Source: Methylobacterium tardum (lineage in GTDB: Bacteria > Pseudomonadota > Alphaproteobacteria > Rhizobiales > Beijerinckiaceae). Taken from it: a stretch of DNA of 64,000 bases. The notes under the pieces are model-generated. The model was not told where the DNA came from, searched no databases, and saw only the letters and a list, made by a program, of their open reading frames with translations. Below, piece by piece: positions 1-64,000 of this stretch; within the stretch, counting starts at the first letter, position 1; every line of letters starts with the position of its first letter. The translations under genes were made by a program, and so were the position numbers. The stretch is from contig NZ_CP097484.1 of assembly GCF_023546765.1 (NCBI RefSeq), positions 1,830,001 through 1,894,000 of the forward strand, read 5' to 3'.

Positions 1-244
1 CGTGGGTGTAGAGCACCCCGTCGAGGCGCGTCACGTCGGCGTCGATGAGCTGCTCGCGCAAATCCGGGGAGGTGTCGACCAGCAGCGTGGTCCGTCCGGT
101 CTCCGAGGCGCGCTCGACCAGGATCGAGCAGCGCCGCCGGCGGTTGCGCGGCTCCGCCGGATCGCAGGCGCCCCAGCCGCTGCCGACCCGCGGGACTCCG
201 CCGGACGAGCCGCAGCCGAGGATGCGCAGGGTCAGGCTCGCCAT
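1..244 (-). CDS. MBL-fold metallo-hydrolase (5' part; cut by the window edge)
   Basis: The first 81 codons of a metallo-beta-lactamase-fold hydrolase are visible; the rest lies beyond the left edge. The start ATG lies at 242-244. The N-terminus reads [16 protein letters not shown], the glycine-rich first strand and loop typical of the PhnP-like MBL hydrolases, followed by SILVE and [13 protein letters not shown], the usual second block. The metal-binding HxHxDH motif should come just after the cut, following LYTH. It starts 23 bp after tatD on the same strand and is probably the last or next-to-last gene of the metG-tatD operon. The exact substrate cannot be told; a phosphodiesterase or nuclease-like role is the family expectation. 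Confidence 0.85.
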
Positions 245-267
245 CCGGATCTCCCGCTCCTCACGCG

Positions 268-1068
268 TCACGCGGCGCCCGGAGCCGTACCGGCGGCCTT
301 GTCGAACAGCGCGAAAAAATTCGCCGTCGTGATCCGGGCGAAGTCCTCGGCCGGCAGCCCCAGGGTCTCGGCGAGGGACCGGGCGGTGTCGGCCGTATAG
401 GCCGGCTCGTTGGTCCGCCCCCGATGGGGCTCGGGCGCCAGGAACGGCGCGTCGGTCTCCACGAGGATCCGGTCGAGGGGCACGCCCCGGGCGATGTCGC
501 GCAGGTCGTGCGAGCGCCGGAACGTGACGATGCCCGAGAAGGACACGAACAGCCCCAGCTCCACGCCGGCCTCCGCCAGCCGCTTCCCCGACGAGAAGCA
601 GTGCAGCACGGCCCGGAACGGCTTTCGGCCCATCTCGTCGGCGAGCACCCGCTCCATGTGGTCGTCGGCGTCCCGGGCGTGGATCACCAGCGGCAACCTG
701 GAGAGCCGGGCCGCCGCAATATGGGCGCGCAGCACCCGCTCCTGCACGGCCTCGGGGGCGGCGTCGGTGTAGTGGTAGTCGAGGCCCGCCTCGCCGATCC
801 CGACGCAGCGCGGGCTGGCCTGGGCGAGGCCCGCGATCGTCTCGGCGGCGACGTCCGGCTCCTCGGCGGCCCCGTGGGGATGGGTGCCGATCGTGTACCA
901 GATTCCGGGATGGGCCTCGGCGATCGCCCGGTAGGTGTCGGCCTTGGCGACCCGGGTGGCGATCGTGAGCATGCCGGTGACGCCGGCGGCCTTGGCGCGG
1001 GCGATCACGCCCGGAAGGTCGGCGGCGAAATCCGGGAAGTCGAGATGGCAGTGGCTGTCGATGAGCAT
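268..1068 (-). CDS. tatD: TatD family metal-dependent hydrolase (DNase)
   Basis: This 266-residue protein is a TatD-type TIM-barrel hydrolase, a family of Mg-dependent 3'-5' exonucleases of the cytoplasm. It opens with [11 protein letters not shown], giving the metal-binding HxH at residues 6 and 8. [13 protein letters not shown] and a late [14 protein letters not shown] follow in the usual order. Length is normal for the family. I chose the ATG at 1068 because the open frame upstream has no TatD-like residues and overlaps the end of metG in another frame. It lies 17 bp after metG, the usual order in Rhizobiales, so the two are probably co-transcribed. Confidence 0.93.
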
Positions 1069-1085
1069 CGGGTCTCGGAGGGCCG

Positions 1086-2662
1086 TCAGGCGGAGGGCGT
1101 CTCGGGGCGCTCGAAGCGCGGGAAGATCGGCGCGGGCGCGGGCAGTACCGTGCCGGGCACGAGGCGCCCCCCTCCCCCACATCGGCGAGCTGGCGCCGGT
1201 CGGCCGGCACCGCCAGCAGGTCGAGGAGTTTTTCCGCCGCCCCCGGCACGAAGGGCTGGGTCAGGATGCCGAAGGCGCGCAAGCTCTCCAGGGTCGTGTA
1301 CAGCACCGCGTTCATCCGCGCCGGGTCGGACTTGCGCAGTTTCCACGGCTCCTGGGCCGCGAAGTAGCGGTTGGCCTCGGCCACCACGGCCCAGATCTCG
1401 GCCAGGACGGTGTGGAGGGCGAGCTCGCCCATCAGGGTCCGGGCCCGCGCCGGCAGGGCATCGGCCTGGGCCAGCAGCGCCGTGTCGGCCGCGTCCAGGC
1501 TGCCCGGATCCGGCACCGCGCCGTCGCAGTTCTTGGCGACCATCGAGAGCGAGCGCTGGGCGAGGTTGCCGAGATCGTTGGCGAGATCGGCGTTGATCCG
1601 GCCGATGATCGCCTCGTGGCTGTAGCTGCCGTCGCCGCCGAACGGCACCTCGCGCAGCACGAAGTAGCGCACCGGATCGACGCCGTAGGTGTCGGCGAGC
1701 TCGAACGGGTCGAGGACGTTGCCCAGCGACTTCGACATCTTCTCGCCCTTGGAGAGCAGGAAGCCGTGGCCGAAGACGCGCTTTGGCAGCGGCAGGCCGG
1801 CCGACATCAGGAAGGCCGGCCAGTAGACCGCGTGGAACCGGACGATGTCCTTGCCGATGATGTGCAGATCCATCGGCCAGAATTTCTTTTTGGGATTAGA
1901 CTCGTCCGGGAAGCCCGTCACCGTCAGGTAGTTGGTGAGCGCGTCGACCCACACGTACATGACGTGGTTCGGATGGCCGGGCACCGGCACGCCCCAGTCG
2001 AAATTGGTGCGGCTGACCGAGAGGTCCTTGAGGCCGGAGCGCACGAAGCTCGCCACCTCGTTCCGCCGGGTCTCCGGCCCGATGAAGCCGGGCTGCTCGT
2101 CGTAGAGCTTCAGCAGCCTGTCCTGGTAGGCGGAGAGCCGGAACAGGAAATTCTCCTCCTCCATCCACTCGACCGGCGTGTCGGTGGCGAGGCTGCGGCG
2201 GCTGCCGTCCTCCAGGAGCCGGGTCTCGGCCTCGTCGTAATAGGCCTCGTCGCGGACCGAGTACCAGCCGGCGTACTTGTCGAGGTAGATGTCGCCGTTG
2301 GCCTCCATCCGGCGCCAGATCTCCTGGGCGGCCGCGTAATGGTCGGGCTCGGTGGTGCGGATGAAGCGGTCGTAGGCGCAGTCCATCCGGTCGGCCATGG
2401 CCTGGAACCGGGCGGCGGTGCCGTCGACAAAGGCGCGCGGGGTGGTGCCGGCCCGGGTCGCGGCCTGCTGGATCTTCAGCCCGTGCTCGTCGGTCCCGGT
2501 GGAGAACAGCACGTCGTAGCCGTCGAGCCGGTGGAAGCGCGCGATCGCGTCGGCGGCGATCACCTCGTAGGCGTGGCCGATATGGGGCGCGCCGTTGGGG
2601 TAGGAGATCGCGGTCGAGAGGCCGAACGTTTTTCGGGAATTCGCCGGGGCGTTGGACGTCAC
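1086..2662 (-). CDS. metG: methionyl-tRNA synthetase, with an apparent 1-base frameshift near the C-terminus
   Basis: This cytoplasmic class I aminoacyl-tRNA synthetase charges tRNA-Met. It starts at a GTG (2660-2662). The HIGH motif (PNGAPHIGH) is at residues 27-30 and KMSKS ([10 protein letters not shown]) at about 308-312; TGTDEHG and the anticodon-binding helical region are also present. The frame is intact to about residue 498. At the G-run on the minus strand (1167-1172) the family-like C-terminus, [17 protein letters not shown], continues in another frame and stops at 1086. Without the shift the frame stays open into tatD. One missing G explains this. The total would be about 525 residues, normal for the family. 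Because the gene is normally essential, a base-calling error is the likeliest cause. Confidence 0.9.
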
Positions 2663-3634
2663 GTCTGTGGTGTTCCGGATGAGCGCGGGAGGCTGCCCGC
2701 GTTGTCGCGCGGCCGGAGCCGGGACGCAACCGTTGCCGCCCGTGGGACCGACGCCATCGCGTCGTCGGCCAGCCCGGGAGGCGGGAAAATCTCGGTCGTC
2801 TCCCGCCATGCGCGATCGTCCCCGCGCGCGGTTGGCGCCGGGGGCATGGCCCAAGAGACGAACACGCGGGACGCGGGACGCCGCGGGAACCCAGGTGTCG
2901 GCCAGTCAACGCGCGGGATCCGATCCCCGCGGCGCCCGCGGCATCGACCGGGCATGGTCCCCGGCCGGTGCCGTCTTTCTCGTCGCGGTGTCTTGCGGCG
3001 CCCCGGTCCTGCGCGGTGCCTGCCAAGCGGTCTCAGGCGAGGCGAACCTCCGGAACCCGCTATCAGTGCACGGGCCTTCCAGCCGTGTGCCCGCCTCGTA
3101 GTGGGCGGATCCGCAGGGTGCGTAGGGTCGGCCCAGTGGCGGGTCGGCGCGAGGGCGTTTCGGCCCCCGCCGGGCAGACTGCCGCCCGGTCTCACGCCCG
3201 CCACCGAGACACGCCCCGTACCGGCACGCCGCCCGGGGCGATGGCGGCTGAGAGCCACCGACGCGGGCACCGCCCCGCGCCACGAACCCGCCCGGTCAGC
3301 CACCGGGCGGGCCCCCGAAGGACGCCCCGGGATCGCGCCCGGGCCGCCGTGGGCAGGTGGCGGCTAATGAGCACAAAATAGGAAGATTGTCAAGGGCGGG
3401 GCGTGCCGCGTGGCCGCGCCGGGCAGTGTCTGGAACCCGAGCGCGACCGCCCTGGCCTATCGACTGCGCCCTCCCGTCTTCAGGGCCCCGGGGTCGGAGG
3501 CGCGATCCGGCAGCATCACGCCGGGCAGCGACCGGCGGGCTCCGCGACGTGAGGACATTCTGCCGGAATGGGGACACGATTCGCACATTCGTCTCCGAAA
3601 TCGTGTCTTCAATTTGTGTATTAAATATCCAAAT
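2663..3634. other. long non-coding stretch between metG and dyp
   Basis: About 1 kb with no gene I can support. Several open frames exist on both strands, but they are Arg/Pro/Gly-rich, share no family motif and look like chance frames in GC-rich DNA. The promoter of metG must lie at its left end. From about 3560 the composition becomes clearly more AT-rich than the rest of the window, continuing to the dyp start. Confidence 0.5.
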
Positions 3635-3667
3635 GCATCTATTCGACGTCATTCGAATAGACGATGC
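3635..3667. promoter_or_regulatory. dyad-symmetric candidate operator upstream of dyp
   Basis: The arms CTATTCGA (3639-3646) and TCGAATAG (3653-3660) form a perfect 8-bp inverted repeat around a 6-bp centre. GCAT on the left can pair with ATGC on the right after a 3-base bulge. It lies in the AT-rich stretch about 120 bp before the dyp start codon, a plausible place for a regulator to bind. No specific regulator is recognised. Confidence 0.35.
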
Positions 3668-3785
3668 GGATATTTCGTTGCTTGAATCTTCTATGCGAAC
3701 CAGAATGCGGACATTGATGACTCATTCGATTTGAGATCAAACCGGATTTTGGGCCGTTCGTGCCGATATGCGGGGAGGTTTTTCA

Positions 3786-5306
3786 ATGTCTCATGATGCG
3801 AGCTTGGAGCCCCTGTTTCCGATTGCCGACATACAGGGCGACATCCTGGTCGGTCTGCCGAAACGTCATGAGCATCTCATGTTTTTCGAGGTGATCGACG
3901 TCGCGGCCTTCAAGGAATTCCTTGAGCGGCTCGACATCACCAGCATGCAGGATTGTCTGCGGTTCCGCGACGAGATCGCCGCACAGAAACAGGTCGGTAA
4001 CGCGCTCATCCCGACCCCCGGCTTGAACATCGCGTTCACGGCCGCAGGATTGGTCCGGATCGGCGTCAGCCAGGTCTCCGGTGCGACCGGAATCGACGCT
4101 TTCAAGGGCGGAATGGCCAGCCGGCAAGCCGTTCTGAACGATCCGCCCGCTTCATCCTGGCGCTCCTTGCGGCCGTCCAAGCGGCTGCACGGGGTCTTCA
4201 TCGTGACCGGAGCCACGCATGCCGAGGTCGCGAACGTGATGTCGCTTCGCTTGGCGCCTCCCGGTGCCAACGGATGGCGCCTGATCGATGAGGAGGTGGG
4301 GCAGGTCCGCCCGGAGCCGGTCCTGGGCCACGAGCATTTCGGCTATGCGGACGGGGTCTCGCAACCCGGCATTCGGGGGCGGATCGCCGAGACGGTCGCG
4401 CTGAATCCCGGGCTCAAGGACAGCAACGGCCAGGACAGCGAGCCGGATCAGGCCGCCCCCGGTCAGGACGTGCTGTGGCCCGGCGAATTCGTGTTCGGTT
4501 ATCCGGCCCAGAATCCCGGAGCCGCCTCGTTCCCCGAGAAGGGGCCTGAGAGGACGCCCCCAATCCCGTTCATGCTCAATGGGTCGTTTCTCGTCATCCG
4601 GCGCCTGGCCCAGCTGGTTCCGGAATTCAATGCCTCCGTGAAGAAGGCCTCCCAGAGCCTTCCGGCCTCATCCGATCAGGCCGATCCCGACTTGCTCGGC
4701 GCGCAGCTGGTCGGCCGCTGGAAGAGCGGCGCTGCACTCATCCAGGCCCCGACACGGGACAACCGTGCCCTGGGTGACAACACGCCCGACGCGAACAAAT
4801 TTGAGTTCGGGGGCGATCGGGAGGGGCTGATCTGCCCCTGGGCCGCCCATATCCGCAAAACCTATCCGCGGGACGATGTCCGTCATGACACCAGCCCCCC
4901 GCAGGCGGATGTGGACCGGGCGGAGGCGTTCACCCAGACCCATCGCATGCTGCGGCGCGGGATCGCGTTCGGTCCTGAGCTGACCGAGGAAGAAGCCCTG
5001 TCGGGAACTTCGAACGGCGGGGATCACACGCGCGGGCTTCTCTTCAAGTGTTATGTCACGTCCATCGAGAACCAGTTCGAGTTCGTTCAGCAGCAATGGA
5101 GCAACGCGGCGGACTTCTCGCAGGAAGAGAGCGGGATCGACCCGATCATCGGGCAGAGTCCGAGCACCGTCCGGCCCTTCAGGGGGGCCGCGCCGATCTC
5201 CAGGAACGTCGCCAGGAAGCCCGATCTGAATCTCAGGAGCTTCGTGCGCATGGAGGGCGGAGAGTATTTCTTTGCGCCCTCGATCCCGGCCCTCCGGTCG
5301 CTCTAG
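3786..5306 (+). CDS. DyP-type peroxidase
   Basis: This is a haem peroxidase of the dye-decolorizing family, about 506 residues, using H2O2 to oxidise bulky substrates. The DyP GxxDG motif is seen in FGYADGVSQPGI, the proximal haem-His region in CPWAAHIRKTYPRDD, and the C-terminal block in HRMLRRGIAFGPEL and RGLLFKCYVTSIENQFEF. No signal peptide is visible, so it is probably cytoplasmic, as in the longer C/D-type DyPs. The start at 3786 is preferred over 3768 because GGGGAGG lies about 7 bases upstream of it. The gene is alone on its strand, set between metG and holB, which are usually adjacent. This points to an inserted accessory gene. Its C-terminus shows no classic encapsulin-loading peptide. 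Confidence 0.92.
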   Translation: MSHDASLEPLFPIADIQGDILVGLPKRHEHLMFFEVIDVAAFKEFLERLDITSMQDCLRFRDEIAAQKQVGNALIPTPGLNIAFTAAGLVRIGVSQVSGATGIDAFKGGMASRQAVLNDPPASSWRSLRPSKRLHGVFIVTGATHAEVANVMSLRLAPPGANGWRLIDEEVGQVRPEPVLGHEHFGYADGVSQPGIRGRIAETVALNPGLKDSNGQDSEPDQAAPGQDVLWPGEFVFGYPAQNPGAASFPEKGPERTPPIPFMLNGSFLVIRRLAQLVPEFNASVKKASQSLPASSDQADPDLLGAQLVGRWKSGAALIQAPTRDNRALGDNTPDANKFEFGGDREGLICPWAAHIRKTYPRDDVRHDTSPPQADVDRAEAFTQTHRMLRRGIAFGPELTEEEALSGTSNGGDHTRGLLFKCYVTSIENQFEFVQQQWSNAADFSQEESGIDPIIGQSPSTVRPFRGAAPISRNVARKPDLNLRSFVRMEGGEYFFAPSIPALRSL

Positions 5307-5370
5307 CTCCGCCGGCTCTCCGCTACGGTCGGGCGGCGGGCGACGCGACGTCCCTGGTCCGTCCCGCACC

Positions 5371-5413
5371 GCTTCGCCCCTGGACAGCCGCCCCGGCTGC
5401 CCAGGGGCGAAGC
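5371..5413. terminator. bidirectional hairpin between convergent dyp and holB
   Basis: The arms GCTTCGCCCCTGG (5371-5383) and CCAGGGGCGAAGC (5401-5413) are perfectly complementary. Inside them CAGCCG and CGGCTG extend the stem beyond one mismatch, leaving a 3-base loop. It ends one base before the holB stop codon and follows the dyp stop by 64 bp. It has no long T-run, but strong symmetric stems between convergent genes commonly end transcription from both sides. Confidence 0.7.
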
Positions 5414-6466
5414 CTACGCGACCTCCGCGAGATCCCCGAACAGGGACAGCACCACCGGGCGCCGGTCGAGATTGTAGATCGCCGCCTCCCGGGCGGCGCG
5501 GCCGAACCGGTCGGCGACCTCCACTAAGGCGGCGAGGCGGGCGGGGGGCTCGTCCCGGCGCCGGTCGATCTCGGCCGAGACGAAGCGCAGCACCGCGTCC
5601 TGGGCGGCCTCGAACCGCGCCTCGGCGTCGCGGCCCGCCAGGGTCTCGGCGAGCTTGAGCACCCGGCCCCAGTCGGGATTGCGCGCCCGTGCCAGCAGGG
5701 TCTCGATCTCGGCCACGAGGCCGGCGGTGACCGGATCGAGCATCGCCAGTGCCCGGGCGACCGAGCCCTCGCACTGGGCCAGCGCCCGGGCCAGGGCGGT
5801 CTCGTCGGGCTGCGCGAAGGGCTCGGGCAGGCCGCGCACCACCCGGGCGACGTCCTCGGCCGGGAGGGGGCGCAGCATCAGCGCCCGGCAGCGGGAGCGG
5901 ATGGTCGGGAGCAGCCGGCCGGGCTGGTGGGACAGGATCAGGAACAGCGCCCGGGGCGGCGGCTCCTCCAGGACCTTGAGCAGGGCGTTGGCGGCGTTGG
6001 CGTTCAGGTCCTCGGCGCTGTCGAGGATGCAGACGCGCCAGCCGGAATCCGCGGCCGTCGTGGCGAACAGGTCGAGGGCGCGGCGCACCATGTCGACCGA
6101 GATCTTGGTCGGCAGCGTCTTGGCGCCGGCGCTCCGGTGGCGGCGCAGGACGACCAGATTCGGGTGCGACAGGCCCGCCACCTTGCCGAGGACGGCGTCG
6201 TCCGCCGGCACGGCGAGGCCCGCCGGGCCCCCGCCCGCGGGGTAGGCGAGCAGGCGCCGGGCGACCCGGTAGGCCAGGGTCGCCTTGCCGATGCCGGGGG
6301 CGCCGCCGATCAGCCACGCGTGGTGCAGGCGCCCCGCCGCGATGGCGGCCGCGAAGGCGTCGGCCGCGGCGGCGTGGCCGACGAGCCCGAGGGTCTCGCG
6401 CGGGCGCGGGATCCCGGCGAGGTCCCCGGGCTCGACGTCGTCGGCGGCGCGGTCGGTGGGCTTCAT
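5414..6466 (-). CDS. holB: DNA polymerase III subunit delta'
   Basis: This is the delta' subunit of the clamp-loader complex, which helps load the beta sliding clamp during replication. The 350-residue protein has a P-loop, GGAPGIGKAT, at residues 54-63, LDSAEDLNANAANALLKVLE in the Walker B/sensor region, and the SRC motif at 191-193. These are AAA+ clamp-loader hallmarks. It follows tmk on the same strand, the standard Rhizobiales order. The start codon lies inside a 14-bp tandem repeat that presents three ATGAAG sequences in different frames (6466, 6480, 6494). Only the one at 6466 is in frame with the protein. Confidence 0.93.
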   Translation of the reverse strand: MKPTDRAADDVEPGDLAGIPRPRETLGLVGHAAAADAFAAAIAAGRLHHAWLIGGAPGIGKATLAYRVARRLLAYPAGGGPAGLAVPADDAVLGKVAGLSHPNLVVLRRHRSAGAKTLPTKISVDMVRRALDLFATTAADSGWRVCILDSAEDLNANAANALLKVLEEPPPRALFLILSHQPGRLLPTIRSRCRALMLRPLPAEDVARVVRGLPEPFAQPDETALARALAQCEGSVARALAMLDPVTAGLVAEIETLLARARNPDWGRVLKLAETLAGRDAEARFEAAQDAVLRFVSAEIDRRRDEPPARLAALVEVADRFGRAAREAAIYNLDRRPVVLSLFGDLAEVA

Positions 6467-6507
6467 GGGACGGTCTTCATGGGACGGGCTTCATGGAACG
6501 GTCTTCA
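6461..6507. repeat. 14-bp tandem repeat covering the holB start codon
   Basis: The unit CTTCATGGGACGGT occurs at 6461-6474, 6475-6488 and 6489-6502 with one or two substitutions, followed by a partial copy at 6503-6507. On the coding strand each unit carries ATGAAG. Since 14 is not a multiple of 3, each start lies in a different frame, so loss or gain of units would not change the true start but would alter its upstream context. Confidence 0.85.
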
Positions 6508-6605
6508 GGGCGCTGCCTGCGGGTTCGTCGCTCCCGCCGGGGCCGCCGACACGGTTGCTGGCGGGAACGGGATCGGTCGGGCCGGGTATAGCCGCACACC
6601 GCAAC

Positions 6606-7328
6606 TCACGCCGCATCGCCGCTCCGGTCCTCCCCCGCCGGCCGGTCGGGCAGGAGCGCCGGCAGCCGGGCCGCGACGGCGGAGCGGATCGCCGCCTCGA
6701 CCGCGTCGGGCTCGCGGGACGCGTCGATCACCGCGCAACGCTCCGGCTCGGCCCGGGCGATCGCCAGGAACGCCTCCCGCAGCCGGATGTGGAAGTCGAG
6801 AGCCTCGGCCTCGAACCGGTCGGCCCCCTGCCCCGTCCCGGCGCCGCGCCCGGCCGCGCGGGCGAGGCCGGCCTCGGGGGCAAGGTCGAGGATCAGGGTG
6901 AGGTCGGGCCGGGTCGGGCCGACGACGATCCGCTCCAGGGCGTCGGCGACCCCGGGATCGAGCCCGCCCGCGGCGCCCTGGTAGGCGCGGGTCGAGTCGA
7001 TGAAGCGGTCGCACAGCACGGTCTCGCCCCGGCGCAAAGTCGGGCGGATCAGCCGGTCGAGATGATCGATCCGGGCGGCGCTGAACAGCAGCGCTTCCGC
7101 GAACGGGCCGTAGGGCTTGGCGACGCCGTCGAGCAGCGCCGTGCGGATCTCCTCGGCCCGCGGCGATCCGCCGGGCTCGCGCGTCACGCAGACGGGCCGG
7201 CCCGAGCGCGTGCGCAGGGTCGCGGCGAGGCGGGCGATCTGGGTCGACTTGCCGGCCCCCTCCCCGCCCTCGAAGGTGATGAAGGCGCCGCCCGCCTCCG
7301 CGGAATCCCCGAGCCGCGGCACGGTCAC
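6606..7328 (-). CDS. tmk: thymidylate kinase
   Basis: This cytoplasmic kinase converts dTMP to dTDP with ATP in the dTTP pathway. The P-loop FEGGEGAGKST ends at residue 29, the DRF motif (LCDRFIDSTRAYQ) is at 107-109, and TREPGGS is at 49-55; together they are diagnostic. I use the GTG at 7328: it gives 240 residues, a normal length, and leaves a 10-bp gap to the dacC stop. An ATG further upstream (7451) would overlap dacC by over 100 bp and adds an Arg/Pro-rich leader unlike the family. It is probably co-transcribed with dacC upstream and holB downstream. Confidence 0.93.
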   Translation of the reverse strand: MTVPRLGDSAEAGGAFITFEGGEGAGKSTQIARLAATLRTRSGRPVCVTREPGGSPRAEEIRTALLDGVAKPYGPFAEALLFSAARIDHLDRLIRPTLRRGETVLCDRFIDSTRAYQGAAGGLDPGVADALERIVVGPTRPDLTLILDLAPEAGLARAAGRGAGTGQGADRFEAEALDFHIRLREAFLAIARAEPERCAVIDASREPDAVEAAIRSAVAARLPALLPDRPAGEDRSGDAA

Positions 7329-7338
7329 GCCCGCGCCG

Positions 7339-8571
7339 TCACGATGGATTGGCCGCCCCGGCAGCGCCCTTGTCACTGCCCTTGTCGCTCCCCTTGCCGG
7401 CCCGGTCGAGGGCCTTGCGGACGAGGCCGGTGCCGAATTCCAGCGCCGCATCCATCGCCCGCTGCGACAGGGTGCCGGGCTCCACCGCGGCGCCGGCGAC
7501 GAGCGGCTGGTCGAGGGCGACGGTGTCGCCGCGCTGGATGCGCAGGATTCCGACCCGCTGGCCCTCCTCCACGGGGGCGACGAGCGGCCCGGTATAGATC
7601 ACCTTGGCGCTGACCCGGTCGCTGGAGCCGCGGGGCAGCAGCACCCGCACGGGCTTCTTCGCCACCAGCGGCACCGAGCCCGACTGGCCGCCGAACACCG
7701 AGGCCTCGGCCACGGTCTCGCCCGGCGCGAAGACCTGCCGGGGCTCGAAGGCGCGGAAGCCCCATTCCATCAGCTTGCGCGATTCGGCGGCGCGGTCCCG
7801 GGCGGTCTTGAGGCCCGAGACCACCAGCACGAGCCGCTGGCCGTTCTGCACCGCCGAGCCGGTGAGCGCGTAGCCGGATTCCTCCAGGTAGCCGGTCTTG
7901 AGCCCGTCCGCGCCGATGTCGAGGGCCAGCAGCGGGTTGCGGTTCTGCTGACGGATCTTGTTCCAGGTGAACTCCTTCTCGGAGAAGATCTTGTAGTAGT
8001 CCGGGTAGGTCTCGATGATGTGCAGCGCGAGCTTCGCCATGTCCCGGGCCGTGACCTTCTGGTCGGGCGCCGCGTAGCCGGTGGCGTTGCGGAAGGTCGA
8101 GTTGGTCAGCCCGATCTCCTTGGCGCGCTGGTTCATCAGCCCGGCGAAGGCCTCCTCGGAGCCGGCCATGTTCTCCGCGATGGTGATCGCCGCGTCGTTG
8201 CCCGACTGCACGATCAGGCCGCGCAGCAGGTCCGCCATCTTGATGCGGCTGTTGACCTGCGCGAACATCGACGAGCCGCCCCCGCCCGCCCCGCCGCGCT
8301 TCCACGCGTCCTCGGTGACGGTGAACTCCGTGTCCATCGACAGGCGGCCGGATTTCAGCGCCTCGAACACGATGTCGGTGGTCATCAGCTTGGCCATGCT
8401 GGCCGGGGAGAAGCGCTCGTCGGCGGCCTTCTCGAACAGAACCGAGCCGGAATCGGCGTCGATCAGGATCGCGTGCGGGGCCGCGGTCTGGAAGCCCTGC
8501 GCGGCGGCGGCGGCGAGGCCGGCGCCCAGCGCGCAGGCGGCCGCGAGAAGTGTGAGAAGGGGTCTGCGCAT
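7339..8571 (-). CDS. dacC: D-alanyl-D-alanine carboxypeptidase (PBP5/6 type)
   Basis: This is a periplasmic penicillin-binding protein that removes the terminal D-Ala from peptidoglycan stem peptides. It begins with a cleavable signal peptide (RRPLLTLLAAACALGAGLA, cut near AAAAQG). The S11-peptidase triad is complete: SMAK at residues 58-61, SGN at 123-125 and KTG at 225-227. A PBP5-like beta-rich C-terminal domain follows. The very end carries a GSDKGSDKG repeat rather than a clear amphipathic anchor helix. It is the first gene of a minus-strand run with tmk and holB. Confidence 0.93.
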   Translation of the reverse strand: MRRPLLTLLAAACALGAGLAAAAAQGFQTAAPHAILIDADSGSVLFEKAADERFSPASMAKLMTTDIVFEALKSGRLSMDTEFTVTEDAWKRGGAGGGGSSMFAQVNSRIKMADLLRGLIVQSGNDAAITIAENMAGSEEAFAGLMNQRAKEIGLTNSTFRNATGYAAPDQKVTARDMAKLALHIIETYPDYYKIFSEKEFTWNKIRQQNRNPLLALDIGADGLKTGYLEESGYALTGSAVQNGQRLVLVVSGLKTARDRAAESRKLMEWGFRAFEPRQVFAPGETVAEASVFGGQSGSVPLVAKKPVRVLLPRGSSDRVSAKVIYTGPLVAPVEEGQRVGILRIQRGDTVALDQPLVAGAAVEPGTLSQRAMDAALEFGTGLVRKALDRAGKGSDKGSDKGAAGAANPS

Positions 8572-8720
8572 CGCCGTTCCGTCCCACGCCTGCCGTCGGG
8601 CCGGGAGAGCCTCGGCCGTTTCCGGATAACAAGCGTGACCATATTACGGTTTCGCGCCGGGATCGAATGCGAAATGCCGCATCGCGGTCAAGAGGCTGCG
8701 GGGGCGCCGCCGGGCCGTCC

Positions 8721-9986
8721 TCAGTAGATCCCGGCGAGGCGGGCGTGGTGCGCGCCGGCAGGCGCCGCCGTCTTGCTCGGGGCCGCCCCCTTGGCCGGGG
8801 CCGCCGACCGGGCGGTCGCGGCGGCCTTGGTGATCCCCGCGGTTCCGGGGGCCTTGGACGGGACCGCCGCGCCCGCGGGGACCTTCGGTGCCGCCGCGCT
8901 GGCCAGACGCGCCATGGCGAGCTTGGCCGAGGGCGGCAGCGCTGCGGGCGCGGCCTTGGCGAGCCGCGCGGGGGCAGGCGCTGCGGTCGGCCGCAGCGCG
9001 GCCTGCACGGGCGCCGCGTGGCCCGCCGCAATCTTCAGGACGGCCCCGCGCCCCGGCGCCGGCGGCGCGCCGTGAGCCAGGGCCGGGTTGAGGCCCGCCA
9101 CCGTCAGGGCGGCGCCCCGTGACGCGGCAGCCTGCACGGGCTGCGGCCGGAACTCCCGCACGCGCGGGGCGGTGGGCTGCACGGCCGCCGGAACCGTCAC
9201 GGCCGCCGAGGCCAGCACGATCGGCGCGCGCACCGGGGCCGGCCGCTCGGGACGGGGCGCCGCTTCGGCGGGCTCCTCGCGCGCCTGTGCGGGGTCCTGT
9301 GCGGGTTCCTGGGCAGGCTTGAAGGCGAGCGGCGCGGGGGCCGAGCGCGCGTAGCGCTCGGTCTCCTCCGCGGGGCCGAGATCGGCCACCATTACGGCGG
9401 AGCGGCCGGCCGGACGTCCGTCGGTGCGCAGGCTCGCGAGCAGCTTGCGGTCGTCGCTGCCGGCGACCGAGGCCTTGCCGACATACTCGACGCGCACATG
9501 CGCGGTGCCGCGGCGGTGGAAGCCCAGCGCGTCGGCCGCCTCCTCCGAGACATCCATGACGCGGCCGGCATGGTAGGGGCCGCGGTCGTTGACGCGCACC
9601 ACCATCGAGTAGCCGTTGTCGAGGTTGGTCACCCGGGCGTAGCTCGGCAGCGGCAGGGTCGGGTGGGCCGCCGCGATCGAGTGCCGGTCGAACACCTCGC
9701 CGTTGGCGGTCATGCGCCCGTGGAAGGCCGAGCCGTACCAGGAGGCGAGGCCCTCGCGCACGTAGCCGTTCGGATCCTCCTTGGGCACGTAGGTCTGGCC
9801 GGCGACCACGTAGGGCTTGCCGGTGTAGCGGCGGCCGCCGCCCTTCGGGATCACGTCGCCCTCGTTGTAGAGGCGCGGGCTGGCCTTGACCCCGTATTTC
9901 GGATCGATGCCGTTGCCGGCGGCCAGCTTCTGCTGGGGCGCGGTGGCGCAGTTCGCCGTGGCCAGGGCCACGCCCGACACGGCCAT
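8721..9986 (-). CDS. rlpA: RlpA-like septal ring lytic transglycosylase family protein
   Basis: This is a secreted peptidoglycan-acting protein with a double-psi beta-barrel at about residues 78-170 (GLASWYGSAFHGRMTANGE, then VRVNDRGPYHAGRVMDVS), the RlpA core. The remaining 250 residues are Ala/Pro-rich, repetitive and probably disordered; no SPOR domain is visible. The N-terminus from ATG 9986 is a short hydrophobic stretch ending ALATANC, which could be a lipobox-like site although Asn before Cys is unusual. A basic stretch continues in frame upstream without a standard start, so the true start is uncertain. It lies 149 bp before dacC on the same strand, and both act on the cell wall. Confidence 0.88.
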   Translation of the reverse strand: MAVSGVALATANCATAPQQKLAAGNGIDPKYGVKASPRLYNEGDVIPKGGGRRYTGKPYVVAGQTYVPKEDPNGYVREGLASWYGSAFHGRMTANGEVFDRHSIAAAHPTLPLPSYARVTNLDNGYSMVVRVNDRGPYHAGRVMDVSEEAADALGFHRRGTAHVRVEYVGKASVAGSDDRKLLASLRTDGRPAGRSAVMVADLGPAEETERYARSAPAPLAFKPAQEPAQDPAQAREEPAEAAPRPERPAPVRAPIVLASAAVTVPAAVQPTAPRVREFRPQPVQAAASRGAALTVAGLNPALAHGAPPAPGRGAVLKIAAGHAAPVQAALRPTAAPAPARLAKAAPAALPPSAKLAMARLASAAAPKVPAGAAVPSKAPGTAGITKAAATARSAAPAKGAAPSKTAAPAGAHHARLAGIY

Positions 9987-10256
9987 GAGCCGCAGGGCGA
10001 GGCGCGCCGGCCGGGGAGCGTCGTGCGCACCATCGTGGACTTCACCAACTCTACGCGTGACCGGGGCCCGGCACCGGACCGGATCCGGCTGGCCCTGGAG
10101 GCGGTCAGCCGGTCCACCGAGAATTGTATCGGTCGCGTAAAGGAAGCCTGAACGGCGGCGGGGTTCGGCCGCCGTGCCGGCGATCCACGCAGTTCATGCT
10201 GCGCGGGAGGAACAACGCTGAACGCGTTGGGGAGGCATCCGAATTTGCGCTGGGGT

Positions 10257-10286
10257 GATCGGCCGCTCTGGCGCGCGGCCGGATTT
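10257..10286 (-). terminator. hairpin after the ParA/RHH pair
   Basis: CGGCCGC (10260-10266) and GCGGCCG (10275-10281) pair around an 8-base loop directly after the RHH gene's stop codon. There is no T-run beyond it, so it is only a plausible terminator. Confidence 0.35.
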
Positions 10287-10613
10287 TCAGCGCGGCTGCG
10301 TCTCGGTCAGCTGCGCGATGGACCGGGCGCCGCGCTGCTTGAACAGCAGGTCGAGACCTTCCAGCAGGAGGGCATGCATCTTGGTCCGCTCGGCATAGGC
10401 GAGATCCCGCAGCTGGTCGTAGACCGGGGGCTCCAGGTAGACCGACATCTGGCGGGCGCGCTGCTTGAGCGTGGCCGCCGGCTTCGGCGCCGGCGGCGCG
10501 AGGGCCAGCGCCACGATCTCGGCGCCCTGAGGCCGATGGGCCGGGACGGATCGGGCCGGTGGGCTCGCCGAGGCGACGATGGCCGCGAGGCTGAGCTTAG
10601 GCGGCTTGGACAT
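10287..10613 (-). CDS. ribbon-helix-helix-like partner of ParA
   Basis: This 108-residue protein has a Pro/Ala-rich N-terminal half. A compact C-terminal segment (residues 53-92, RQMSVYLEPPVYDQLRDLAY followed by a helix ending LEGLDLLFKQRG) matches the strand-helix-helix pattern of ribbon-helix-helix DNA-binding proteins. It overlaps the upstream parA by 17 bp, so the two are translationally linked. By analogy with compact partition pairs it is a candidate DNA-binding partner of the ATPase. No family name can be assigned with certainty. Confidence 0.72.
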   Translation of the reverse strand: MSKPPKLSLAAIVASASPPARSVPAHRPQGAEIVALALAPPAPKPAATLKQRARQMSVYLEPPVYDQLRDLAYAERTKMHALLLEGLDLLFKQRGARSIAQLTETQPR

Positions 10614-11244
10614 TCTGACCCGTCCTCAGGGACTGCGTGCGGCGCTCGATCCAGGACCAGAGGCGGCGGACCTCCCCGGCGGCCTGGCCTTTGGGGTTGA
10701 ATTCGGTGACGCCCTGGCCGAGGCCGATCGCGTCCTGATGGTCGGTGCGGGCGACGATGTTCACGTCCGGCAGGATGCCGAGCACCGCGAGCCCGTCCGC
10801 CGCATCGCGGACCCGGTACGAGCGCGGCGGGGTCTGGTTCAGCACGAAGGCGAACTTCTTCTCCAGCCGGTAGACGGCCGCCAGCGTCGGCTTGAAGGCG
10901 CGCAGGTCCGCGGGCGTCGGCCGGCACGGGATGATGCAGAGATCCGCCGCGCGGATCGCCGACAGGGTGCCGGTGGAATCGACGCCCGGCGTGTCGATGA
11001 ACACGTAGTCGTAGGCCGAGTCGCGCAGGCGCTCCATCACGGCGTCGATCTGCGTGGCGTCGATCTGGGCGACCTCCGGCCCATCGGCCGTGCGATGGTC
11101 CAGCCAGTCCGAGATCGTGGCCTGGCGGTCCATCTCCAGGATGCAGACCGTATGGCCCGCCTCCCGGGCGGCCACCGCCAGGGAGATGCACAGCGTGCTC
11201 TTGCCGCTGCCGCCCTTCTGCGTGACGAAGGTGATCGCTTTCAT
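10597..11244 (-). CDS. ParA family ATPase
   Basis: This 215-residue MinD/ParA-type P-loop ATPase binds DNA or membrane to position cargo in the cell. The deviant Walker A box, KGGSGKST, is at residues 10-17, with the signature Lys at position 10. VFIDTPGVDS gives the Walker B region. It is shorter than the replicon-segregating ParA and lacks their N-terminal helix-turn-helix. The partner is not ParB but a small RHH-like protein. A role in plasmid-type or protein-cluster partition is inferred; no parS-like site was seen. Confidence 0.85.
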   Translation of the reverse strand: MKAITFVTQKGGSGKSTLCISLAVAAREAGHTVCILEMDRQATISDWLDHRTADGPEVAQIDATQIDAVMERLRDSAYDYVFIDTPGVDSTGTLSAIRAADLCIIPCRPTPADLRAFKPTLAAVYRLEKKFAFVLNQTPPRSYRVRDAADGLAVLGILPDVNIVARTDHQDAIGLGQGVTEFNPKGQAAGEVRRLWSWIERRTQSLRTGQNVQAA

Positions 11245-11617
11245 CCTGGGCGTCCTCCAGAAGGCCCCGTGACTCCGTCCGGGCGGCCGCGACTCCCGGT
11301 CGCTGCACCGACGGGACCAACCTCAGGTGACTGCGTCGCGGCGTGCCACGATCCTGTGACCCAAGGATGCTCCCGGGTACGGTGCGGCCGGTATGGTTAA
11401 CGGGGGTTAAGAGGGCGTCCTGCCAGGACTTCCCCTGCGCGTGGCAGTCCTCGACGACAGGTTCTTAAACTTCAGGTTAAGATTTCTGGCGTAGAATGGG
11501 TTAACAGCCTTCCCAGCGCCACCAGGATACCGTAGCGTGCTCGCAGGTGAGATGAGGAGCTTGCTGGAGGTGGAAACCTCAAGTTTAAAGATCTCGGACG
11601 TCTCGGCGAGGAATGGC

Positions 11618-12178
11618 ATGGCCGAAGCCCCGATCCCGCAATCCGTCCTGGACGCCTCGGGCGTGGTCGGCACGTGGGTCCACGATTACTGGGCCGGACA
11701 GCTGGCGCTCTCGGCCTCCCTGGCGGGCCTGCTCGGCCTCGACCCGGAGGCGGCGGCGCGCGGCGTGTCCCTCGAAGCCTTCCTGGACCGCACCCATCCC
11801 GAGGACCGCATCCGGATCGAGAGCTACCTGCACGCGGTGGCCGAGACCGGCGGTCCCATGGAGGCCGAGTTCCGCACCCGGGACACCCGGACCGGCATCC
11901 GCACGCTGCTGATGCGCGGCCGGATCGAGCGCGATCCCACCGGCCGGGCGATCCGGGGCCGCGGCATCGCCATCGACCGGACCGAGGAGCAGGCGGCCAA
12001 TCTCGTGCAGAGCGAGCGCGTCGTGAACCGGATGGCGGAGCACATCATCGCCCTGCGCGACCTCGCCCGCGCCCTGCACCGACCCGCGCTCACGGACCGC
12101 ATCGAGCACCTGATGATCGAGATCGGCTTCGAACTCGCCCGCTTCCTGCCCGAGCCGGAGGACGAGCCGCGCCACTGA
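11618..12178 (+). CDS. PAS-domain protein of unknown role
   Basis: The protein holds one PAS fold (QSVLDASGVVGTWVHDYW through RTLLMRGRIERDPTGR and RGRGIAIDRTEEQ) and a C-terminal helical tail without kinase, GGDEF or HTH signatures. It may sense a signal and pass it to a partner. ATG 11618 has GAGGA at a good distance; an in-frame ATG at 11552 and a GTG at 11537 are alternatives that would add an unstructured leader. It stands alone, between the divergent parA pair and the glycosylation cluster. Confidence 0.72.
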   Translation: MAEAPIPQSVLDASGVVGTWVHDYWAGQLALSASLAGLLGLDPEAAARGVSLEAFLDRTHPEDRIRIESYLHAVAETGGPMEAEFRTRDTRTGIRTLLMRGRIERDPTGRAIRGRGIAIDRTEEQAANLVQSERVVNRMAEHIIALRDLARALHRPALTDRIEHLMIEIGFELARFLPEPEDEPRH

Positions 12179-12305
12179 GGCGCCGGGACCCGGGCGCGGA
12201 GCGCGGTTCCGGTCCGGGCGCGCATCGGGCTCGGCGGTTGGCCGGCCATCCGGGCCACAGCCGTCACGCCTGCGTGTCGGATGCCGCGGCGTGGGGCGCC
12301 GGGCG

Positions 12306-13931
12306 TCAGCGCCGGCTCGCGTCCGGATCCGGACGCCCCGCGGTCGGGCGGCGGACCAGCTGGAGGCTCATCCCGGCGCGTGCGAGGACCGGCGCGGCCG
12401 CGTAGCCGCGCTCCCTCAGCAGGTCCGCGGCCTGATCCGGGACGGTCGTGTCGGTGTAGAGCAGGAATTCGGGATGGGCGGCGAGGAACGCGTCCATCGG
12501 CCCGATCGGCAGCGCGGGATCGATCCGCGCCCAGCGCGCGACCTGATGATCGTTGGTCGGATCCGGGCTTCGGCTGAGATCGGGGACCTGCAGGAAGGCC
12601 AGCCGGCTGCGCGTCGCCCGGTCGACGCCGTCGTAGATCTCGAAGAAGCGCAGCCCGTTGCCGGTCGCGATCGGCAGGCCCGCCGGGGCACGGGTCGCGA
12701 GGTCGATCGCCGCCTCCCTGCGGAAGGTCCACGGCCTGCCCGCCGTCCAGAGGAGGGCGGCGGCCGAGACCCCGATCAGGGCACAGGCGATGACGTCGCT
12801 GCGCCGATGCGCGGCAACCCCCTGCGCGACGAGGAGGCTGACGCCCAGCACCGTCACGATCACGTAGCGGGCGTTGAACGTCCCGGTCACGACGGCCGCG
12901 AAGGCGAACACCAGCAGGGGGACGGCGCAGATGATTCCGGCGACGGGGCCGAGGCCGTCCGCCCGCGCGCCGCCGCGGCGGCCGGCGAGCAGCCGGGCGC
13001 CGATCGCGGCCAGCAGGATCACGAGGGGCGCCGGCGGCAGCAGATCGTCCCCGCCGGCCATCTCGACATAGGTGGCGACCAGGCGCTCGATCGTCGGCCG
13101 CGCATAGTAGTCCGGCGCGGCCGTGTCCCCATGGTTGTAGGCGCTCACCGCCCGCATGATCGGGAGCCAGAGCAGGAGCGAGGCCGCGGCGGCGAGGAGC
13201 GCCAGGACGATCGGCCATCGGATGCGCCGGTGCCGGAGCATCCAGACGAGTTCCATCAGGCCGAGGGCGGCGGCCAGCAGGATCGCGTAGAAATGCATCC
13301 CCACGGCGAGGGCGAGCAGGAGCGCGATCCCGAGCGCGCGCCGGCCGGAGACGGGCCGCGCGGCCGGCCCGTCCCAGAGCAGGCAGGCCAGCGCGAAGCA
13401 CGCCGCCACGCCGGCATAGGGCCGGGCCTGGATGGCGTAGGTGACCAGAGGCCCCGACAGGCAGAAGACCAGGGCGAGGCACGCCACCGGGAGGGTGAAC
13501 CGTCGACGCGCCAGCACGAAGGCGGCGAGCGCGACGACGGCGATCGCCAGGATCGAGGGCAGGCGCAGGATCACGGGGTCGCCGAACCCGGCGGCCAGGA
13601 TCGCCCGCAGCAGGACATGGTAGAGCGGGGGCGAGAATTCGGCGCCCTGACGCAGCGCCTCCCACACCGCCGCAACGCTGCCGCGGCGCGCCGTCCAGAC
13701 CGCGAGGACCTCGTCCATCCAGTAGGGCTTCCGGGAGGCCGCGAGGGCGACCCAGAGATAGGCCAGGCATGCGGCGGCGGTCAGCCCGAGGGCGGCCCGG
13801 TCGATCCAGCGCTGCCCGGGCTCCGGCAGGGCCGCGCCGCCCGTCCCGGCGCGGATCGCGGGGACCCCGGATCGGACCGGGAGCCCGGAGCGTCCGGGCC
13901 GATCCGGCTGCAGGGGGAGCACGCCGATCAT
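12306..13931 (-). CDS. GT-C type membrane glycosyltransferase (family 39-like)
   Basis: This 541-residue inner-membrane protein has roughly ten hydrophobic segments and a soluble C-terminal domain. Near the first periplasmic loop it reads YWMDEVLAVWTARRG, with the Asp-Glu (73-74) typical of ArnT/PMT-like transferases that use polyprenyl-phosphate-linked sugars. Its ATG overlaps the stop codon of the GMC oxidoreductase gene (ATGA), so the genes are translationally coupled. It is the last gene of the cluster. The acceptor is unknown; lipid or cell-surface glycan modification is inferred. Confidence 0.85.
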   Translation of the reverse strand: MIGVLPLQPDRPGRSGLPVRSGVPAIRAGTGGAALPEPGQRWIDRAALGLTAAACLAYLWVALAASRKPYWMDEVLAVWTARRGSVAAVWEALRQGAEFSPPLYHVLLRAILAAGFGDPVILRLPSILAIAVVALAAFVLARRRFTLPVACLALVFCLSGPLVTYAIQARPYAGVAACFALACLLWDGPAARPVSGRRALGIALLLALAVGMHFYAILLAAALGLMELVWMLRHRRIRWPIVLALLAAAASLLLWLPIMRAVSAYNHGDTAAPDYYARPTIERLVATYVEMAGGDDLLPPAPLVILLAAIGARLLAGRRGGARADGLGPVAGIICAVPLLVFAFAAVVTGTFNARYVIVTVLGVSLLVAQGVAAHRRSDVIACALIGVSAAALLWTAGRPWTFRREAAIDLATRAPAGLPIATGNGLRFFEIYDGVDRATRSRLAFLQVPDLSRSPDPTNDHQVARWARIDPALPIGPMDAFLAAHPEFLLYTDTTVPDQAADLLRERGYAAAPVLARAGMSLQLVRRPTAGRPDPDASRR

Positions 13932-15453
13932 CGCGACGCTTCGCCGGAGCGCGCGCGGCGGGCGAGCGCGCGGCCGATCCGGTCGGCATTGGCCATGATG
14001 GTCAGGGTCGGGTGCGTGGCCGGAAGCGTCGGGAGGGCGGCGCCGTCGGCGATGTAGAGGCCCGGCACCCGGGCCAGCGCGCCGTCCGCGCTCGTGGCGG
14101 CCGGGCCGCCCCCGCCCATCGGCAGCGTCCCCGCGTAATGCGCGTCCGCCCCGGGTTCCAGGAGCGCGGTCGAGCCCGGCAGCGCCAGCGCGCCGGCGCG
14201 CCGCAGGGCGCGCCCGAGCCGGGACAGGTCCGCCGTGAGGCTCGCCGTGGCCTCGGCCGTCCGCTCGCCGCGGATCGACAGCCGGGTCGCATTGTCTGCC
14301 CGCGACACCGTCAGGGTGTTCCGGCTCTGCGCGCCGGGCCGGTAGCAGGTCGCCAGCAGCAGCGCCGGCGCGAGCGCCCGGGCCATGCGCAGGGCGAAGG
14401 GCCGCCCCACCGGCAGGCGCCCGGCCAGCATGTCGAGGGGGAGCGTGTCGGCACCGTAGAGCACGCCCGCCGCGTCGCCCGCCCGGTAGAACACCTGCCC
14501 GAGGCCCAGGCCGCCCGCGGGCCGGTCGCTCCCGACGAGGCGCGGCACCAGGAAGGCCGCCGCCGCCGCCGGGTTGCTGAGGAGCCGCACCGGTTGGTCG
14601 AACAGGCCGAGCCGCGCCAGGGCGAGCCCGGTCGTGGCGATCGTGCCGGCGGCGAGCACCACCCGGGGCGCCGTCACAGTCACGGCCCCGCCGCGCGTCT
14701 CGACCCGGAGGCGGTGGCCCGCTCCGTCGGCCTCGACGGCGCGGACCAGATGGCCGGGCCGGTACGCGAAGTTCGGCCGGCGGGTCAGGGCCGGCAGTTC
14801 CAGATCGCTGGCGTAGATGCTGCCGCGGTCGCAGCCGTAGAGGCACAGCCCGCATAGGTTGCAGGCCTGCCGGCCGTCGAGGGGCGCGTCCAGCACGGCG
14901 TTCGGGGCCGGTTCCAGCCGGACACCGGTCCGCCCGGGCCTGGAGGCGTGCCGCGCCAGGACGAGCCGGGCCGCCGGGCTCGAGGGCGGGGCGGGCGGGC
15001 CCAGCCCGATTCTGCGGGCGACGCGCGCGTAGGCGGCGTCGAGCTCGGCGGCGGGAAACGGCAGGTCGGCGCGCTCGGCGGCGGTGAACGGCGTCGCGAG
15101 CGCCCCCCAGATCGTCGAGAGGCCGCCGCGCCCGAGGGAGCCGGCGGCGAAGAAGCCGGCGGTCGAGAGCCCGATCCGATCCGGAAAGCCGGCGCGCGCG
15201 GCGCGCGCGCGGGCGTGCCGAATTTCGGCGACACGTCCGGCGGCGCCTCGACCGCCGCGAGGTCGGCGCCGAAGCGCGTCTTCCAATGGTCCGGATCGGC
15301 CCGGTGCCGAGCCGGGGCGAGGCCGGGACCCGCGCCCGGCTCCGAGGCGTCGAGCAGGAGGACGCGCAGGCCCGCCTCCGCCAGCGGCCAGGCGGCGCTG
15401 ACGCCAGCAGGCCCGCTGCCGACGACGACCACGTCGGCGTCCGGCGCGGTCAT
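13928..15453 (-). pseudogene. GMC-type oxidoreductase, frame broken at a CG run
   Basis: This is an FAD-dependent oxidoreductase of the glucose-methanol-choline family. The N-terminal FAD loop VVVVGSGPAGVSAAWPLAEA begins just after ATG 15453. The middle contains a cysteine cluster ACNLCGLCLYGCDRGS, and the C-terminus ends with PTHPTLTIMANADRIGRAL, the GMC C-terminal signature. The first about 85 codons are in one frame and the rest in another. The switch falls in an alternating CG tract at 15191-15213, where one lost base or one gained CG pair would restore the frame. Both parts are otherwise well conserved, so this may be a base-call error. Starts and stops overlap both neighbours (ATGA). 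Confidence 0.82.
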
Positions 15454-16694
15454 CGCAGCAGGGCGCGGGTGGCGCGGACCGGCATCGCCAGGATCTCGAA
15501 CGCGCCGTCGGCGGCGAGGCCGGCGAGCCGTCGCGCCCGGCCGGGTCGGCCGAGCGCCGCCTCGCCGGCAGGGCTCGCCTCGACGAGCCGCGTGGCGAGG
15601 GCGAGGCGCCGGGCGAGCGGCGCGTTCCGGTCGAGGGGTTCGATGACGCGCAGCAGCCCCGGCGCGGCCCGGACCGGCAGGGGCAGCGCCAGCGGGGCGA
15701 CCGCGCCGTCGCGGGTCAGGGCCCGCACGTAGCGCCGGACCAGGGCGCCGCCCGGCCGCGCGCGCAGGACGTAGCGCTCCAGGATCCGGCCCTCTTCCAG
15801 GAGCGCCCGGCGGGCGGCGGGCTCGCCGAGCAGGCCGTCCGCGAGCGGGCGGACCGGCAGCCCGAGGCGCGCCAGGTCCGCCGCACTCGGCATCGGGCGC
15901 GTGCCGGCCAGGCCGAGGATGCGTTCGCGGTCGATCCGGGGGCCGAACGGGATCGCGTTCAGCGCCGCGCAGCCGAGGAGCGCGAGGCGCAGCGGGATCG
16001 GCACGATGATCGGCTGGCGGCCGCCGGTGCCGACCGCCAGCGCGGTCAGCACGGCCCCGAACGTGACCGGGACCGGACCGGCGAGGCCGACGGCACCGCG
16101 GAGCGGCCCGTCGAGGCCGAGCAGGACGCCGCGCGCGACCTCGGTTCGATGGATCGGCTGGACGCGCGTGCCGGGGGCGACCATCGGGATGACCGGCAGC
16201 CGCGCGAGGCGCCGGAGGAGGCCGTACATCGCCATCGGCGGGCCGCCGTAGACGAGGCCGATCCGCAGAGAGAGCTCGCCGGGGCCGTCGAACAGCTGCT
16301 CGATCGCCCATTTCACCCGCCCGTAGGCGTTGGGCGCGTCGGGCCGGGCCGATTGCGAGGACGCGAACACGATCCGGCCGAGGCCGAGGGCCCGCGCCCC
16401 GTCCCGGAGCAGGCGGGTGCCGACGCGGTTGCGGTCGTCGCCCGGCGCCCGCTCGCGCCAGTCATGGGCGAGGTGGACCAGCGCCTGGTGGTCCGGCGGC
16501 AGGGCCGGGTCGAGGCAGGCGGGCGGCAGCGGGTCGCCGAGGCTCCAGGGCACGACCCGGAGGCCGGCCGGCAGCCCGCGCGCCCCGCGCCCGAGCGCCG
16601 TGACGGCGCGTCCCTCGGCGAGCGCCGCGGCGACGAGGCCACGGCCGACATAGCCGCTCGCCCCGGTGACGATCAGGTGCCGGATCTCCGCCAT
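15450..16694 (-). CDS. NAD-dependent epimerase/dehydratase
   Basis: This 414-residue extended short-chain dehydrogenase has the NAD-binding loop GASGYVG at residues 11-17 and the catalytic Tyr-Lys pair (YGRVK, 123-127). FASSQSA contains the catalytic Ser region. These enzymes epimerise, reduce or dehydrate nucleotide sugars. About 100 extra residues follow the core and match nothing I recognise. Its stop overlaps the GMC start; the GT2 gene ends 3 bp before its own start. The context points to building a modified sugar or lipid headgroup. Confidence 0.88.
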   Translation of the reverse strand: MAEIRHLIVTGASGYVGRGLVAAALAEGRAVTALGRGARGLPAGLRVVPWSLGDPLPPACLDPALPPDHQALVHLAHDWRERAPGDDRNRVGTRLLRDGARALGLGRIVFASSQSARPDAPNAYGRVKWAIEQLFDGPGELSLRIGLVYGGPPMAMYGLLRRLARLPVIPMVAPGTRVQPIHRTEVARGVLLGLDGPLRGAVGLAGPVPVTFGAVLTALAVGTGGRQPIIVPIPLRLALLGCAALNAIPFGPRIDRERILGLAGTRPMPSAADLARLGLPVRPLADGLLGEPAARRALLEEGRILERYVLRARPGGALVRRYVRALTRDGAVAPLALPLPVRAAPGLLRVIEPLDRNAPLARRLALATRLVEASPAGEAALGRPGRARRLAGLAADGAFEILAMPVRATRALLR

Positions 16695-16697
16695 GCG

Positions 16698-18038
16698 CTA
16701 GGCCTCGACCGCGCCGATCGCCGCGTGGAGGCTCGCCAGGCGGGCGCGGGCGTCGCCGCCCGGCAGCTCGAGGATGCCCAGCAGGAAGGCCGAGAAGGCC
16801 AGCTGCACCGAAGCCGCCACCGAGCAGGCCGAGAGGATCAGCGGCCGCAGCAGCGCGCCGCCGGCGAGCTCGCCGAAGCCGGTGCGGCTCCAGGCGAGGA
16901 CCGACCACCCGATCCCGGCGCCGCCGGCCGCCAGGAGCAGGAGGGCGGCGATGAGCAGGGTCTCGAGGCTGAGCGCGCCGAGCACGCGGCCGTGGCGGCC
17001 GCCGGGCAGCAGCCCCTGCCGCGCGGCGTAGCGCCGGGCGATCATGCCGAAGGTGACGATCTGGATGCCGACGAGCATCGCCACGCAGGCGACGACGAAG
17101 GTGTGGATGTCGAGCGACAGGTGCGGGCCGATGTGGCGCGGGCCGCCGAGCAGCGCCAGCGCCGGGATCGCGCCGCCGAGGAACAGCGCCAGGCCGGGAT
17201 AGAGGAACATCCAGCGCGGGCTGTGCAGGAGCAGGAAGCGCAGATGCCGCCAGCCGTCGCGCCACGTGCGCAGGTGCGGCGGCCGGCTGCGCCCGTCCTT
17301 GCGCAGGGTGGTGGGCACCTCCCGGATCACAAGGCCCGCGAGGCTCGCCCGGACGACCATCTCGCTGGCGAATTCCATGCCGGTGGTCCGCAGGCCGAGC
17401 CCGAGGATCCGCGCGCGGTCGAACCCGCGCAGGCCGCAGTGGAAGTCGCGCACCGGGCTGCGGAACAGCAGGCGGCCGATCGCGGTCAGGACCGGGTTGC
17501 CGAGGTAGCGGTGCAGGAACGGCATCGCGCCGGCCCCGATGCCGCCGCGGAAGCGGTTGCCCATCACCAGGTCGGCCCCGGCCCGCAGCTCCGTCACGAA
17601 GGCGTCGAGGTTGCGCAGGTCGTAGCTGTCGTCGGCATCGCCCATGATGACGTAGCGCCCGCGCGCCGCCGCGATGCCGCCGGCCAGGGCGCCGCCGTAG
17701 CCGCGCACCGCGACCGGGATGACGCGGGCGCCGAGCGCCGCCGCGATGGCCTGCGAGCCGTCGGTGCTGCCGTTGTCGGCGACCAGCACCTCGCCGGCCA
17801 CCCCGGATTCCGCGAGATAGGCCAGGGCGTGGCGGATGCAGGCCGCCAGCGTCTCCGCCTCGTTGAGGCAGGGGATCAGGATCGTCAGCAGGCAGTCCGG
17901 GCCCGGCGCCGCGCGCGCCGCATCGCCGGTGCCGGTCTCCACGCCGAAGCGCGCGGCGAGGTCGTGGGCGCGTGCGTGGGACAAGCGCGGCGTCTCGATG
18001 GTCTCGCGCGCCCGGGCGGGGCGGGCCTTCCGGGCCAC
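16698..18038 (-). CDS. family 2 glycosyltransferase, polyprenyl-phosphate type
   Basis: This is a cytoplasmic-face GT2 domain (LLTILIPCLNEAETLAACIR, ADNGSTDGS, and DADD at 134-137 as metal/nucleotide-binding residues) followed by four or so hydrophobic segments. The arrangement resembles dolichyl/undecaprenyl-phosphate sugar transferases that make the lipid-linked donors used by GT-C enzymes, and a GT-C enzyme lies at the end of this same operon. The start is a GTG at 18038 with no strong ribosome-binding site. It is the first gene of a four-gene minus-strand operon. Confidence 0.87.
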   Translation of the reverse strand: MARKARPARARETIETPRLSHARAHDLAARFGVETGTGDAARAAPGPDCLLTILIPCLNEAETLAACIRHALAYLAESGVAGEVLVADNGSTDGSQAIAAALGARVIPVAVRGYGGALAGGIAAARGRYVIMGDADDSYDLRNLDAFVTELRAGADLVMGNRFRGGIGAGAMPFLHRYLGNPVLTAIGRLLFRSPVRDFHCGLRGFDRARILGLGLRTTGMEFASEMVVRASLAGLVIREVPTTLRKDGRSRPPHLRTWRDGWRHLRFLLLHSPRWMFLYPGLALFLGGAIPALALLGGPRHIGPHLSLDIHTFVVACVAMLVGIQIVTFGMIARRYAARQGLLPGGRHGRVLGALSLETLLIAALLLLAAGGAGIGWSVLAWSRTGFGELAGGALLRPLILSACSVAASVQLAFSAFLLGILELPGGDARARLASLHAAIGAVEA

Positions 18039-18147
18039 GAGGAAGCGCCAAGAGGCTTAACAGGCGGTTCACGGGCGCACGCGGCTTTTGGCGCGCCGCC
18101 AATCCACGTCATAGTGCGTGCCGGGGAAACGCCGCGCAGGATCTCTC

Positions 18148-19205
18148 GTGAGCCCGGACGAGATTCAGGACGAGGACGAGGACGAGGACGAGGCCGAGGA
18201 TTGGCGCTCCGTCGGCACGCGGCGGCCCGACCCGGCGGGCGCCCGCCGCCGCGCGCGCGAGCCCGGCCGCGGGCGTGACGCCGACGATCCCGCCCAGATC
18301 CCGGCCCCGGGGTGGCGGGACATCCTCTGGCGCGTCCTGCGCGCCGTGCCGCGCGACCGCGTGCTCGCCACGGCGGGGGGCGTCGCCTTCTTCACCCTGC
18401 TGTCGACCTTCCCGGCCCTCGCCACCATCGTGTCGGTCTACAGCCTGTTCTCGGACCCGCACGTCATCAGCCAGCACGTGAGCCTGCTCGCGGGCGTGCT
18501 ACCCAACGATGTCCTCACGCTCCTGTCCGACCAGCTCGTCCGCATCGCCCGGCAGGGCACCGGCGCCCTCGGCACGGCCTCGCTCGCGAGCGTCGCGATC
18601 GCGTTCTGGAGCGCGAATTCGGGGTGAGCGCCCTCTTCGACGCGCTCAACGTCATCTACAAGGAGCGCGAGAAGCGCTCGCTCATCCGGTTCTACGCCAC
18701 GACGCTCCTGTTCACGCTCACCGGGATCCTGTTCGCCCTCACGGCCACCGGCATGGTCGTGATCCTGCCGATCGTCCTCAACCGGCTCGGCCTCGGTGTG
18801 CTGACCGACGTGACGCTGCGCATCGTCCGCTGGCCCGGGCTGCTGCTCCTCGTCGGCCTCGGGCTGGCCCTGACCTACCGCTACGGCCCGAGCCGGCGCG
18901 AGGCCAAATGGCGCTGGGTGAGCTGGGGCGGCGTCGCCGCCTCCGTCGCGTGGGTGTGCGCCTCCGTCACCTTCTCCTGGTACGTGGCCAGCTTCGACAG
19001 CTACAACCGGGTCTACGGATCCCTCGGCGCCGCCGTCGGGTACATGACGTGGATCTGGCTCTCGGTCGTCATCGTGCTGCTCGGCGCCGAGCTGAACGCC
19101 GAGATCGAGCGGCAGACGGCGCGCGACAGCACGACGGGACGGCCGAAGCCGCTCGGAGCCCGCGAGGCCTACGCGGCCGACACCCTCGGGCCGGCGGAAG
19201 GCTGA
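18148..19205 (+). pseudogene. YihY/BrkB family membrane protein, frame broken at a G-run
   Basis: The N-terminal part runs from GTG 18148 (AGGA upstream). It has an acidic Asp/Glu tract encoded by GAGGAC repeats, then FFTLLSTFPALATIVSVYSL, and stops at WSANSG. The remainder, VSALFDALNVIYKERE onward with four hydrophobic segments, lies in another frame to 19205. Joined at the G-run 18621-18624 with one extra G, the protein reads WSANSGVSALFDALN, exactly the family pattern. The family is an inner-membrane protein of uncertain function, once mislabelled RNase BN. One missing base explains the break. Confidence 0.85.
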
Positions 19206-19215
19206 ACAGGGGCGA

Positions 19216-19234
19216 CGCCGCCGAACCGGCGGCG
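19216..19234 (+). terminator. hairpin after the YihY gene
   Basis: CGCCGCCG (19216-19223) and CGGCGGCG (19227-19234) form an 8-bp stem with a 3-base loop, 11 bp after the stop codon. No T-run follows. Confidence 0.4.
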
Positions 19235-19280
19235 GTCTCGGACCGTTGACGCCCGTCAGCGTGACCGTTCGAAGAGGCCC

Positions 19281-19571
19281 ATGATGGACCGCCCCCGCTC
19301 TGTCGGCCTGCCCTGGTATGAGGAGGCTTCCTACGCGGCGCTGCGCGCGCGCCTCGCGGACGGCGACAAGCTGCCGCCGCTCTACGAGACGTGGCGCGTC
19401 GCCACCGAGCAGATGGAGCGGGAGGTCCAGCGCAGCGGCGTCTCGGTGGTGCGCGTCCCGATCGTGCCGGACGCCTTCGCGGCCTGGTGTGCGCGGGCCG
19501 GGCTGTCCCCGGATGCGGCGGCCCGCGCGCGCTACGCGGCCGAGGCGCTCGCGGGCGACGCGCCGGCCTGA
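19281..19571 (+). CDS. conserved-looking hypothetical protein
   Basis: This small soluble protein of 96 residues has a mixed helical composition (YEEASYAALRARLADGDKL, then RVPIVPDAFAAWCARAGL). The codon use is typical of the window. No signal peptide or membrane segment is seen, and I do not recognise the family. It lies between the YihY gene and the FAH-fold gene on the same strand. Confidence 0.65.
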   Translation: MMDRPRSVGLPWYEEASYAALRARLADGDKLPPLYETWRVATEQMEREVQRSGVSVVRVPIVPDAFAAWCARAGLSPDAAARARYAAEALAGDAPA

Positions 19572-19703
19572 CCGCGCGGCCCGGTCACGTGTTCTCGATC
19601 CGCGCCCCGCTGCCCCCTGCCCCGTGATTGCATTTTGAATGCAGGTGTTCGAAGCTTCGCGCGCATCGCCCCGTCGAAGGGCGGGCGCGGAGGAGAGCGA
19701 CCC

Positions 19704-20747
19704 ATGAGCACCCGGCGTGATTTCCTGCACCTGTCCGCGGCCGCGACGGCCGCCGGTGCCCTGGCCGGGCCGGCCCTCGCGCAGGCCCCGGCGCAGAATC
19801 CCGCCTCCGGCCCGGGGCGTCCGATCCCACCTGCCGGCGGCGATGCGCTCCGCCTCGTCACCTTCAGGCCCGACGCGGGCAGCGCGCCGCGCCTCGGCGC
19901 CGTGCGTGCGGACGGGCGCGTCGTCGACCTGTCGCGCGGCGCGGCGCAGGGCTTCGACCCGGCCCGGATGGTCTCGCTCATCGAGGCGGGGCCCGCCGCC
20001 CTCGCGGCCGTCCGCCAGGCCGCGGCCTCGGGGGACGGCCCCTCGGTCGAGACCGTCCGGCTGCTGGCGCCGATTCCCGCGCCGACGCGCAACATCTACG
20101 CGGTCGGCTGGAACTACCTGGAGCATTTCGCGGAAGGGCAGGCGGTCCGCGGCACGAACGCCGAGTACCCGGCGCATCCGGTGTTCTTCACCAAGGGCGT
20201 GAACACCGTGAACGGGCCTTACGACCCGATCCCGTACGACCCGGAGGTCTCGACCGCGATCGACTGGGAGGTGGAGCTCGCGGTGATCATCGGCACGGCC
20301 GGCCGCAACATCAAGGAAGCCGACGCGATGGGCCACGTTTTCGGCTACAGCGTCATCAACGACACCACCGCCCGCGACATGCAGATCAAGCTCCACGGCG
20401 GCCAGTGGTTCAAGGGCAAGAGCCTGGACGGCTACGGCCCGATCGGCCCCTGGATCGTGCCGGCCTCCGATCTCGATCCGGGCGACCTGCACCTGATCAC
20501 GCGGGTCAACGGCGTGGTGAAGCAGGATGCCTCGACCAAGCAGATGTACTTCAAGGTCGCCCGCATCATCGCCGAGCTGTCGCGCGGGCTCACCCTCGTG
20601 CCCGGCGACATCATCGCCACCGGCACGCCGCCCGGCATCGGCAACGCGCGCAAGCCGCCCGAATTCCTCAAGCCCGGCGACGTCATGGAGACCGAGATCG
20701 TCGGCCTCGGCACCCTGCGCAACGTGATCCAGGCGGTGCCCGCCTGA
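19704..20747 (+). CDS. Tat-exported fumarylacetoacetate hydrolase-fold protein
   Basis: This 347-residue protein starts with a twin-arginine signal (STRRDFLHLSAAATAAGALA, cleaved near ALAQA), then an FAH-family catalytic domain. YAVGWNYLEH, PVFFTKG, DWEVELAVIIG and TGTPPGIGNAR are the family's metal- and substrate-binding blocks. FAH-fold enzymes hydrolyse C-C bonds or isomerise in aromatic and dicarbonyl breakdown. Export of such an enzyme to the periplasm is uncommon in general but the Tat signal is clear. ATG 19704 follows GGAGGAGAG. The gene stands alone, so the substrate is unknown. Confidence 0.88.
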   Translation: MSTRRDFLHLSAAATAAGALAGPALAQAPAQNPASGPGRPIPPAGGDALRLVTFRPDAGSAPRLGAVRADGRVVDLSRGAAQGFDPARMVSLIEAGPAALAAVRQAAASGDGPSVETVRLLAPIPAPTRNIYAVGWNYLEHFAEGQAVRGTNAEYPAHPVFFTKGVNTVNGPYDPIPYDPEVSTAIDWEVELAVIIGTAGRNIKEADAMGHVFGYSVINDTTARDMQIKLHGGQWFKGKSLDGYGPIGPWIVPASDLDPGDLHLITRVNGVVKQDASTKQMYFKVARIIAELSRGLTLVPGDIIATGTPPGIGNARKPPEFLKPGDVMETEIVGLGTLRNVIQAVPA

Positions 20748-20764
20748 GTCGCGGCCGGGACGCG

Positions 20765-20974
20765 TCAGCCCCGGTCCGCGGTATCTGCGGCGCGGTCCGC
20801 GGTCTCCCGGCGGGCCGCCCGGGCCTGGGCGATCAGGTCCGCGCCGGTCCGCTCGCCGCCCGGATCCCCGCCGACCAGCAGCAGGCCCGGCGGGACGGTC
20901 CGGATCTGGATCGGCGCGTCCGGCCCCGTGTGGCAGCCGGTGCGTCGGTGGGCTTGGCGCTCGGGGGCGGCCAC
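20765..20974 (-). CDS. possible small hypothetical protein
   Basis: An open frame of about 69 codons from GTG 20974 ends with a segment that looks protein-like: PIQIRTVPPGLLLVGGDPGG and a charged helical tail ending at TADRG. The start and ribosome-binding site are weak. I do not recognise a family. Confidence 0.4.
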   Translation of the reverse strand: MAAPERQAHRRTGCHTGPDAPIQIRTVPPGLLLVGGDPGGERTGADLIAQARAARRETADRAADTADRG

Positions 20975-20994
20975 CGGAAGCCCGCCCTGCCCGC

Positions 20995-21075
20995 TCAGCG
21001 GGCGCCGCCTCGCGGACGGGGCCGCGGCACGGCGATGGTGACCAGTTCGCCGGTAATCGGATCGAGGATCGTCAT
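20995..21075 (-). CDS. possible 26-residue peptide
   Basis: ATG 21075 opens a short frame reading MTILDPITGELVTIAVPRP and ending in a basic tail. The regular beta-like pattern and the AGGAGCG just upstream make it more believable than chance, but it is too short to prove. Confidence 0.35.
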   Translation of the reverse strand: MTILDPITGELVTIAVPRPRPRGGAR

Positions 21076-21424
21076 GGGCGCTCCTGTGTTGAGCCGCCAT
21101 GGCGAACCCGAATTGTGGTTTAACTTGGCCAATTAGGGCAAAATCCACAGTTTTCGCCGGACATGTTCGTGTAATCGTCTGCGATTCCTGAATACGTCCG
21201 GAAGCGGACGCGGGCCTGTTCCCGCCGTCCGCCGCGCCGCGAGGCCTCCCTGGCACAGCGTCCGAAGGTGGCCGCCCTCGATATCATCGGTACGGTCTTC
21301 AGCCTGGAGCCCCTCCGCGGACCGGCGCCTCCGTCGCCCCTATGCGCCTGTGCTGCGGCCGCCCGACGGCGCCGACACGCTCCGCGCGGTCGCGGCGCCT
21401 GGCGGCCCTCTCGCGTCGCCGGAG
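21076..21424. other. intergenic region after urtE
   Basis: About 350 bp with no supportable gene. It includes a slightly AT-richer stretch at 21105-21200 that could hold the promoter of the small minus-strand frames. Confidence 0.4.
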
Positions 21425-22126
21425 CTAGACGGACATCCACCGCAGCACGTCGGCCTCGACCATCCCGGCCCGGGGCCCGGCCAGCACCACCTGCCCGCGA
21501 TCCATCACCGCGTAGGAATCGCAGAGGTCGCGGGCCCACTCGAAATACTGCTCGACCAGCACGATTCCCATCTCGCCCTTGCCGCGCAGGTAGGTGATCG
21601 CCCGGCCGATATCCTTGATGATCGAGGGCTGGATGCCCTCGGTCGGCTCGTCGAGGACGAGGAGCTTCGGCCGGGTCACCAGCGCCCGGCCGATGGCGAG
21701 CTGCTGCTGCTGGCCGCCCGAGAGGTCGCCGCCGCGCCGGTGCAGCATGTCCTTGAGCACCGGGAACAGGTCGTAGATCTCCCCCGGGATGTGGCGGTCG
21801 CGGCGCTTGAGCGGCGCGAAGCCGGTCTCCAGGTTCTCCTTGACGGTGAGCAGCGGGAAGATCTCGCGGCCCTGAGGCACGAAGGCGATCCCGGCCCGGG
21901 CCCGGTCGTAGGGGGCGAGATCCTGGATCGGGCGGCCGTCGAGGCGGATCGCGCCGGAGCGCACCGGCTGCTGGCCGACGATCGCCCGCAGCAGCGAGGT
22001 CTTGCCGACGCCGTTACGGCCCAGCACCGTCGTGACCTGCCCGGCCTCGGCCGTGAGGGAGACGCCGCGGAGCGCCTGCGCGGCGCCGTAATAGAGGTCG
22101 ATGCCGTCGACGGAGAGCATGGTCAT
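21425..22126 (-). CDS. urtE: urea ABC transporter ATP-binding subunit UrtE
   Basis: This is one of two ATPases of the urea importer at the inner membrane. In its 233 residues the Walker A, GRNGVGKTS, lies at 36-44, the signature is LSGGQQQQLAIGRAL, and Walker B is LLVLDEPTEGIQPS. The phrase EGIQPSII is typical of UrtE rather than LivF. Its ATG overlaps the urtD stop codon. It is the last gene of the urtABCDE operon, read leftwards. Confidence 0.94.
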   Translation of the reverse strand: MTMLSVDGIDLYYGAAQALRGVSLTAEAGQVTTVLGRNGVGKTSLLRAIVGQQPVRSGAIRLDGRPIQDLAPYDRARAGIAFVPQGREIFPLLTVKENLETGFAPLKRRDRHIPGEIYDLFPVLKDMLHRRGGDLSGGQQQQLAIGRALVTRPKLLVLDEPTEGIQPSIIKDIGRAITYLRGKGEMGIVLVEQYFEWARDLCDSYAVMDRGQVVLAGPRAGMVEADVLRWMSV

Positions 22127-22920
22127 CGTCCCAGATAGACTTCGACCACCCGCGGGTCGGCCGAGACCGCGTCGATCGAGCCCTCGGCCAGCACCGCGCC
22201 CTCGTGCAGGCAGGTGACCCGGCAGCCGAGGTCGCGGACGAAGTGCATGTCGTGCTCGACCACCAGGACGGCGTGCTCGCCCGCGATGCGGCGGAGCAGG
22301 CGGGCGGTCTCAGCGGTCTCGGCGTCGGTCATGCCGGCCACCGGCTCGTCGACCAGCAGCAGCTTGGGATCCTGCGCGAGCAGCATGCCGATCTCCAGCC
22401 ACTGCTTCTGGCCGTGGCTGAGATCGGCGGCCGGGCGGCCCCGGTGGGCGAGCAAGCCGACGGTCTCCAGCAGGGAATCGATCCGCGTGGCCTCCACCCG
22501 GTTGCGCCACCCGAACAGGGACGCGAAGGCCGCGCGCGGACCTTTGAGGGCGAGCAGGATGTTGTCGGCCACCGTGTGGCTCTCGAACACGGTCGGCTTC
22601 TGGAACTTGCGGCCGATACCGAGGTCGGCGATCGCCGGCTCGTCGCTCCTGAGCAGGTCGTGGGTGCCGTCGAACAGGGCGATGCCGCCGTCCGGCCGGG
22701 TCTTGCCGGTGATGCAATCCATCATGGTGGTCTTGCCGGCGCCGTTCGGGCCGATGATCGCCCGCAGCTCGCCGCGGGCCAGCGTCAGCGACAGGCCGCG
22801 CAGGGCCTTGTAGCCGTCGAAGGTCACCCGCAGGTCGTCGAGGTAGAGGAGCGCGTCGGTCTCGCGCTTCCGGTTGGCGGGGCCGCGGGCATCCGGTCGT
22901 TCGAGGAGGTCGGCGCTCAC
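22123..22920 (-). CDS. urtD: urea ABC transporter ATP-binding subunit UrtD
   Basis: This is the LivG-like ATPase of the urea importer. The protein of 265 residues has the Walker A GPNGAGKTT at 57-65, LSHGQKQWLEIGMLL as signature and LLLVDEPVAGMTDAET as Walker B. LSHGQKQWLEI is characteristic of UrtD. The GTG start at 22920 overlaps the urtC stop (GTGA), and its own stop overlaps the urtE start, so expression of the three is coupled. Confidence 0.94.
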   Translation of the reverse strand: MSADLLERPDARGPANRKRETDALLYLDDLRVTFDGYKALRGLSLTLARGELRAIIGPNGAGKTTMMDCITGKTRPDGGIALFDGTHDLLRSDEPAIADLGIGRKFQKPTVFESHTVADNILLALKGPRAAFASLFGWRNRVEATRIDSLLETVGLLAHRGRPAADLSHGQKQWLEIGMLLAQDPKLLLVDEPVAGMTDAETAETARLLRRIAGEHAVLVVEHDMHFVRDLGCRVTCLHEGAVLAEGSIDAVSADPRVVEVYLGR

Positions 22921-24071
22921 GAGCCCTGCCCTTCTTCCGCGAGTTTCGGGGCGATGGCGGGCTCCGGCGGCAGCTTGGCCGCCGCGCGCCGGGAGCCGAA
23001 CCGCTCGATCGCGGTGCCGACGAGGCCGCGCGGCAGGAACAGCGTCACGACGACGAACAGGCCGCCGAGCGCGAACAGCCACGCGTCGGGCATCGCGCCG
23101 GTGAGCACGGTCTTGGCGTAATTGACCAGCACGGCACCGAGCGCCGCGCCGACCAGCGTGCCGCGCCCGCCTACCGCCACCCAGATCACCGTCTCGATGG
23201 AGTTGGTGGGGGCGAACTCCCCCGGGTTGATGATGCCGACCTGCGGCACGTAGAGGGCGCCAGCGACGCCGGCCATCATGGCCGAGACCGTGAAGGCCAG
23301 CGTCTTGAAGTGCTCCGGGCGGTAGCCGAGGAAGCGGGTGCGGCTCTCGGCATCGCGCACGGCGATCAGGATCTTTCCGTAGGCCGACACGGTCATGATC
23401 CGGGCGATCAGGTAGCCCAAAGCCAGCGCGAGGCCCGTCGCCACGAAGATGCCGACACGGAAATTCTGGGCCTGAACCGAGAGGCCCAGAAAATCCTTGA
23501 AGTCGGTCAGCCCGTTGTTGCCGCCGAGCCCCATGTCGTTGCGGAAGAAGGCGAGCATCAGCGCGTAGGTCAGCGCCTGGGTGATGATCGACAGGTAGAC
23601 GCCCGTGACCCGCGACCGGAAGGCGAGCCAGCCGAACACGAAGGCCAGCAGCCCCGGCACCAGCAGCACCATCAGGGCGGCGAAGGCGAAGTGGTCGAAG
23701 CCGTACCAGTACCAGGGCAACGCCTTGTAGTTCAGGAACACCATGAAGTCGGGCAGGACCGGGTTGCCGTAGACGCCCCGGGCGCCGATCTGGCGCATCA
23801 GGTACATGCCCATCGCGTAGCCGCCGAGCGCGAAGAACGCCCCGTGGCCGAGCGAGAGGATGCCGCAATAGCCCCAGACGAGGTCGAGGCTGACCGCGAG
23901 CAGCGCGTAGGCGAGGTACTTGCCGAACAGCGAGACCAGGTAGGTCGGCAGGTGCAGGCCGGAGCCCTCCGGCACCGCGAGGTTCAGGGCCGGCACGGCG
24001 AGGCAGAAGGCGGCCAGGACGGCGAGGAAGATCCAGCCCTTCCGGTCGATGAGGGGGGTGCGGGGGCTCAT
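22917..24071 (-). CDS. urtC: urea ABC transporter permease UrtC
   Basis: This is the LivM-like inner-membrane permease, 384 residues with about ten hydrophobic segments. WGYCGILSLGHGAFFALGGY and ITQALTYALMLAFFRNDMGL are typical of UrtC. The ATG at 24071 (MSPRTPLID) is preferred; the frame continues upstream only into a palindromic element. It is separated from urtB by that element. Confidence 0.93.
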   Translation of the reverse strand: MSPRTPLIDRKGWIFLAVLAAFCLAVPALNLAVPEGSGLHLPTYLVSLFGKYLAYALLAVSLDLVWGYCGILSLGHGAFFALGGYAMGMYLMRQIGARGVYGNPVLPDFMVFLNYKALPWYWYGFDHFAFAALMVLLVPGLLAFVFGWLAFRSRVTGVYLSIITQALTYALMLAFFRNDMGLGGNNGLTDFKDFLGLSVQAQNFRVGIFVATGLALALGYLIARIMTVSAYGKILIAVRDAESRTRFLGYRPEHFKTLAFTVSAMMAGVAGALYVPQVGIINPGEFAPTNSIETVIWVAVGGRGTLVGAALGAVLVNYAKTVLTGAMPDAWLFALGGLFVVVTLFLPRGLVGTAIERFGSRRAAAKLPPEPAIAPKLAEEGQGS

Positions 24072-24100
24072 AGCGCGGATCCCGAGGGCGCTGCGTGTAT

Positions 24101-24209
24101 CCCCTCCCCCTTGCGGGGAGGGGTAGGGTTGGGGGTGGTCCCGGATCGGGCGCGGCGGTGCCTCCTGCGCCACCCCCACCCTCGATCCCTCCCCACAAGG
24201 GGGAGGGAA
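24101..24209. repeat. long palindromic intergenic element, copy 1 (urtB-urtC)
   Basis: Outer arms (CCCTCCCCCTTGCGGGGAGG at about 24102 and its near-complement ending at 24209) enclose inner arms GGGGGTGG and CCACCCCC around a centre of about 30 bases that includes GCGGCGGTGCCTCCTG. The whole can fold into one long stem with side hairpins. A related copy lies in the urtA-urtB gap. Confidence 0.8.
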
Positions 24210-24222
24210 GGACGCGGCCCCC

Positions 24223-25794
24223 TCACGATTCCACCGCCCGGCCCTTGAGCGCGAACAGGCCGCGCGGGCGCTTCTGGATGAACAGGATGATGAAGATCAG
24301 GAGCCCGATCTTGGCCAGCACCGCGCCGATATACGGCTCGGCGAGCTTGTTCACGACGCCGAGCGTCAGTGCTGCCACCAGCGTCCCCCAGAGATTGCCG
24401 ACGCCGCCGAACACCACCACGAGGAACGAGTCGATGATGTAGCCCTGGCCGAGATTGGGCGAGACGTTGTCGATCTGCGAGAGCGCCACCCCGGCCATCC
24501 CCGCGATGCCGGAGCCGAGGCCGAAGGTCAGCGCGTCGACGTAGGGCGTGCGGATGCCCATCGCGGCGGCCATGCGGCGGTTCTGGGTGACCGCCCGGGT
24601 CTTCAGGCCGAACGACGTCTTTCGGAGCACGAACAGGAGGCCCAGGAACACCGCCAGCGCGAACACGATGATCCACATCCGGCCCCAGGTGATCGACAGG
24701 CCGTAGAGATCGAAGGCGCCGCTCATGAAGGCGGGGGCGCCGACCTCGCGGTTGGTCGGGCCGAAGATCGAGCGCACGCCCTGCTGCAGCGCGAGGCTGA
24801 CCCCGAAGGTGGCGAGCAGCGTCTCCAGGGGCCGCCCGTACAGGAAGCGGATGATGAACCGCTCGATCAGCACGCCGACGAGGCCGGCGACCAGGAACGC
24901 GCAGGGGATGCTGATCGCGAGCGACCAGCCGAACAGGGACGGCGCCTTGGTGCGGATCAGCTCCTGGACGAGATAGGTCGTGTAGGCGCCGAGCATCACC
25001 ATCTCGCCGTGCGCCATGTTGATCACGCCCATCACCCCGAAGGTGATGGCGAGCCCGATGGCCGCGAGCAGCAGGACCGAGCCCAGCGAGATGCCGTACC
25101 AGACGTTCTGGAGGGCCCCGAGGATCGCGAGCCGCGTCTCGATCGCCGCGATGCCGCGGGCAGCGGCTCCCCGCACCGCCTCGCTCGGATCCGCCGCAAG
25201 ACCGCGCAGGATGCCCATCGCGTCGCCATCGCCCCGGGCCTGGATGGCGGGAATTGCGGCAATCCGGTCGGGTTCCGCGGTGCCGGGCCTGCCGAGCAGC
25301 ACGGCGGCCCGCGCCTCGGTCAGCGCCTGCCGGACGCCCGGATGGGTCTCGCGGGCCAAAGCCGCGTCGAGGGCCGGCAGCGCCGCCGCATCCCGGGCCT
25401 TGAACACCGCGTCGGCGGCGGCGCGGCGCTTGGCCGGGTCGGGGCTCGCGAGGTCGAGCTGCCCGCGGGCGGCCTCGATCGCCCGGCGGACGCGGTTGTT
25501 GGCGCGCACCGGCTTGAGGTCGGGGCTGTCGGCGGCCGGGGCGCCGGACTTCGCATCCACGACGGCGCCGCCCTGCCGGATCAGCAGGGTCTTGCCCGGG
25601 CTCACCAGCAGGCGGCCGTCCGACAGGGCCGAAAGGATCGCGTCGGCGCGCGGGTCGCCAGAGGCGGCGAGGCCGGAGACGCCGGCCTCGATCTCGGCAT
25701 AGCCGTCACCGGCGAGCTGCGCGTAGGGATCCGGCGCCTGGGCGAGGGCCGGGGCGCAGAGCAGCAGGTAAAGGAGGGTGAGGAGACGGAGCAT
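24223..25794 (-). CDS. urtB: urea ABC transporter permease UrtB
   Basis: This is the LivH-like permease of the urea importer, 523 residues. It has a signal peptide (LRLLTLLYLLLCAPALAQA), a periplasmic region of about 200 residues, then a membrane domain with MGVINMAHGEMVMLGAYTTY and QIDNVSPNLGQGYIIDSF, both UrtB hallmarks. The long N-terminal extension is normal for UrtB. Palindromic elements flank it on both sides. Confidence 0.93.
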   Translation of the reverse strand: MLRLLTLLYLLLCAPALAQAPDPYAQLAGDGYAEIEAGVSGLAASGDPRADAILSALSDGRLLVSPGKTLLIRQGGAVVDAKSGAPAADSPDLKPVRANNRVRRAIEAARGQLDLASPDPAKRRAAADAVFKARDAAALPALDAALARETHPGVRQALTEARAAVLLGRPGTAEPDRIAAIPAIQARGDGDAMGILRGLAADPSEAVRGAAARGIAAIETRLAILGALQNVWYGISLGSVLLLAAIGLAITFGVMGVINMAHGEMVMLGAYTTYLVQELIRTKAPSLFGWSLAISIPCAFLVAGLVGVLIERFIIRFLYGRPLETLLATFGVSLALQQGVRSIFGPTNREVGAPAFMSGAFDLYGLSITWGRMWIIVFALAVFLGLLFVLRKTSFGLKTRAVTQNRRMAAAMGIRTPYVDALTFGLGSGIAGMAGVALSQIDNVSPNLGQGYIIDSFLVVVFGGVGNLWGTLVAALTLGVVNKLAEPYIGAVLAKIGLLIFIILFIQKRPRGLFALKGRAVES

Positions 25795-25815
25795 GGCACT
25801 TCTGGCGCGGCCGAA

Positions 25816-25958
25816 CTCTCCTCCCCGTTGCGGGGAGGAGCCGGAGGTGGGGGTGGTGCAGGATCAGCGGAGCGGTGCCTTCTGAACCACCCCCACCCCT
25901 ACCCCTCCCCGCAAGCGTGAGCGCATCCCGGGCAGGCCCGGGATCGCCTGGGGAGGGG
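25816..25958. repeat. long palindromic intergenic element, copy 2 (urtA-urtB)
   Basis: The same design as the urtB-urtC copy: CTCCTCCCCGTTGCGGGGAG outer arm, GGTGGGGGTGGT and ACCACCCCCACC inner arms, and a related centre (GGAGCGGTGCCTTCTG). The right outer arm is interrupted by about 34 bases (25915-25948) that contain their own palindrome, ATCCCGGG-CAGG-CCCGGGAT. Confidence 0.8.
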
Positions 25959-25970
25959 ACGAGCAGCGCC

Positions 25971-27266
25971 TCAGGCGCCGCCGCAGGACTTGGTCTTGGT
26001 GTTGTAGTTGCCGCACTTGAGCTTGACCCAGTCGGCCTCGAGGTCCTTCGAACCCTCGAGCTGCTTCGACCACGCCTCGCCGGGGATCAGGCCCTCGGTC
26101 TTCCACACCACGTCGAACTGGCCGTTCGACTCGATCTCGCCGATGAAGACCGGCTTGGTGATGTGGTGGTTCGGCAGCATCTTCGCGGTGCCGCCGGTGA
26201 GGTTCTTCTGCTCGATGCCCGGCAGCGCGTCGATCACCTTGTCGGGGTCCGTGGTGCCGGCCTTCTCCACCGCCTTCACCCACATGTTGAAGCCGATATA
26301 GTGGGCCTCCATCGGGTCGTTGGTGACGGCCTTCGGGTTCTTCCGGAACGCCTGCCACTTCTTGATGAAGTCCTCGTTCTCCGGCGTCTTGATCGACTCG
26401 AAGTAGTTCCAGGCGGCGAGGTGGCCGACCAGCGGCTTGGCGTCGATGCCGGCGAGCTCCTCCTCGCCCACCGAGAAGGCCACGACCGGGATGTCGGTCG
26501 CCTTGACGCCCTGGTTGCCGAGTTCCTTGTAGAACGGCACGTTGGCGTCGCCGTTGATGGTCGAGACCACGGCGGTCTTCTTGCCGGCCGAGCCGAACGC
26601 CTTGATCTTCGACACCTCCGTCTGCCAGTCCGAGAAGCCGAACGGCGTGTAGTTGATCAGGATGTCCTCATCCTTGACGCCCTTGGACTTGAGGTAGGCT
26701 TCGAGGATCTTGTTGGTCGTGCGCGGGTAGACGTAGTCGGTCCCCTCCAGCACCCAGCGCTTGGCGCCGCCGCCATCCTCCGACATCAGGTAATCCACCG
26801 CCGGGATCGCCTGCTGGTTCGGGGCGGCGCCGGTGTAGAACACGTTCCGCTCGCTCTCCTCGCCCTCGTACTGGACGGGGTAGAACAGGATGTTGTCGAG
26901 TTCCTTGAACACCGGCAGCACCGACTTGCGCGACACGCTGGTCCAGCAGCCGAACACGGCCGCGACCTTGTCCTTGCTGATCAGCTCGCGGGCCTTCTCG
27001 GCGAAGAGCGGCCAGTTCGAGGCCGGATCGACCACCACCGGCTCCAGCTTCTTGCCGAGCACGCCGCCCTTGGCGTTCTGCTCGGCGATGAGCATCAGCA
27101 TCGCGTCCTTGAGGGTGGTCTCGGAGATCGCCATCGTGCCCGAGAGCGAGTGCAGGATGCCGATCTTGATGGTCTCCTGCGCCCGGGCGGCGCCCGCCCC
27201 CAGCGTGCTCATCGCGAGCCCGGCGGCCAGCGCGGCGGCTGACGCCCAAGTTCCAAATGCTTTCAC
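25971..27266 (-). CDS. urtA: urea ABC transporter substrate-binding protein UrtA
   Basis: This is the periplasmic urea receptor, about 431 residues. A signal peptide (WASAAALAAGLAMSTLGAGA, cleaved near ARAQE) precedes IKIGILHSLSGTMAISE, the classic UrtA opening. YPVQYEGEESERNVFYTGA and EAHYIGFNMWVKAVEKAG also match. The start is GTG 27266; the frame continues upstream without a better start. It is the first gene of the urt operon, and the 305-bp AT-richer gap before it should hold the promoter, shared divergently with a Crp/Fnr regulator. Confidence 0.94.
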   Translation of the reverse strand: MKAFGTWASAAALAAGLAMSTLGAGAARAQETIKIGILHSLSGTMAISETTLKDAMLMLIAEQNAKGGVLGKKLEPVVVDPASNWPLFAEKARELISKDKVAAVFGCWTSVSRKSVLPVFKELDNILFYPVQYEGEESERNVFYTGAAPNQQAIPAVDYLMSEDGGGAKRWVLEGTDYVYPRTTNKILEAYLKSKGVKDEDILINYTPFGFSDWQTEVSKIKAFGSAGKKTAVVSTINGDANVPFYKELGNQGVKATDIPVVAFSVGEEELAGIDAKPLVGHLAAWNYFESIKTPENEDFIKKWQAFRKNPKAVTNDPMEAHYIGFNMWVKAVEKAGTTDPDKVIDALPGIEQKNLTGGTAKMLPNHHITKPVFIGEIESNGQFDVVWKTEGLIPGEAWSKQLEGSKDLEADWVKLKCGNYNTKTKSCGGA

Positions 27267-27571
27267 GGCGGTGCCCTTCGTCGTCTTCGTTGAGACGCTG
27301 CGGCCTCGCAATTCATGTGCCACATATTTAGGCAGTCGCCGCCGCGCGACCGTCTCGTGGGGCGGCAGCTGCCTGTCTCGGCGGCGCCGGAGGCACGAAT
27401 CCGGAGCCGCGGGCACCGCGGAACAGGTATCCGGTTGGATCGACTGGCGAAAACTAATCTACCCCATACTGGCCTTCGGTCTGGTGTGAGACAGTGGCGA
27501 TCATCCGCCGGATCGTCGGGCGCGGGTGACTGGGAGATCGCCCGTGCTCCTGCCCGGACCGGGAGCAGCCC
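27267..27571. promoter_or_regulatory. divergent promoter region of urtA and a Crp/Fnr gene
   Basis: A 305-bp gap between divergently transcribed genes. It includes a locally AT-rich segment near 27310-27335 on the urtA side and another near 27445-27475 on the regulator side. No operator could be assigned to a known regulator by eye. Confidence 0.45.
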
Positions 27572-28258
27572 ATGGCTCAGCCGCAGCAATCTGCCGTCCG
27601 CAACCGTCTGCTCGCCGCCCTGGCGCCGGAGGATTTCAGCCGTCTCGCCTCGCAGCTCGAGCCGGTCCCGCTGCCGCTGCACGCGGTGCTGATCGCGCCC
27701 CAGCAGCCGATTGCACAGGCCTACTTCGTCGAGGAGGGGATCGTTTCCCTGGTGGCCGACACATGCGAGGGCCGCATCGAGGTCGGCCTCACCGGACGGG
27801 AAGGCTTCATCGGCGTGCCGATCGCGCTCGGCGCGCAGACCACGCCCCAGACGGCGATCGTGCAGGCCAGCGGCGAGGCTTTGCGCATCGCGGCCGGCGC
27901 GCTGGAGGATGCCCTCGACGCAAGCGCCAGCCTGCGCCGGGTGCTCGGCCGCTACGTGCAGAGCCTGCTCGTGCAGGTAGGGCAGACCGTCTACGCCAAT
28001 GCCGACCTGACCGTCGAGGCGCGGCTCGCCCGGTGGATCCTCATGATCCACGACCGCCTGGAGCAGGACGAGCTGCCCCTGACCCACGAAGTGCTCTCGA
28101 AGATGCTCGGCGTGCGCCGGCCCACCGTGACGACCGCGACCCACCTGCTCGAAGGGGCCAGCATGATCCGGGCGCGGCGCGGACGCATCACGGTGGTCGA
28201 CCGCGAGAAGCTGGAGGATCTGGCGGGCGCCATCTACGGCCCCGCGGGGGCCGTCTAG
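27572..28258 (+). CDS. Crp/Fnr family transcriptional regulator
   Basis: This 228-residue protein has an N-terminal cyclic-nucleotide-binding-like barrel (YFVEEGIVSLVADTCEG, GREGFIGVPIALG) and a C-terminal winged helix (LSKMLGVRRPTVTTATHLLE, then GRITVVDREKLEDLA). It lacks the Fnr cysteine cluster, so direct Fe-S sensing is unlikely. It is divergent from urtA, which makes control of nitrogen-related transport plausible but unproven. Confidence 0.88.
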   Translation: MAQPQQSAVRNRLLAALAPEDFSRLASQLEPVPLPLHAVLIAPQQPIAQAYFVEEGIVSLVADTCEGRIEVGLTGREGFIGVPIALGAQTTPQTAIVQASGEALRIAAGALEDALDASASLRRVLGRYVQSLLVQVGQTVYANADLTVEARLARWILMIHDRLEQDELPLTHEVLSKMLGVRRPTVTTATHLLEGASMIRARRGRITVVDREKLEDLAGAIYGPAGAV

Positions 28259-28316
28259 CGCGCTTCGCCGAAGGAGACGCCGGTTCGGCGCAGGCGTGCC
28301 CGTTCACGCGCGTCTA

Positions 28317-28334
28317 GGGACGCGGACGCGTCCC
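28317..28334. terminator. hairpin between convergent Crp/Fnr and kinase genes
   Basis: GGGACGC (28317-28323) and GCGTCCC (28328-28334) pair around a 4-base loop, midway between two convergent stop codons. Confidence 0.45.
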
Positions 28335-28348
28335 CGTGCGGGCCTGCC

Positions 28349-29083
28349 TCACCGGGCCTCACCCTCCCAGGCCGTCTCGGGATCCTCCGCCACGCTGTGC
28401 CCGACGCGGTCGGTGAGCGGCAGGCGGATCGTGCAGCGCAGCCCGTCCGGCGCGTAGCGCAGACTCGTCTGCGCGCCGAGATCGTAGGCCAGCATGTCCT
28501 CCAGCACGTCCGTGCCGAAGCCCCGCCGGGCCGGTGCTTGCACCCCGCTGCCGCCGGTCTCGGCCCAGTCCAGGGTCAGGACCGGCGGCCCCGGCTCCGC
28601 GTCGGCGACCCGCCACGCGGCGGTGACCCGGCCCTGCGGGAGCGCCAGGGTCCCGTGCTCCACCGCATTGCTCGTCAGCTCGTGCAGCGCCAGCGCCAGG
28701 ACCAGGGCGGCCTTCGGCCGGAGCCGCACCCGCGGCCCGGTGAGCGCGGCCTGCTCGCCCTCGCGCACGAGGTGGAACATCAGCTCGTCGGAGATCAGGG
28801 TGTGCAGGTCGGCATCGCCGAACGCGTCCGTGGCGGCCTGCACGCGCATGACGGCCCCGAACCGGCCGTCGAGATGCGCGACATAAGTTTCGACATCCGC
28901 GGATTGCTCGGCCGAGCGGTGGATGACCGTCCGCATCATCGCCATCGTGTTGCGCATCCCGTGGCGCAGGCTGTCGGGCACGCCGGCCTCGTCGAGCAGC
29001 CGGCGCAAGCGGGCATTGTCGGCCTCCAGAGCGGCGAGGCGCTCCGCCATGTCGCGGGCGGCCAAGTCGCGGGGGTCTGTCAT
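28349..29083 (-). CDS. HWE/HisKA_2-type sensor histidine kinase, soluble
   Basis: This 244-residue protein has a short N-terminal coiled coil, a dimerisation helix with the likely phospho-acceptor His41 (SLRHGMRNTMAMMRTVIHR), and a compact ATPase domain (LALALHELTSNAVEHGTL as N-box, RRGFGTDVLEDML as G-box region). There is no input domain or membrane segment, so it must receive its signal from another protein. It lies between two Crp/Fnr genes. No receiver-domain protein is adjacent. Confidence 0.83.
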   Translation of the reverse strand: MTDPRDLAARDMAERLAALEADNARLRRLLDEAGVPDSLRHGMRNTMAMMRTVIHRSAEQSADVETYVAHLDGRFGAVMRVQAATDAFGDADLHTLISDELMFHLVREGEQAALTGPRVRLRPKAALVLALALHELTSNAVEHGTLALPQGRVTAAWRVADAEPGPPVLTLDWAETGGSGVQAPARRGFGTDVLEDMLAYDLGAQTSLRYAPDGLRCTIRLPLTDRVGHSVAEDPETAWEGEAR

Positions 29084-29140
29084 GCAGGGCCTCTCCGGAT
29101 GTCGTCCAACTGGGCTCAATCGCCGCGATGCGGGCGCGGT

Positions 29141-29881
29141 TCACGCCTGGCGTGCGACGGGGCGGTCGTTCTCCGCCGTCAGGTGAAGGTAGGCGGCGTC
29201 GAAATGCGCGAGCCGGGCCAGGGCCGAAGGATTGTGGATGGTCAGGCGGCGGCTGCGCAGGGTGATCAGCCCCATGCCGCGCAGCTCCTGCAGCGTCCGG
29301 TTGATGTGGACGCTGGTCTGCCCCATCGCGTCGCCGAGGTCGTTCTGCGTGATCGGCATCGGGCAGGTATGTCCGTCCGCGAGGCCGATGGCGGACAGCC
29401 GGGCGTGCAGCTCGCAGAACAGGTGGGCGAGGCGCTCAATGCCGGTGCGGCTGCCGAGGCTGACCGTCCACTCGCGCTGGATCGCCGCGGTGGCCAGCGC
29501 CTCGCGGTGGAAGGCGAGGTCCAGTTGCGGGCTGCGCGCCACGGCCGCCTGGAGCGCGGGCCCGGAGATCTGGCCGAGGAGCACGGGTGTGATCGCCCCG
29601 ATCGTGTGGTCCATCTCGTCGAGGAGGAAGATGTGCGGGTCGCACAGATCGCCCGGCAGGAGCAGCGAGACGATCTGGCGGCGCCCGTTGGCGAATTGCC
29701 GGTAGCGACAGGCCCAGCCGTCGAGAATGACGTTGACGGCGCGCGGGTCGTCGCCCTCGTGGATGATGTCGGTGCGCGCGGCGACCATGCGCTCCGGGCC
29801 GATCGATCCGGCCAAGCACAGCCGGTCCGCCTCCGGGAGATGGACGTAGCGTTCCAGTTTGCGCACGAGCGGATTTGACAC
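29141..29881 (-). CDS. Crp/Fnr family transcriptional regulator
   Basis: This second Crp/Fnr-type protein has 246 residues: a nucleotide-binding-like barrel (IIHEGDDPRAVNVILDGWAC, RRQIVSLLLPGDLCDPHIF) and a winged helix with ITQNDLGDAMGQTSVHINRT, close to the FixK/Crp recognition helix. The GTG at 29881 has GGAGAA about 7 bases upstream and is preferred. It is probably co-transcribed with the kinase, which starts 57 bp further on. Confidence 0.87.
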   Translation of the reverse strand: MSNPLVRKLERYVHLPEADRLCLAGSIGPERMVAARTDIIHEGDDPRAVNVILDGWACRYRQFANGRRQIVSLLLPGDLCDPHIFLLDEMDHTIGAITPVLLGQISGPALQAAVARSPQLDLAFHREALATAAIQREWTVSLGSRTGIERLAHLFCELHARLSAIGLADGHTCPMPITQNDLGDAMGQTSVHINRTLQELRGMGLITLRSRRLTIHNPSALARLAHFDAAYLHLTAENDRPVARQA

Positions 29882-30334
29882 GACTGGTTCTCCGCATTGG
29901 CGTGGGAACAGGAGCCTACATTCAGATCCGGCCAATGAATACTTATACAGATTAGATTATGGTGTCGAAAGGGCTGTTGCAGGACGCAGGCTGATCGATC
30001 CTCCGCCGGCGCGCTCTGCGGTCGGTCCAAGCCGGTCGGTCCAAGCCGGCCGGTCCAAGCCGACGGGCTGTCGGGCTATGACGCTGCCCCGCGGCCGGGC
30101 AAGGCGAAAATGATCCCGCGTGCCGGGCTGGCCGCGGGAGAATGTTCGCGCAGTCTGCCGAAATAAGAACGGCTATGCTTTTGACTTGACGGAAGTCACG
30201 CATCAAAGATTGGCGTGTAAAGACGCCGGCCTGTCAAGCAACGATCGGCCGGCGTCTGGCGTATCGTCTTCTCTCAACAGGCGCCGCCGGGTTCTACCGA
30301 CGCGGTCGCCGCGTCCTGGACGGATTTCGAGATC
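29882..30334. other. intergenic region before livG, with a tandem repeat
   Basis: About 450 bp, partly AT-rich at 29925-29965 and 30165-30215, likely holding divergent promoters for the Crp/Fnr gene and the Liv-type operon. A three-unit 14-bp tandem repeat is inside it. No gene is seen. Confidence 0.5.
30020..30061. repeat. 14-bp tandem repeat, three units
   Basis: GGTCGGTCCAAGCC at 30020-30033 and 30034-30047, then GGCCGGTCCAAGCC at 30048-30061. It is intergenic, with no coding role evident. Confidence 0.85.
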
Positions 30335-31252
30335 ATGCAGCCTGCGCTGCGCCGCGTCCGATCGGGACGGGACAGGAAGGCCGTGCCCCGGCCCGACCAC
30401 CGACTGGCTGCCCGCGCGGGCGGCCAGCCGGCGCCGCGCGGTGCGGCGGACCAGGACCGCCTGAAGCCGGTTCTGTCGGTCGAGGGCCTGTCCCTCGCCT
30501 TCGGCGGGACGGTGGCCTTCGCGGAGATTGATCTCGCGGTCGGCGCGGGGGAGATCCACGCGGTGATCGGGCCGAACGGCGCCGGGAAATCCTCGCTGAT
30601 CAACGCGATCACCGGCCTCTACGCGCCGGGGGCCGGGTGCGTGCGGATCGGAGAGGCCGCCTTCGCCCGGGTCCCGGCGGGGCGGCTCGCCGCGCTCGGC
30701 GTCGCCCGGACCTTCCAGAACCTCGCCCTGTTCGCGGGCCTGAGCGTTCGCGACAACGTCCTGTCGGGGCTCGCCGCGGCGCGGCGGGCCGGGCTCTGGC
30801 CTCAGATCCTGGGCCTGCCGGCGGCCCGGCGTGAGGCGCGGGCGCACCGCGACGCCGCCGAGACGGTGATCGGCCGCCTCGGCCTCGCCGCCGTGGCAGA
30901 CCGACCGGCGGGCAGCCTGCCCTACGGGCTCCAGAAGCGGGTCGAACTCGGCCGGGCCCTGGTGGCTCGGCCGGGTCTCCTGCTCCTCGACGAGCCGATG
31001 GCCGGCATGACGGCCACCGAGAAGGCCGAGATGTCCGGCTTCATCCGGGCGGCGCGGGAGGATTCCGGCGCCGCGATCGTGCTGATCGAGCACGATATCG
31101 GCGTCGTGATGCGCCTCTCCGACCGGGTGACCGTGCTCGACCACGGCCGCCGCATCGCCACCGGCACGCCGGCGGAGGTGCAGGCCGACCCGGCCGTCAT
31201 CGCCGCCTATCTGGGGCTCGCGGATGCCGATGCGGACGCGATGGCCGCATGA
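30335..31252 (+). CDS. LivG-type ABC transporter ATP-binding protein
   Basis: This is an ATPase of a branched-chain amino acid/amide-type importer. Walker A GPNGAGKSS is at residues 79-87, ARTFQNLALFAGLSVRDNVL is typical of LivG, and LLLLDEPMAGMTATEK is Walker B. The first about 45 residues are Arg-rich and unlike the family, so the true start may be the GTG at 30383 or later. It begins a five-gene plus-strand operon; its stop overlaps the next start (ATGA). Confidence 0.88.
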   Translation: MQPALRRVRSGRDRKAVPRPDHRLAARAGGQPAPRGAADQDRLKPVLSVEGLSLAFGGTVAFAEIDLAVGAGEIHAVIGPNGAGKSSLINAITGLYAPGAGCVRIGEAAFARVPAGRLAALGVARTFQNLALFAGLSVRDNVLSGLAAARRAGLWPQILGLPAARREARAHRDAAETVIGRLGLAAVADRPAGSLPYGLQKRVELGRALVARPGLLLLDEPMAGMTATEKAEMSGFIRAAREDSGAAIVLIEHDIGVVMRLSDRVTVLDHGRRIATGTPAEVQADPAVIAAYLGLADADADAMAA

Positions 31253-32142
31253 GCCCGGATCTCGCCTTCCTGGTCGAGGTCGTGGTCGGCGGCCTGCTCT
31301 CGGGCGTCATGTACGCCCTCGTGGCGATCGGCTTCGTGCTGATCTACAAGACCTCGGGCGTGCTGAACTTCGCGCAGGGCGCGATGGTGCTGTTCGCCGC
31401 CCTCACCTTCGTGAGCCTGACCGAGCGCGGCCTGCCCTTCCCGGCGGCACTGGCCGCGACGCTCGCCGTGATGGTGGTGGTCGGGCTCGGCGTGGAGCGC
31501 ACGGTGCTGCGGCCGCTGGTCAACCAGCCGCCGATCACCCTGTTCATGGCGACGCTGGGGGTCGCCTACGTGATCGAGGGCGCGGCCCAGCTCGCCTGGG
31601 GCACCCAGGTCCACGGGCTCGACCTCGGCATCGACGACACGCCGCTCGATCTCGGCGGCGTGCTGGTCAGCCGGTTCGACCTGTTCGCCGCCGCGACCGC
31701 CGGCCTGATGATGGCGCTCCTCTCCGCCTTCTTCCGCTACACCCGCACGGGCCTCGCCTTCCGGGCGGTGGCGGACGATCCGCTGGCCGCCCTCAACACC
31801 GGCCTGCGCCTGCCCCGGATCTGGTCGGCGGTCTGGATCGCCGCCGGGATCGTCGCGCTGGTGGCGGGCCTGCTCTGGGGCGCGCGGCTCGGCGTGCAGT
31901 TCTCCCTGTCGCTGGTGGTGCTGAAGGCGCTGCCGGTCCTGGTTCTCGGCGGCTTCGACTCGATCGCCGGGGCGATCGTGGCCGGGCTGATCGTCGGCGC
32001 GGTGGAGAAGCTGTCGGAGGTCTATCTCGGGCCGGTCATCGGCGGCGGGATCGAGGGCTGGATCGCCTACGTGGCGGCGCTCGGATTCCTGCTGGTGCGG
32101 CCCTCGGGCCTGTTCGGTCTGCGCGCCGTCGAGCGGGTCTGA
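31249..32142 (+). CDS. LivH-type ABC transporter permease
   Basis: This 297-residue inner-membrane permease has about eight hydrophobic segments. GVMYALVAIGFVLIYKTSGV and LNFAQGAMVLFAALTF are classic LivH sequences. It follows livG with an ATGA overlap and precedes the LivM-type permease by 6 bp, so all are one operon. Confidence 0.9.
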   Translation: MSPDLAFLVEVVVGGLLSGVMYALVAIGFVLIYKTSGVLNFAQGAMVLFAALTFVSLTERGLPFPAALAATLAVMVVVGLGVERTVLRPLVNQPPITLFMATLGVAYVIEGAAQLAWGTQVHGLDLGIDDTPLDLGGVLVSRFDLFAAATAGLMMALLSAFFRYTRTGLAFRAVADDPLAALNTGLRLPRIWSAVWIAAGIVALVAGLLWGARLGVQFSLSLVVLKALPVLVLGGFDSIAGAIVAGLIVGAVEKLSEVYLGPVIGGGIEGWIAYVAALGFLLVRPSGLFGLRAVERV

Positions 32143-32148
32143 GCCGCC

Positions 32149-33384
32149 ATGATCGCCCTCCCCCGCGCCGTGCCGCGCCCCCGCCTGTCCGCCGGCGCCC
32201 TCGGCCTCGCCGCCCTGCTGGTCGTGGCCTACGGGATCGTGCCGCGCGTCGGCACGAGCTACCTGTTCGAGGCGCTGCTGACGCCGTTCCTCGCGCTGGC
32301 GCTGGCCGGCCTCGGGCTCAACCTGCTCACCGGCTATGCCGGGCTGCTCTCGCTGGGCTCGGCCGCCTTCATGGCGGTGGGGGCCTACGCGGCCTTCAAC
32401 CTGTCGCTGCGCCTGCCCGGCCTGCCCCTGCCGGCGGCGATCCTGCTCGCCGGCCTCGTCTCCGCCCTCGCCGGGCTGGCGGCGGGCCTGCCGGCGCTGC
32501 GGCTGCGCGGCTTCTACCTCGCGGTCTCGACGCTCGCCGTGCAGTTCTTCGTCGCCTGGGCGCTGAACCGGATCGGCTGGATCTCCAACGACAGCCCCTC
32601 GGGCATCATCACGGCGCCCCGGCTGGTGGTGGCCGGCCTGTCCTTCGACGATCCGCGCGGGCGCTACCTGTTCTCGCTGAGCGCGGTCACGCTGCTGACT
32701 GTCCTCGCGTGGCGCCTCGTGATCGCGCCCACGGGCCGCAACCTCGTGGCGATCCGCGACAACGAGACCGCCGCGCGCCTCGTCGGCGTGAAGGTCGCCC
32801 GGACCAAGCTCCTGGCCTTCGCGGTCTCGTCCTTCGTGATCGGGATCGCCGGGGTGCTGTGGGCCTTCGCGTATCTGCGCACCGTCGAGCCGGCGGGGTT
32901 CAACCTCGACCGCTCCTTCCAGATCCTGTTCATCGTCATCATCGGCGGCCTGGGCACCCTGCGCGGCGCCTTCCTGGGCGCGGGCTTCATCGTGGTGCTG
33001 CCCCTGCTGCTCGCCCGCCTGGGCGCGGCGCTCCTCGGCGACGGCTTCGATTCCGGCACCCTGGAGATGGTCCAGCGCATCGTGCTCGGCGCCCTGATCG
33101 TCGCCGTGCTGATCCGCGAGCCCGCGGGGCTCGCGGCCCTGCTCGACCGGGCCGTGGCCGCCGTCAGGCGATCCGATCGCCTCCGCCGCCGCACCACCCG
33201 GACCCCGTTCGCCGACGGCCAATCGGCTTGCCCCGCGCAACGCCCCGTCATCCCGGGGCCGCGCAGCGGAGCCCGGGATCCAGAGCCGCCGACAGGCCAG
33301 GTCACGGCACCGCCAGTGGTTCTGGATTGCCCGCCTCCGGCTTGCCCCTCCGGGTCCGGGCTCGCCTGCGGCGCCCCGGACTGA
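32149..33384 (+). CDS. LivM-type ABC transporter permease with a repeat-derived tail
   Basis: This permease has about ten hydrophobic segments (LNLLTGYAGLLSLGSAAFMA, IRDNETAARLVGVKVARTKL and IIGGLGTLRGAFLGAGFIV are LivM-like). The family normally ends near residue 345. Here the frame goes on for about 65 residues through an intergenic palindromic element (33243-33389). The tail is Pro/Arg/Gly/Cys-rich, so it is probably not functional. It could reflect insertion of the element into the original stop region. Confidence 0.86.
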   Translation: MIALPRAVPRPRLSAGALGLAALLVVAYGIVPRVGTSYLFEALLTPFLALALAGLGLNLLTGYAGLLSLGSAAFMAVGAYAAFNLSLRLPGLPLPAAILLAGLVSALAGLAAGLPALRLRGFYLAVSTLAVQFFVAWALNRIGWISNDSPSGIITAPRLVVAGLSFDDPRGRYLFSLSAVTLLTVLAWRLVIAPTGRNLVAIRDNETAARLVGVKVARTKLLAFAVSSFVIGIAGVLWAFAYLRTVEPAGFNLDRSFQILFIVIIGGLGTLRGAFLGAGFIVVLPLLLARLGAALLGDGFDSGTLEMVQRIVLGALIVAVLIREPAGLAALLDRAVAAVRRSDRLRRRTTRTPFADGQSACPAQRPVIPGPRSGARDPEPPTGQVTAPPVVLDCPPPACPSGSGLACGAPD

Positions 33385-33389
33385 CGGGG
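33243..33389. repeat. long imperfect inverted repeat overlapping the end of the LivM gene
   Basis: The left arm begins CCCGTCATCCCGGGGCC and runs through GCGGAGCCCGGGATCCAGAG. The right arm has GGTTCTGGAT, then CCGGGCTCGCCTGCGGCGCC and CTGACGGG. The arms are about 40 bases each with small insertions. The end segments match the shorter hairpin at 43122-43165. Confidence 0.75.
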
Positions 33390-33428
33390 TTGGCGCCCGC
33401 CCCCTGCCCGAACAACCACAGGACGCCC

Positions 33429-34792
33429 ATGATGCCGAAGATCCGCCTCCGCGCCGCGCTCCTCGCGGGCGCGATCCTCCTCGCCGGTGCCGCCGGTGCC
33501 GCGACCGCCGACGAGCAGTATTTCCCGCTCCAGAGCTACCGGGTCGGCCCCTACGCGGCCGGCGGGACCGGCTTCTTCGGGGGCTTCATCGACTACCTGA
33601 CCCTGATCAACGCCCGCGACGGCGGCGTGAACGGCGTGAAGCTCACCTGGAGCGAGGGCGAGACCCAGTACGAGGTCGAGCGCGGCGTCGAGGTCTACGA
33701 GCGGCTGAAATCCCGGCCCGGCATCGCCGCCTGGAACCCGCTCTCCGTGGGCATCGCCTACGCGATGATCGACCGGATCACCGCCGACAAGGTGCCGCTG
33801 GTCACGATCAACCACGGCCGCACCGATTCCACCGACGGCCGCGTCTTCCCGTACGTGTTCCCGCTGCTGCTCAACCCCTACAGCGAGACGAGCGGCATCA
33901 TCCAGTATCTCGGCACCCGGGCGGGCGGGCTCGACAAGCTGAAGGGCAAGACCGTCGCGGTGCTCTACCACGGCTCGCCCTACGGCAAGGAGACGATCCC
34001 GATCTACGCGCAGCTCGCCAAGCGCTACGGCTTCACCGTCGAACAGATCGAGGTGCCCCATCCCGGCAACGAGCAGCAGTCGCAATGGCTCACGATCCGG
34101 CGCCTGCGGCCCGACTTCGTGGTGCTGCGCGGCTGGGGCGTGATGAACCCGGTGGCCCTGAAGACCGCCCAGAAGACCGGCTTCCCGGCCGACCGGATCG
34201 TCGGCAACGTCTGGTCGAACTCGGAGGAGGACGTGATCCCGGCGGGCGAGGCCGCCAAGGGCTACGTCGCGATCACCACCCAGGCCTCGGGTACCGCCTA
34301 CCCGGTGATCCAGGAGGTCGTCGGCAAGGTCTACGAGCCCGGCCACGGCAACCTCGCCGACCGGAAACGCATCGGCAGCGTCTACCACAATCTCGGGGTG
34401 CTGAACGGCCTCCTCAACGTCGAGGCGGTGCGGATCGCGCAAACGCGGTTCGGCCACCGGACCCTCACGGGCGACGAGGTCCGCTGGGGCTTCGAGCACC
34501 TGCGCCTCGACGAGGCCCGGGTGGCGGCGCTGGGCGCCAAGGGGCTGTTCCACTCGATCAACGTCACCTGCGCCAACCACGAGGGCGAGGGCCGCGTCAC
34601 CTTCCAGCAATGGGACGGGGCGAAGTGGGCCGTCGTGTCCGACTGGATCGCCCCCGACTGGGCGAGCCTGCGCCCGATCATCGAGGCCTCGCCGACCGCC
34701 TACGCCAAGGAGCACGGCATCACCCCGCGCGACTGCGCGGCCGAGGAGGCCGCCGACAGCCAGGGCGGCCAGCAGGCCGCCGCGGCGGGCCG

Positions 34793-34796
<4 letters not shown>
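33429..34796 (+). CDS. ABC transporter substrate-binding protein (amino acid/amide type)
   Basis: This is a periplasmic type I solute-binding protein, 455 residues, with a signal peptide (IRLRAALLAGAILLAGAAGA, then ATADEQYFP). YRVGPYAAGGTGFFGGFIDY and INARDGGVNGVKL match the HAAT-type binding proteins. The C-terminus is Gln/Ala-rich. It lies within the operon between permease and second ATPase genes. The ligand cannot be fixed; an amino acid, amide or short organic acid is the family range. Confidence 0.88.
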
Positions 34797-35599
<803 letters not shown>

Positions 35600-35631
35600 C
35601 GACCGCGCCGGGGCGGCGCGGGACGGCGCCG

Positions 35632-35853
35632 TCAGCTCTCCCGGTCGGCCCGGCGCAGGGACCAGAGCAGGGTCCCGTTCGCATCGACCAGCCAGAGGGC
35701 GTTGACCGCCTCGTCGCCGACCGTGACCGAGCGGCTGTTGGCCAGCCGCACCGCCTCCTTGGCGTCGACCGCCGTGAGCACCTCGTCGACGATCGGCGCG
35801 CCGATCTCCCCGTCCTCGCCACGAGCCGCCCCGCGCAGGCGATAATCCGGCAT
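35632..35853 (-). CDS. small hypothetical protein
   Basis: This protein of 73 residues is soluble and slightly acidic, with a pattern (DEVLTAVDAKEAVRLANSRS, then LWLVDANGTLLWSLRRA) that suggests a small alpha/beta domain. It is convergent with the LivF gene. The family is not recognised. Confidence 0.65.
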   Translation of the reverse strand: MPDYRLRGAARGEDGEIGAPIVDEVLTAVDAKEAVRLANSRSVTVGDEAVNALWLVDANGTLLWSLRRADRES

Positions 35854-35941
35854 CCGTCCTTCCTCCCGACCGGTCGGCGCCCTGCCGTGGCCCGACCGAC
35901 GGTGCGAAGATAGGCGCCGGCGCCGCGTGTCGAGGGGGGCG

Positions 35942-37174
35942 CTACGGCGCAGTGCCGTTGGCGAGCGTCTGCTGCGGCTCGGCCAGGAACAGGGACCGGA
36001 GCGCCGCCGCCGATTGGCGGGGCGGCAGCGCGAGGGCGTGCGTCGCGCCGGCGATCCGCCCGGCGCAATCCTCCGATCGGAGCGGGCTCGGGATCGGGGC
36101 GCCCGCGTCGGGATCGGACGGGTCCCTCCGGCCCGGCAATGCCCCGCGCGTCCGCGCGAGGAGCGGTGCCAGCCCGAACGCGCCGGGCCTCTCGGCGCGG
36201 AGCCGCGCGTCGAGCGCCACCAAGTCGCCGGCGGCCAGAGCCCCGCAGGCGGCCGCGTCCCGCGGCCCGGCGGCCCGCATCATCGCCAGGACCCGGCGCC
36301 CCAGTGCCCGGACGACGCCGTCATCGGCCGCCCGGAAGCGCCGCCGCAGATAGGCGGCCGCCAGCCGTTTCAGGCCTGCCGCCGCCTCCGCCTCCGGCCG
36401 TCCCGCCGCGTAGCCGTCCCGGTACCACCGGGCGATCGGATCGAGCCCCGCCGCCTCGGCCTGCCGCAGGATCGGCAGGGCGCGCAGGATCGCGGCCCGA
36501 GCTCCGGCCTCGCTCGGATCCGCGTCGAGGGTGGAATCGGGGAAGCGGTCCGGGCCGACGATCTCGGTGACGATGCCGGCCGCGCGCAGCTCCTCCGCCT
36601 CCGGGATCCAGATCCCGGCCGGGGGCACCGCCAGGGCCCGCGCCACGAAGGCGGCCGGCAGGCCGGCGGCCCGATAGGCCGCCCGCTCCGGCGCGGAATC
36701 CACCGGGCGCATCCGGCCGTGCGCACCGAGCTCGTAGGGCGCGTGGAAGCCGAGCCGTCCTCCGGTCGCGAGGGCGCGGGTCCGGCCGCGGACGAAGATC
36801 AGCGTGCAGGCCGACGCGCAGGCATCGGGCACGTAGGTGGACAGCCCCCGCGCCGCCACGAGCGCCCCGATCGCCGCCCCCTCCTCCACCAGGCCACCGT
36901 CGCTGGTGAGGTGGATGCGCGCGATCTGCGGCTGCGCGGCGAGGACCCCCGCGACCCGCGCGGCGACGCCCTCGGTGAGGTCGCCCGCGAGCCGCAGGTC
37001 CCGGCCGCCCGGGCCGATCGTGAGCCGGGCCGGGATGTCCGGCGCGTCCGCCGCAGAGGCGCGGCCCTTCGGCAGGGGCCCGGCGGCGGTCGGGCCCGCG
37101 GTGCCGAGCGCCAGGGCAAGCGCGCAGGCAGCCGTTCCCGTCCGGCGCTTCCACCCGCGGGGGAAGACCGACAT
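35942..37174 (-). CDS. exported ClpP/crotonase-fold protein
   Basis: This 410-residue protein has a signal peptide (GTAACALALALGTAGPTAAG) and a domain at about 60-200 that looks like periplasmic ClpP-like proteases: IHLTSDGGLVEEGAAIGALV, then TYVPDACASACTLIFVRG with a candidate catalytic Ser in ACASAC, and GRLGFHAPYE, where the His could complete the site. The C-terminal half is helical and unassigned. A serine-protease role is inferred, not shown. Confidence 0.75.
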   Translation of the reverse strand: MSVFPRGWKRRTGTAACALALALGTAGPTAAGPLPKGRASAADAPDIPARLTIGPGGRDLRLAGDLTEGVAARVAGVLAAQPQIARIHLTSDGGLVEEGAAIGALVAARGLSTYVPDACASACTLIFVRGRTRALATGGRLGFHAPYELGAHGRMRPVDSAPERAAYRAAGLPAAFVARALAVPPAGIWIPEAEELRAAGIVTEIVGPDRFPDSTLDADPSEAGARAAILRALPILRQAEAAGLDPIARWYRDGYAAGRPEAEAAAGLKRLAAAYLRRRFRAADDGVVRALGRRVLAMMRAAGPRDAAACGALAAGDLVALDARLRAERPGAFGLAPLLARTRGALPGRRDPSDPDAGAPIPSPLRSEDCAGRIAGATHALALPPRQSAAALRSLFLAEPQQTLANGTAP

Positions 37175-37214
37175 GGCAGGTTTCCAGTCCAGGTGATCGG
37201 GGCGGCGGGCGCGG

Positions 37215-37493
37215 CTACTGGAGGTAGGCGACGAACATCTCGGAGACGGTCCGGGAGGCGTAGGCTTCCGGGCTCTCGCCCCAGCGGACCGGGAAAGCCT
37301 CGGCCACCCGCCGGCCGGCGAGGATCCGGGCCACCTCGTCGGGCATCAGCCCGTCGTCGAGGGCGCTCGCCAGGGCGGCGCGTTCATGGGAGGGGTGGGA
37401 GCGGACGCTCCGGGACAGGGCTCGGCCGAGGGACGCGGCCGTTTCGGCGCTCAGGTCAGGTTGGGTGTTCCGGGCCGTCTCATAGGTCAGCAT
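37215..37493 (-). CDS. small hypothetical protein
   Basis: This protein of 92 residues is mainly helical (SAETAASLGRALSRSVRSHP, DEVARILAGRRVAEAFPVRW). No signal peptide or motif is recognised. It lies 40 bp upstream of the ClpP-like gene on the same strand and may share its transcript. Confidence 0.6.
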   Translation of the reverse strand: MLTYETARNTQPDLSAETAASLGRALSRSVRSHPSHERAALASALDDGLMPDEVARILAGRRVAEAFPVRWGESPEAYASRTVSEMFVAYLQ

Positions 37494-38028
37494 CGCTGGT
37501 CGCCTCTCGTGTCTGATGTCGTGCGGTCTCCTTCTCCTGGGCGCGGCAACACGGCAGACACGGCACAGTCATCAGGGCGATCCGATCTTTGCTGGCGCTC
37601 ACGGCAAACCTCATCCGGCTCTGCATCGACTGTCCGTCGATCCCTTCAATCTAGGGGCCGGGCTCGAGAATGTGCTGCCAAATTGGCGAGGACTTGCAGC
37701 GCAGGTTGTTCGCCGAAGGTGCATCCCGGAGCAGAAGGTGAGGTCTGGCGCGGAGCGACCGCCGCGGCTGCGCGCGATCACGCGCCCCGCACCTGCGGAC
37801 ACGTCCCTGCGAGCGGGACTTGCCAAATGCGGTCCGATCCATAAATATCGTTCTGTAACAAGGACTTAGTGAAAATGATGCTCCCGTTCCGGCCGTGTGC
37901 GACCGAAACGTTCTCCGCCGCCCGGGGCATTCGAAAATGACTTTTCGCGACCGGGCCGATCGCAGGTCCGGCGACGACCGCCACAGAATCGAGCCGCCGC
38001 GCGCGGCCAATCCAGGGGGACCGGCCGG
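37494..38028. other. intergenic region upstream of the cysE locus
   Basis: About 535 bp with no supportable gene. It has AT-richer patches at 37840-37885, which may carry the promoter for the small gene and cysE that follow. Frames crossing it are basic, Pro/Arg-rich and lack motifs. Confidence 0.45.
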
Positions 38029-38235
38029 ATGGCCTCAGCGACGATGATGCAGGGCGACGCGGTCGTGTTCGCGCGGCCGGACCTCGCCGAGATCCTGGGC
38101 ATCTGGCGTCACGCCCGGGGCCGGGTGGTGGGCATCCACCGCGCGGGCGACGCACCCGCCACGGTGGACGTGGAGTTCCAGGGGTACGCCATCCTGGAGC
38201 GCTACCTGCCCGACCTGTTCCGGCCCGTTCCGTGA
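38029..38235 (+). CDS. small protein upstream of cysE
   Basis: This 68-residue protein (GDAVVFARPDLAEILGIWRH, then VVGIHRAGDAPATVDVEFQG) appears beta-rich, like a small barrel. It ends 40 bp before cysE and points the same way, so it may be co-transcribed. The function is unknown; a link to the encapsulin locus is only positional. Confidence 0.65.
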   Translation: MASATMMQGDAVVFARPDLAEILGIWRHARGRVVGIHRAGDAPATVDVEFQGYAILERYLPDLFRPVP

Positions 38236-38275
38236 TCGGCGTCGACGCGCCCGCCCCCGCCGCGATCGGTCTGCG

Positions 38276-39121
38276 ATGACCGCCCTGGCTTCGACCCAGC
38301 CGCCCCTGCGCGCCACGAGCCGCAGCACCGCGGAATCCGAGGTCTGGGCGGCCCTGCGCGCCGAGGCCGAGGCGGCCCTGATCGAGGAGCCGCTCTATGC
38401 CGGGGTCATCCAGGCGACGATCCTCGACCAGCGCTCGCTGGCCCAGGCCCTCGCCTACCGCCTCGCCCACCGGCTCGGGGACGGCGACCTGGCCCGGCTG
38501 TCGATGCGCGACCTGTGCCTGTCAGCCTTCGAGGCGGACCCGCAGGCCGGCGCCCACGCGGTGCGCGACCTCGTGGCGATCCGCGAGCGCGACCCGACCT
38601 GCCGCCGCTACCTCGACCCGTTCCTGTTCTACAAAGGTCTGGCGGCGCTGGAGGCCTACCGGGTCGGCCACTGGCTCTGGCACCAGGGCCGGGCGACCCT
38701 GGCGCTGCACGTCCAGAGCCGGATCTCCGAGGTGTTCGGCTGCGACATCCACCCGGCGGCCCGGATCGGCTCCGGCGTGTTCATCGACCACGCCACCGGG
38801 GTGGTGATCGGCGAGACCACGGTGATCGCCGACGACGTCTCGATCCTCCAGTCGGTGACGCTCGGCGGCAACGGCAAGGAGAGCGGCGACCGGCATCCCA
38901 AGATCGAGCGCGGGGTGCTGCTCAGCGTCGGCGCCAAGGTGCTGGGCAACATCCGGGTGGGGGCGGGCGCCAAGGTCGCGGCCGCCGCGGTGGTGCTGCA
39001 GGACGTGCCGCCCCACACGACCGTGGCGGGCGTGCCGGCCCGGGTCGTCTCGCGCCTGCCCGTGGACGAGGAGCCGGCACTCAGCATGGACCAGTCCTTC
39101 GGCTACGGGGACGGGATCTGA
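38276..39121 (+). CDS. cysE: serine O-acetyltransferase
   Basis: This cytoplasmic enzyme acetylates L-serine with acetyl-CoA to O-acetylserine, the direct precursor of cysteine. In its 281 residues the N-terminal helical SATase domain (LAQALAYRLAHRLGDGDLA) is followed by the left-handed beta-helix of hexapeptide repeats: DIHPAARIGSGVFIDHATGV, VVIGETTVIADDVSILQSV, GGNGKESGDRHPKI and GAGAKVAAAAVVL. The catalytic His lies in the DHATG segment. It precedes the encapsulin gene by 435 bp. Family 2 encapsulins with desulfurase cargo are often found beside cysE, which would supply the cysteine route. Confidence 0.95.
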   Translation: MTALASTQPPLRATSRSTAESEVWAALRAEAEAALIEEPLYAGVIQATILDQRSLAQALAYRLAHRLGDGDLARLSMRDLCLSAFEADPQAGAHAVRDLVAIRERDPTCRRYLDPFLFYKGLAALEAYRVGHWLWHQGRATLALHVQSRISEVFGCDIHPAARIGSGVFIDHATGVVIGETTVIADDVSILQSVTLGGNGKESGDRHPKIERGVLLSVGAKVLGNIRVGAGAKVAAAAVVLQDVPPHTTVAGVPARVVSRLPVDEEPALSMDQSFGYGDGI

Positions 39122-39556
39122 GGCACGCCGAGAAATTCTTCTCTTAAAACAAAGTCGTCCGGCCACCGCCGCGTACGCCGATCCGACGAAATTAAATTCT
39201 CGGAACTCGCGTCCGGGCGAATGTGATGTCCTATGCGTTGTGCATGCCAGAGGATTGCCTTCCAGGTAGGGGGTGAAAATAGGGAAATCATTTCGTTGAC
39301 CCTCGGCCGAATCAGACTTTATCCAGGCCCTGCCGGACACGGGATGCATCGAGGCCGGCTGAGCGGCGGACAAGTGCGATCCAGCCGCCGGGAAAGACCT
39401 GATTCATCTGTCGGCGATGCGGATTCGACAGGCCGTTCTCGTCATCAAGTCTTGATCGCGACGTTTTACGACCGCCCTGCACAGGCTGCGGGGCGAAAAG
39501 CCGCCGCGCGGATCGATGCGGCGCGCCTGCAACCCTGACTGGAGTGAGGACGAACG
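39122..39556. promoter_or_regulatory. upstream region of the encapsulin operon
   Basis: A 435-bp gap with one of the lowest GC stretches of the window at about 39130-39320 (for example GAAATTAAATTCTC). It most likely carries the encapsulin promoter. No operator or riboswitch-like fold was recognised. The shell gene's own ribosome-binding site is GGAGTGAGG just before ATG 39557. Confidence 0.45.
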
Positions 39557-40946
39557 ATGAGCGGACCGGGTCTGAGCGTGAGCGCCACGGCGGCACGCAA
39601 TCTTGCGACGGCGACCGTCACCTCGGTCCAGAACGCGGCCAACACGCCGCGCTGGCTCCTGCGGCTCCTGCCCTTCGTGGACGTGGCGGGCGGGGTCTAC
39701 CGCGTCAACCGCCGCGCCGTCGTGCTGGCCAAGCCCGGCCGGATCGATCTCGCCGCCGAGGACAAGGGCGATGGCAAGGGCCGGGTGATCCGTCCCGCCT
39801 CGCTGCGTGCCGTGCCGCTGTTCAGCCGGCTCGGCGATTCCGAGCTCGCCGCACTGGCGGCCAAGTTCACCGAGAGCCGGCACCAGGCCGGCGCGGTGAT
39901 CCACGAGGAGGGGTCCGCGGGCCGCAGCCTCACGGTCGTGGCCGACGGCACGGTCGAGCTGACCCTGTCGGGCCCCTACAAGGGCCGCCTGCGCCAGGGC
40001 CTGGCCACGAAGGGCGACTATTTCGGCGATGCCGGTCTCGCCGGTGAGCGTGCGCCCGCCCCGGCCGTGAAGGCCCTGTCGGCCGTGACCCTCCTGACCC
40101 TCGACGCCGCCGCGGTGGAGAGCGAGGAGATCCGCGCCAAGATCGCGCAGTACCGCGAGGAGCGCGACCGCCTCAAAGGGCACACCAATTCCTACGGCGA
40201 ACAGGGCATCGAGCTGCTGGCGGTCCATGCCGGCGAGCCGCGCCTGCCCACGACCTTCGCCGACTACGAGGTCGATCCGCGCGAGTACCACCTCTCGACC
40301 ATCCAGACGATCCTCAACACCCACACGCGGGTCACCGATCTCTACTCCAACGAGATCGACCAGCTCCGCGAGCAGATCCGCCTCACGGTCGACGCCGTGA
40401 AGGAGCGCGAGGAGTGGGAGCTCCTGAACAATTCGCAGTTCGGCCTGCTGGGCGAGGTCGGCCCGCGCCAGCGCATCCCCACCCGCGGCGGTCCGCCCAC
40501 CCCGGACGATCTCGACGAGCTGCTGACGCTGGTCTGGAAGAAGCCCGCCTTCTTCGTGGCCCATCCCCGCGCCATCGCGGCCTTCGGCCGGGAGGCGACC
40601 CGCCGCGGCGTGCCGCCGGTGGTGGTCCACCTGTTCGGCGCGCCGTTCATCACCTGGCGCGGCGTGCCGCTGGTGCCGAGCGACAAGCTGCCGATCGACA
40701 TCGACCCGGTGACCGGCGCCGAGACCACCTCGATCCTGCTGCTGCGGGTCGGCGAGGGCGAGCAGGGCGTGGTCGGCCTGCAGAAATCCGGCGTGACCGG
40801 CGAGATCGAGCCCGGCCTGTCGGTGCGCTACATGGGCACCAACGACCACTCGATCGCCTCGCACCTCGTGACCCGCTACTTCTCGGCCGCCGTGCTGGTC
40901 GAGGACGCGATCGCCCGCCTCGATAACGTGCTGCTGGGCAATTACC

Positions 40947-40960
<14 letters not shown>
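39557..40960 (+). CDS. family 2 encapsulin shell protein with an internal cNMP-binding-like domain (2B type)
   Basis: This 467-residue subunit should self-assemble into an icosahedral protein shell with the HK97 phage-capsid fold. The N-arm (residues 1-60, with NTPRWLLRLLPFVDVAGGVY) and the capsid core (from about 230: FADYEVDPREYHLSTIQTIL, FGLLGEVGPRQRIPTRGGPP, REATRRGVPPVVVHLFGAPF, VTRYFSAAVLVEDAIARLDN) match SrpI-like family 2 shells. Residues about 82-195 are an insertion resembling a cyclic-nucleotide-binding domain: SLRAVPLFSRLGDSELAALA, VIHEEGSAGRSLTVVADGTV and GDYFGDAGLAGERAPAPAV. That insertion defines the 2B type. The cargo gene overlaps its end by 14 bp, so they are coupled. Nucleotide binding is inferred only. 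Confidence 0.93.
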
Positions 40961-42959
<1,999 letters not shown>

Positions 42960-42981
42960 GCCGGCGCCCTGTTCCGGGATT

Positions 42982-43066
42982 CCCAAGGGCAGGCCCTTGG
43001 GCGGGGTATCGGGGCGGAGCCCTGATGCTGTGTCTCGGCAGGGCTCCGTCCTGCACCCGCAGCAGA
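42982..43066 (+). terminator. stacked hairpins after the cargo gene
   Basis: CCCAAGGG-CAGG-CCCTTGGG at about 42982-43001 and GGAGCCCTG paired with CAGGGCTCC at about 43016-43048 can form two successive hairpins just after the desulfurase stop. They probably end or protect the encapsulin transcript. The first resembles a GC-rich intergenic repeat rather than a classic T-tailed terminator. Confidence 0.5.
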
Positions 43067-43121
43067 TCCCGGACCAGCGCTTTCAAGGTGTTTGGGCGGG
43101 GATCGGCTGCTCCGACGACAA

Positions 43122-43165
43122 CCCCGTCATCCCGGTCTCGCCTGCGGCGCCCCGGGATGACGGGG
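43122..43165. repeat. short palindromic repeat related to the one at 33243
   Basis: Perfect 14-bp arms, CCCCGTCATCCCGG (43122-43135) and CCGGGATGACGGGG (43152-43165), enclose CTCGCCTGCGGCGCC. The same CTCGCCTGCGGCGCC string occurs in the right arm of the element at 33243-33389, so they belong to one family. Confidence 0.75.
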
Positions 43166-43217
43166 TGGAAGCCGAACACTCTGAGGGCTGGTCCCGGACC
43201 TTTTGAGGCCGGGCTCT

Positions 43218-44441
43218 TCACCCCGCCGCCGGCCGGAGATGCCGCGTCCGGACCGTGCCGTCGATGGCCCGCAGCGCGCGGTGCACCGCCTCCGCCTCGT
43301 CCGGCCGCACCGAGGCATCGACCACGACGTAGCCGAACTCGCCGTCCGTCTGCAGGTACTGCGCGTCGATGTTGAGCGCGCGGCCCGAGAAGATCGCGTT
43401 GATCTGCCCGAGCACGCCGGGCACGTTCCGGTGCACGTGCAGGAAGCGCGCGCCGGACAGGCGCGGCGGCAGCTGCACCTGCGGGAAGTTCACCGCGCCC
43501 AGCGTCGAGCCGGTCTGGACGTAGTCGACCAGCTTGCGGGCCACCTCCGCGCCGATGCGGTCCTGGGCTTCCTCCGTCGAGCCGCCGACATGCGGGGTGA
43601 GGATGACGTTCGGGAGGCCCTGCAGGGGCGACACGAAGCGCTCCGCATTGGAGGTGGGCTCCACCGGGAAGACGTCGATCGCGGCCCCGGCGAGATGCCC
43701 GTCGCGCAGGGCCGAGGCCAGCGCGTCCAGGTCCACGACGGTGCCGCGGCTGTTGTTGATCAGGTAGGCCCCGGGCTTCATCGCGCGGATCCGGTCCGCG
43801 CTCATGAGCCCGTGGGTCAGCGGCGTCTCCGGGACGTGCAGGCTGACGACGTCGCTCGCGGCGAGCAGAGCCTCGAAGCTCTCGGCGGGCTCGGTGTTCC
43901 CGTGGCGCAGCTTGTCGGTGAGGTCGTAGAAGATCACGCGCATGCCCATCGCCTCGGCGAGGTTCGAGAGCTGCGCGCCGATATTCCCGTAGCCGACGAT
44001 CCCGAGGGTCTTGCCGCGCACCTCGAAGGCGCCGGTGGCCGACTTGTCCCAGCCGCCGGCATGGGCGGATTCCGAGCGTGGCAGGATGCGCCGAAGCAGC
44101 ATCACGATCTCGCCGATCGTGAGTTCGGCGACGCTGCGCGTGTTCGAGAACGGCGCGTTGAAGACCGGCAGGCCGCGGGCGCGCGCCGTCTCGAGGTCGA
44201 CCTGGTTGGTCCCGACGCTGAAGCAACCGACGGCGGTCAGATCGGGCAGCGCGTCGAGCAGCGCGGCGGTGACTTTCGTGCGCGAGCGGATGCCGAGGAC
44301 CGTGGCGCCGGCAAGATCACCGGAATCCCCGGGGCCGACGGCCCGAGGCAATTGCCGGATGTCGCCGATCCCGGCCTGCGTGAAGACCTTGGACGCTGTC
44401 GGCGCTATGCTTTCGGTCAGAACGACGCGCTCGGTCAACAC
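43218..44441 (-). CDS. serA: D-3-phosphoglycerate dehydrogenase (ACT-domain type)
   Basis: This NAD-dependent cytoplasmic enzyme oxidises 3-phosphoglycerate in the first step of serine synthesis. In 407 residues it shows FNAPFSNTRSVAELTIGEIV (substrate-binding region), GIVGYGNIGAQ (NAD loop), INNSRGTVVDLDALASAL with the catalytic Arg region, ILTPHVGGSTEEAQ with the catalytic His, and a C-terminal ACT domain (FLHVHRNVPGVLGQINAIF) that usually senses serine. The GTG at 44441 follows AAGGAGGACAG, a strong ribosome-binding site. It converges on the encapsulin operon; serine feeds CysE, so a metabolic link is plausible. Confidence 0.94.
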   Translation of the reverse strand: MLTERVVLTESIAPTASKVFTQAGIGDIRQLPRAVGPGDSGDLAGATVLGIRSRTKVTAALLDALPDLTAVGCFSVGTNQVDLETARARGLPVFNAPFSNTRSVAELTIGEIVMLLRRILPRSESAHAGGWDKSATGAFEVRGKTLGIVGYGNIGAQLSNLAEAMGMRVIFYDLTDKLRHGNTEPAESFEALLAASDVVSLHVPETPLTHGLMSADRIRAMKPGAYLINNSRGTVVDLDALASALRDGHLAGAAIDVFPVEPTSNAERFVSPLQGLPNVILTPHVGGSTEEAQDRIGAEVARKLVDYVQTGSTLGAVNFPQVQLPPRLSGARFLHVHRNVPGVLGQINAIFSGRALNIDAQYLQTDGEFGYVVVDASVRPDEAEAVHRALRAIDGTVRTRHLRPAAG

Positions 44442-44661
44442 GGTCTGTCCTCCTTCGACGGACGGAATCTGACCTATGACCTTGCCGCTGGCGCAGCGCA
44501 GCGGCAAGGGCGCGCGGCGCATGCGCGCCCCACCGGGCCGGAACGCCCGCCGCGGGCTACGGGCCCGGGCTGACCGAGACCGCCCTGCCCCTCGACGTCG
44601 GCCGCGCCACCTGCCAGGGTCCGCCTCCCGGCCGCGGAGGCCGCGGAGCGACAGGTGCGTC

Positions 44662-45681
44662 ATGACCGGATCGACAGCCCGGGCCGTCATCGTCCAGCCG
44701 GGCGGCGGCTTCGAACACGTGACCTTCGGGGAGCGGCCGGTGGCGGAGCCGGGACCCGGCGCGATCACCGTCCGCCTCCGGGCGAGCTCCCTCAACTATC
44801 ACGACTACGCCGTGGTCAGCGGGATGTGGGGTCCGAGCGAGCCGCGCATCCCGATGTCCGACGGGGCCGGCGCGGTCGAGGCCGTGGGGCCGGGCGTGAC
44901 CGAATTCGCCGTGGGCGACCGGGTGGTCAGCACCTTCTTCCCGACTTGGCTCGAGGGCACGCCGCTGGTCGAGGGCTTCGCCACCGTTCCGGGCGACGGG
45001 GTCGACGGCTACGCCCGCGAGCGGGTGACCGCACCGGCCACCGCCTTCACCCGCGCCCCCCGGGGCTGGGATCACGCCGAGGCGGCGACGCTGACCACCG
45101 CCGGCCTGACCGCGTGGCGGGCGCTGCACGCCGATGCCGGCCTGAAGAGCGGCGACGTCGTGCTGGTGCAGGGCACCGGCGGCGTATCGCTGTTCGGCCT
45201 GCAATTCGCCAAGGCGGCCGGCGCCACGGTGATCGCCACCTCCTCCAGCGACGCCAAGCTGGAGCGCCTGCGCGCGCTCGGCGCCGACCACGTCATCAAC
45301 TACCGCGCCGATCCGGCCTGGGGCGAGACCGCCCGGCGCCTGACGGACGGGCGCGGCGTCGATCACGTCCTCGACGTCGGCGGGCCGGCGACGCTGGAAC
45401 AGTCCATGGCCGCCGTCCGGGTCGCCGGTCACATCTCGGTGATCGGCATCCTGACGGGCGTGGCGGGCGCGCTGCCCCTGGTCCCGGCGCTTCTGAAGCA
45501 GATCCGCCTGCAGGGCGTGCTCGTCGGGAGCCGCCGCCACCAGATCGCGATGGTCCGCGGGATCGAGGCCTGCGGGCTGCGGCCGGTGGTCGACAGCCGC
45601 TATCCCCTCGACGAGCTCGTCGCGGCGTTCCGCCACCAGGAGAGCAACCGCCACTTCGGCAAGATCTGCGTCGAGATCTGA
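44662..45681 (+). CDS. NAD(P)-dependent alcohol dehydrogenase / quinone reductase, MDR family
   Basis: This medium-chain dehydrogenase/reductase has 339 residues. ASSLNYHDYAVVSGMWG and PMSDGAGAVEAVGPGV form the catalytic domain start, and VLVQGTGGVSLFGLQFAKAA with VIATSSSDAKLERLRALGAD form the nucleotide-binding fold. No structural-zinc cysteine cluster is visible, so it may be a zinc-free form. ATG 44662 has CGACAGGTG upstream. It is divergent from serA across about 220 bp. The substrate is unknown. Confidence 0.88.
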   Translation: MTGSTARAVIVQPGGGFEHVTFGERPVAEPGPGAITVRLRASSLNYHDYAVVSGMWGPSEPRIPMSDGAGAVEAVGPGVTEFAVGDRVVSTFFPTWLEGTPLVEGFATVPGDGVDGYARERVTAPATAFTRAPRGWDHAEAATLTTAGLTAWRALHADAGLKSGDVVLVQGTGGVSLFGLQFAKAAGATVIATSSSDAKLERLRALGADHVINYRADPAWGETARRLTDGRGVDHVLDVGGPATLEQSMAAVRVAGHISVIGILTGVAGALPLVPALLKQIRLQGVLVGSRRHQIAMVRGIEACGLRPVVDSRYPLDELVAAFRHQESNRHFGKICVEI

Positions 45682-45709
45682 GCGGCCCCGAGCGGGCCGG
45701 ATCGGGCGC

Positions 45710-45937
45710 TCAGCGGAAGGCGGCTCCAACCGGGCCGGGCATCACGGCCGCCCAGGGCGCGTCCGGCCGGCTCGGCGGGACGGGCGTGTGCGTGCAGCCG
45801 TTCTCGCAGAAGGCGTGGAGCGTCCGCCGGTCCAGACCGATATCGTGGAGCATCTCGTCGCCGAGAGCCGAGAGGACACGGAAATTCCGCGCCGCCGTGC
45901 GACGCTTCTGGATAGAGCTCAGGAGCGAGAAGATCAT
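45710..45937 (-). CDS. DUF1127 domain protein
   Basis: This 75-residue protein contains the short DUF1127/YjiS helix pair, RNFRVLSALGDEMLHDIGLD, preceded by a basic helix. Such Arg-rich small proteins are abundant in Rhizobiales and some affect RNA turnover or metal/phosphate stress. The C-terminal 30 residues are Pro-rich and specific to this protein. It follows the LuxR-type gene by 53 bp on the same strand. Confidence 0.82.
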   Translation of the reverse strand: MIFSLLSSIQKRRTAARNFRVLSALGDEMLHDIGLDRRTLHAFCENGCTHTPVPPSRPDAPWAAVMPGPVGAAFR

Positions 45938-45990
45938 TATTCAGCCTCCGTTGAGCCGAGAGATCTGTGGTCTATCCACGATCGGCCGAG

Positions 45991-46653
45991 TCAACTTCGC
46001 TGTATTGATCTGTATTCGCATCCTCCATTTGAACTACTGAACGGCCCGAAAGCGGATATTTCGGTGCCGCCAGATTGTGCGGCGGCGATCGGCTGCGGGC
46101 AGAGCAGGAGCAGGCGCATCAGCTCCGCCTGCCGGCGGGCGCCGGTCTTCTCGAAGAGGTGGCGCAGATGCACGCGCGCCGTGTTCCGGGTGATCCGGCG
46201 GTGCGCCGCGCTCGCCGCGAGATCGTGTCCGGCCAGGATGTCCACCGCCAGAGCCGCCTCGGCCGGGGTGAAGCCGAACTGGTCCTGCAGCATTGCGGCG
46301 GTCGGCAGGCGCGCCGCCGCGGGATCGACGAGACGCAGGAGCACGGCGCCCTCAGGCACTGCGCCGGCGGGCGGAGGGATCGCGCAGGCGGCGACCAGCA
46401 GCGGAGCGCCGCCGCCTTCGAGGCGCACCGAGCCGCCGAGCCCGGCGACGCCATCCGCGATGATCCTGCGCAGGGCCGCGGAATCCGCGGGCTTGGTCCC
46501 GCGCAGGCAGCCTCGCTCGAGGCGCAGGAGGCCCCGGCCGAGATAGGCGCGGGCGGCGCGATTCAGGAACTGCACGCGTCCGCACCGGTCGGTGACCGCC
46601 AGCCCCTGCTCGAAATGCTCGATCAGCAGGTGAAGCGCCGTCTCGGCGAGCAC
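45991..46653 (-). CDS. LuxR-type transcriptional regulator
   Basis: This 220-residue protein has a PAS-like N-terminal part (FEQGLAVTDRCGRVQFLNRA) and a C-terminal LuxR-class helix-turn-helix (GFTPAEAALAVDILAGHDLA, then RITRNTARVHLRHLFEKTGA). The GTG at 46653 is the first usable start; the frame runs further upstream (to a TAG) without a standard start. No autoinducer-binding domain is seen, so it is not a typical quorum-sensing receptor. It may control the DUF1127 gene just downstream. Confidence 0.8.
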   Translation of the reverse strand: MLAETALHLLIEHFEQGLAVTDRCGRVQFLNRAARAYLGRGLLRLERGCLRGTKPADSAALRRIIADGVAGLGGSVRLEGGGAPLLVAACAIPPPAGAVPEGAVLLRLVDPAAARLPTAAMLQDQFGFTPAEAALAVDILAGHDLAASAAHRRITRNTARVHLRHLFEKTGARRQAELMRLLLLCPQPIAAAQSGGTEISAFGPFSSSNGGCEYRSIQRS

Positions 46654-46845
46654 CGGGTCGAAGGCGGTGCGGTCGCTCCCGCCGGCGATCAGCCGCCGGC
46701 CCGCACGGGTCCGGGCGCAGATCCGGATACGTCTCCGGCTATTGCCCTATTCGGTCCAAGTTCGGCGATCACGCGCGGATCCTCATCAAATAGATGGGGC
46801 GATAGAGTTATAAACCTTGGGACGATGATTGTATTCCCGGGGGGG

Positions 46846-47670
46846 CTATCCCGGTCGCCCGGTCCGAGACCGGTACAGGTCGGCGAAGCCGCGCAGGTCG
46901 CGCGCGTTCAGGTCCGACACCGCCCAGTAGGTCAGATCGCCGAGGCTCCAGCGCTCGATCGTGGACCCGTCCCGCCGCGCCTCGCCGGCCGGCGGGCTGT
47001 CGGCGGCCGGGACCACCGTGACGCTGATCACGTGCCGGTCCCGGCGATAGACGAGGGTCGGCACGGGCGTGTGGGTGACGATGTCGACCCGGCCGCCGAT
47101 CAGCGGGAAGCCCTGGTCGGCGAGATCCGGCGCGTCGGGGGCGATGGTCGTCCGGCCGTTGAACCAGGGCTTGACCACGTGCCGGTCGGAGGAGGCGATG
47201 TCGAAGGGCTGCGGCGCCGCGAGGCCGCGCAGGTGGCCGGCCAGCACGGCCTCGATCGTGGCCGGTGTCTCCGGGCGATCGCGATAGGCGCCGCTGCCGA
47301 GCGCGGCGCCGCCGACGAGGCCGAGAAGGAGCGTCGCGGCCAGCGCCTGCCAGGATCCGCGCCAGGACCCGCGCCAGGACCCGTGCCAGCCTCCTCCCGA
47401 ACGGCCGCCCCACGCGCCTTCCGATGCGTGCTCGGGCGGCGGATCCGCGAAGCCGATCGCCTGGATCACGCGCGCCCGCAGGGCCTCCGGGGCGGGGGGG
47501 CCGGCCAGGGTCTCGCGCAGCGCCGTCGAGAGGGTGCGCAGACGCTCCGCCGCAACCCGTGCTCCGGGCTCGGCCGCGAGGCGGCGCTCCATGGCCAGGA
47601 CCTCGCCGGGCGACAGCTCGCCATCCGCGTAGGCGCTGAGGAGCAGGAGAGTCTCGTCGTCGTCGGTCAT
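46846..47670 (-). CDS. anti-sigma factor, membrane-anchored
   Basis: This 274-residue protein has an N-terminal zinc-less anti-sigma-like helix bundle (LLLLSAYADGELSPGEVLAM), a central HGSWRGSWRGSW repeat, one membrane helix (LAATLLLGLVGGAALGSGAY) and a periplasmic domain. This layout is standard for ECF anti-sigma factors that hold the sigma factor at the membrane until a signal releases it. Its ATG overlaps the sigma gene's stop (ATGA). Confidence 0.87.
   Translation of the reverse strand: MTDDDETLLLLSAYADGELSPGEVLAMERRLAAEPGARVAAERLRTLSTALRETLAGPPAPEALRARVIQAIGFADPPPEHASEGAWGGRSGGGWHGSWRGSWRGSWQALAATLLLGLVGGAALGSGAYRDRPETPATIEAVLAGHLRGLAAPQPFDIASSDRHVVKPWFNGRTTIAPDAPDLADQGFPLIGGRVDIVTHTPVPTLVYRRDRHVISVTVVPAADSPPAGEARRDGSTIERWSLGDLTYWAVSDLNARDLRGFADLYRSRTGRPG
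47351..47386. repeat. 12-bp tandem repeat inside the anti-sigma gene
   Basis: Three units (CAGGATCCGCGC, CAGGACCCGCGC, CAGGACCCGTGC on the plus strand) encode the GSWR/GSWH repeats just before the membrane helix. The length is a multiple of 3, so unit changes keep the frame. Confidence 0.8.
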
Positions 47671-48209
47671 CGCCCGTCCTCCGCGAGCCGAGCCAGCAGG
47701 TGCTGCCGCGCGCGGCCGAGGCGCGACATCACCGTTCCGATCGGGACGTTCGTCACGGCGGCGATCTCCCGGTAGCTGAGGCCGTGATACTCGCGCAGGA
47801 CCAGCGCCTCCCGGAAGGCGACCGGCAGGGCCTCCACCGCCCGGGCGAGATGCCCCGCATCGTCGCGGGCGATGAGCGCCGCCTCGGGCGTCTCCGGCGC
47901 CTGGGCCAGGAGGCCTCCGGTCTCCAACGCGGCCTGGGCCTCCGGCGCGAGGTCCTCGGCGAAGATCACGGCCCGTGGCCGGTGCCGCTGCAGCCAGGAA
48001 TAGCCCGTGTTGCGGACGATGGTCAGGAACCACGCCCGGGCGTTGCCCTCGGCGAAACCCTCGATCGCCCGGTAGGCGCGCAGGCAGGCCTCCTGCATCA
48101 CGTCCTCGGCATCGGTGGCGTTGCCGGTGAGCCAGCGCGCGAGGCGGTAGCCCTCGTCGAGGCGCGGCAGGACGAGCTGGCTGAAGCGCGCGCGCGCCAG
48201 GGTGGTCAT
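47667..48209 (-). CDS. ECF RNA polymerase sigma factor
   Basis: This extracytoplasmic-function sigma factor has 180 residues: region 2 (GNATDAEDVMQEACLRAYRA, then ARAWFLTIVRNTGYSWLQRH) and region 4 (LREYHGLSYREIAAVTNVPI, GTVMSRLGRARQHL). The ATG at 48209 is preferred; a GTG at 48218 would add three residues. It is co-transcribed with its anti-sigma partner, so the pair probably answers an envelope signal. The target promoters were not identified. Confidence 0.92.
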   Translation of the reverse strand: MTTLARARFSQLVLPRLDEGYRLARWLTGNATDAEDVMQEACLRAYRAIEGFAEGNARAWFLTIVRNTGYSWLQRHRPRAVIFAEDLAPEAQAALETGGLLAQAPETPEAALIARDDAGHLARAVEALPVAFREALVLREYHGLSYREIAAVTNVPIGTVMSRLGRARQHLLARLAEDGR

Positions 48210-48364
48210 AGGATCCACCCGGCGGCGCAGAGGGCCGGGGGCCTCCGTCGAGATCCAGCGAAGCCATGGGGCGCCACCCTGCAGCCCTGAGTCACGGGAT
48301 CAAGAACCGGCAGGCCGCCGGCTTTATTCCCGGGCCAACGCCGGGGGAACGCGCCCGTGAAGGC

Positions 48365-48577
48365 TTAGGCCTTGTCCAGGCCGTCCTCGGTGGCGCACGG
48401 GATCGGTTCCGGCTTCCCGGTCACCGTCATCGCGGTGCGGTCGGCCGCCTCCTGCGCGTCGGAGGTGGGACGCGTCAGCGGCCGGCCGTCCTCGCCGAGG
48501 TGCTTCCGGCCGGCGCGGATCCCCGCTGCCCGCTCCTCGGGAGATGGCGTCGCGCCGCCGCTCTGATCGCGGGCCAT
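48365..48577 (-). CDS. small hypothetical protein
   Basis: This hydrophilic protein of 70 residues is rich in Glu, Arg and Gly (SPEERAAGIRAGRKHLGEDG). It shows no domain or signal and may be disordered. It is one of several such small stress-type proteins near here. Confidence 0.55.
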   Translation of the reverse strand: MARDQSGGATPSPEERAAGIRAGRKHLGEDGRPLTRPTSDAQEAADRTAMTVTGKPEPIPCATEDGLDKA

Positions 48578-48680
48578 GGACTCTCCCGACAGAAGCGGGA
48601 TCGCGCGCTCGGATGCGCGCGATCCCGCGCTGAAAGATCGGCTTCCCTGCCGGGCGGGGACGGCCTCGCGTCGCGGGCGC

Positions 48681-49685
48681 CTAGGACCGGCCCGGGCGGC
48701 CCAGCAGCGAGGCCGCGGCCGCCGTGGCGCCCGCGAGCAGGATCCCGGTGAGGACCGGGTTGATCGAGGCCTGCGTGTAGACGCTGCGCATGACGTGGTG
48801 GGGCGAGCCTCCCCGGACGGCGCCGTCGCGGCCGGCCGCGTAGAGGGCTCCGTTCCGGTCCCGCCCAGCCACCCCGGCCTTCTGGGTCTTGGACACCACG
48901 GCGGCGCCCATCCAGTCGGTCACCGCGGGAACGCGCTTGCGCAGCGAACTCATCAGCTTGCCGCCGCCGCCGATATAGACATCCCGCGGACCGTGCTCCG
49001 CGGCGTACAGGATCGCCTCCGCGACATCCGCCGGATCGTAGACCGGCGGCGGCAGCTTCGGGGCCCGCGTCATGTAGTTCCGGGCGTGCTCCGGAAACGG
49101 CGTGTCGATCGAGGCCGGCTTGATGAGCGTCACCGAGACCGGAGCGCCCTCCTCCTGCAGCTCCATCCGGAGCGCGTCCGTGAAGCCTTTGATCGCGTGC
49201 TTGGAGGCGGAGTACATGCCCTGGATCGGGAAGGCGAGATCGGAGGCCACCGAGCCCAGGTTCACCAGCGCGCCGCCTGATCGCTTCAGGTGCTGCAGCG
49301 CCACGGTCGAGCCGTAGACGATCCCCCAGAAATTGACGTCGAACAGCCGGCGATGGTCCGCGTCCGAGACCTCCTCGAGGCGGCCGAAGATCGAGAGGCC
49401 GGCATTGTTGACCCAGGTGTCGAAGCCGCCATAGGCGCGCACGGCTTCGGCGGCCAGGGCCTCGATATCCTCCCGGCGCGACACGTCGGTCACGACGGCC
49501 CGGGCCTCGCCGCCCCGCTCCTGGATGTCGTGAACGATGTCGTCGAGGGCGGCGGCGTTGCGCGCCGCCAGGACGACGCGGGCGCCCCGGCGCGCGGCCG
49601 CGCGGGCCGTGGCAAGGCCGATCCCGCTGGAGGCGCCGGTGATGACGATCACCTGCTCGCGCAGGGGCTTGTGCCGAATCCGCAT
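48681..49685 (-). CDS. short-chain dehydrogenase/reductase with a C-terminal extension
   Basis: This NAD(P)-dependent oxidoreductase has 334 residues. TGASSGIG (16-23) binds the cofactor; NNAG (93-96), Ser145 and the YSASK pair (Tyr158, Lys162) complete the SDR active site. About 80 residues follow the normal core and end with a hydrophobic stretch (INPVLTGILLAGATAAAASL) that could anchor it to the membrane. The substrate is unknown. Confidence 0.9.
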   Translation of the reverse strand: MRIRHKPLREQVIVITGASSGIGLATARAAARRGARVVLAARNAAALDDIVHDIQERGGEARAVVTDVSRREDIEALAAEAVRAYGGFDTWVNNAGLSIFGRLEEVSDADHRRLFDVNFWGIVYGSTVALQHLKRSGGALVNLGSVASDLAFPIQGMYSASKHAIKGFTDALRMELQEEGAPVSVTLIKPASIDTPFPEHARNYMTRAPKLPPPVYDPADVAEAILYAAEHGPRDVYIGGGGKLMSSLRKRVPAVTDWMGAAVVSKTQKAGVAGRDRNGALYAAGRDGAVRGGSPHHVMRSVYTQASINPVLTGILLAGATAAAASLLGRPGRS

Positions 49686-49745
49686 GCGTCTTCCTCTCTC
49701 CGTGGTCGCGCGTCCGGGTTCCGGCCCGGGGCGCGCCGTCCGCGC

Positions 49746-49961
49746 TCAGCCCCGGCTGCCGCTCGGCCGGTCCCGCTCCGCCCCGAGGCTCGTTCCACCC
49801 CGGCGCGCTTCTTCTTTCTCGGTGCCGGCCCGTTCCATCGGACCGTCCTGCGGCTTGACCGTGCCGGTCGCGGTGTCGAGGGGCGCATTCGCCAGCCCTT
49901 CGCTCTCAGGCTTGCCGTGGGGCATCCGCTGGGCCTGCGTATCGTCCGGCGCGTCGGCCAT
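49746..49961 (-). CDS. small hypothetical protein
   Basis: This 71-residue hydrophilic protein is rich in Glu, Gly and Pro (DTATGTVKPQDGPMERAGTE) and looks disordered. It starts at ATG 49961 and shows no recognisable family. Confidence 0.5.
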   Translation of the reverse strand: MADAPDDTQAQRMPHGKPESEGLANAPLDTATGTVKPQDGPMERAGTEKEEARRGGTSLGAERDRPSGSRG

Positions 49962-50235
49962 GCTGCATCCTTTTCGAAGTCCGTGAGGTCGGCGTCCGGC
50001 GCGCCAATCCCTCGTGGCCAACCCGGCGAGACCGCCGACGTATCCGGGACGCTCTGCAGGGCCGCGAGCAAGGCGCCCAGCAGCGGATGTGCCGGGAACA
50101 GGATGCGCGGCCTGCGACCGCCGTGCCCGAGATCGCCCCCGCCCTGGGGCCGGCTTCGTGCCGGGTCACCGGACCGCAGGAACGGAGCAGCACGTCCCGT
50201 GTTGTCCGCCAAATCTTTTTTCGCGAGGCGCGACG

Positions 50236-50751
50236 ATGTCAGGAACTGCCAAAAAGACCGATCCCAAGCTGTGGGACAAGGTCAAGACGCAGGTCACGAA
50301 GTCGAACAAGGGCGGCAAGCTTGGCCAGTGGTCGGCGCGCAAGGCGCAGATGGCGACGGCCGAATACAAGAAGGAAGGGGGCGGCTACGCCGGCAAGAAG
50401 GCGGACGACAACCACCTCAAGCAGTGGACCGACGAGGAGTGGGGCACGAAGTCGGGCGAGGCGAGCGGCAAGACCGGCGAGCGCTATCTGCCCAAGAAGG
50501 CCCGCGAGAGCCTGACCGACACGGAATACGCGGCCAGCACGGCCAAGAAGCGGGCCGACACGCGCAAGGGCAAGCAGTTCTCGAAGCAGCCGAAGGCGGC
50601 CGCCGAGAAGTCCGCCGCGGCGCGCAAGACCGGCAAGGGCGACAAGGACACCACGACGAAGGCGGAGCTGATGCGCAAGGCCCGCGCGCAGAACGTGCCG
50701 GGCCGGTCGCGGATGTCGAAGGCGCAGCTCGAGCACGCCGTCCACGCCTGA
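50236..50751 (+). CDS. DUF5872-type lysine-rich protein
   Basis: This protein of 171 residues is very basic (KLWDKVKTQVTKSNKGGKLG, QWSARKAQMATAEYKKEGGG) with a C-terminal SAP-like or Rho-N-like segment (TKAELMRKARAQNVPGRSRM). It resembles DUF5872 proteins, possibly nucleic-acid binding. ATG 50236 follows GCGAGGCGC. The hairpin just after it probably ends the transcript. Confidence 0.78.
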   Translation: MSGTAKKTDPKLWDKVKTQVTKSNKGGKLGQWSARKAQMATAEYKKEGGGYAGKKADDNHLKQWTDEEWGTKSGEASGKTGERYLPKKARESLTDTEYAASTAKKRADTRKGKQFSKQPKAAAEKSAAARKTGKGDKDTTTKAELMRKARAQNVPGRSRMSKAQLEHAVHA

Positions 50752-50781
50752 ACCCGGCCAGAGGCTCTCCAGACGGCAAAA

Positions 50782-50806
50782 CGTCCCGGGAGTGACTCCC
50801 GGGACG
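50782..50806 (+). terminator. perfect hairpin after the DUF5872 gene
   Basis: CGTCCCGGGAG and CTCCCGGGACG are perfectly complementary 11-bp arms around TGA, 30 bp after the stop codon. No T-run follows, but a stem this strong is a likely terminator. Confidence 0.6.
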
Positions 50807-50908
50807 CGCCTCGGCTCAAGCGGCCAGTCTGATCGGGCTGGGGATGCTCAAGGTCGAGCGGGGTGCGGCAGGCCGGAGGCCGCGCAAGGTCCCGGTCACC
50901 GGGAGGCC

Positions 50909-50934
50909 CCCTCCGCGCCGTTCGGCGCGAAGGG
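50909..50934 (-). terminator. hairpin after the outer-membrane protein gene
   Basis: On the minus strand CCCTTCGCGCCG and CGGCGCGGAGGG form a 12-bp stem (one T-G pair) with a 2-base loop, about 20 bp after the stop codon of the barrel gene. Confidence 0.55.
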
Positions 50935-50952
50935 AGCGTTCGCGAAGTGCCC

Positions 50953-51798
50953 TTAGTACGAGCCGAACTTGTAGTTCAGGCCGGCGCGGACCACGGCGAA
51001 CTCGTCGTCGCGGCGGCCGACCGGGCTGTAATAGGCCGGGACGTTCGAGGCGGCGTTGATCACGAGCGCACCCTGGTTGCGGGTGTTGCGGTCGAGGTTC
51101 ACGTACAGGCCTTCGACCTTCAGCGTCACGGCGGACGAGCGGAAGAAGTTCAGGAACGAGTCGGTCGGGAGGGCGTACTCGATGCCGCCGCCGACGGCGT
51201 AGCCGGTGCGGAAGCTGTCGTTGCCGGCGAAGCCGCCGAACGAGCGGTCAGCGCTGCCCGAGCCGTAGGCGAAGCCGCCGGTGCCGTACACCAGCACGCG
51301 GTCGAAGGCGTAGCCGATGCGGCCGCGCACGGTGCCGAAGAAGTCGAGGCTCGACAGGCCGCGCGGGTCGGTCACGTAGTAGGCAGGCGACAGGCCGGCA
51401 GCGAAGCCGTTGTTCCGGTTGCGGCCGAAGTCGAGGTACTGCGCGTCGGCCTCGATGCCGACGACCACGCCCGAGCCCGGGGTGAACTGGACATTGTAGC
51501 CGATCTGGCCACCGCCGGTGAAACCTTCCTGGTTCCGCTGGCTGAAGAAGGCCGTCGTGCCCGGTCCGCCGCCCGTGAAGCCACCCGGGCCACCCGGCAC
51601 GGCGAAGCTGTTGGTGTTGTTGCTGCTGGCGTCGAAGGCGTAGCCGGCGTTGAAACCCGCGTAGAAGCCGGTCCAGGTGAAGACCGGGACGGGGGTGAAC
51701 ACCGGCGGCGGAGCGGCGCGGCGCGGCAGGTCGGCGGCCGAGGCGGCGCCGGCCAGGAGAGCCGTGGCGGCGCTCGCGAGAAGAAGCGTCTTGGTCAT
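50953..51798 (-). CDS. outer-membrane beta-barrel protein (porin-like, Omp31/Opa type)
   Basis: This 281-residue protein has a signal peptide (TKTLLLASAATALLAGAASA, then ADLPRR) and a run of amphipathic strands with aromatic ends (FTWTGFYAGFNAGYAF, GYNVQFTPGSGVVVGIEADA, VLVYGTGGFAYG). The last residues VRAGLNYKFGSY end in an aromatic residue, as for barrels inserted by the BAM complex. TWTGFYAGFNAGY is a marker of Rhizobiales Omp25/Omp31-like proteins. These are abundant surface proteins with ATG 51798 as start. Confidence 0.9.
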   Translation of the reverse strand: MTKTLLLASAATALLAGAASAADLPRRAAPPPVFTPVPVFTWTGFYAGFNAGYAFDASSNNTNSFAVPGGPGGFTGGGPGTTAFFSQRNQEGFTGGGQIGYNVQFTPGSGVVVGIEADAQYLDFGRNRNNGFAAGLSPAYYVTDPRGLSSLDFFGTVRGRIGYAFDRVLVYGTGGFAYGSGSADRSFGGFAGNDSFRTGYAVGGGIEYALPTDSFLNFFRSSAVTLKVEGLYVNLDRNTRNQGALVINAASNVPAYYSPVGRRDDEFAVVRAGLNYKFGSY

Positions 51799-51952
51799 CT
51801 GGTCCTCTGTCTCCCGTTGGGCGGGATGTTGACCCGGCGACAAGAACGACAGGATGCGAGGACGCGATAGTGCATCGCTGCAACAGCCTGGAATCCAGGC
51901 TTTCGGGCCGAGGCGGCCTGGTGCGTTAGAGCACATCCCGCTTTTCGCCGGC

Positions 51953-52075
51953 TCAAGCAGCGATGTGAAAGCGTATCCGAATGTTTCTGGAAACAAAAAG
52001 CCCCGCCGCACGGTGGCGGGCGGGGCTCGAGTTCGCTCGTGAATGTTCCCAGGACCAACCAGGAAGCTTCATCAT
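51953..52075 (-). ncRNA. candidate small RNA or leader-type short frame ending in a T-tailed terminator
   Basis: A 40-codon frame starts ATGATGAAG at 52075 and reads MMKLPGWSWEHSRANSS, with two nearby Trp codons. Its second half is encoded by the terminator stem, so it may not be a real protein. A small RNA, or a peptide-coding leader RNA whose promoter lies right of 52075, is equally possible. The exact RNA ends cannot be told. Confidence 0.3.
51990..52027 (-). terminator. intrinsic terminator without an obvious gene
   Basis: On the minus strand AGCCCCGCC and GGCGGGGCT (arms 52019-52027 and 51999-52007) are followed at once by TTTTTGTTT. This is the clearest intrinsic terminator in the window. 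No annotated minus-strand gene lies immediately upstream of it. Confidence 0.75.
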
Positions 52076-52454
52076 TTCTTAGATCCTACCGGCGATCGGC
52101 CCGCAAGCCTGCTCCGGGGTGCGGAACGCGGTTAACATTAATTTACGATGCGGCCGGTTGCCGGACCGGCGTGAACGGCCGGCAGCCTGGCAATCGCCGT
52201 CCGGGTTCGGTCCGCAGCCGGGACGTCATTCTGCGGGCCGGGGCGGCCGCCGCACAGTCCTGATCCAGGCGCGCGGCGAAGTCCCTGCGCTCGGAAACTG
52301 TCACGGCGCGGACCAGTTCTTGGCATCACCGTTCTGATCATCGTAACCTGGCTTGAACCCGCCGGGTTGCGGGTCGGAACCGCAGGCCGCACACGCTCGG
52401 CCATCGGCAGGACTTGTGCGGGGACAGGACAGGCGACCTGTGGAGAAGCGACGG

Positions 52455-52847
52455 ATGCCGAGGGTAGACGGGCGGATCGCGCGGCAGCTCACGGCGTGCG
52501 GACTCGTCGCCGCCGCGCTGTCCGGGCTGTCGAGGCCGGCCGGGGCGGTCGAGGAGGAGACGGTCGGCTGGTGGATCTATGCCGGCTCGATCCGCAGCAC
52601 GCTGCTGACGCGCTTCATCGGGCCGGAAGACCTCACGCCCGCGGGCGCGGCGATCGCGCAAGCGGGCCGGGGCTGCGGGCTCCCGGCCCGCTTCGATGCG
52701 GGCGACGCCTTCGCGGCGCCGCCGGGCGATGCGCCGGTCGTGTTCGGGCCGTTCCTCAGCCGGCCCGCGCTCGCGGCTTCCCTCGCCTGCATCCGGCGCT
52801 ATGTGCCGACGGCGTTCGTCGCGCAGTCACGGGCGCCCGCACGATGA
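52455..52847 (+). CDS. secreted hypothetical protein
   Basis: This 130-residue protein has a likely signal peptide (ARQLTACGLVAAALSGLSRP, cleaved near AGAVEE). The C-terminal segment VVFGPFLSRPALAASLACIR resembles the first strand and helix of SPOR-like repeats, but this is weak. ATG 52455 follows GGAGAAGCG. Confidence 0.65.
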   Translation: MPRVDGRIARQLTACGLVAAALSGLSRPAGAVEEETVGWWIYAGSIRSTLLTRFIGPEDLTPAGAAIAQAGRGCGLPARFDAGDAFAAPPGDAPVVFGPFLSRPALAASLACIRRYVPTAFVAQSRAPAR

Positions 52848-52885
52848 CGATCCGGCCCAGCGGTTGAAACCTCGGGGAGACGCGC

Positions 52886-53038
52886 ATGAACCCGCTCGCG
52901 CTGCTGTCGATGCTGGCCCTTCTGTCGGCCTGGATCGGGATCGGCGTTGCCGTCGTGGCCTACGGGACGCCGCTCGGCGTGGCCTTCTACGTCCTGGCGG
53001 TGGTCGCCACCAATCCGCGGGTGTGGAGGCTCCGGTGA
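52886..53038 (+). CDS. small membrane protein (50 residues)
   Basis: ATG 52886 with GGGGAGACG upstream opens a 50-residue protein that is almost wholly hydrophobic in two segments (LALLSMLALLSAWIGIGVAV, then GVAFYVLAVVATNP). It is probably a two-helix inner-membrane peptide of unknown role. Confidence 0.55.
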   Translation: MNPLALLSMLALLSAWIGIGVAVVAYGTPLGVAFYVLAVVATNPRVWRLR

Positions 53039-53130
53039 CCGACACCCCGGCCCCTTACCTCACGGTCGCGTTCCTCACGGCCCTGGCGCTGCTGGTCGTC
53101 GGGTTGCACGCGGAGGGCCTCCCGTGGTGA
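53035..53130 (+). CDS. very small membrane protein (31 residues)
   Basis: GTG 53035 overlaps the stop of the preceding small gene (GTGA) and reads VTDTPAPYLTVAFLTALALL, one hydrophobic helix ending AEGLPW. The coupling and hydrophobicity suggest a real pair of mini-proteins. Confidence 0.45.
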   Translation: MTDTPAPYLTVAFLTALALLVVGLHAEGLPW

Positions 53131-53247
53131 CCCTCCCGGCATGGTACATTCGCGAGCCCCTGCCGCTTTCCGGCCCATCCCCGAGATTGGCCCCCCGATT
53201 GGCCCCGAGATCTGCCCGGGCATGACGCGGCCGCGGGCGTAGCGTCG

Positions 53248-53730
53248 ATGTTCGGATTCTCCCTCAGCTCCACCGAGCCCGACAGCATCGCGCATATCAT
53301 CCAGGTGGCGCTCGCGCCCGCGTTCCTGCTCTCGGCGCTCGCGACCCTGCTGAACGTGTTCTCGACCCGGCTCGGCCGGATCTCCGACAAGGTCGACGCG
53401 CTCTCGGCGGAGGCCGCCAAGGCGACGAGCGCCGAGGCCGCACGCCTGGGCCGCCGCCTGACCTTCCTGCGGCGGCGCTCCTTCGTCCTCGACCTCGCCG
53501 TCGTGCTGGCCTCGCTGGGGGGCAGCCTGATCGGCATGGCGGTGCTGACCCTGTTCGTCGGGGCGCTGCGCGACGCCGCCACGGCGTCGATCCTGTTCGC
53601 GTGCTTCGGGGCGGCGCTGGTCTGCACGGTGGCGGCGATCGGCGCGTTCATGGCCGAGATCCTGATGGCCGGCCACGGCATCCGCGACGAGGTCGATCAC
53701 CAGAAGGATAAGGTCCCCGCGCAGGGTTGA
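53248..53730 (+). CDS. DUF2721 family membrane protein
   Basis: This 160-residue protein has three hydrophobic segments (QVALAPAFLLSALATLLNVF; VLASLGGSLIGMAVLTLFVG; FACFGAALVCTVAAIGAFMA) and a charged loop with RLGRISDKVDALS, matching the DUF2721 pattern of an N-terminal helix followed by an arginine-rich loop. It is an inner-membrane protein with no known function. Short membrane genes precede it on the same strand. Confidence 0.85.
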   Translation: MFGFSLSSTEPDSIAHIIQVALAPAFLLSALATLLNVFSTRLGRISDKVDALSAEAAKATSAEAARLGRRLTFLRRRSFVLDLAVVLASLGGSLIGMAVLTLFVGALRDAATASILFACFGAALVCTVAAIGAFMAEILMAGHGIRDEVDHQKDKVPAQG

Positions 53731-53950
53731 GCCGGGCGCGAATCACGGCCCGCGCAGGGGCTCCGGTCCCGCTCGGGGCTGCACCGGCCGGTGGGCTGAC
53801 GGCCGCCGGGCCAAGGCCGGACCCTGCCGTTCGGGGCCGGATCCGGCCTGCGGTCACCGGCGGCGCCGATTTCGATTGCGTCGACCGGGAACCGAGTCTT
53901 AATCTTGTCGGTGCTTGCTGCAGCTGCACGCTGCGTCCGGGTGTTCCGTC

Positions 53951-54124
53951 ATGAGCATCGCCATCCTGATTGCCTTCATTGCCGGAGCGCTCTGCCTCGG
54001 AGTACTGTCCTCCATCGTGCCTTTGCGGCGGAGAGAGGAAGATGAACTTGGAGAAAGCTTGTCCTTCGAGGACGAGTTCTTCGATGTCGGCGGCCCGGTG
54101 ATCGACCTGGAACCGAATCGCTGA
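53951..54124 (+). CDS. small membrane-anchored acidic protein
   Basis: This 57-residue protein has an N-terminal membrane helix (IAILIAFIAGALCLGVLSSI), a basic stop-transfer segment PLRRRE, then an acidic tail. The family is unknown. It converges on the following minus-strand gene. Confidence 0.55.
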   Translation: MSIAILIAFIAGALCLGVLSSIVPLRRREEDELGESLSFEDEFFDVGGPVIDLEPNR

Positions 54125-54159
54125 GGCCTGCCGGCGGCACCGCGCGACCGGACGGGCCG

Positions 54160-54438
54160 TTACAGGGGTTTGGGCACCCCGGCCGAAGCCTTCTGTTGCG
54201 TGGACCAGACGACCCGTCCGGCCGCATCCCGCAGGGCCGCCGAGCCCGAGCGGCCAGCGAGCAGATGCGCAAACCGCGCCTTCGCGTCCGCAACCGCAGC
54301 GTCTTCGGAGAGCCCGAAAATCGGCTCGTCGTGGATGATGATGCCGCTCGCGCTCTCCCGGTGCACGACACATTGCAGCCGGTAGCGCGCCGGCGGCGGA
54401 GCCGAGCCCGGGTCCGTGGCGGCGTCCGGGCCGGTCAT
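54160..54438 (-). CDS. small hypothetical protein
   Basis: This 92-residue soluble protein (YRLQCVVHRESASGIIIHDE, then ADAKARFAHLLAGRSGSAAL) shows a beta-alpha pattern, perhaps a small sensor-like or DUF-type fold. ATG 54438 is preferred. The family is not recognised. Confidence 0.6.
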   Translation of the reverse strand: MTGPDAATDPGSAPPPARYRLQCVVHRESASGIIIHDEPIFGLSEDAAVADAKARFAHLLAGRSGSAALRDAAGRVVWSTQQKASAGVPKPL

Positions 54439-54711
54439 GGCGCCCAGGCGACGGTCGGGCCGCGGCGCAGCGCCGCGCACGGGGCGCACCGGCACGCGCG
54501 GCGAACCGGATCCGTCTCAGCCGACCCTTCACCATCCCGGATGGCGACGACGCAGCGCGACACCCAACGCCTCCTCAACGCGAAGCTCCGACGGCGATCC
54601 ATAGCAGAAGTATCGACGCCCCGGATGGTGTCCGGCCGGGTTTAGCGGCGCGGCGCAGCCCAGCTCCGACAGGCCCGGCCTGGGCGCGGCACGCCGACAC
54701 GACAGGGGGCC

Positions 54712-56670
54712 TCAGGCGGCCTCTGCGCCTCTGTCCGAGGAGGCCTGCGCGGTCCGCAGGCAGGCCTCGACCCCGTCGCGCAGCGAGGACACGTAGACGT
54801 CGGCCCCGATCGCCCGGCCGAGCGCGGCATCGGTGAGCACCTTCTCGCCCACAGGCCAGAGGCCCACCAGCACGGGCAGCTGCGGGGCGCGCCGCTTCAG
54901 GCGCTCCAGCAGGTAGCGCAGATGCGCGGGGCTGCCGCTGATGTCGAGATAGGAGATGCACACCATCGCCACGCCCGTGAGGTCCAGGTCGCGGATGCGG
55001 TCGCGCGAGACGGCCTCGTAGCCGATGACCCGGGCACCGAGCCCGTGCTTGCGCAGCAACTGGGCCAGCATCGCCGAGGAGGCCTCGTCGAGGGGGCCGC
55101 GCCCCGCCACGCACAGGACGGGCGCCTCCCCGCGCCACGCCTCCGGGAGGGCCTCGCGCGGCGGCGCCTGGCCGGGCACCGCCTCGGTCCGGGTGTGGGT
55201 CCGCTCGGCCAAGGTCGGGGTCGCGCTCGGGTTGACCGTCGTGTCGTCCCCGGCCGGCTCGGCATCGGGGTGGTCCTCGAAATCCTCGACCAGCGCCCGG
55301 GCGGAGTTGCGGATGTTCTCCAGCTGCGCCGGCGTCACGACCCCGCGCGCGAAATCGTTCGCGGCGAGCTGCAGCCCCTTGAGCGCCACCTCGTCGTAGT
55401 ACGAGGACAGGGAGCGCTCCTTCAGCATGACCTCGCCGAGGTCGCGCGCCTCGTCCGGATCGCCCGCCAGCATGCGCTGGTAGAAGTTCTCGACCGGCGT
55501 CAGCGGCGGCCGGTCGCCGAGCAGGACGTCGAGGAATTCCAGGCTGTCGACGTGGCGGCCGAGCACCACGAGGCAGACGGTGAACGGGGTGGCCAGGATC
55601 AGGCCGATCGGGCCCCACAGGAAGCCCCAGAACAGGGTCGAGACGATCACCGCGAAGGGCGAGAGGCCGGTGGAATGGCCGTAGAGCAGCGGCTCGATCA
55701 CCTGCCCGAAGATCGGCTCGGCGATCAGGAACAGCGCTGCGGTCGCGATCACCATCGACCAGCCCGGGTCGACGGCGGCGGCGAGGGCTACGGGAAGCAG
55801 GCCGGAGGCGAAGGCGCCGATATAGGGGACGAAGCGCATGATCGCCGAGAACACGCCCCACAGGATCGGGTTGGGCACGCCGATGAACCAGAGGCTGATG
55901 CCGATCAGCACCCCGAAGGCGGCGTTCATGCCGAGCTGGGCCAGGAAGTAGGTGCCGAGGCGGCCGGCCGCGTCGTCCATCGCCACGGTCGTGCGATGCA
56001 GGTCGCTCGACCCGAACAGGCGGATCATGCGGTTGCGCAGGTCCTCGCGCTGCATGAGCAGGAACACCACCACCACCAGCACGATGCCGACGTCGGTCAG
56101 CGGCGAGACGATGGGTCCGAGCACCTTCTGGGCCAGTGCCAGTGGCGAGGGCTCGGGCTGCTCGACGCGCACGAGCTGCGCCTTGGGCGTATCCCCGGCC
56201 GGTCCCGTCTCGGCTGTCGTGCCGGCGGCGTCGGCCTTCTGGGTGGCATCATGAACCTGGTGGTTGAACTTCTGCAGCAGCCGGTTGGCCTCGCCGAGCC
56301 AGCCCTGCTGCAGGCCCGCCACCTTCCTCTGCACGGTGGTCTGATACTGCGGCAGGTTGCCGGCGAGCCCTGCCACCTGGGTGCCGATGACCGTCCCGAT
56401 GCCGCCGATGACCCCAAGGGCGAGCAGCACGGCGACGATGACCGAGGGGACGCGCCCGAGGTGCAACCGGCGCAGCAGGTTGACCACCGGCGCCAGGACG
56501 AAGCTGAGCAGAACGGCCAGCACGAGGGGGATGAACACCTCGCGTCCGAGGTAGAGGGCGGCGATCAGGACCACGCTGACCGCGAGGGTCAGGAGACCGC
56601 GCAGGCCCGGAACGAGGGGCGGCGGCACCTGCGCGGGCTGACGCGGGGCGGCACTCGGCTCGGCGGCCAT
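54712..56670 (-). CDS. AI-2E family transporter fused to a C-terminal Rossmann-like domain
   Basis: This 652-residue inner-membrane protein has an N-terminal permease domain of the AI-2E/PerM family (about residues 25-370, some eight hydrophobic segments; VFSAIMRFVPYIGAFASGLL is a family hallmark). A linker and a cytoplasmic region follow, and about the last 130 residues (PVLCVAGRGPLDEASSAMLA; AMVCISYLDISGSP; LPVLVGLWPVGEKVL) look like a B12-binding-type Rossmann fold. The cobalamin motif DxHxxG is absent. Start ATG 56670 is preferred over 56715. The transported substrate is unknown. Confidence 0.85.
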   Translation of the reverse strand: MAAEPSAAPRQPAQVPPPLVPGLRGLLTLAVSVVLIAALYLGREVFIPLVLAVLLSFVLAPVVNLLRRLHLGRVPSVIVAVLLALGVIGGIGTVIGTQVAGLAGNLPQYQTTVQRKVAGLQQGWLGEANRLLQKFNHQVHDATQKADAAGTTAETGPAGDTPKAQLVRVEQPEPSPLALAQKVLGPIVSPLTDVGIVLVVVVFLLMQREDLRNRMIRLFGSSDLHRTTVAMDDAAGRLGTYFLAQLGMNAAFGVLIGISLWFIGVPNPILWGVFSAIMRFVPYIGAFASGLLPVALAAAVDPGWSMVIATAALFLIAEPIFGQVIEPLLYGHSTGLSPFAVIVSTLFWGFLWGPIGLILATPFTVCLVVLGRHVDSLEFLDVLLGDRPPLTPVENFYQRMLAGDPDEARDLGEVMLKERSLSSYYDEVALKGLQLAANDFARGVVTPAQLENIRNSARALVEDFEDHPDAEPAGDDTTVNPSATPTLAERTHTRTEAVPGQAPPREALPEAWRGEAPVLCVAGRGPLDEASSAMLAQLLRKHGLGARVIGYEAVSRDRIRDLDLTGVAMVCISYLDISGSPAHLRYLLERLKRRAPQLPVLVGLWPVGEKVLTDAALGRAIGADVYVSSLRDGVEACLRTAQASSDRGAEAA

Positions 56671-56789
56671 GGGGACTCCGGTACGGTCGCGCGGACGGCC
56701 CGCGCTCAAGGGCACAACTGCACGGGGGCCGGTTTGGTTTTGAACCGAACCATTCGCCCACCGGCTTCAGCTGGACGCCCCAAAGGCAA

Positions 56790-56820
56790 CGGCGCCCGAT
56801 CGGGCTGCGATCGGGCGCCG
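56790..56820 (-). terminator. perfect hairpin after the 66-residue protein gene
   Basis: CGGCGCCCGATCG (56790-56802) and CGATCGGGCGCCG (56808-56820) form a perfect 13-bp stem around a 5-base loop, in the gap between the small gene and the transporter gene. Confidence 0.6.
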
Positions 56821-56876
56821 CGCTGGTGCCGAAGCCGGGCGCTCGCGCGCCCGGCCCGCTTCCGCTTCGGGGCCGC

Positions 56877-57077
56877 TCAGGCGGCCTCGCCCTCGGCCTC
56901 CTCGGCGTCCAGGATCGTCTCCAGATCGCCCACCAGGGCATCCAGCTGGTCGGCGGTCGCCTTGAGCTTCAGCGTGGTGCCGTCCTGCGTCTCGACCGCG
57001 ATCTCGATGTGGTCGTCGACCTTGGCGGCCAGCGCCTGCTTCACCGTGTAGGTCGTCACGTCAGCCTTGTCCGCCAT
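56877..57077 (-). CDS. small hypothetical protein
   Basis: This 66-residue acidic protein (VTTYTVKQALAAKVDDHIEI, then KLKATADQLDALVGDLETIL) appears beta-rich with a helical acidic tail. It has its own hairpin terminator. The function is unknown. Confidence 0.65.
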   Translation of the reverse strand: MADKADVTTYTVKQALAAKVDDHIEIAVETQDGTTLKLKATADQLDALVGDLETILDAEEAEGEAA

Positions 57078-57257
57078 GCTGTCTCCTGGGTTGGCTCTCG
57101 GCCAACTCCGGACGCACCGGATCGGTGCTGCGGCAGAATCCCGCGACCGCTCCACACCGGCCTGCGCGGCGGGCGATCACCGCTCCGCAACCGGTTCCGG
57201 ATGCTCGCTCCCGCCGGACGGGCGCGTCGCGCTTGACCTGAATGGCGCCGGCCGGCC

Positions 57258-57614
57258 TTACCGGCGGCGACGGGTGTGCCGCTCGACGACCCGCTGCCGG
57301 TGGGTCAGCACCTCGGGCAGCCGCGAGGCGGCGGTCGGGACACCGGCCGTCATCCGGGGGGGCGGCAGCAGGAGCGGCGCGGCCCGAGGTGTCTCGGCGA
57401 CGACCGCCTCCAGGATCATCGGCCGCGTCGGTCGTGCGCGTCTCGAGGGGCGTGCCGGCCGCGCCGCGAGCGTCCCGAGGGCCCAGAGCCCGAGGCAGAG
57501 CAGGCCGACCAGGATCCCGTCCCAGGACGGCTCCGAGCGGCACATCAGGATGCCGGTGCCGGTCAGGGCGGCCCCGGCCGCGAACAGGCGCGGTGTCGGA
57601 TCACCGGAAATCAT
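57258..57614 (-). CDS. small membrane protein with a basic tail
   Basis: This 118-residue protein has two hydrophobic segments (RLFAAGAALTGTGILMCRSE; WDGILVGLLCLGLWALGTLA) and an Arg/Pro-rich C-terminus ending in four arginines. The family is not recognised. ATG 57614 is preferred over an upstream start. Confidence 0.55.
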   Translation of the reverse strand: MISGDPTPRLFAAGAALTGTGILMCRSEPSWDGILVGLLCLGLWALGTLAARPARPSRRARPTRPMILEAVVAETPRAAPLLLPPPRMTAGVPTAASRLPEVLTHRQRVVERHTRRRR

Positions 57615-57732
57615 GCCGCAGCCTCGGCGATCCGCGCTGATGACCCGTGAATCGGATCGCGACATTTGTCGTCATCGGCCTCCGGGACGTCCAGCCGCGA
57701 GCGGCCTCCCGGCTTACCGGGCCGGCCCGGCC

Positions 57733-57975
57733 TCAACCGGCCAGGCTCGACGGCGGCTGCCAGATCACGCCGGGATGCTCGCGGATGTCGCCGGCCCGGG
57801 TTCCGGTATCGGCGTCACTCGTCCAGTCGCTGGGCTCGCTGATGCTGGCGATCTCCGCGTCCGGGTACGCGGCGTTCAGGAACAGGCGCGCCTCGCCCTC
57901 GGCCTCGGCCCTGACGGTCACGAGGGGCTTCTCCCCGCCCGGGTCGCGCATCTGCGCGATGAACAGCTTGGTCAT
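57733..57975 (-). CDS. small hypothetical protein
   Basis: This 80-residue soluble protein (KLFIAQMRDPGGEKPLVTVR, then ARLFLNAAYPDAEIASISEP) has a plausible alpha/beta pattern. ATG 57975 starts 28 bp after the stop of the next small gene, which lies upstream on the same strand; they may share a transcript. Confidence 0.6.
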   Translation of the reverse strand: MTKLFIAQMRDPGGEKPLVTVRAEAEGEARLFLNAAYPDAEIASISEPSDWTSDADTGTRAGDIREHPGVIWQPPSSLAG

Positions 57976-58003
57976 GATGCGTCTCCGGCTTCCGTCGGGC
58001 GGC

Positions 58004-58174
58004 TCAGGCCTCCACCTCCTCGACATGGAGGCCGCCGGCATACAGGTGGGCGGGAATGCCGTTTCGGTCGCGGTAGCCGGATGTCCGCGCCATCGCGTCC
58101 AGGGCTTTCTGGGGATCCAGCGCCGAGCCGATCCAGAGGATGGCGCCCGTCGCCGCCTGCATGATCCGAAACAT
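58004..58174 (-). CDS. small hypothetical protein
   Basis: This 56-residue protein (MFRIMQAATGAILWIGSALD, then GIPAHLYAGGLHVEEVEA) starts at ATG 58174 and probably co-transcribes with the gene 28 bp downstream. No family is recognised. Confidence 0.55.
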   Translation of the reverse strand: MFRIMQAATGAILWIGSALDPQKALDAMARTSGYRDRNGIPAHLYAGGLHVEEVEA

Positions 58175-58420
58175 CCGCACGCCACGCTCCCGTGCTCGAT
58201 GCTCGGACAAGCTTGGGGGCCGCGGCGATGTTCCCGGTTGAAGGGAACGCGGCGAACAGATCCGGCCGCGCCACGCACGACGCCGAAGTTGTGCGCGTCC
58301 CTCGAGCCAGCCGATTTCAGATTTGACTTGAAATGGAACACGCTCAAGCGGGCGACCGTTACCCCGACCATGCCGGCACGGGCCAGCACGTCGAGACCCC
58401 GATCGGGATTCAGGAGAGCC

Positions 58421-58600
58421 ATGACCAGCCGAACCGTCCAATCCGCTCTGCTCGCCCTCGCGCTCGTGGCCGGAAGCGCCTCCTTGGCGGCCGCGCAGAG
58501 CACGCCCGGCGGCAACACCTCGACATCGGGCGCCCCCGCCGGCAGCGGCAGCAGCGGCAACGGCGCCACCGGCAGCGGCGCGGCGCCGAGCGGGAAGTAA
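58421..58600 (+). CDS. small secreted Gly/Ser-rich protein
   Basis: This 59-residue protein has a signal peptide (VQSALLALALVAGSASLAAA, cleaved near AQ) and a low-complexity tail of Gly, Ser, Ala and Thr. Such proteins are common in Methylobacterium-like genomes and have no known function. ATG 58421 follows AGGAGAGCC. Confidence 0.65.
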   Translation: MTSRTVQSALLALALVAGSASLAAAQSTPGGNTSTSGAPAGSGSSGNGATGSGAAPSGK

Positions 58601-58907
58601 CGCAACGTTAACCTTCGGGGCCGAATTCACCGGTCCTCACAACCGTGCAACTTCCCGTCCCGCGGCCACCCGGCACGCGGGACGTTCTGTTTTCGGGCCG
58701 GGCGCCCGGTCTGCGGCCAAGGATGAGGCCGATCATCCGCGTCAGGTCTTCCGTTGCGGGCCGAGCCGGCGATGTCCGGATGGCAGGCCGTCCCGTATAG
58801 GCGTGGGCAACCCCCGTCGGGTTACAGGGCCTTTTCTGTGGATCCGGACTCGTCGTAAGAGAAGCCGGCGGGTGAGAACTCGAGGGCAGGGCCACGTAAC
58901 GCGAGCG

Positions 58908-59936
58908 ATGCGGTCGAATTCTGTCCTGCAGCTCTTGGGTGAGCGCCCCGGAATCGATCAGGCCGCCGCGTGGCGCGATGCCGTGGCACCGTTCTGGGAC
59001 TTCGCGATCCGGAAGGAGGACCTCGCCGCGTTCCAGGGCCAGTCGCAGGTCCGGCACCTCGGCACGGCGATCCTGTGCCGGGCCAGCGCCTCGGGCCTCC
59101 GGTTCGAGCGCGAGCCCGCCCTCGTGGCCCGCATGGGCGTCGACCACATCCTGGCGCATGTGCGCCTCACCGGTCGGTCCAGGATCGCGATCGGCGGCCG
59201 CGAGCGCGACTGCGCGCCGGGCGATATCTGCCTGCTCGACCTGTCGCGCCCCCTGTCCGCCGAGTCCACGGATTACCAAGCCGTCACCGTGGTGCTGCCG
59301 CGGGCGCTGTTCGGCGCGCACCAGGCTGCGCTCGACGGCCTCCACGGGTCGGTGATCCGGGGGGCGACCCCGTTCGGCCGGATGGTCAACGACCATCTGC
59401 GCGCCCTGAGCGCGCACGCCACCGGATTCTCGGAGCGGGAGGCTGTCGCGGCCGCGCAGGCGACGGCCGCGCTGCTCGGCGCGGCGGCCTTCGGCTTGCC
59501 GGAGGAGGACCGCCTCGCCCAGGCCCCGGTGGGGACGCCGCTCCTTCTCGCCATCCGGCGCTTCATCGAGGCCGAACTGGCCTCCGCGGACCTGAGCGCC
59601 GAGACCCTCGGCCGGCAGTTCGGCCTGTCGCGCAGCGCCCTGTACCGCCTGTTCGTGCCCCTCGGAGGCGTGTCAGGCTATATCCGGCAGCGCCGGCTCG
59701 CCCGCGCGTACCGGGATCTCGCCGCCGACGGGCGCTCCGCCCGGATCTCGGAGGTCGCCTATCGCTGGCGGTTCGAGAGCCCCGCGCATTTCGCCCAGGC
59801 CTTCAAGGCCGCGTTCGGCTGCGCCCCCCGCGACCTCCGCGCCCACCAGGCCGACGCGGCCGAGGCGTCCGGCGATCCGGCCCGGGCGGAGACCTGGACG
59901 GATTTCTACGACTGGGTTCTCAAACTGGCCGCCTGA
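58908..59936 (+). CDS. AraC family transcriptional regulator
   Basis: This 342-residue protein has an N-terminal cupin-like sensor region (HVRLTGRSRIAIGGRERDCA, PGDICLLDLSRPL) and a C-terminal double helix-turn-helix (LSAETLGRQFGLSRSALYRL; RISEVAYRWRFESPAHFAQA; FKAAFGCAPRDLRAHQ). It is about 80 bp upstream of the metal-efflux genes and on the same strand, so it may regulate them, though AraC-type control of RND metal pumps is not the usual arrangement. ATG 58908 is preferred. Confidence 0.88.
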   Translation: MRSNSVLQLLGERPGIDQAAAWRDAVAPFWDFAIRKEDLAAFQGQSQVRHLGTAILCRASASGLRFEREPALVARMGVDHILAHVRLTGRSRIAIGGRERDCAPGDICLLDLSRPLSAESTDYQAVTVVLPRALFGAHQAALDGLHGSVIRGATPFGRMVNDHLRALSAHATGFSEREAVAAAQATAALLGAAAFGLPEEDRLAQAPVGTPLLLAIRRFIEAELASADLSAETLGRQFGLSRSALYRLFVPLGGVSGYIRQRRLARAYRDLAADGRSARISEVAYRWRFESPAHFAQAFKAAFGCAPRDLRAHQADAAEASGDPARAETWTDFYDWVLKLAA

Positions 59937-59948
59937 ACGCCGGGGCAC

Positions 59949-59990
59949 GTCGATCCTTGTATGTCGACCCCTGTATGTGGACCCTTGTGC
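59949..59990. repeat. 14-bp tandem repeat, three units
   Basis: GTCGATCCTTGTAT, GTCGACCCCTGTAT and GTGGACCCTTGTGC lie end to end between the AraC gene and the next gene. It is the third 14-bp, three-unit repeat in this window. Confidence 0.8.
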
Positions 59991-60021
59991 GCCCTGCCCC
60001 GGATCGCCCATAAGGGTCGCG

Positions 60022-60468
60022 ATGACCTTCCAGGTTCGGGGCAGGCGCGCCGCACGGGCGCAGGGTGTGTGGGCGATCGCCGCCCGCATGCTGGCGCTCG
60101 TCCTGGCCCTGTCCCTCGCCGCGCCGGGCATCGGTCTCTCGGCGGATATGGCCTTCCACGCGGGCGGTCATCACAGCCGGAGCGAGGGCCCGGTTCTCGA
60201 CACGGCGGCGGCGTCGCCGAATGTCGATCCCGGCCTCGGCGAGCACCTCCATTGCGGCTGCCATCAGGCCGCCCGCCTGGACGCGGCCGACGTCGCCCCC
60301 CGACGGTTCCGGGCCGGCCACTCCCTGCGGAGCTCGCGCGGGCGCTCCCCTCCTTCGTACCCGACCGGCTGCCCCGGCCTCCGCGCGCGTGAGCTGACGC
60401 CGCCGACCGGCGCGCGTCCCGCCCGAAGGCCAGCCTCGGCCCTGGGCCCATCCCTCCGCGACACCTGA
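60022..60468 (+). CDS. small exported His/Cys-containing protein of the efflux locus
   Basis: This 148-residue protein has a hydrophobic N-terminal stretch (MLALVLALSLAAPGIGLSAD) and histidine/cysteine-rich motifs (FHAGGHHSRSEG; GEHLHCGCHQ) that could bind metal. It precedes the membrane-fusion gene by 68 bp. Similar small proteins often head heavy-metal RND operons. The C-terminal half is Arg/Pro-rich. Metal binding is inferred. Confidence 0.65.
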   Translation: MTFQVRGRRAARAQGVWAIAARMLALVLALSLAAPGIGLSADMAFHAGGHHSRSEGPVLDTAAASPNVDPGLGEHLHCGCHQAARLDAADVAPRRFRAGHSLRSSRGRSPPSYPTGCPGLRARELTPPTGARPARRPASALGPSLRDT

Positions 60469-60536
60469 ACGGGACCCTCCGGGACGCCGCGCGCGGCGCC
60501 CGGCCGTCCCGGCCGAGCCAGTCCCACGGCATCCCC

Positions 60537-61850
60537 ATGCGCATTCTCCCGTCCGCGGCCTTCCTGGCCGCCGGCATCGCCGTCGGCGCTGCCCTGTCCC
60601 CCCTGCCCGACAGCCTGCGCCAGGCGCTGGCCGCCGCCGGCCTGCTGCGCCCCCCGGCCGCCGCCGAGAGCCGCGATCCGGACCGCTCCGAGCCTTTGGA
60701 CCGGCCGGCGGTCGCGGGCCACGCCCACGACGCGCACGAGCCGGAGGAGGCCCACGCGGAGGAGGATGCGATCCGGATGCGGCCCGACCAAGTCGCCGCC
60801 CAGGACATCGTCACCCGGACGGTGGCGGGCGGCACGCTGGCGCGCCATCTCCTCGTGCCCGGCACCATCACTCCCGACACCGACCGGATCGCCCGCGTCC
60901 CGGCCCGGGTGGTCGGCACCGTGGCCGAGATGCGCAAGCGCCTCGGCGACGCCGTGCAGGCGAACGAGGTCGTCGCCATCCTCGACAGCCGCGAGGTCGC
61001 CGACGCCAAGAGCGAGTATCTCACCGCCCTGGTCCAGGCCGAGCTGCAGAAGATCAACTTCGAGCGCCAGCAGAAGCTGCTCGCCTCGCGCACCGCCTCG
61101 GAGGCGGCCTTCGAGACCGCCCGGGCCACCTATCTGGAGAACCAGCTCCGGGTCGACCTCGCCCGTCAGAAGCTGTCGGCGCTCGGCCTCGACGCCGCCG
61201 AGGTGGCGGCCGCCCAGAAGCGCGACGAGGCGACGCCGAACCAGTCGAGCCTGCGCCGCTATCCCCTGCGGGCGCCCTTCGCCGGCCGCATCGTCGAGCG
61301 GCGGGTCGATGTCGGCACGGCGGTCGGCAAGGAGGGGGATCCGGCGGACCTCTACACGGTGGCGGACCTCGCCACGGTCTGGATCGAGCTGTCGGTGCCG
61401 ACCCTCGATCTCGCCCAGGTGCGGGAGGGCGCCCGGGTCACGGTCACGCCCGGACGGACGGGCGAGACGGAGCGCCGCGCGGAGGGCCGGGTGATCTTCG
61501 TCAGCCCGTTCCTCAATGCCGACACGCGCTCGGCCCGGGTGATCGTCGCCCTCCCGAATCCCGACCTCGCGTGGCGGCCCGGCACCTTCGTCACCGCCGA
61601 GGTCGAGATCGCGCAGGACAAGGTCCCGGTCCGGATCCCCAAGGCGGCCGTCCAGACGATCGCGGGCCGGAGCATCGTCTTCGTGCGCAGTCCGGACGGG
61701 TTCGAGAAGCGGCCGGTCACCCTCGGCCGGTCCGACGACGAGGCCTACGAGGTCACCGCCGGACTCGAGCCCGGAGCCGAGATTGCGGTCGGCAATTCCT
61801 TCCTGCTGAAGGCCGAGCTCGGCAAGGCCGACGCCGACCACGACCATTGA
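60537..61850 (+). CDS. periplasmic adaptor (CzcB/CusB-like) of a heavy-metal RND efflux system
   Basis: This membrane-fusion protein has 437 residues and joins the inner-membrane RND pump to an outer-membrane channel. A signal-anchor (ILPSAAFLAAGIAVGAALSP) is followed by a histidine-rich segment (GHAHDAHEPEEAHAEED), the lipoyl/barrel halves (VARVVGTVAEMRKRLGDAV-like region; LRRYPLRAPFAGRIVERRVD) and a C-terminal DADHDH. These His/Asp clusters suggest divalent metal binding. It is directly upstream of the RND pump gene (10 bp gap). Confidence 0.9.
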   Translation: MRILPSAAFLAAGIAVGAALSPLPDSLRQALAAAGLLRPPAAAESRDPDRSEPLDRPAVAGHAHDAHEPEEAHAEEDAIRMRPDQVAAQDIVTRTVAGGTLARHLLVPGTITPDTDRIARVPARVVGTVAEMRKRLGDAVQANEVVAILDSREVADAKSEYLTALVQAELQKINFERQQKLLASRTASEAAFETARATYLENQLRVDLARQKLSALGLDAAEVAAAQKRDEATPNQSSLRRYPLRAPFAGRIVERRVDVGTAVGKEGDPADLYTVADLATVWIELSVPTLDLAQVREGARVTVTPGRTGETERRAEGRVIFVSPFLNADTRSARVIVALPNPDLAWRPGTFVTAEVEIAQDKVPVRIPKAAVQTIAGRSIVFVRSPDGFEKRPVTLGRSDDEAYEVTAGLEPGAEIAVGNSFLLKAELGKADADHDH

Positions 61851-61860
61851 GGATCGCGCC

Positions 61861-64000
61861 ATGATCAGCCGCATCCTCGCCGTCTCGGTCCGCCAGCGCT
61901 GGCTGGTGCTGCTCCTCGTGCTGCTGGCATCGGGCTTCGGCGCCGTCGCGCTCACGAAACTGCCCATCGACGCGGTGCCCGACATCACCAACAACCAGGT
62001 GCAGATCAACACCCTGGCCCCGTCCCTGTCGCCGGCCGACGTCGAGCGGCAGGTCACCTACCCGGTGGAGACCGCGCTCGCCGGCATCAAGGGCCTCGAG
62101 TACACCCGCTCGCTCTCGCGCAACGGCTTCTCGCAGATCACCGCGGTCTTCGCCGAATCCCTCGACATCTACTTCGCCCGCCAGCAGGTCGCCGAGCGCA
62201 TCGCCCAGGTGCGGGAGGACCTGCCCTCCGGGGTCGAGCCGCGGATGGGCCCGATCTCCACGGGTCTCGGCGAGATCACCATGTGGTCGGTCCAGTACGC
62301 GCCGCTGCCTGAGCGCGCGACCGTGCCGGCGGGCCGGCCGGGCTGGCAGCCGGACGGGAGCTACCGGACTCCGGAGGGGCAGGCGCTCAGGACGGAGCTG
62401 GAGCAGGTCGCCTACCTGCGCACGGTCCAGGACTGGATCATCCGGCCGCAGATCAAGTCCGTCCCGGGCGTCGCCGGCGTCGACGGGATCGGCGGCTTCG
62501 AGAAGCAGTACCACGTCCAGCCGGACCCCACGACGCTGACCGCCCTCGACCTCTCCTTCGCGGACGTCGCCCGGGCGCTCCAGGCCAACAACGCCAACCA
62601 GGGCGCCCGCTACCTCGAAGATAACGGCGAGAGCTACGTGGTCCGCGCCGCCGGCCGCCTGGAGGGCCCGGAGGCGATCGCCGACGTGGTCGTGGCGAGC
62701 CGCGGCGGCGTGCCGGTGCGGATCCGCGACGTCGCCACGGTGCGGATCGGGCGCGACCTGCGCACCGGCTCGGCCAGCGAGAACGGTCGTGAGACCGTCA
62801 TCGGCACCGCCCTGATGCGGATCGGCGAGAACAGCCGCACGGTGGCGGCCGCCGTCGACGCCCGCATGGCGCAGATCCGGCGCGCCCTGCCCCCCGGCAT
62901 CGTGGTCCAGACGGTCCTCGACCGGACGCAGCTCGCCGAGGCCACGATCCGCACGGTGGGCCGGAACCTCGCGGAGGGCGCGGCCCTCGTGATCGTCGTG
63001 CTGTTCCTGCTCCTCGGCAACATCCGGGCGGCGCTGATCGCGGCTTTGGTCATCCCGGTCGCCATGCTGATGACCGTGACCGGCATGGTCGAGGGGAAGA
63101 TCTCGGCCAACCTGATGAGCCTCGGCGCGCTGGATTTCGGGCTCATCGCCGACGGGGCGGTGATCATCACCGAGAACGCGCTGCGCCACCTCGCCGAGCG
63201 GCAGCACGCGATCGGGCGGCCCCTCGCGCTGGAGGAGCGCCTGGAGACGGTGCGGGATTCGGCCGAGGAGATGATCAAGCCGTCCCTCTACGGGCAGGCG
63301 ATCATCATCCTGGTCTACGTCCCGCTCCTGACCTTCACGGGCGTCGAGGGCAAGATGTTCCAGCCGATGGCGCTGACCGTCATCCTCGCCCTGGCCTCGG
63401 CCTTCGTGCTGTCGCTGACCTTCGTGCCGGCCCTGATCGCCGTCGCGCTGACCGGCCGGATCACCGAGACCGAGAGCCCCCTCCTCCGCGGCCTGAAGGC
63501 CCTCTACCGGCCGATCCTCGGCGCCGCGATCCGCGCGCCCGCCCCGTTCGTCGGGGCGGCGCTGCTGCTCCTCGCGGGGGCCGGCCTGCTCGCTGCAAGG
63601 CTCGGGACCGAGTTCATCCCGCTCCTCGACGAGAAGAGCATCGCGCTGAACGCCACCCGGATCCCCTCCACCTCGCTGACCCAGTCGCAGGCGATGCAGC
63701 TCAAGGTCGAGCGGGCCATCGCGCAATTCCCGCAGGTCGCCACCGTGTTCTCGAAGACCGGCACCGCCGAGGTCGCCACCGACCCGATGCCGCCGAACTC
63801 CTCCGACACGTTCGTGATGCTCAAGCCGCAGGCGGACTGGCCCGACCCGAGCCTTTCGAAGGCCGAACTGCAGGAGCGGATCGAGGCGTCCTTGAGCGCG
63901 CTCGCCGGCAACGTCTACGAGTTCTCCCAGCCGATCCAGCTGCGCTTCAACGAGCTGCTCGCCGGGACCCGGGGCGACCTCGCCGTGAAGGTGTTCGGCG
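61861..64000 (+). CDS. heavy-metal RND efflux pump (CzcA/CusA family), 3' end beyond the window
   Basis: The first 713 residues of an inner-membrane proton-driven metal exporter are present. It opens ISRILAVSVRQRWLVLLLVL and has KLPIDAVPDITNNQVQINT and VERQVTYPVETALAGIKGLE, characteristic of HME-RND pumps. The proton-relay segment LDFGLIADGAVIITEN keeps Asp425, Asp431 and Glu438, the residues needed by CzcA. The exact metal (Co/Zn/Cd or Cu/Ag) cannot be told from the visible part. It is cut by the right edge. Confidence 0.94.
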   Translation, partial: MISRILAVSVRQRWLVLLLVLLASGFGAVALTKLPIDAVPDITNNQVQINTLAPSLSPADVERQVTYPVETALAGIKGLEYTRSLSRNGFSQITAVFAESLDIYFARQQVAERIAQVREDLPSGVEPRMGPISTGLGEITMWSVQYAPLPERATVPAGRPGWQPDGSYRTPEGQALRTELEQVAYLRTVQDWIIRPQIKSVPGVAGVDGIGGFEKQYHVQPDPTTLTALDLSFADVARALQANNANQGARYLEDNGESYVVRAAGRLEGPEAIADVVVASRGGVPVRIRDVATVRIGRDLRTGSASENGRETVIGTALMRIGENSRTVAAAVDARMAQIRRALPPGIVVQTVLDRTQLAEATIRTVGRNLAEGAALVIVVLFLLLGNIRAALIAALVIPVAMLMTVTGMVEGKISANLMSLGALDFGLIADGAVIITENALRHLAERQHAIGRPLALEERLETVRDSAEEMIKPSLYGQAIIILVYVPLLTFTGVEGKMFQPMALTVILALASAFVLSLTFVPALIAVALTGRITETESPLLRGLKALYRPILGAAIRAPAPFVGAALLLLAGAGLLAARLGTEFIPLLDEKSIALNATRIPSTSLTQSQAMQLKVERAIAQFPQVATVFSKTGTAEVATDPMPPNSSDTFVMLKPQADWPDPSLSKAELQERIEASLSALAGNVYEFSQPIQLRFNELLAGTRGDLAVKVFG

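Follow-up and report, generated by a model that had tools for sequence, protein, structure and literature searches.

The DNA window analysed here (64,000 nucleotides, G000:C1:1830001-1894000 of a 6.94-Mb genome) encodes a family 2B encapsulin shell protein of viral descent, the gene for which overlaps that of a SufS-type cysteine desulfurase and follows a second copy of cysE. Our main reading, to which we assign a probability of roughly 0.85, is that of a single-shell family 2B encapsulin that packages the desulfurase and is served by a dedicated second CysE, with the adjacent serA as a chance neighbour. Systems of this kind are already in print; the one here has a cysE linked to its shell and does not include serA. 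The evidence obtained here consists of the genes themselves, a fold match, leader motifs, synteny, co-occurrence and trees. By shell sequence, the closest named relatives in a search of named contigs are Methylobacterium, at up to 97% identity.

A shell gene overlapping its probable cargo gene

Three co-oriented genes lie on the forward strand: cysE (38276..39121; serine O-acetyltransferase, TIGR01172 and PF06426, tail ...GYGDGI), the shell gene 435 bp further on (39557..40960, 467 residues) and the desulfurase gene (40947..42959, 670 residues), with serA (43218..44465, reverse strand; NF008759, 573 bits) convergent to all three. The end of the shell gene and the start of the cargo gene overlap by 14 nt (40947..40960), the same length being found in 67 of the rows measured. 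This arrangement, including the long leader of the desulfurase, confirms what the first-pass annotation had described. Elsewhere in the window, positions 22917-33384 hold two runs of branched-chain amino acid or urea type ABC transporter genes, one on the reverse strand (binding protein 25971-27416, permeases 22917-24179 and 24223-25794) and one on the forward strand (ATPase 30335-31252, permeases 31249-32142 and 32149-33384), with a Crp-type regulator between them (27572-28258). Positions 5414-9986 carry a housekeeping run with a DNA polymerase III delta-type subunit, a thymidylate kinase, a D-Ala-D-Ala carboxypeptidase and a lytic transglycosylase-like protein.

By fold match and by family models over their cut-offs, the shell protein is an HK97-fold, SrpI-type family 2 encapsulin; it scores 565.2 bits against the 2B model NF041163 (cut-off 400). 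The HK97 capsid domain spans residues 213-466 (40193..40954; PF19307 at 206-461). Between the N-arm and the HK97 part lies a PF00027 match (residues 109-188) within an E-loop insert, residues 70-205 (39764..40171), that matches cyclic-nucleotide-binding domains (CBDs), the best being that of cGMP kinase. The whole genome yields one PF19307 match, and because it thus has a single shell gene, a two-component 2B system is ruled out.

The cargo reaches 810.6 bits against the family 2 encapsulin cargo model NF041166 (cut-off 800) and 543.1 bits against the SufS model TIGR01979, and it also matches PF00266. It carries the SGHK Lys492 and the RSGHHC Cys630, which by position correspond to the PLP lysine of SufS and its active-site cysteine. 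Residues 1-268 (40947..41750) form an Ala/Pro/Gly-rich leader, judged disordered by composition, and its alignment and motifs make it the probable shell-targeting region. Using degenerate patterns, we found in it close variants of both motifs described for the SrpI cargo leader, LARLANEFFS and AASPYYFLDG (PMC8049743): VGRLAREIV at residues 31-39 (41037..41063) and YYFL at residues 226-229 (41622..41633). In counts that are descriptive, the motif-1 pattern having been widened after a first look, the pair occurs in 15/17 leaders of the window's clade, for which shuffling predicts 0.29 leaders with motif 1 and 0.09 with motif 2, and elsewhere in 8/24 classic 2A, 2/4 other 2B, 2/4 insert-less Verrucomicrobiota and 0/3 actinobacterial leaders. 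The motif 2 stretch alone is described as insufficient for cargo loading (PMC8049743). The actinobacterial loci L149, L150 and L151, from Kitasatospora and Streptomyces plasmids, have 2B shells followed by desulfurases with short leaders that lack the pair. The leaders of L149 and L150 contain RYWL, perhaps a degenerate second motif, and the length of the latter is overstated because its frame begins inside the shell gene.

The first-pass annotation had regarded the pairing of a 2B shell with a desulfurase as unexpected, an expectation that follows the earlier picture in which 2b shells were tied to terpenoid genes (Nichols 2021, PMC8049743). The pairing is well represented in print: Andreas & Giessen 2021 (PMC8346489) list 1281 2A and 199 2B desulfurase operons, the latter spread over 9 phyla, and the five cargo types given for two-component 2B operons include desulfurases (PMC12407261). 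The 2B desulfurase operons of PMC8346489 combine a CBD-bearing shell with a desulfurase as the window does, and we see no difference in kind. The SrpI/CyD system of Synechococcus elongatus (2A, PDB 6x8m; Nichols 2021, PMC8049743) likewise places an HK97 shell beside a SufS-type desulfurase with a disordered leader and related motifs, and has a serine acetyltransferase gene upstream. Unlike the window shell, however, SrpI has no CBD (the HK97 domains are 59% identical) and falls in the classic 2A clade of the shell tree, and at its locus the acetyltransferase is named EpsC and has cysK and a rhodanese gene beside it. The 2B shells of Streptomyces griseus (9bhu) and S. lydicus (two-component; 9bje, 9bix) share the HK97 domain with an E-loop CBD, but the S. 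lydicus system is a putative xylulose-kinase two-component system (PMC12407261), whereas the window genome has one shell gene and a desulfurase cargo.

Two neighbours, cysE and serA

A shell over the cut-off is present in 49 of 59 Methylobacterium genomes, and cysE was compared in 43 of the 59, comprising 36 shell-bearing and seven shell-less genomes. The window's cysE has a counterpart with 86% identity or more in 36/36 of the former and 0/7 of the latter, related genomes that are not independent counts; the best match in the shell-less genomes is only 51-55% identical. All 36 shell-bearing genomes also carry a second cysE, 51-57% identical (at C1:4749960 in the window genome). The shell-linked cysE therefore comes and goes with the shell, and the proposed link between cysE and the shell-desulfurase system is borne out by this co-occurrence. 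In Xanthobacter and Aquabacter, cysE lies 41-66 bp upstream of the shell gene, and serine O-acetyltransferases are among the genes enriched in desulfurase operons (PMC8346489).

Within the 435-bp gap, a possible sigma70-type promoter of the shell-cargo pair lies at 39296..39325 on the forward strand (TTGACC at 39296-39301 and TATCCA at 39320-39325, spacing 18), a call made on consensus resemblance only. TTGAC (39296-39300) and TA (39320-39321) are conserved at 90% or more in a 67-row alignment of Methylobacteriaceae intergenic sequences, which suggests that the pair serves as a promoter for shell and cargo. Given the length of the gap and this candidate promoter, cysE need not be co-transcribed with the shell gene.

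The first-pass annotation had also cast serA as the source of serine, such that serA, cysE, shell and desulfurase would form one serine-to-sulfur module. We consider such a module highly improbable. Its genes do adjoin in the window, as they do in five relatives (G010, G002, G038, G017 and G026), so that serA borders the shell in 6/36 shell-bearing Methylobacterium genomes, but in the remaining 30 it is elsewhere or no close copy is listed, its orientation is convergent, and the window genome has another, higher-scoring serA at C1:330568. Among the 80 named-contig loci, some of them incomplete, serA adjoins the shell in three. On this poor linkage and the second genomic copy we reject serA as a partner, and we judge the paralogue in the window to be a chance neighbour outside the system.

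The insert and the cargo across family 2 shells

A survey of family 2 shells with and without the insert, as the first-pass annotation had proposed, was worthwhile: in our sample the insert is no marker of the cargo, and shells without it do not form a single lineage. Of 325 loci confirmed on named contigs, 80 were kept. By genome set, a shell passed the cut-off in 4/385 genomes of the class and 17/398 of the phylum (both counts including the window's own genome), 20/339 Cyanobacteriota and 12/337 Verrucomicrobiota, the last label denoting genomes drawn from the phylum of G833 (genome of L073). Shells were found in 32/72,556 plasmid records, from which alone actinobacteria were sampled. Only part of the sampled shells entered the trees. 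The 47-row shell tree omits L062 (short frame); the 70-row tree omits L062, L133 (very long branch, odd composition) and the near-copies L002, L066 and L145, and L161-L165 and L221 were not added to it. The cargo trees omit L062, L075 and L140 (truncated or split frames), and the 58-row version additionally L133, hk_L189, L002, L066 and L145. The label "no desulfurase" means no match in the fetched locus DNA. At five such loci Pfam detected a terpene synthase (L152, L153, L154) or a polyprenyl synthetase (L205, L207) beside the shell; at L208 the ORF picked was a photosystem protein, and L206, L209 and L166-L168 lay outside the scan.

Some sampled loci are unusual in their own right. At L133 (G115, a class relative; 0.6-Mb assembly, 88% complete), a desulfurase accompanies a very divergent shell that bears a CBD and shares 34% identity with the window's; its tree placement is unsure. 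The Streptomyces plasmid NZ_CP081497.1 (L151) has five shell genes, one of them with a desulfurase in the fetched DNA. L067, on a contig titled Bacteroidetes, has a shell and cargo almost like those of the Methylacidiphilales contigs L068 and L070; either the metagenome bin is mislabelled or the genes were transferred recently.

In the first shell tree (47 rows) the insert-less shells form one clade (100/100), which dissolved only once Verrucomicrobiota were added. The 70-shell tree, for which the insert columns were left out, places the classic insert-less shells in one group of 25 and the 16 shells without desulfurase in one clade (100/100), the sampled 2B shells of this sort being separate from the window's clade. 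Four insert-less Verrucomicrobiota shells (L216-L219), 71-75% identical to the window's over the HK97 part, fall inside the window's clade (22 rows, 100/100). On this tree the insert requires two state changes and the desulfurase label one. One clade of all insert-less shells is rejected by the AU test (p 7.8e-5; repeat 8.2e-4), both runs using the published 2A/2B split, named before the tree. At the insert junction, YRVNRV (3/4) or YRINRV (1/4) leads into a short loop in L216-L219, whose N-arms are similar to that of the window shell. All four exceed the thresholds of the 2A as well as the 2B NCBIfam model, with the higher score on 2A; SrpI (L156) likewise passes both. In one Verrucomicrobiota order the shell is present in 16/269 genomes, none of the 16 has a frame long enough for the insert, and all 16 shells join the window's clade in a quick tree. 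With G1505 this makes 17 insert-less genomes, represented by 21 rows since L232, L234 and L236 repeat L216, L217 and L218, and since L239 and L240 both derive from a single insert-less shell gene of G1543, split by a frame shift through assembly error or decay.

In a tree of 58 desulfurases rooted on six SufS not beside a shell, the 52 encapsulin-linked enzymes form one clade (100/98), and the desulfurases of the four insert-less Verrucomicrobiota loci fall within the window's cargo clade (100/99). Grouping the desulfurases of all insert-less shells into a single clade is rejected (p 0.0036). The CBD tree (41 rows) repeats the HK97 grouping (window clade 97/97); in it the actinobacterial desulfurase shells sit next to those without a desulfurase, and the remaining 2B shells with a desulfurase adjoin the window clade. 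CBD swapping between shells is not supported, since the two trees agree. The agreement indicates that insert and shell travelled together, and loss of the insert in Verrucomicrobiota is the simplest account. These trees thus suggest that a Verrucomicrobiota lineage lost the insert with its desulfurase cargo unchanged, a direction that we infer. The alternative, that the window's clade and other 2B shells each acquired the insert on their own, or that it was lost and regained, strikes us as unlikely. It draws on the cargo tree, where L219 and then L216-L218, all insert-less, branch off at the base of the window's clade and three changes of the insert are required, which leaves room for loss and regain; but the CBD tree follows the HK97 tree in putting the window's clade next to the other desulfurase 2B shells, the insertion point after YRVNR is the same, and the shell tree needs just two changes. 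The portion of PMC8346489 available to us does not mention insert loss, and we do not claim the loss as unreported.

Taken further, we lean towards a history in which the 2A/2B split by insert is not a natural one. The shells sampled from family 2 would have begun with a desulfurase as cargo. Those that combine desulfurase and CBD would then have had two kinds of descendant: terpenoid shells, after a single change of cargo, and in Verrucomicrobiota a further shell without the insert, arising by convergence and still with its desulfurase. On this view the CBD would be a removable accessory, and the window-clade and Verrucomicrobiota shells a natural test pair for its role.

Proposed function of the compartment

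The cyclic-nucleotide binding cassette has a Glu and a phosphate-binding Arg, and neither was found at its expected place in the window CBD when aligned with cGMP kinase: Asp158 replaces the cassette Glu and Pro167 the RTA arginine. Among 53 relatives, 38 have D or E at position 158, and the six commonest residues at position 167 do not include Arg. The mean majority-residue fraction in the 53 sequences is 0.86 for the HK97 domain versus 0.57 for residues 81-190. These changes and the low conservation fit with the statement of an earlier study, as relayed by PMC12407261, that the 2B CBD binds no cyclic nucleotide; in a solved 2B shell the CBD sits outside, over the two-fold pores (PMC12407261). 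On the residues and the published statement, cyclic-nucleotide control of the shell is unlikely. The window CBD probably no longer binds cyclic nucleotides and may gate or sense something else. It also seems dispensable, since shells of this kind in one Verrucomicrobiota lineage have apparently shed it while retaining the desulfurase.

Assembly, loading and chemistry we infer, like the role of the CBD, and packaging from homology only; the desulfurase is most likely the enzyme that the shell packages. Shell and cargo would be made from the overlapping genes, and the leader, via its conserved motifs, would draw the desulfurase into the HK97-fold shell, where cysteine would be converted to alanine and sulfane sulfur. 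Until its release by thiols, the sulfur could stay in the shell in persulfide or elemental form, and the O-acetylserine made by the dedicated second CysE would increase the supply of cysteine whenever the system is active. Storage at this locus is suggested by analogy: a relative, which we take to be a 2A system, reportedly stores elemental sulfur, to go by the title of Benisch et al. 2024. A possible but less favoured reading is that the shell is a delivery or regulation chamber that raises desulfurase activity and passes persulfide to a specific acceptor such as a rhodanese, keeping no elemental sulfur inside, contrary to what that title reports for the relative. In favour of such a chamber, CyD of S. 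elongatus was more active when encapsulated (PMC8049743), and rhodaneses are enriched accessory genes of desulfurase operons (PMC8346489), although none was detected among the 27 window ORFs scanned with Pfam, an absence that counts against either reading. The lack of a growth phenotype in S. elongatus knockouts (PMC8049743) weighs against the main reading. The locus may be "one compartmentalised sulfur system", as first proposed; the 2B shell, the desulfurase cargo and the cysE link hold, whereas serine supply by serA and the view of the pairing as unexpected do not.

The shell-linked cysE strengthens the case for a tie of these compartments to cysteine supply. Naming shells 2A or 2B, or guessing their cargo, by the insert alone can misplace them. 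The role of the insert can be cleanly compared in related desulfurase shells that have it or lack it, their shell domains being 71-75% identical.
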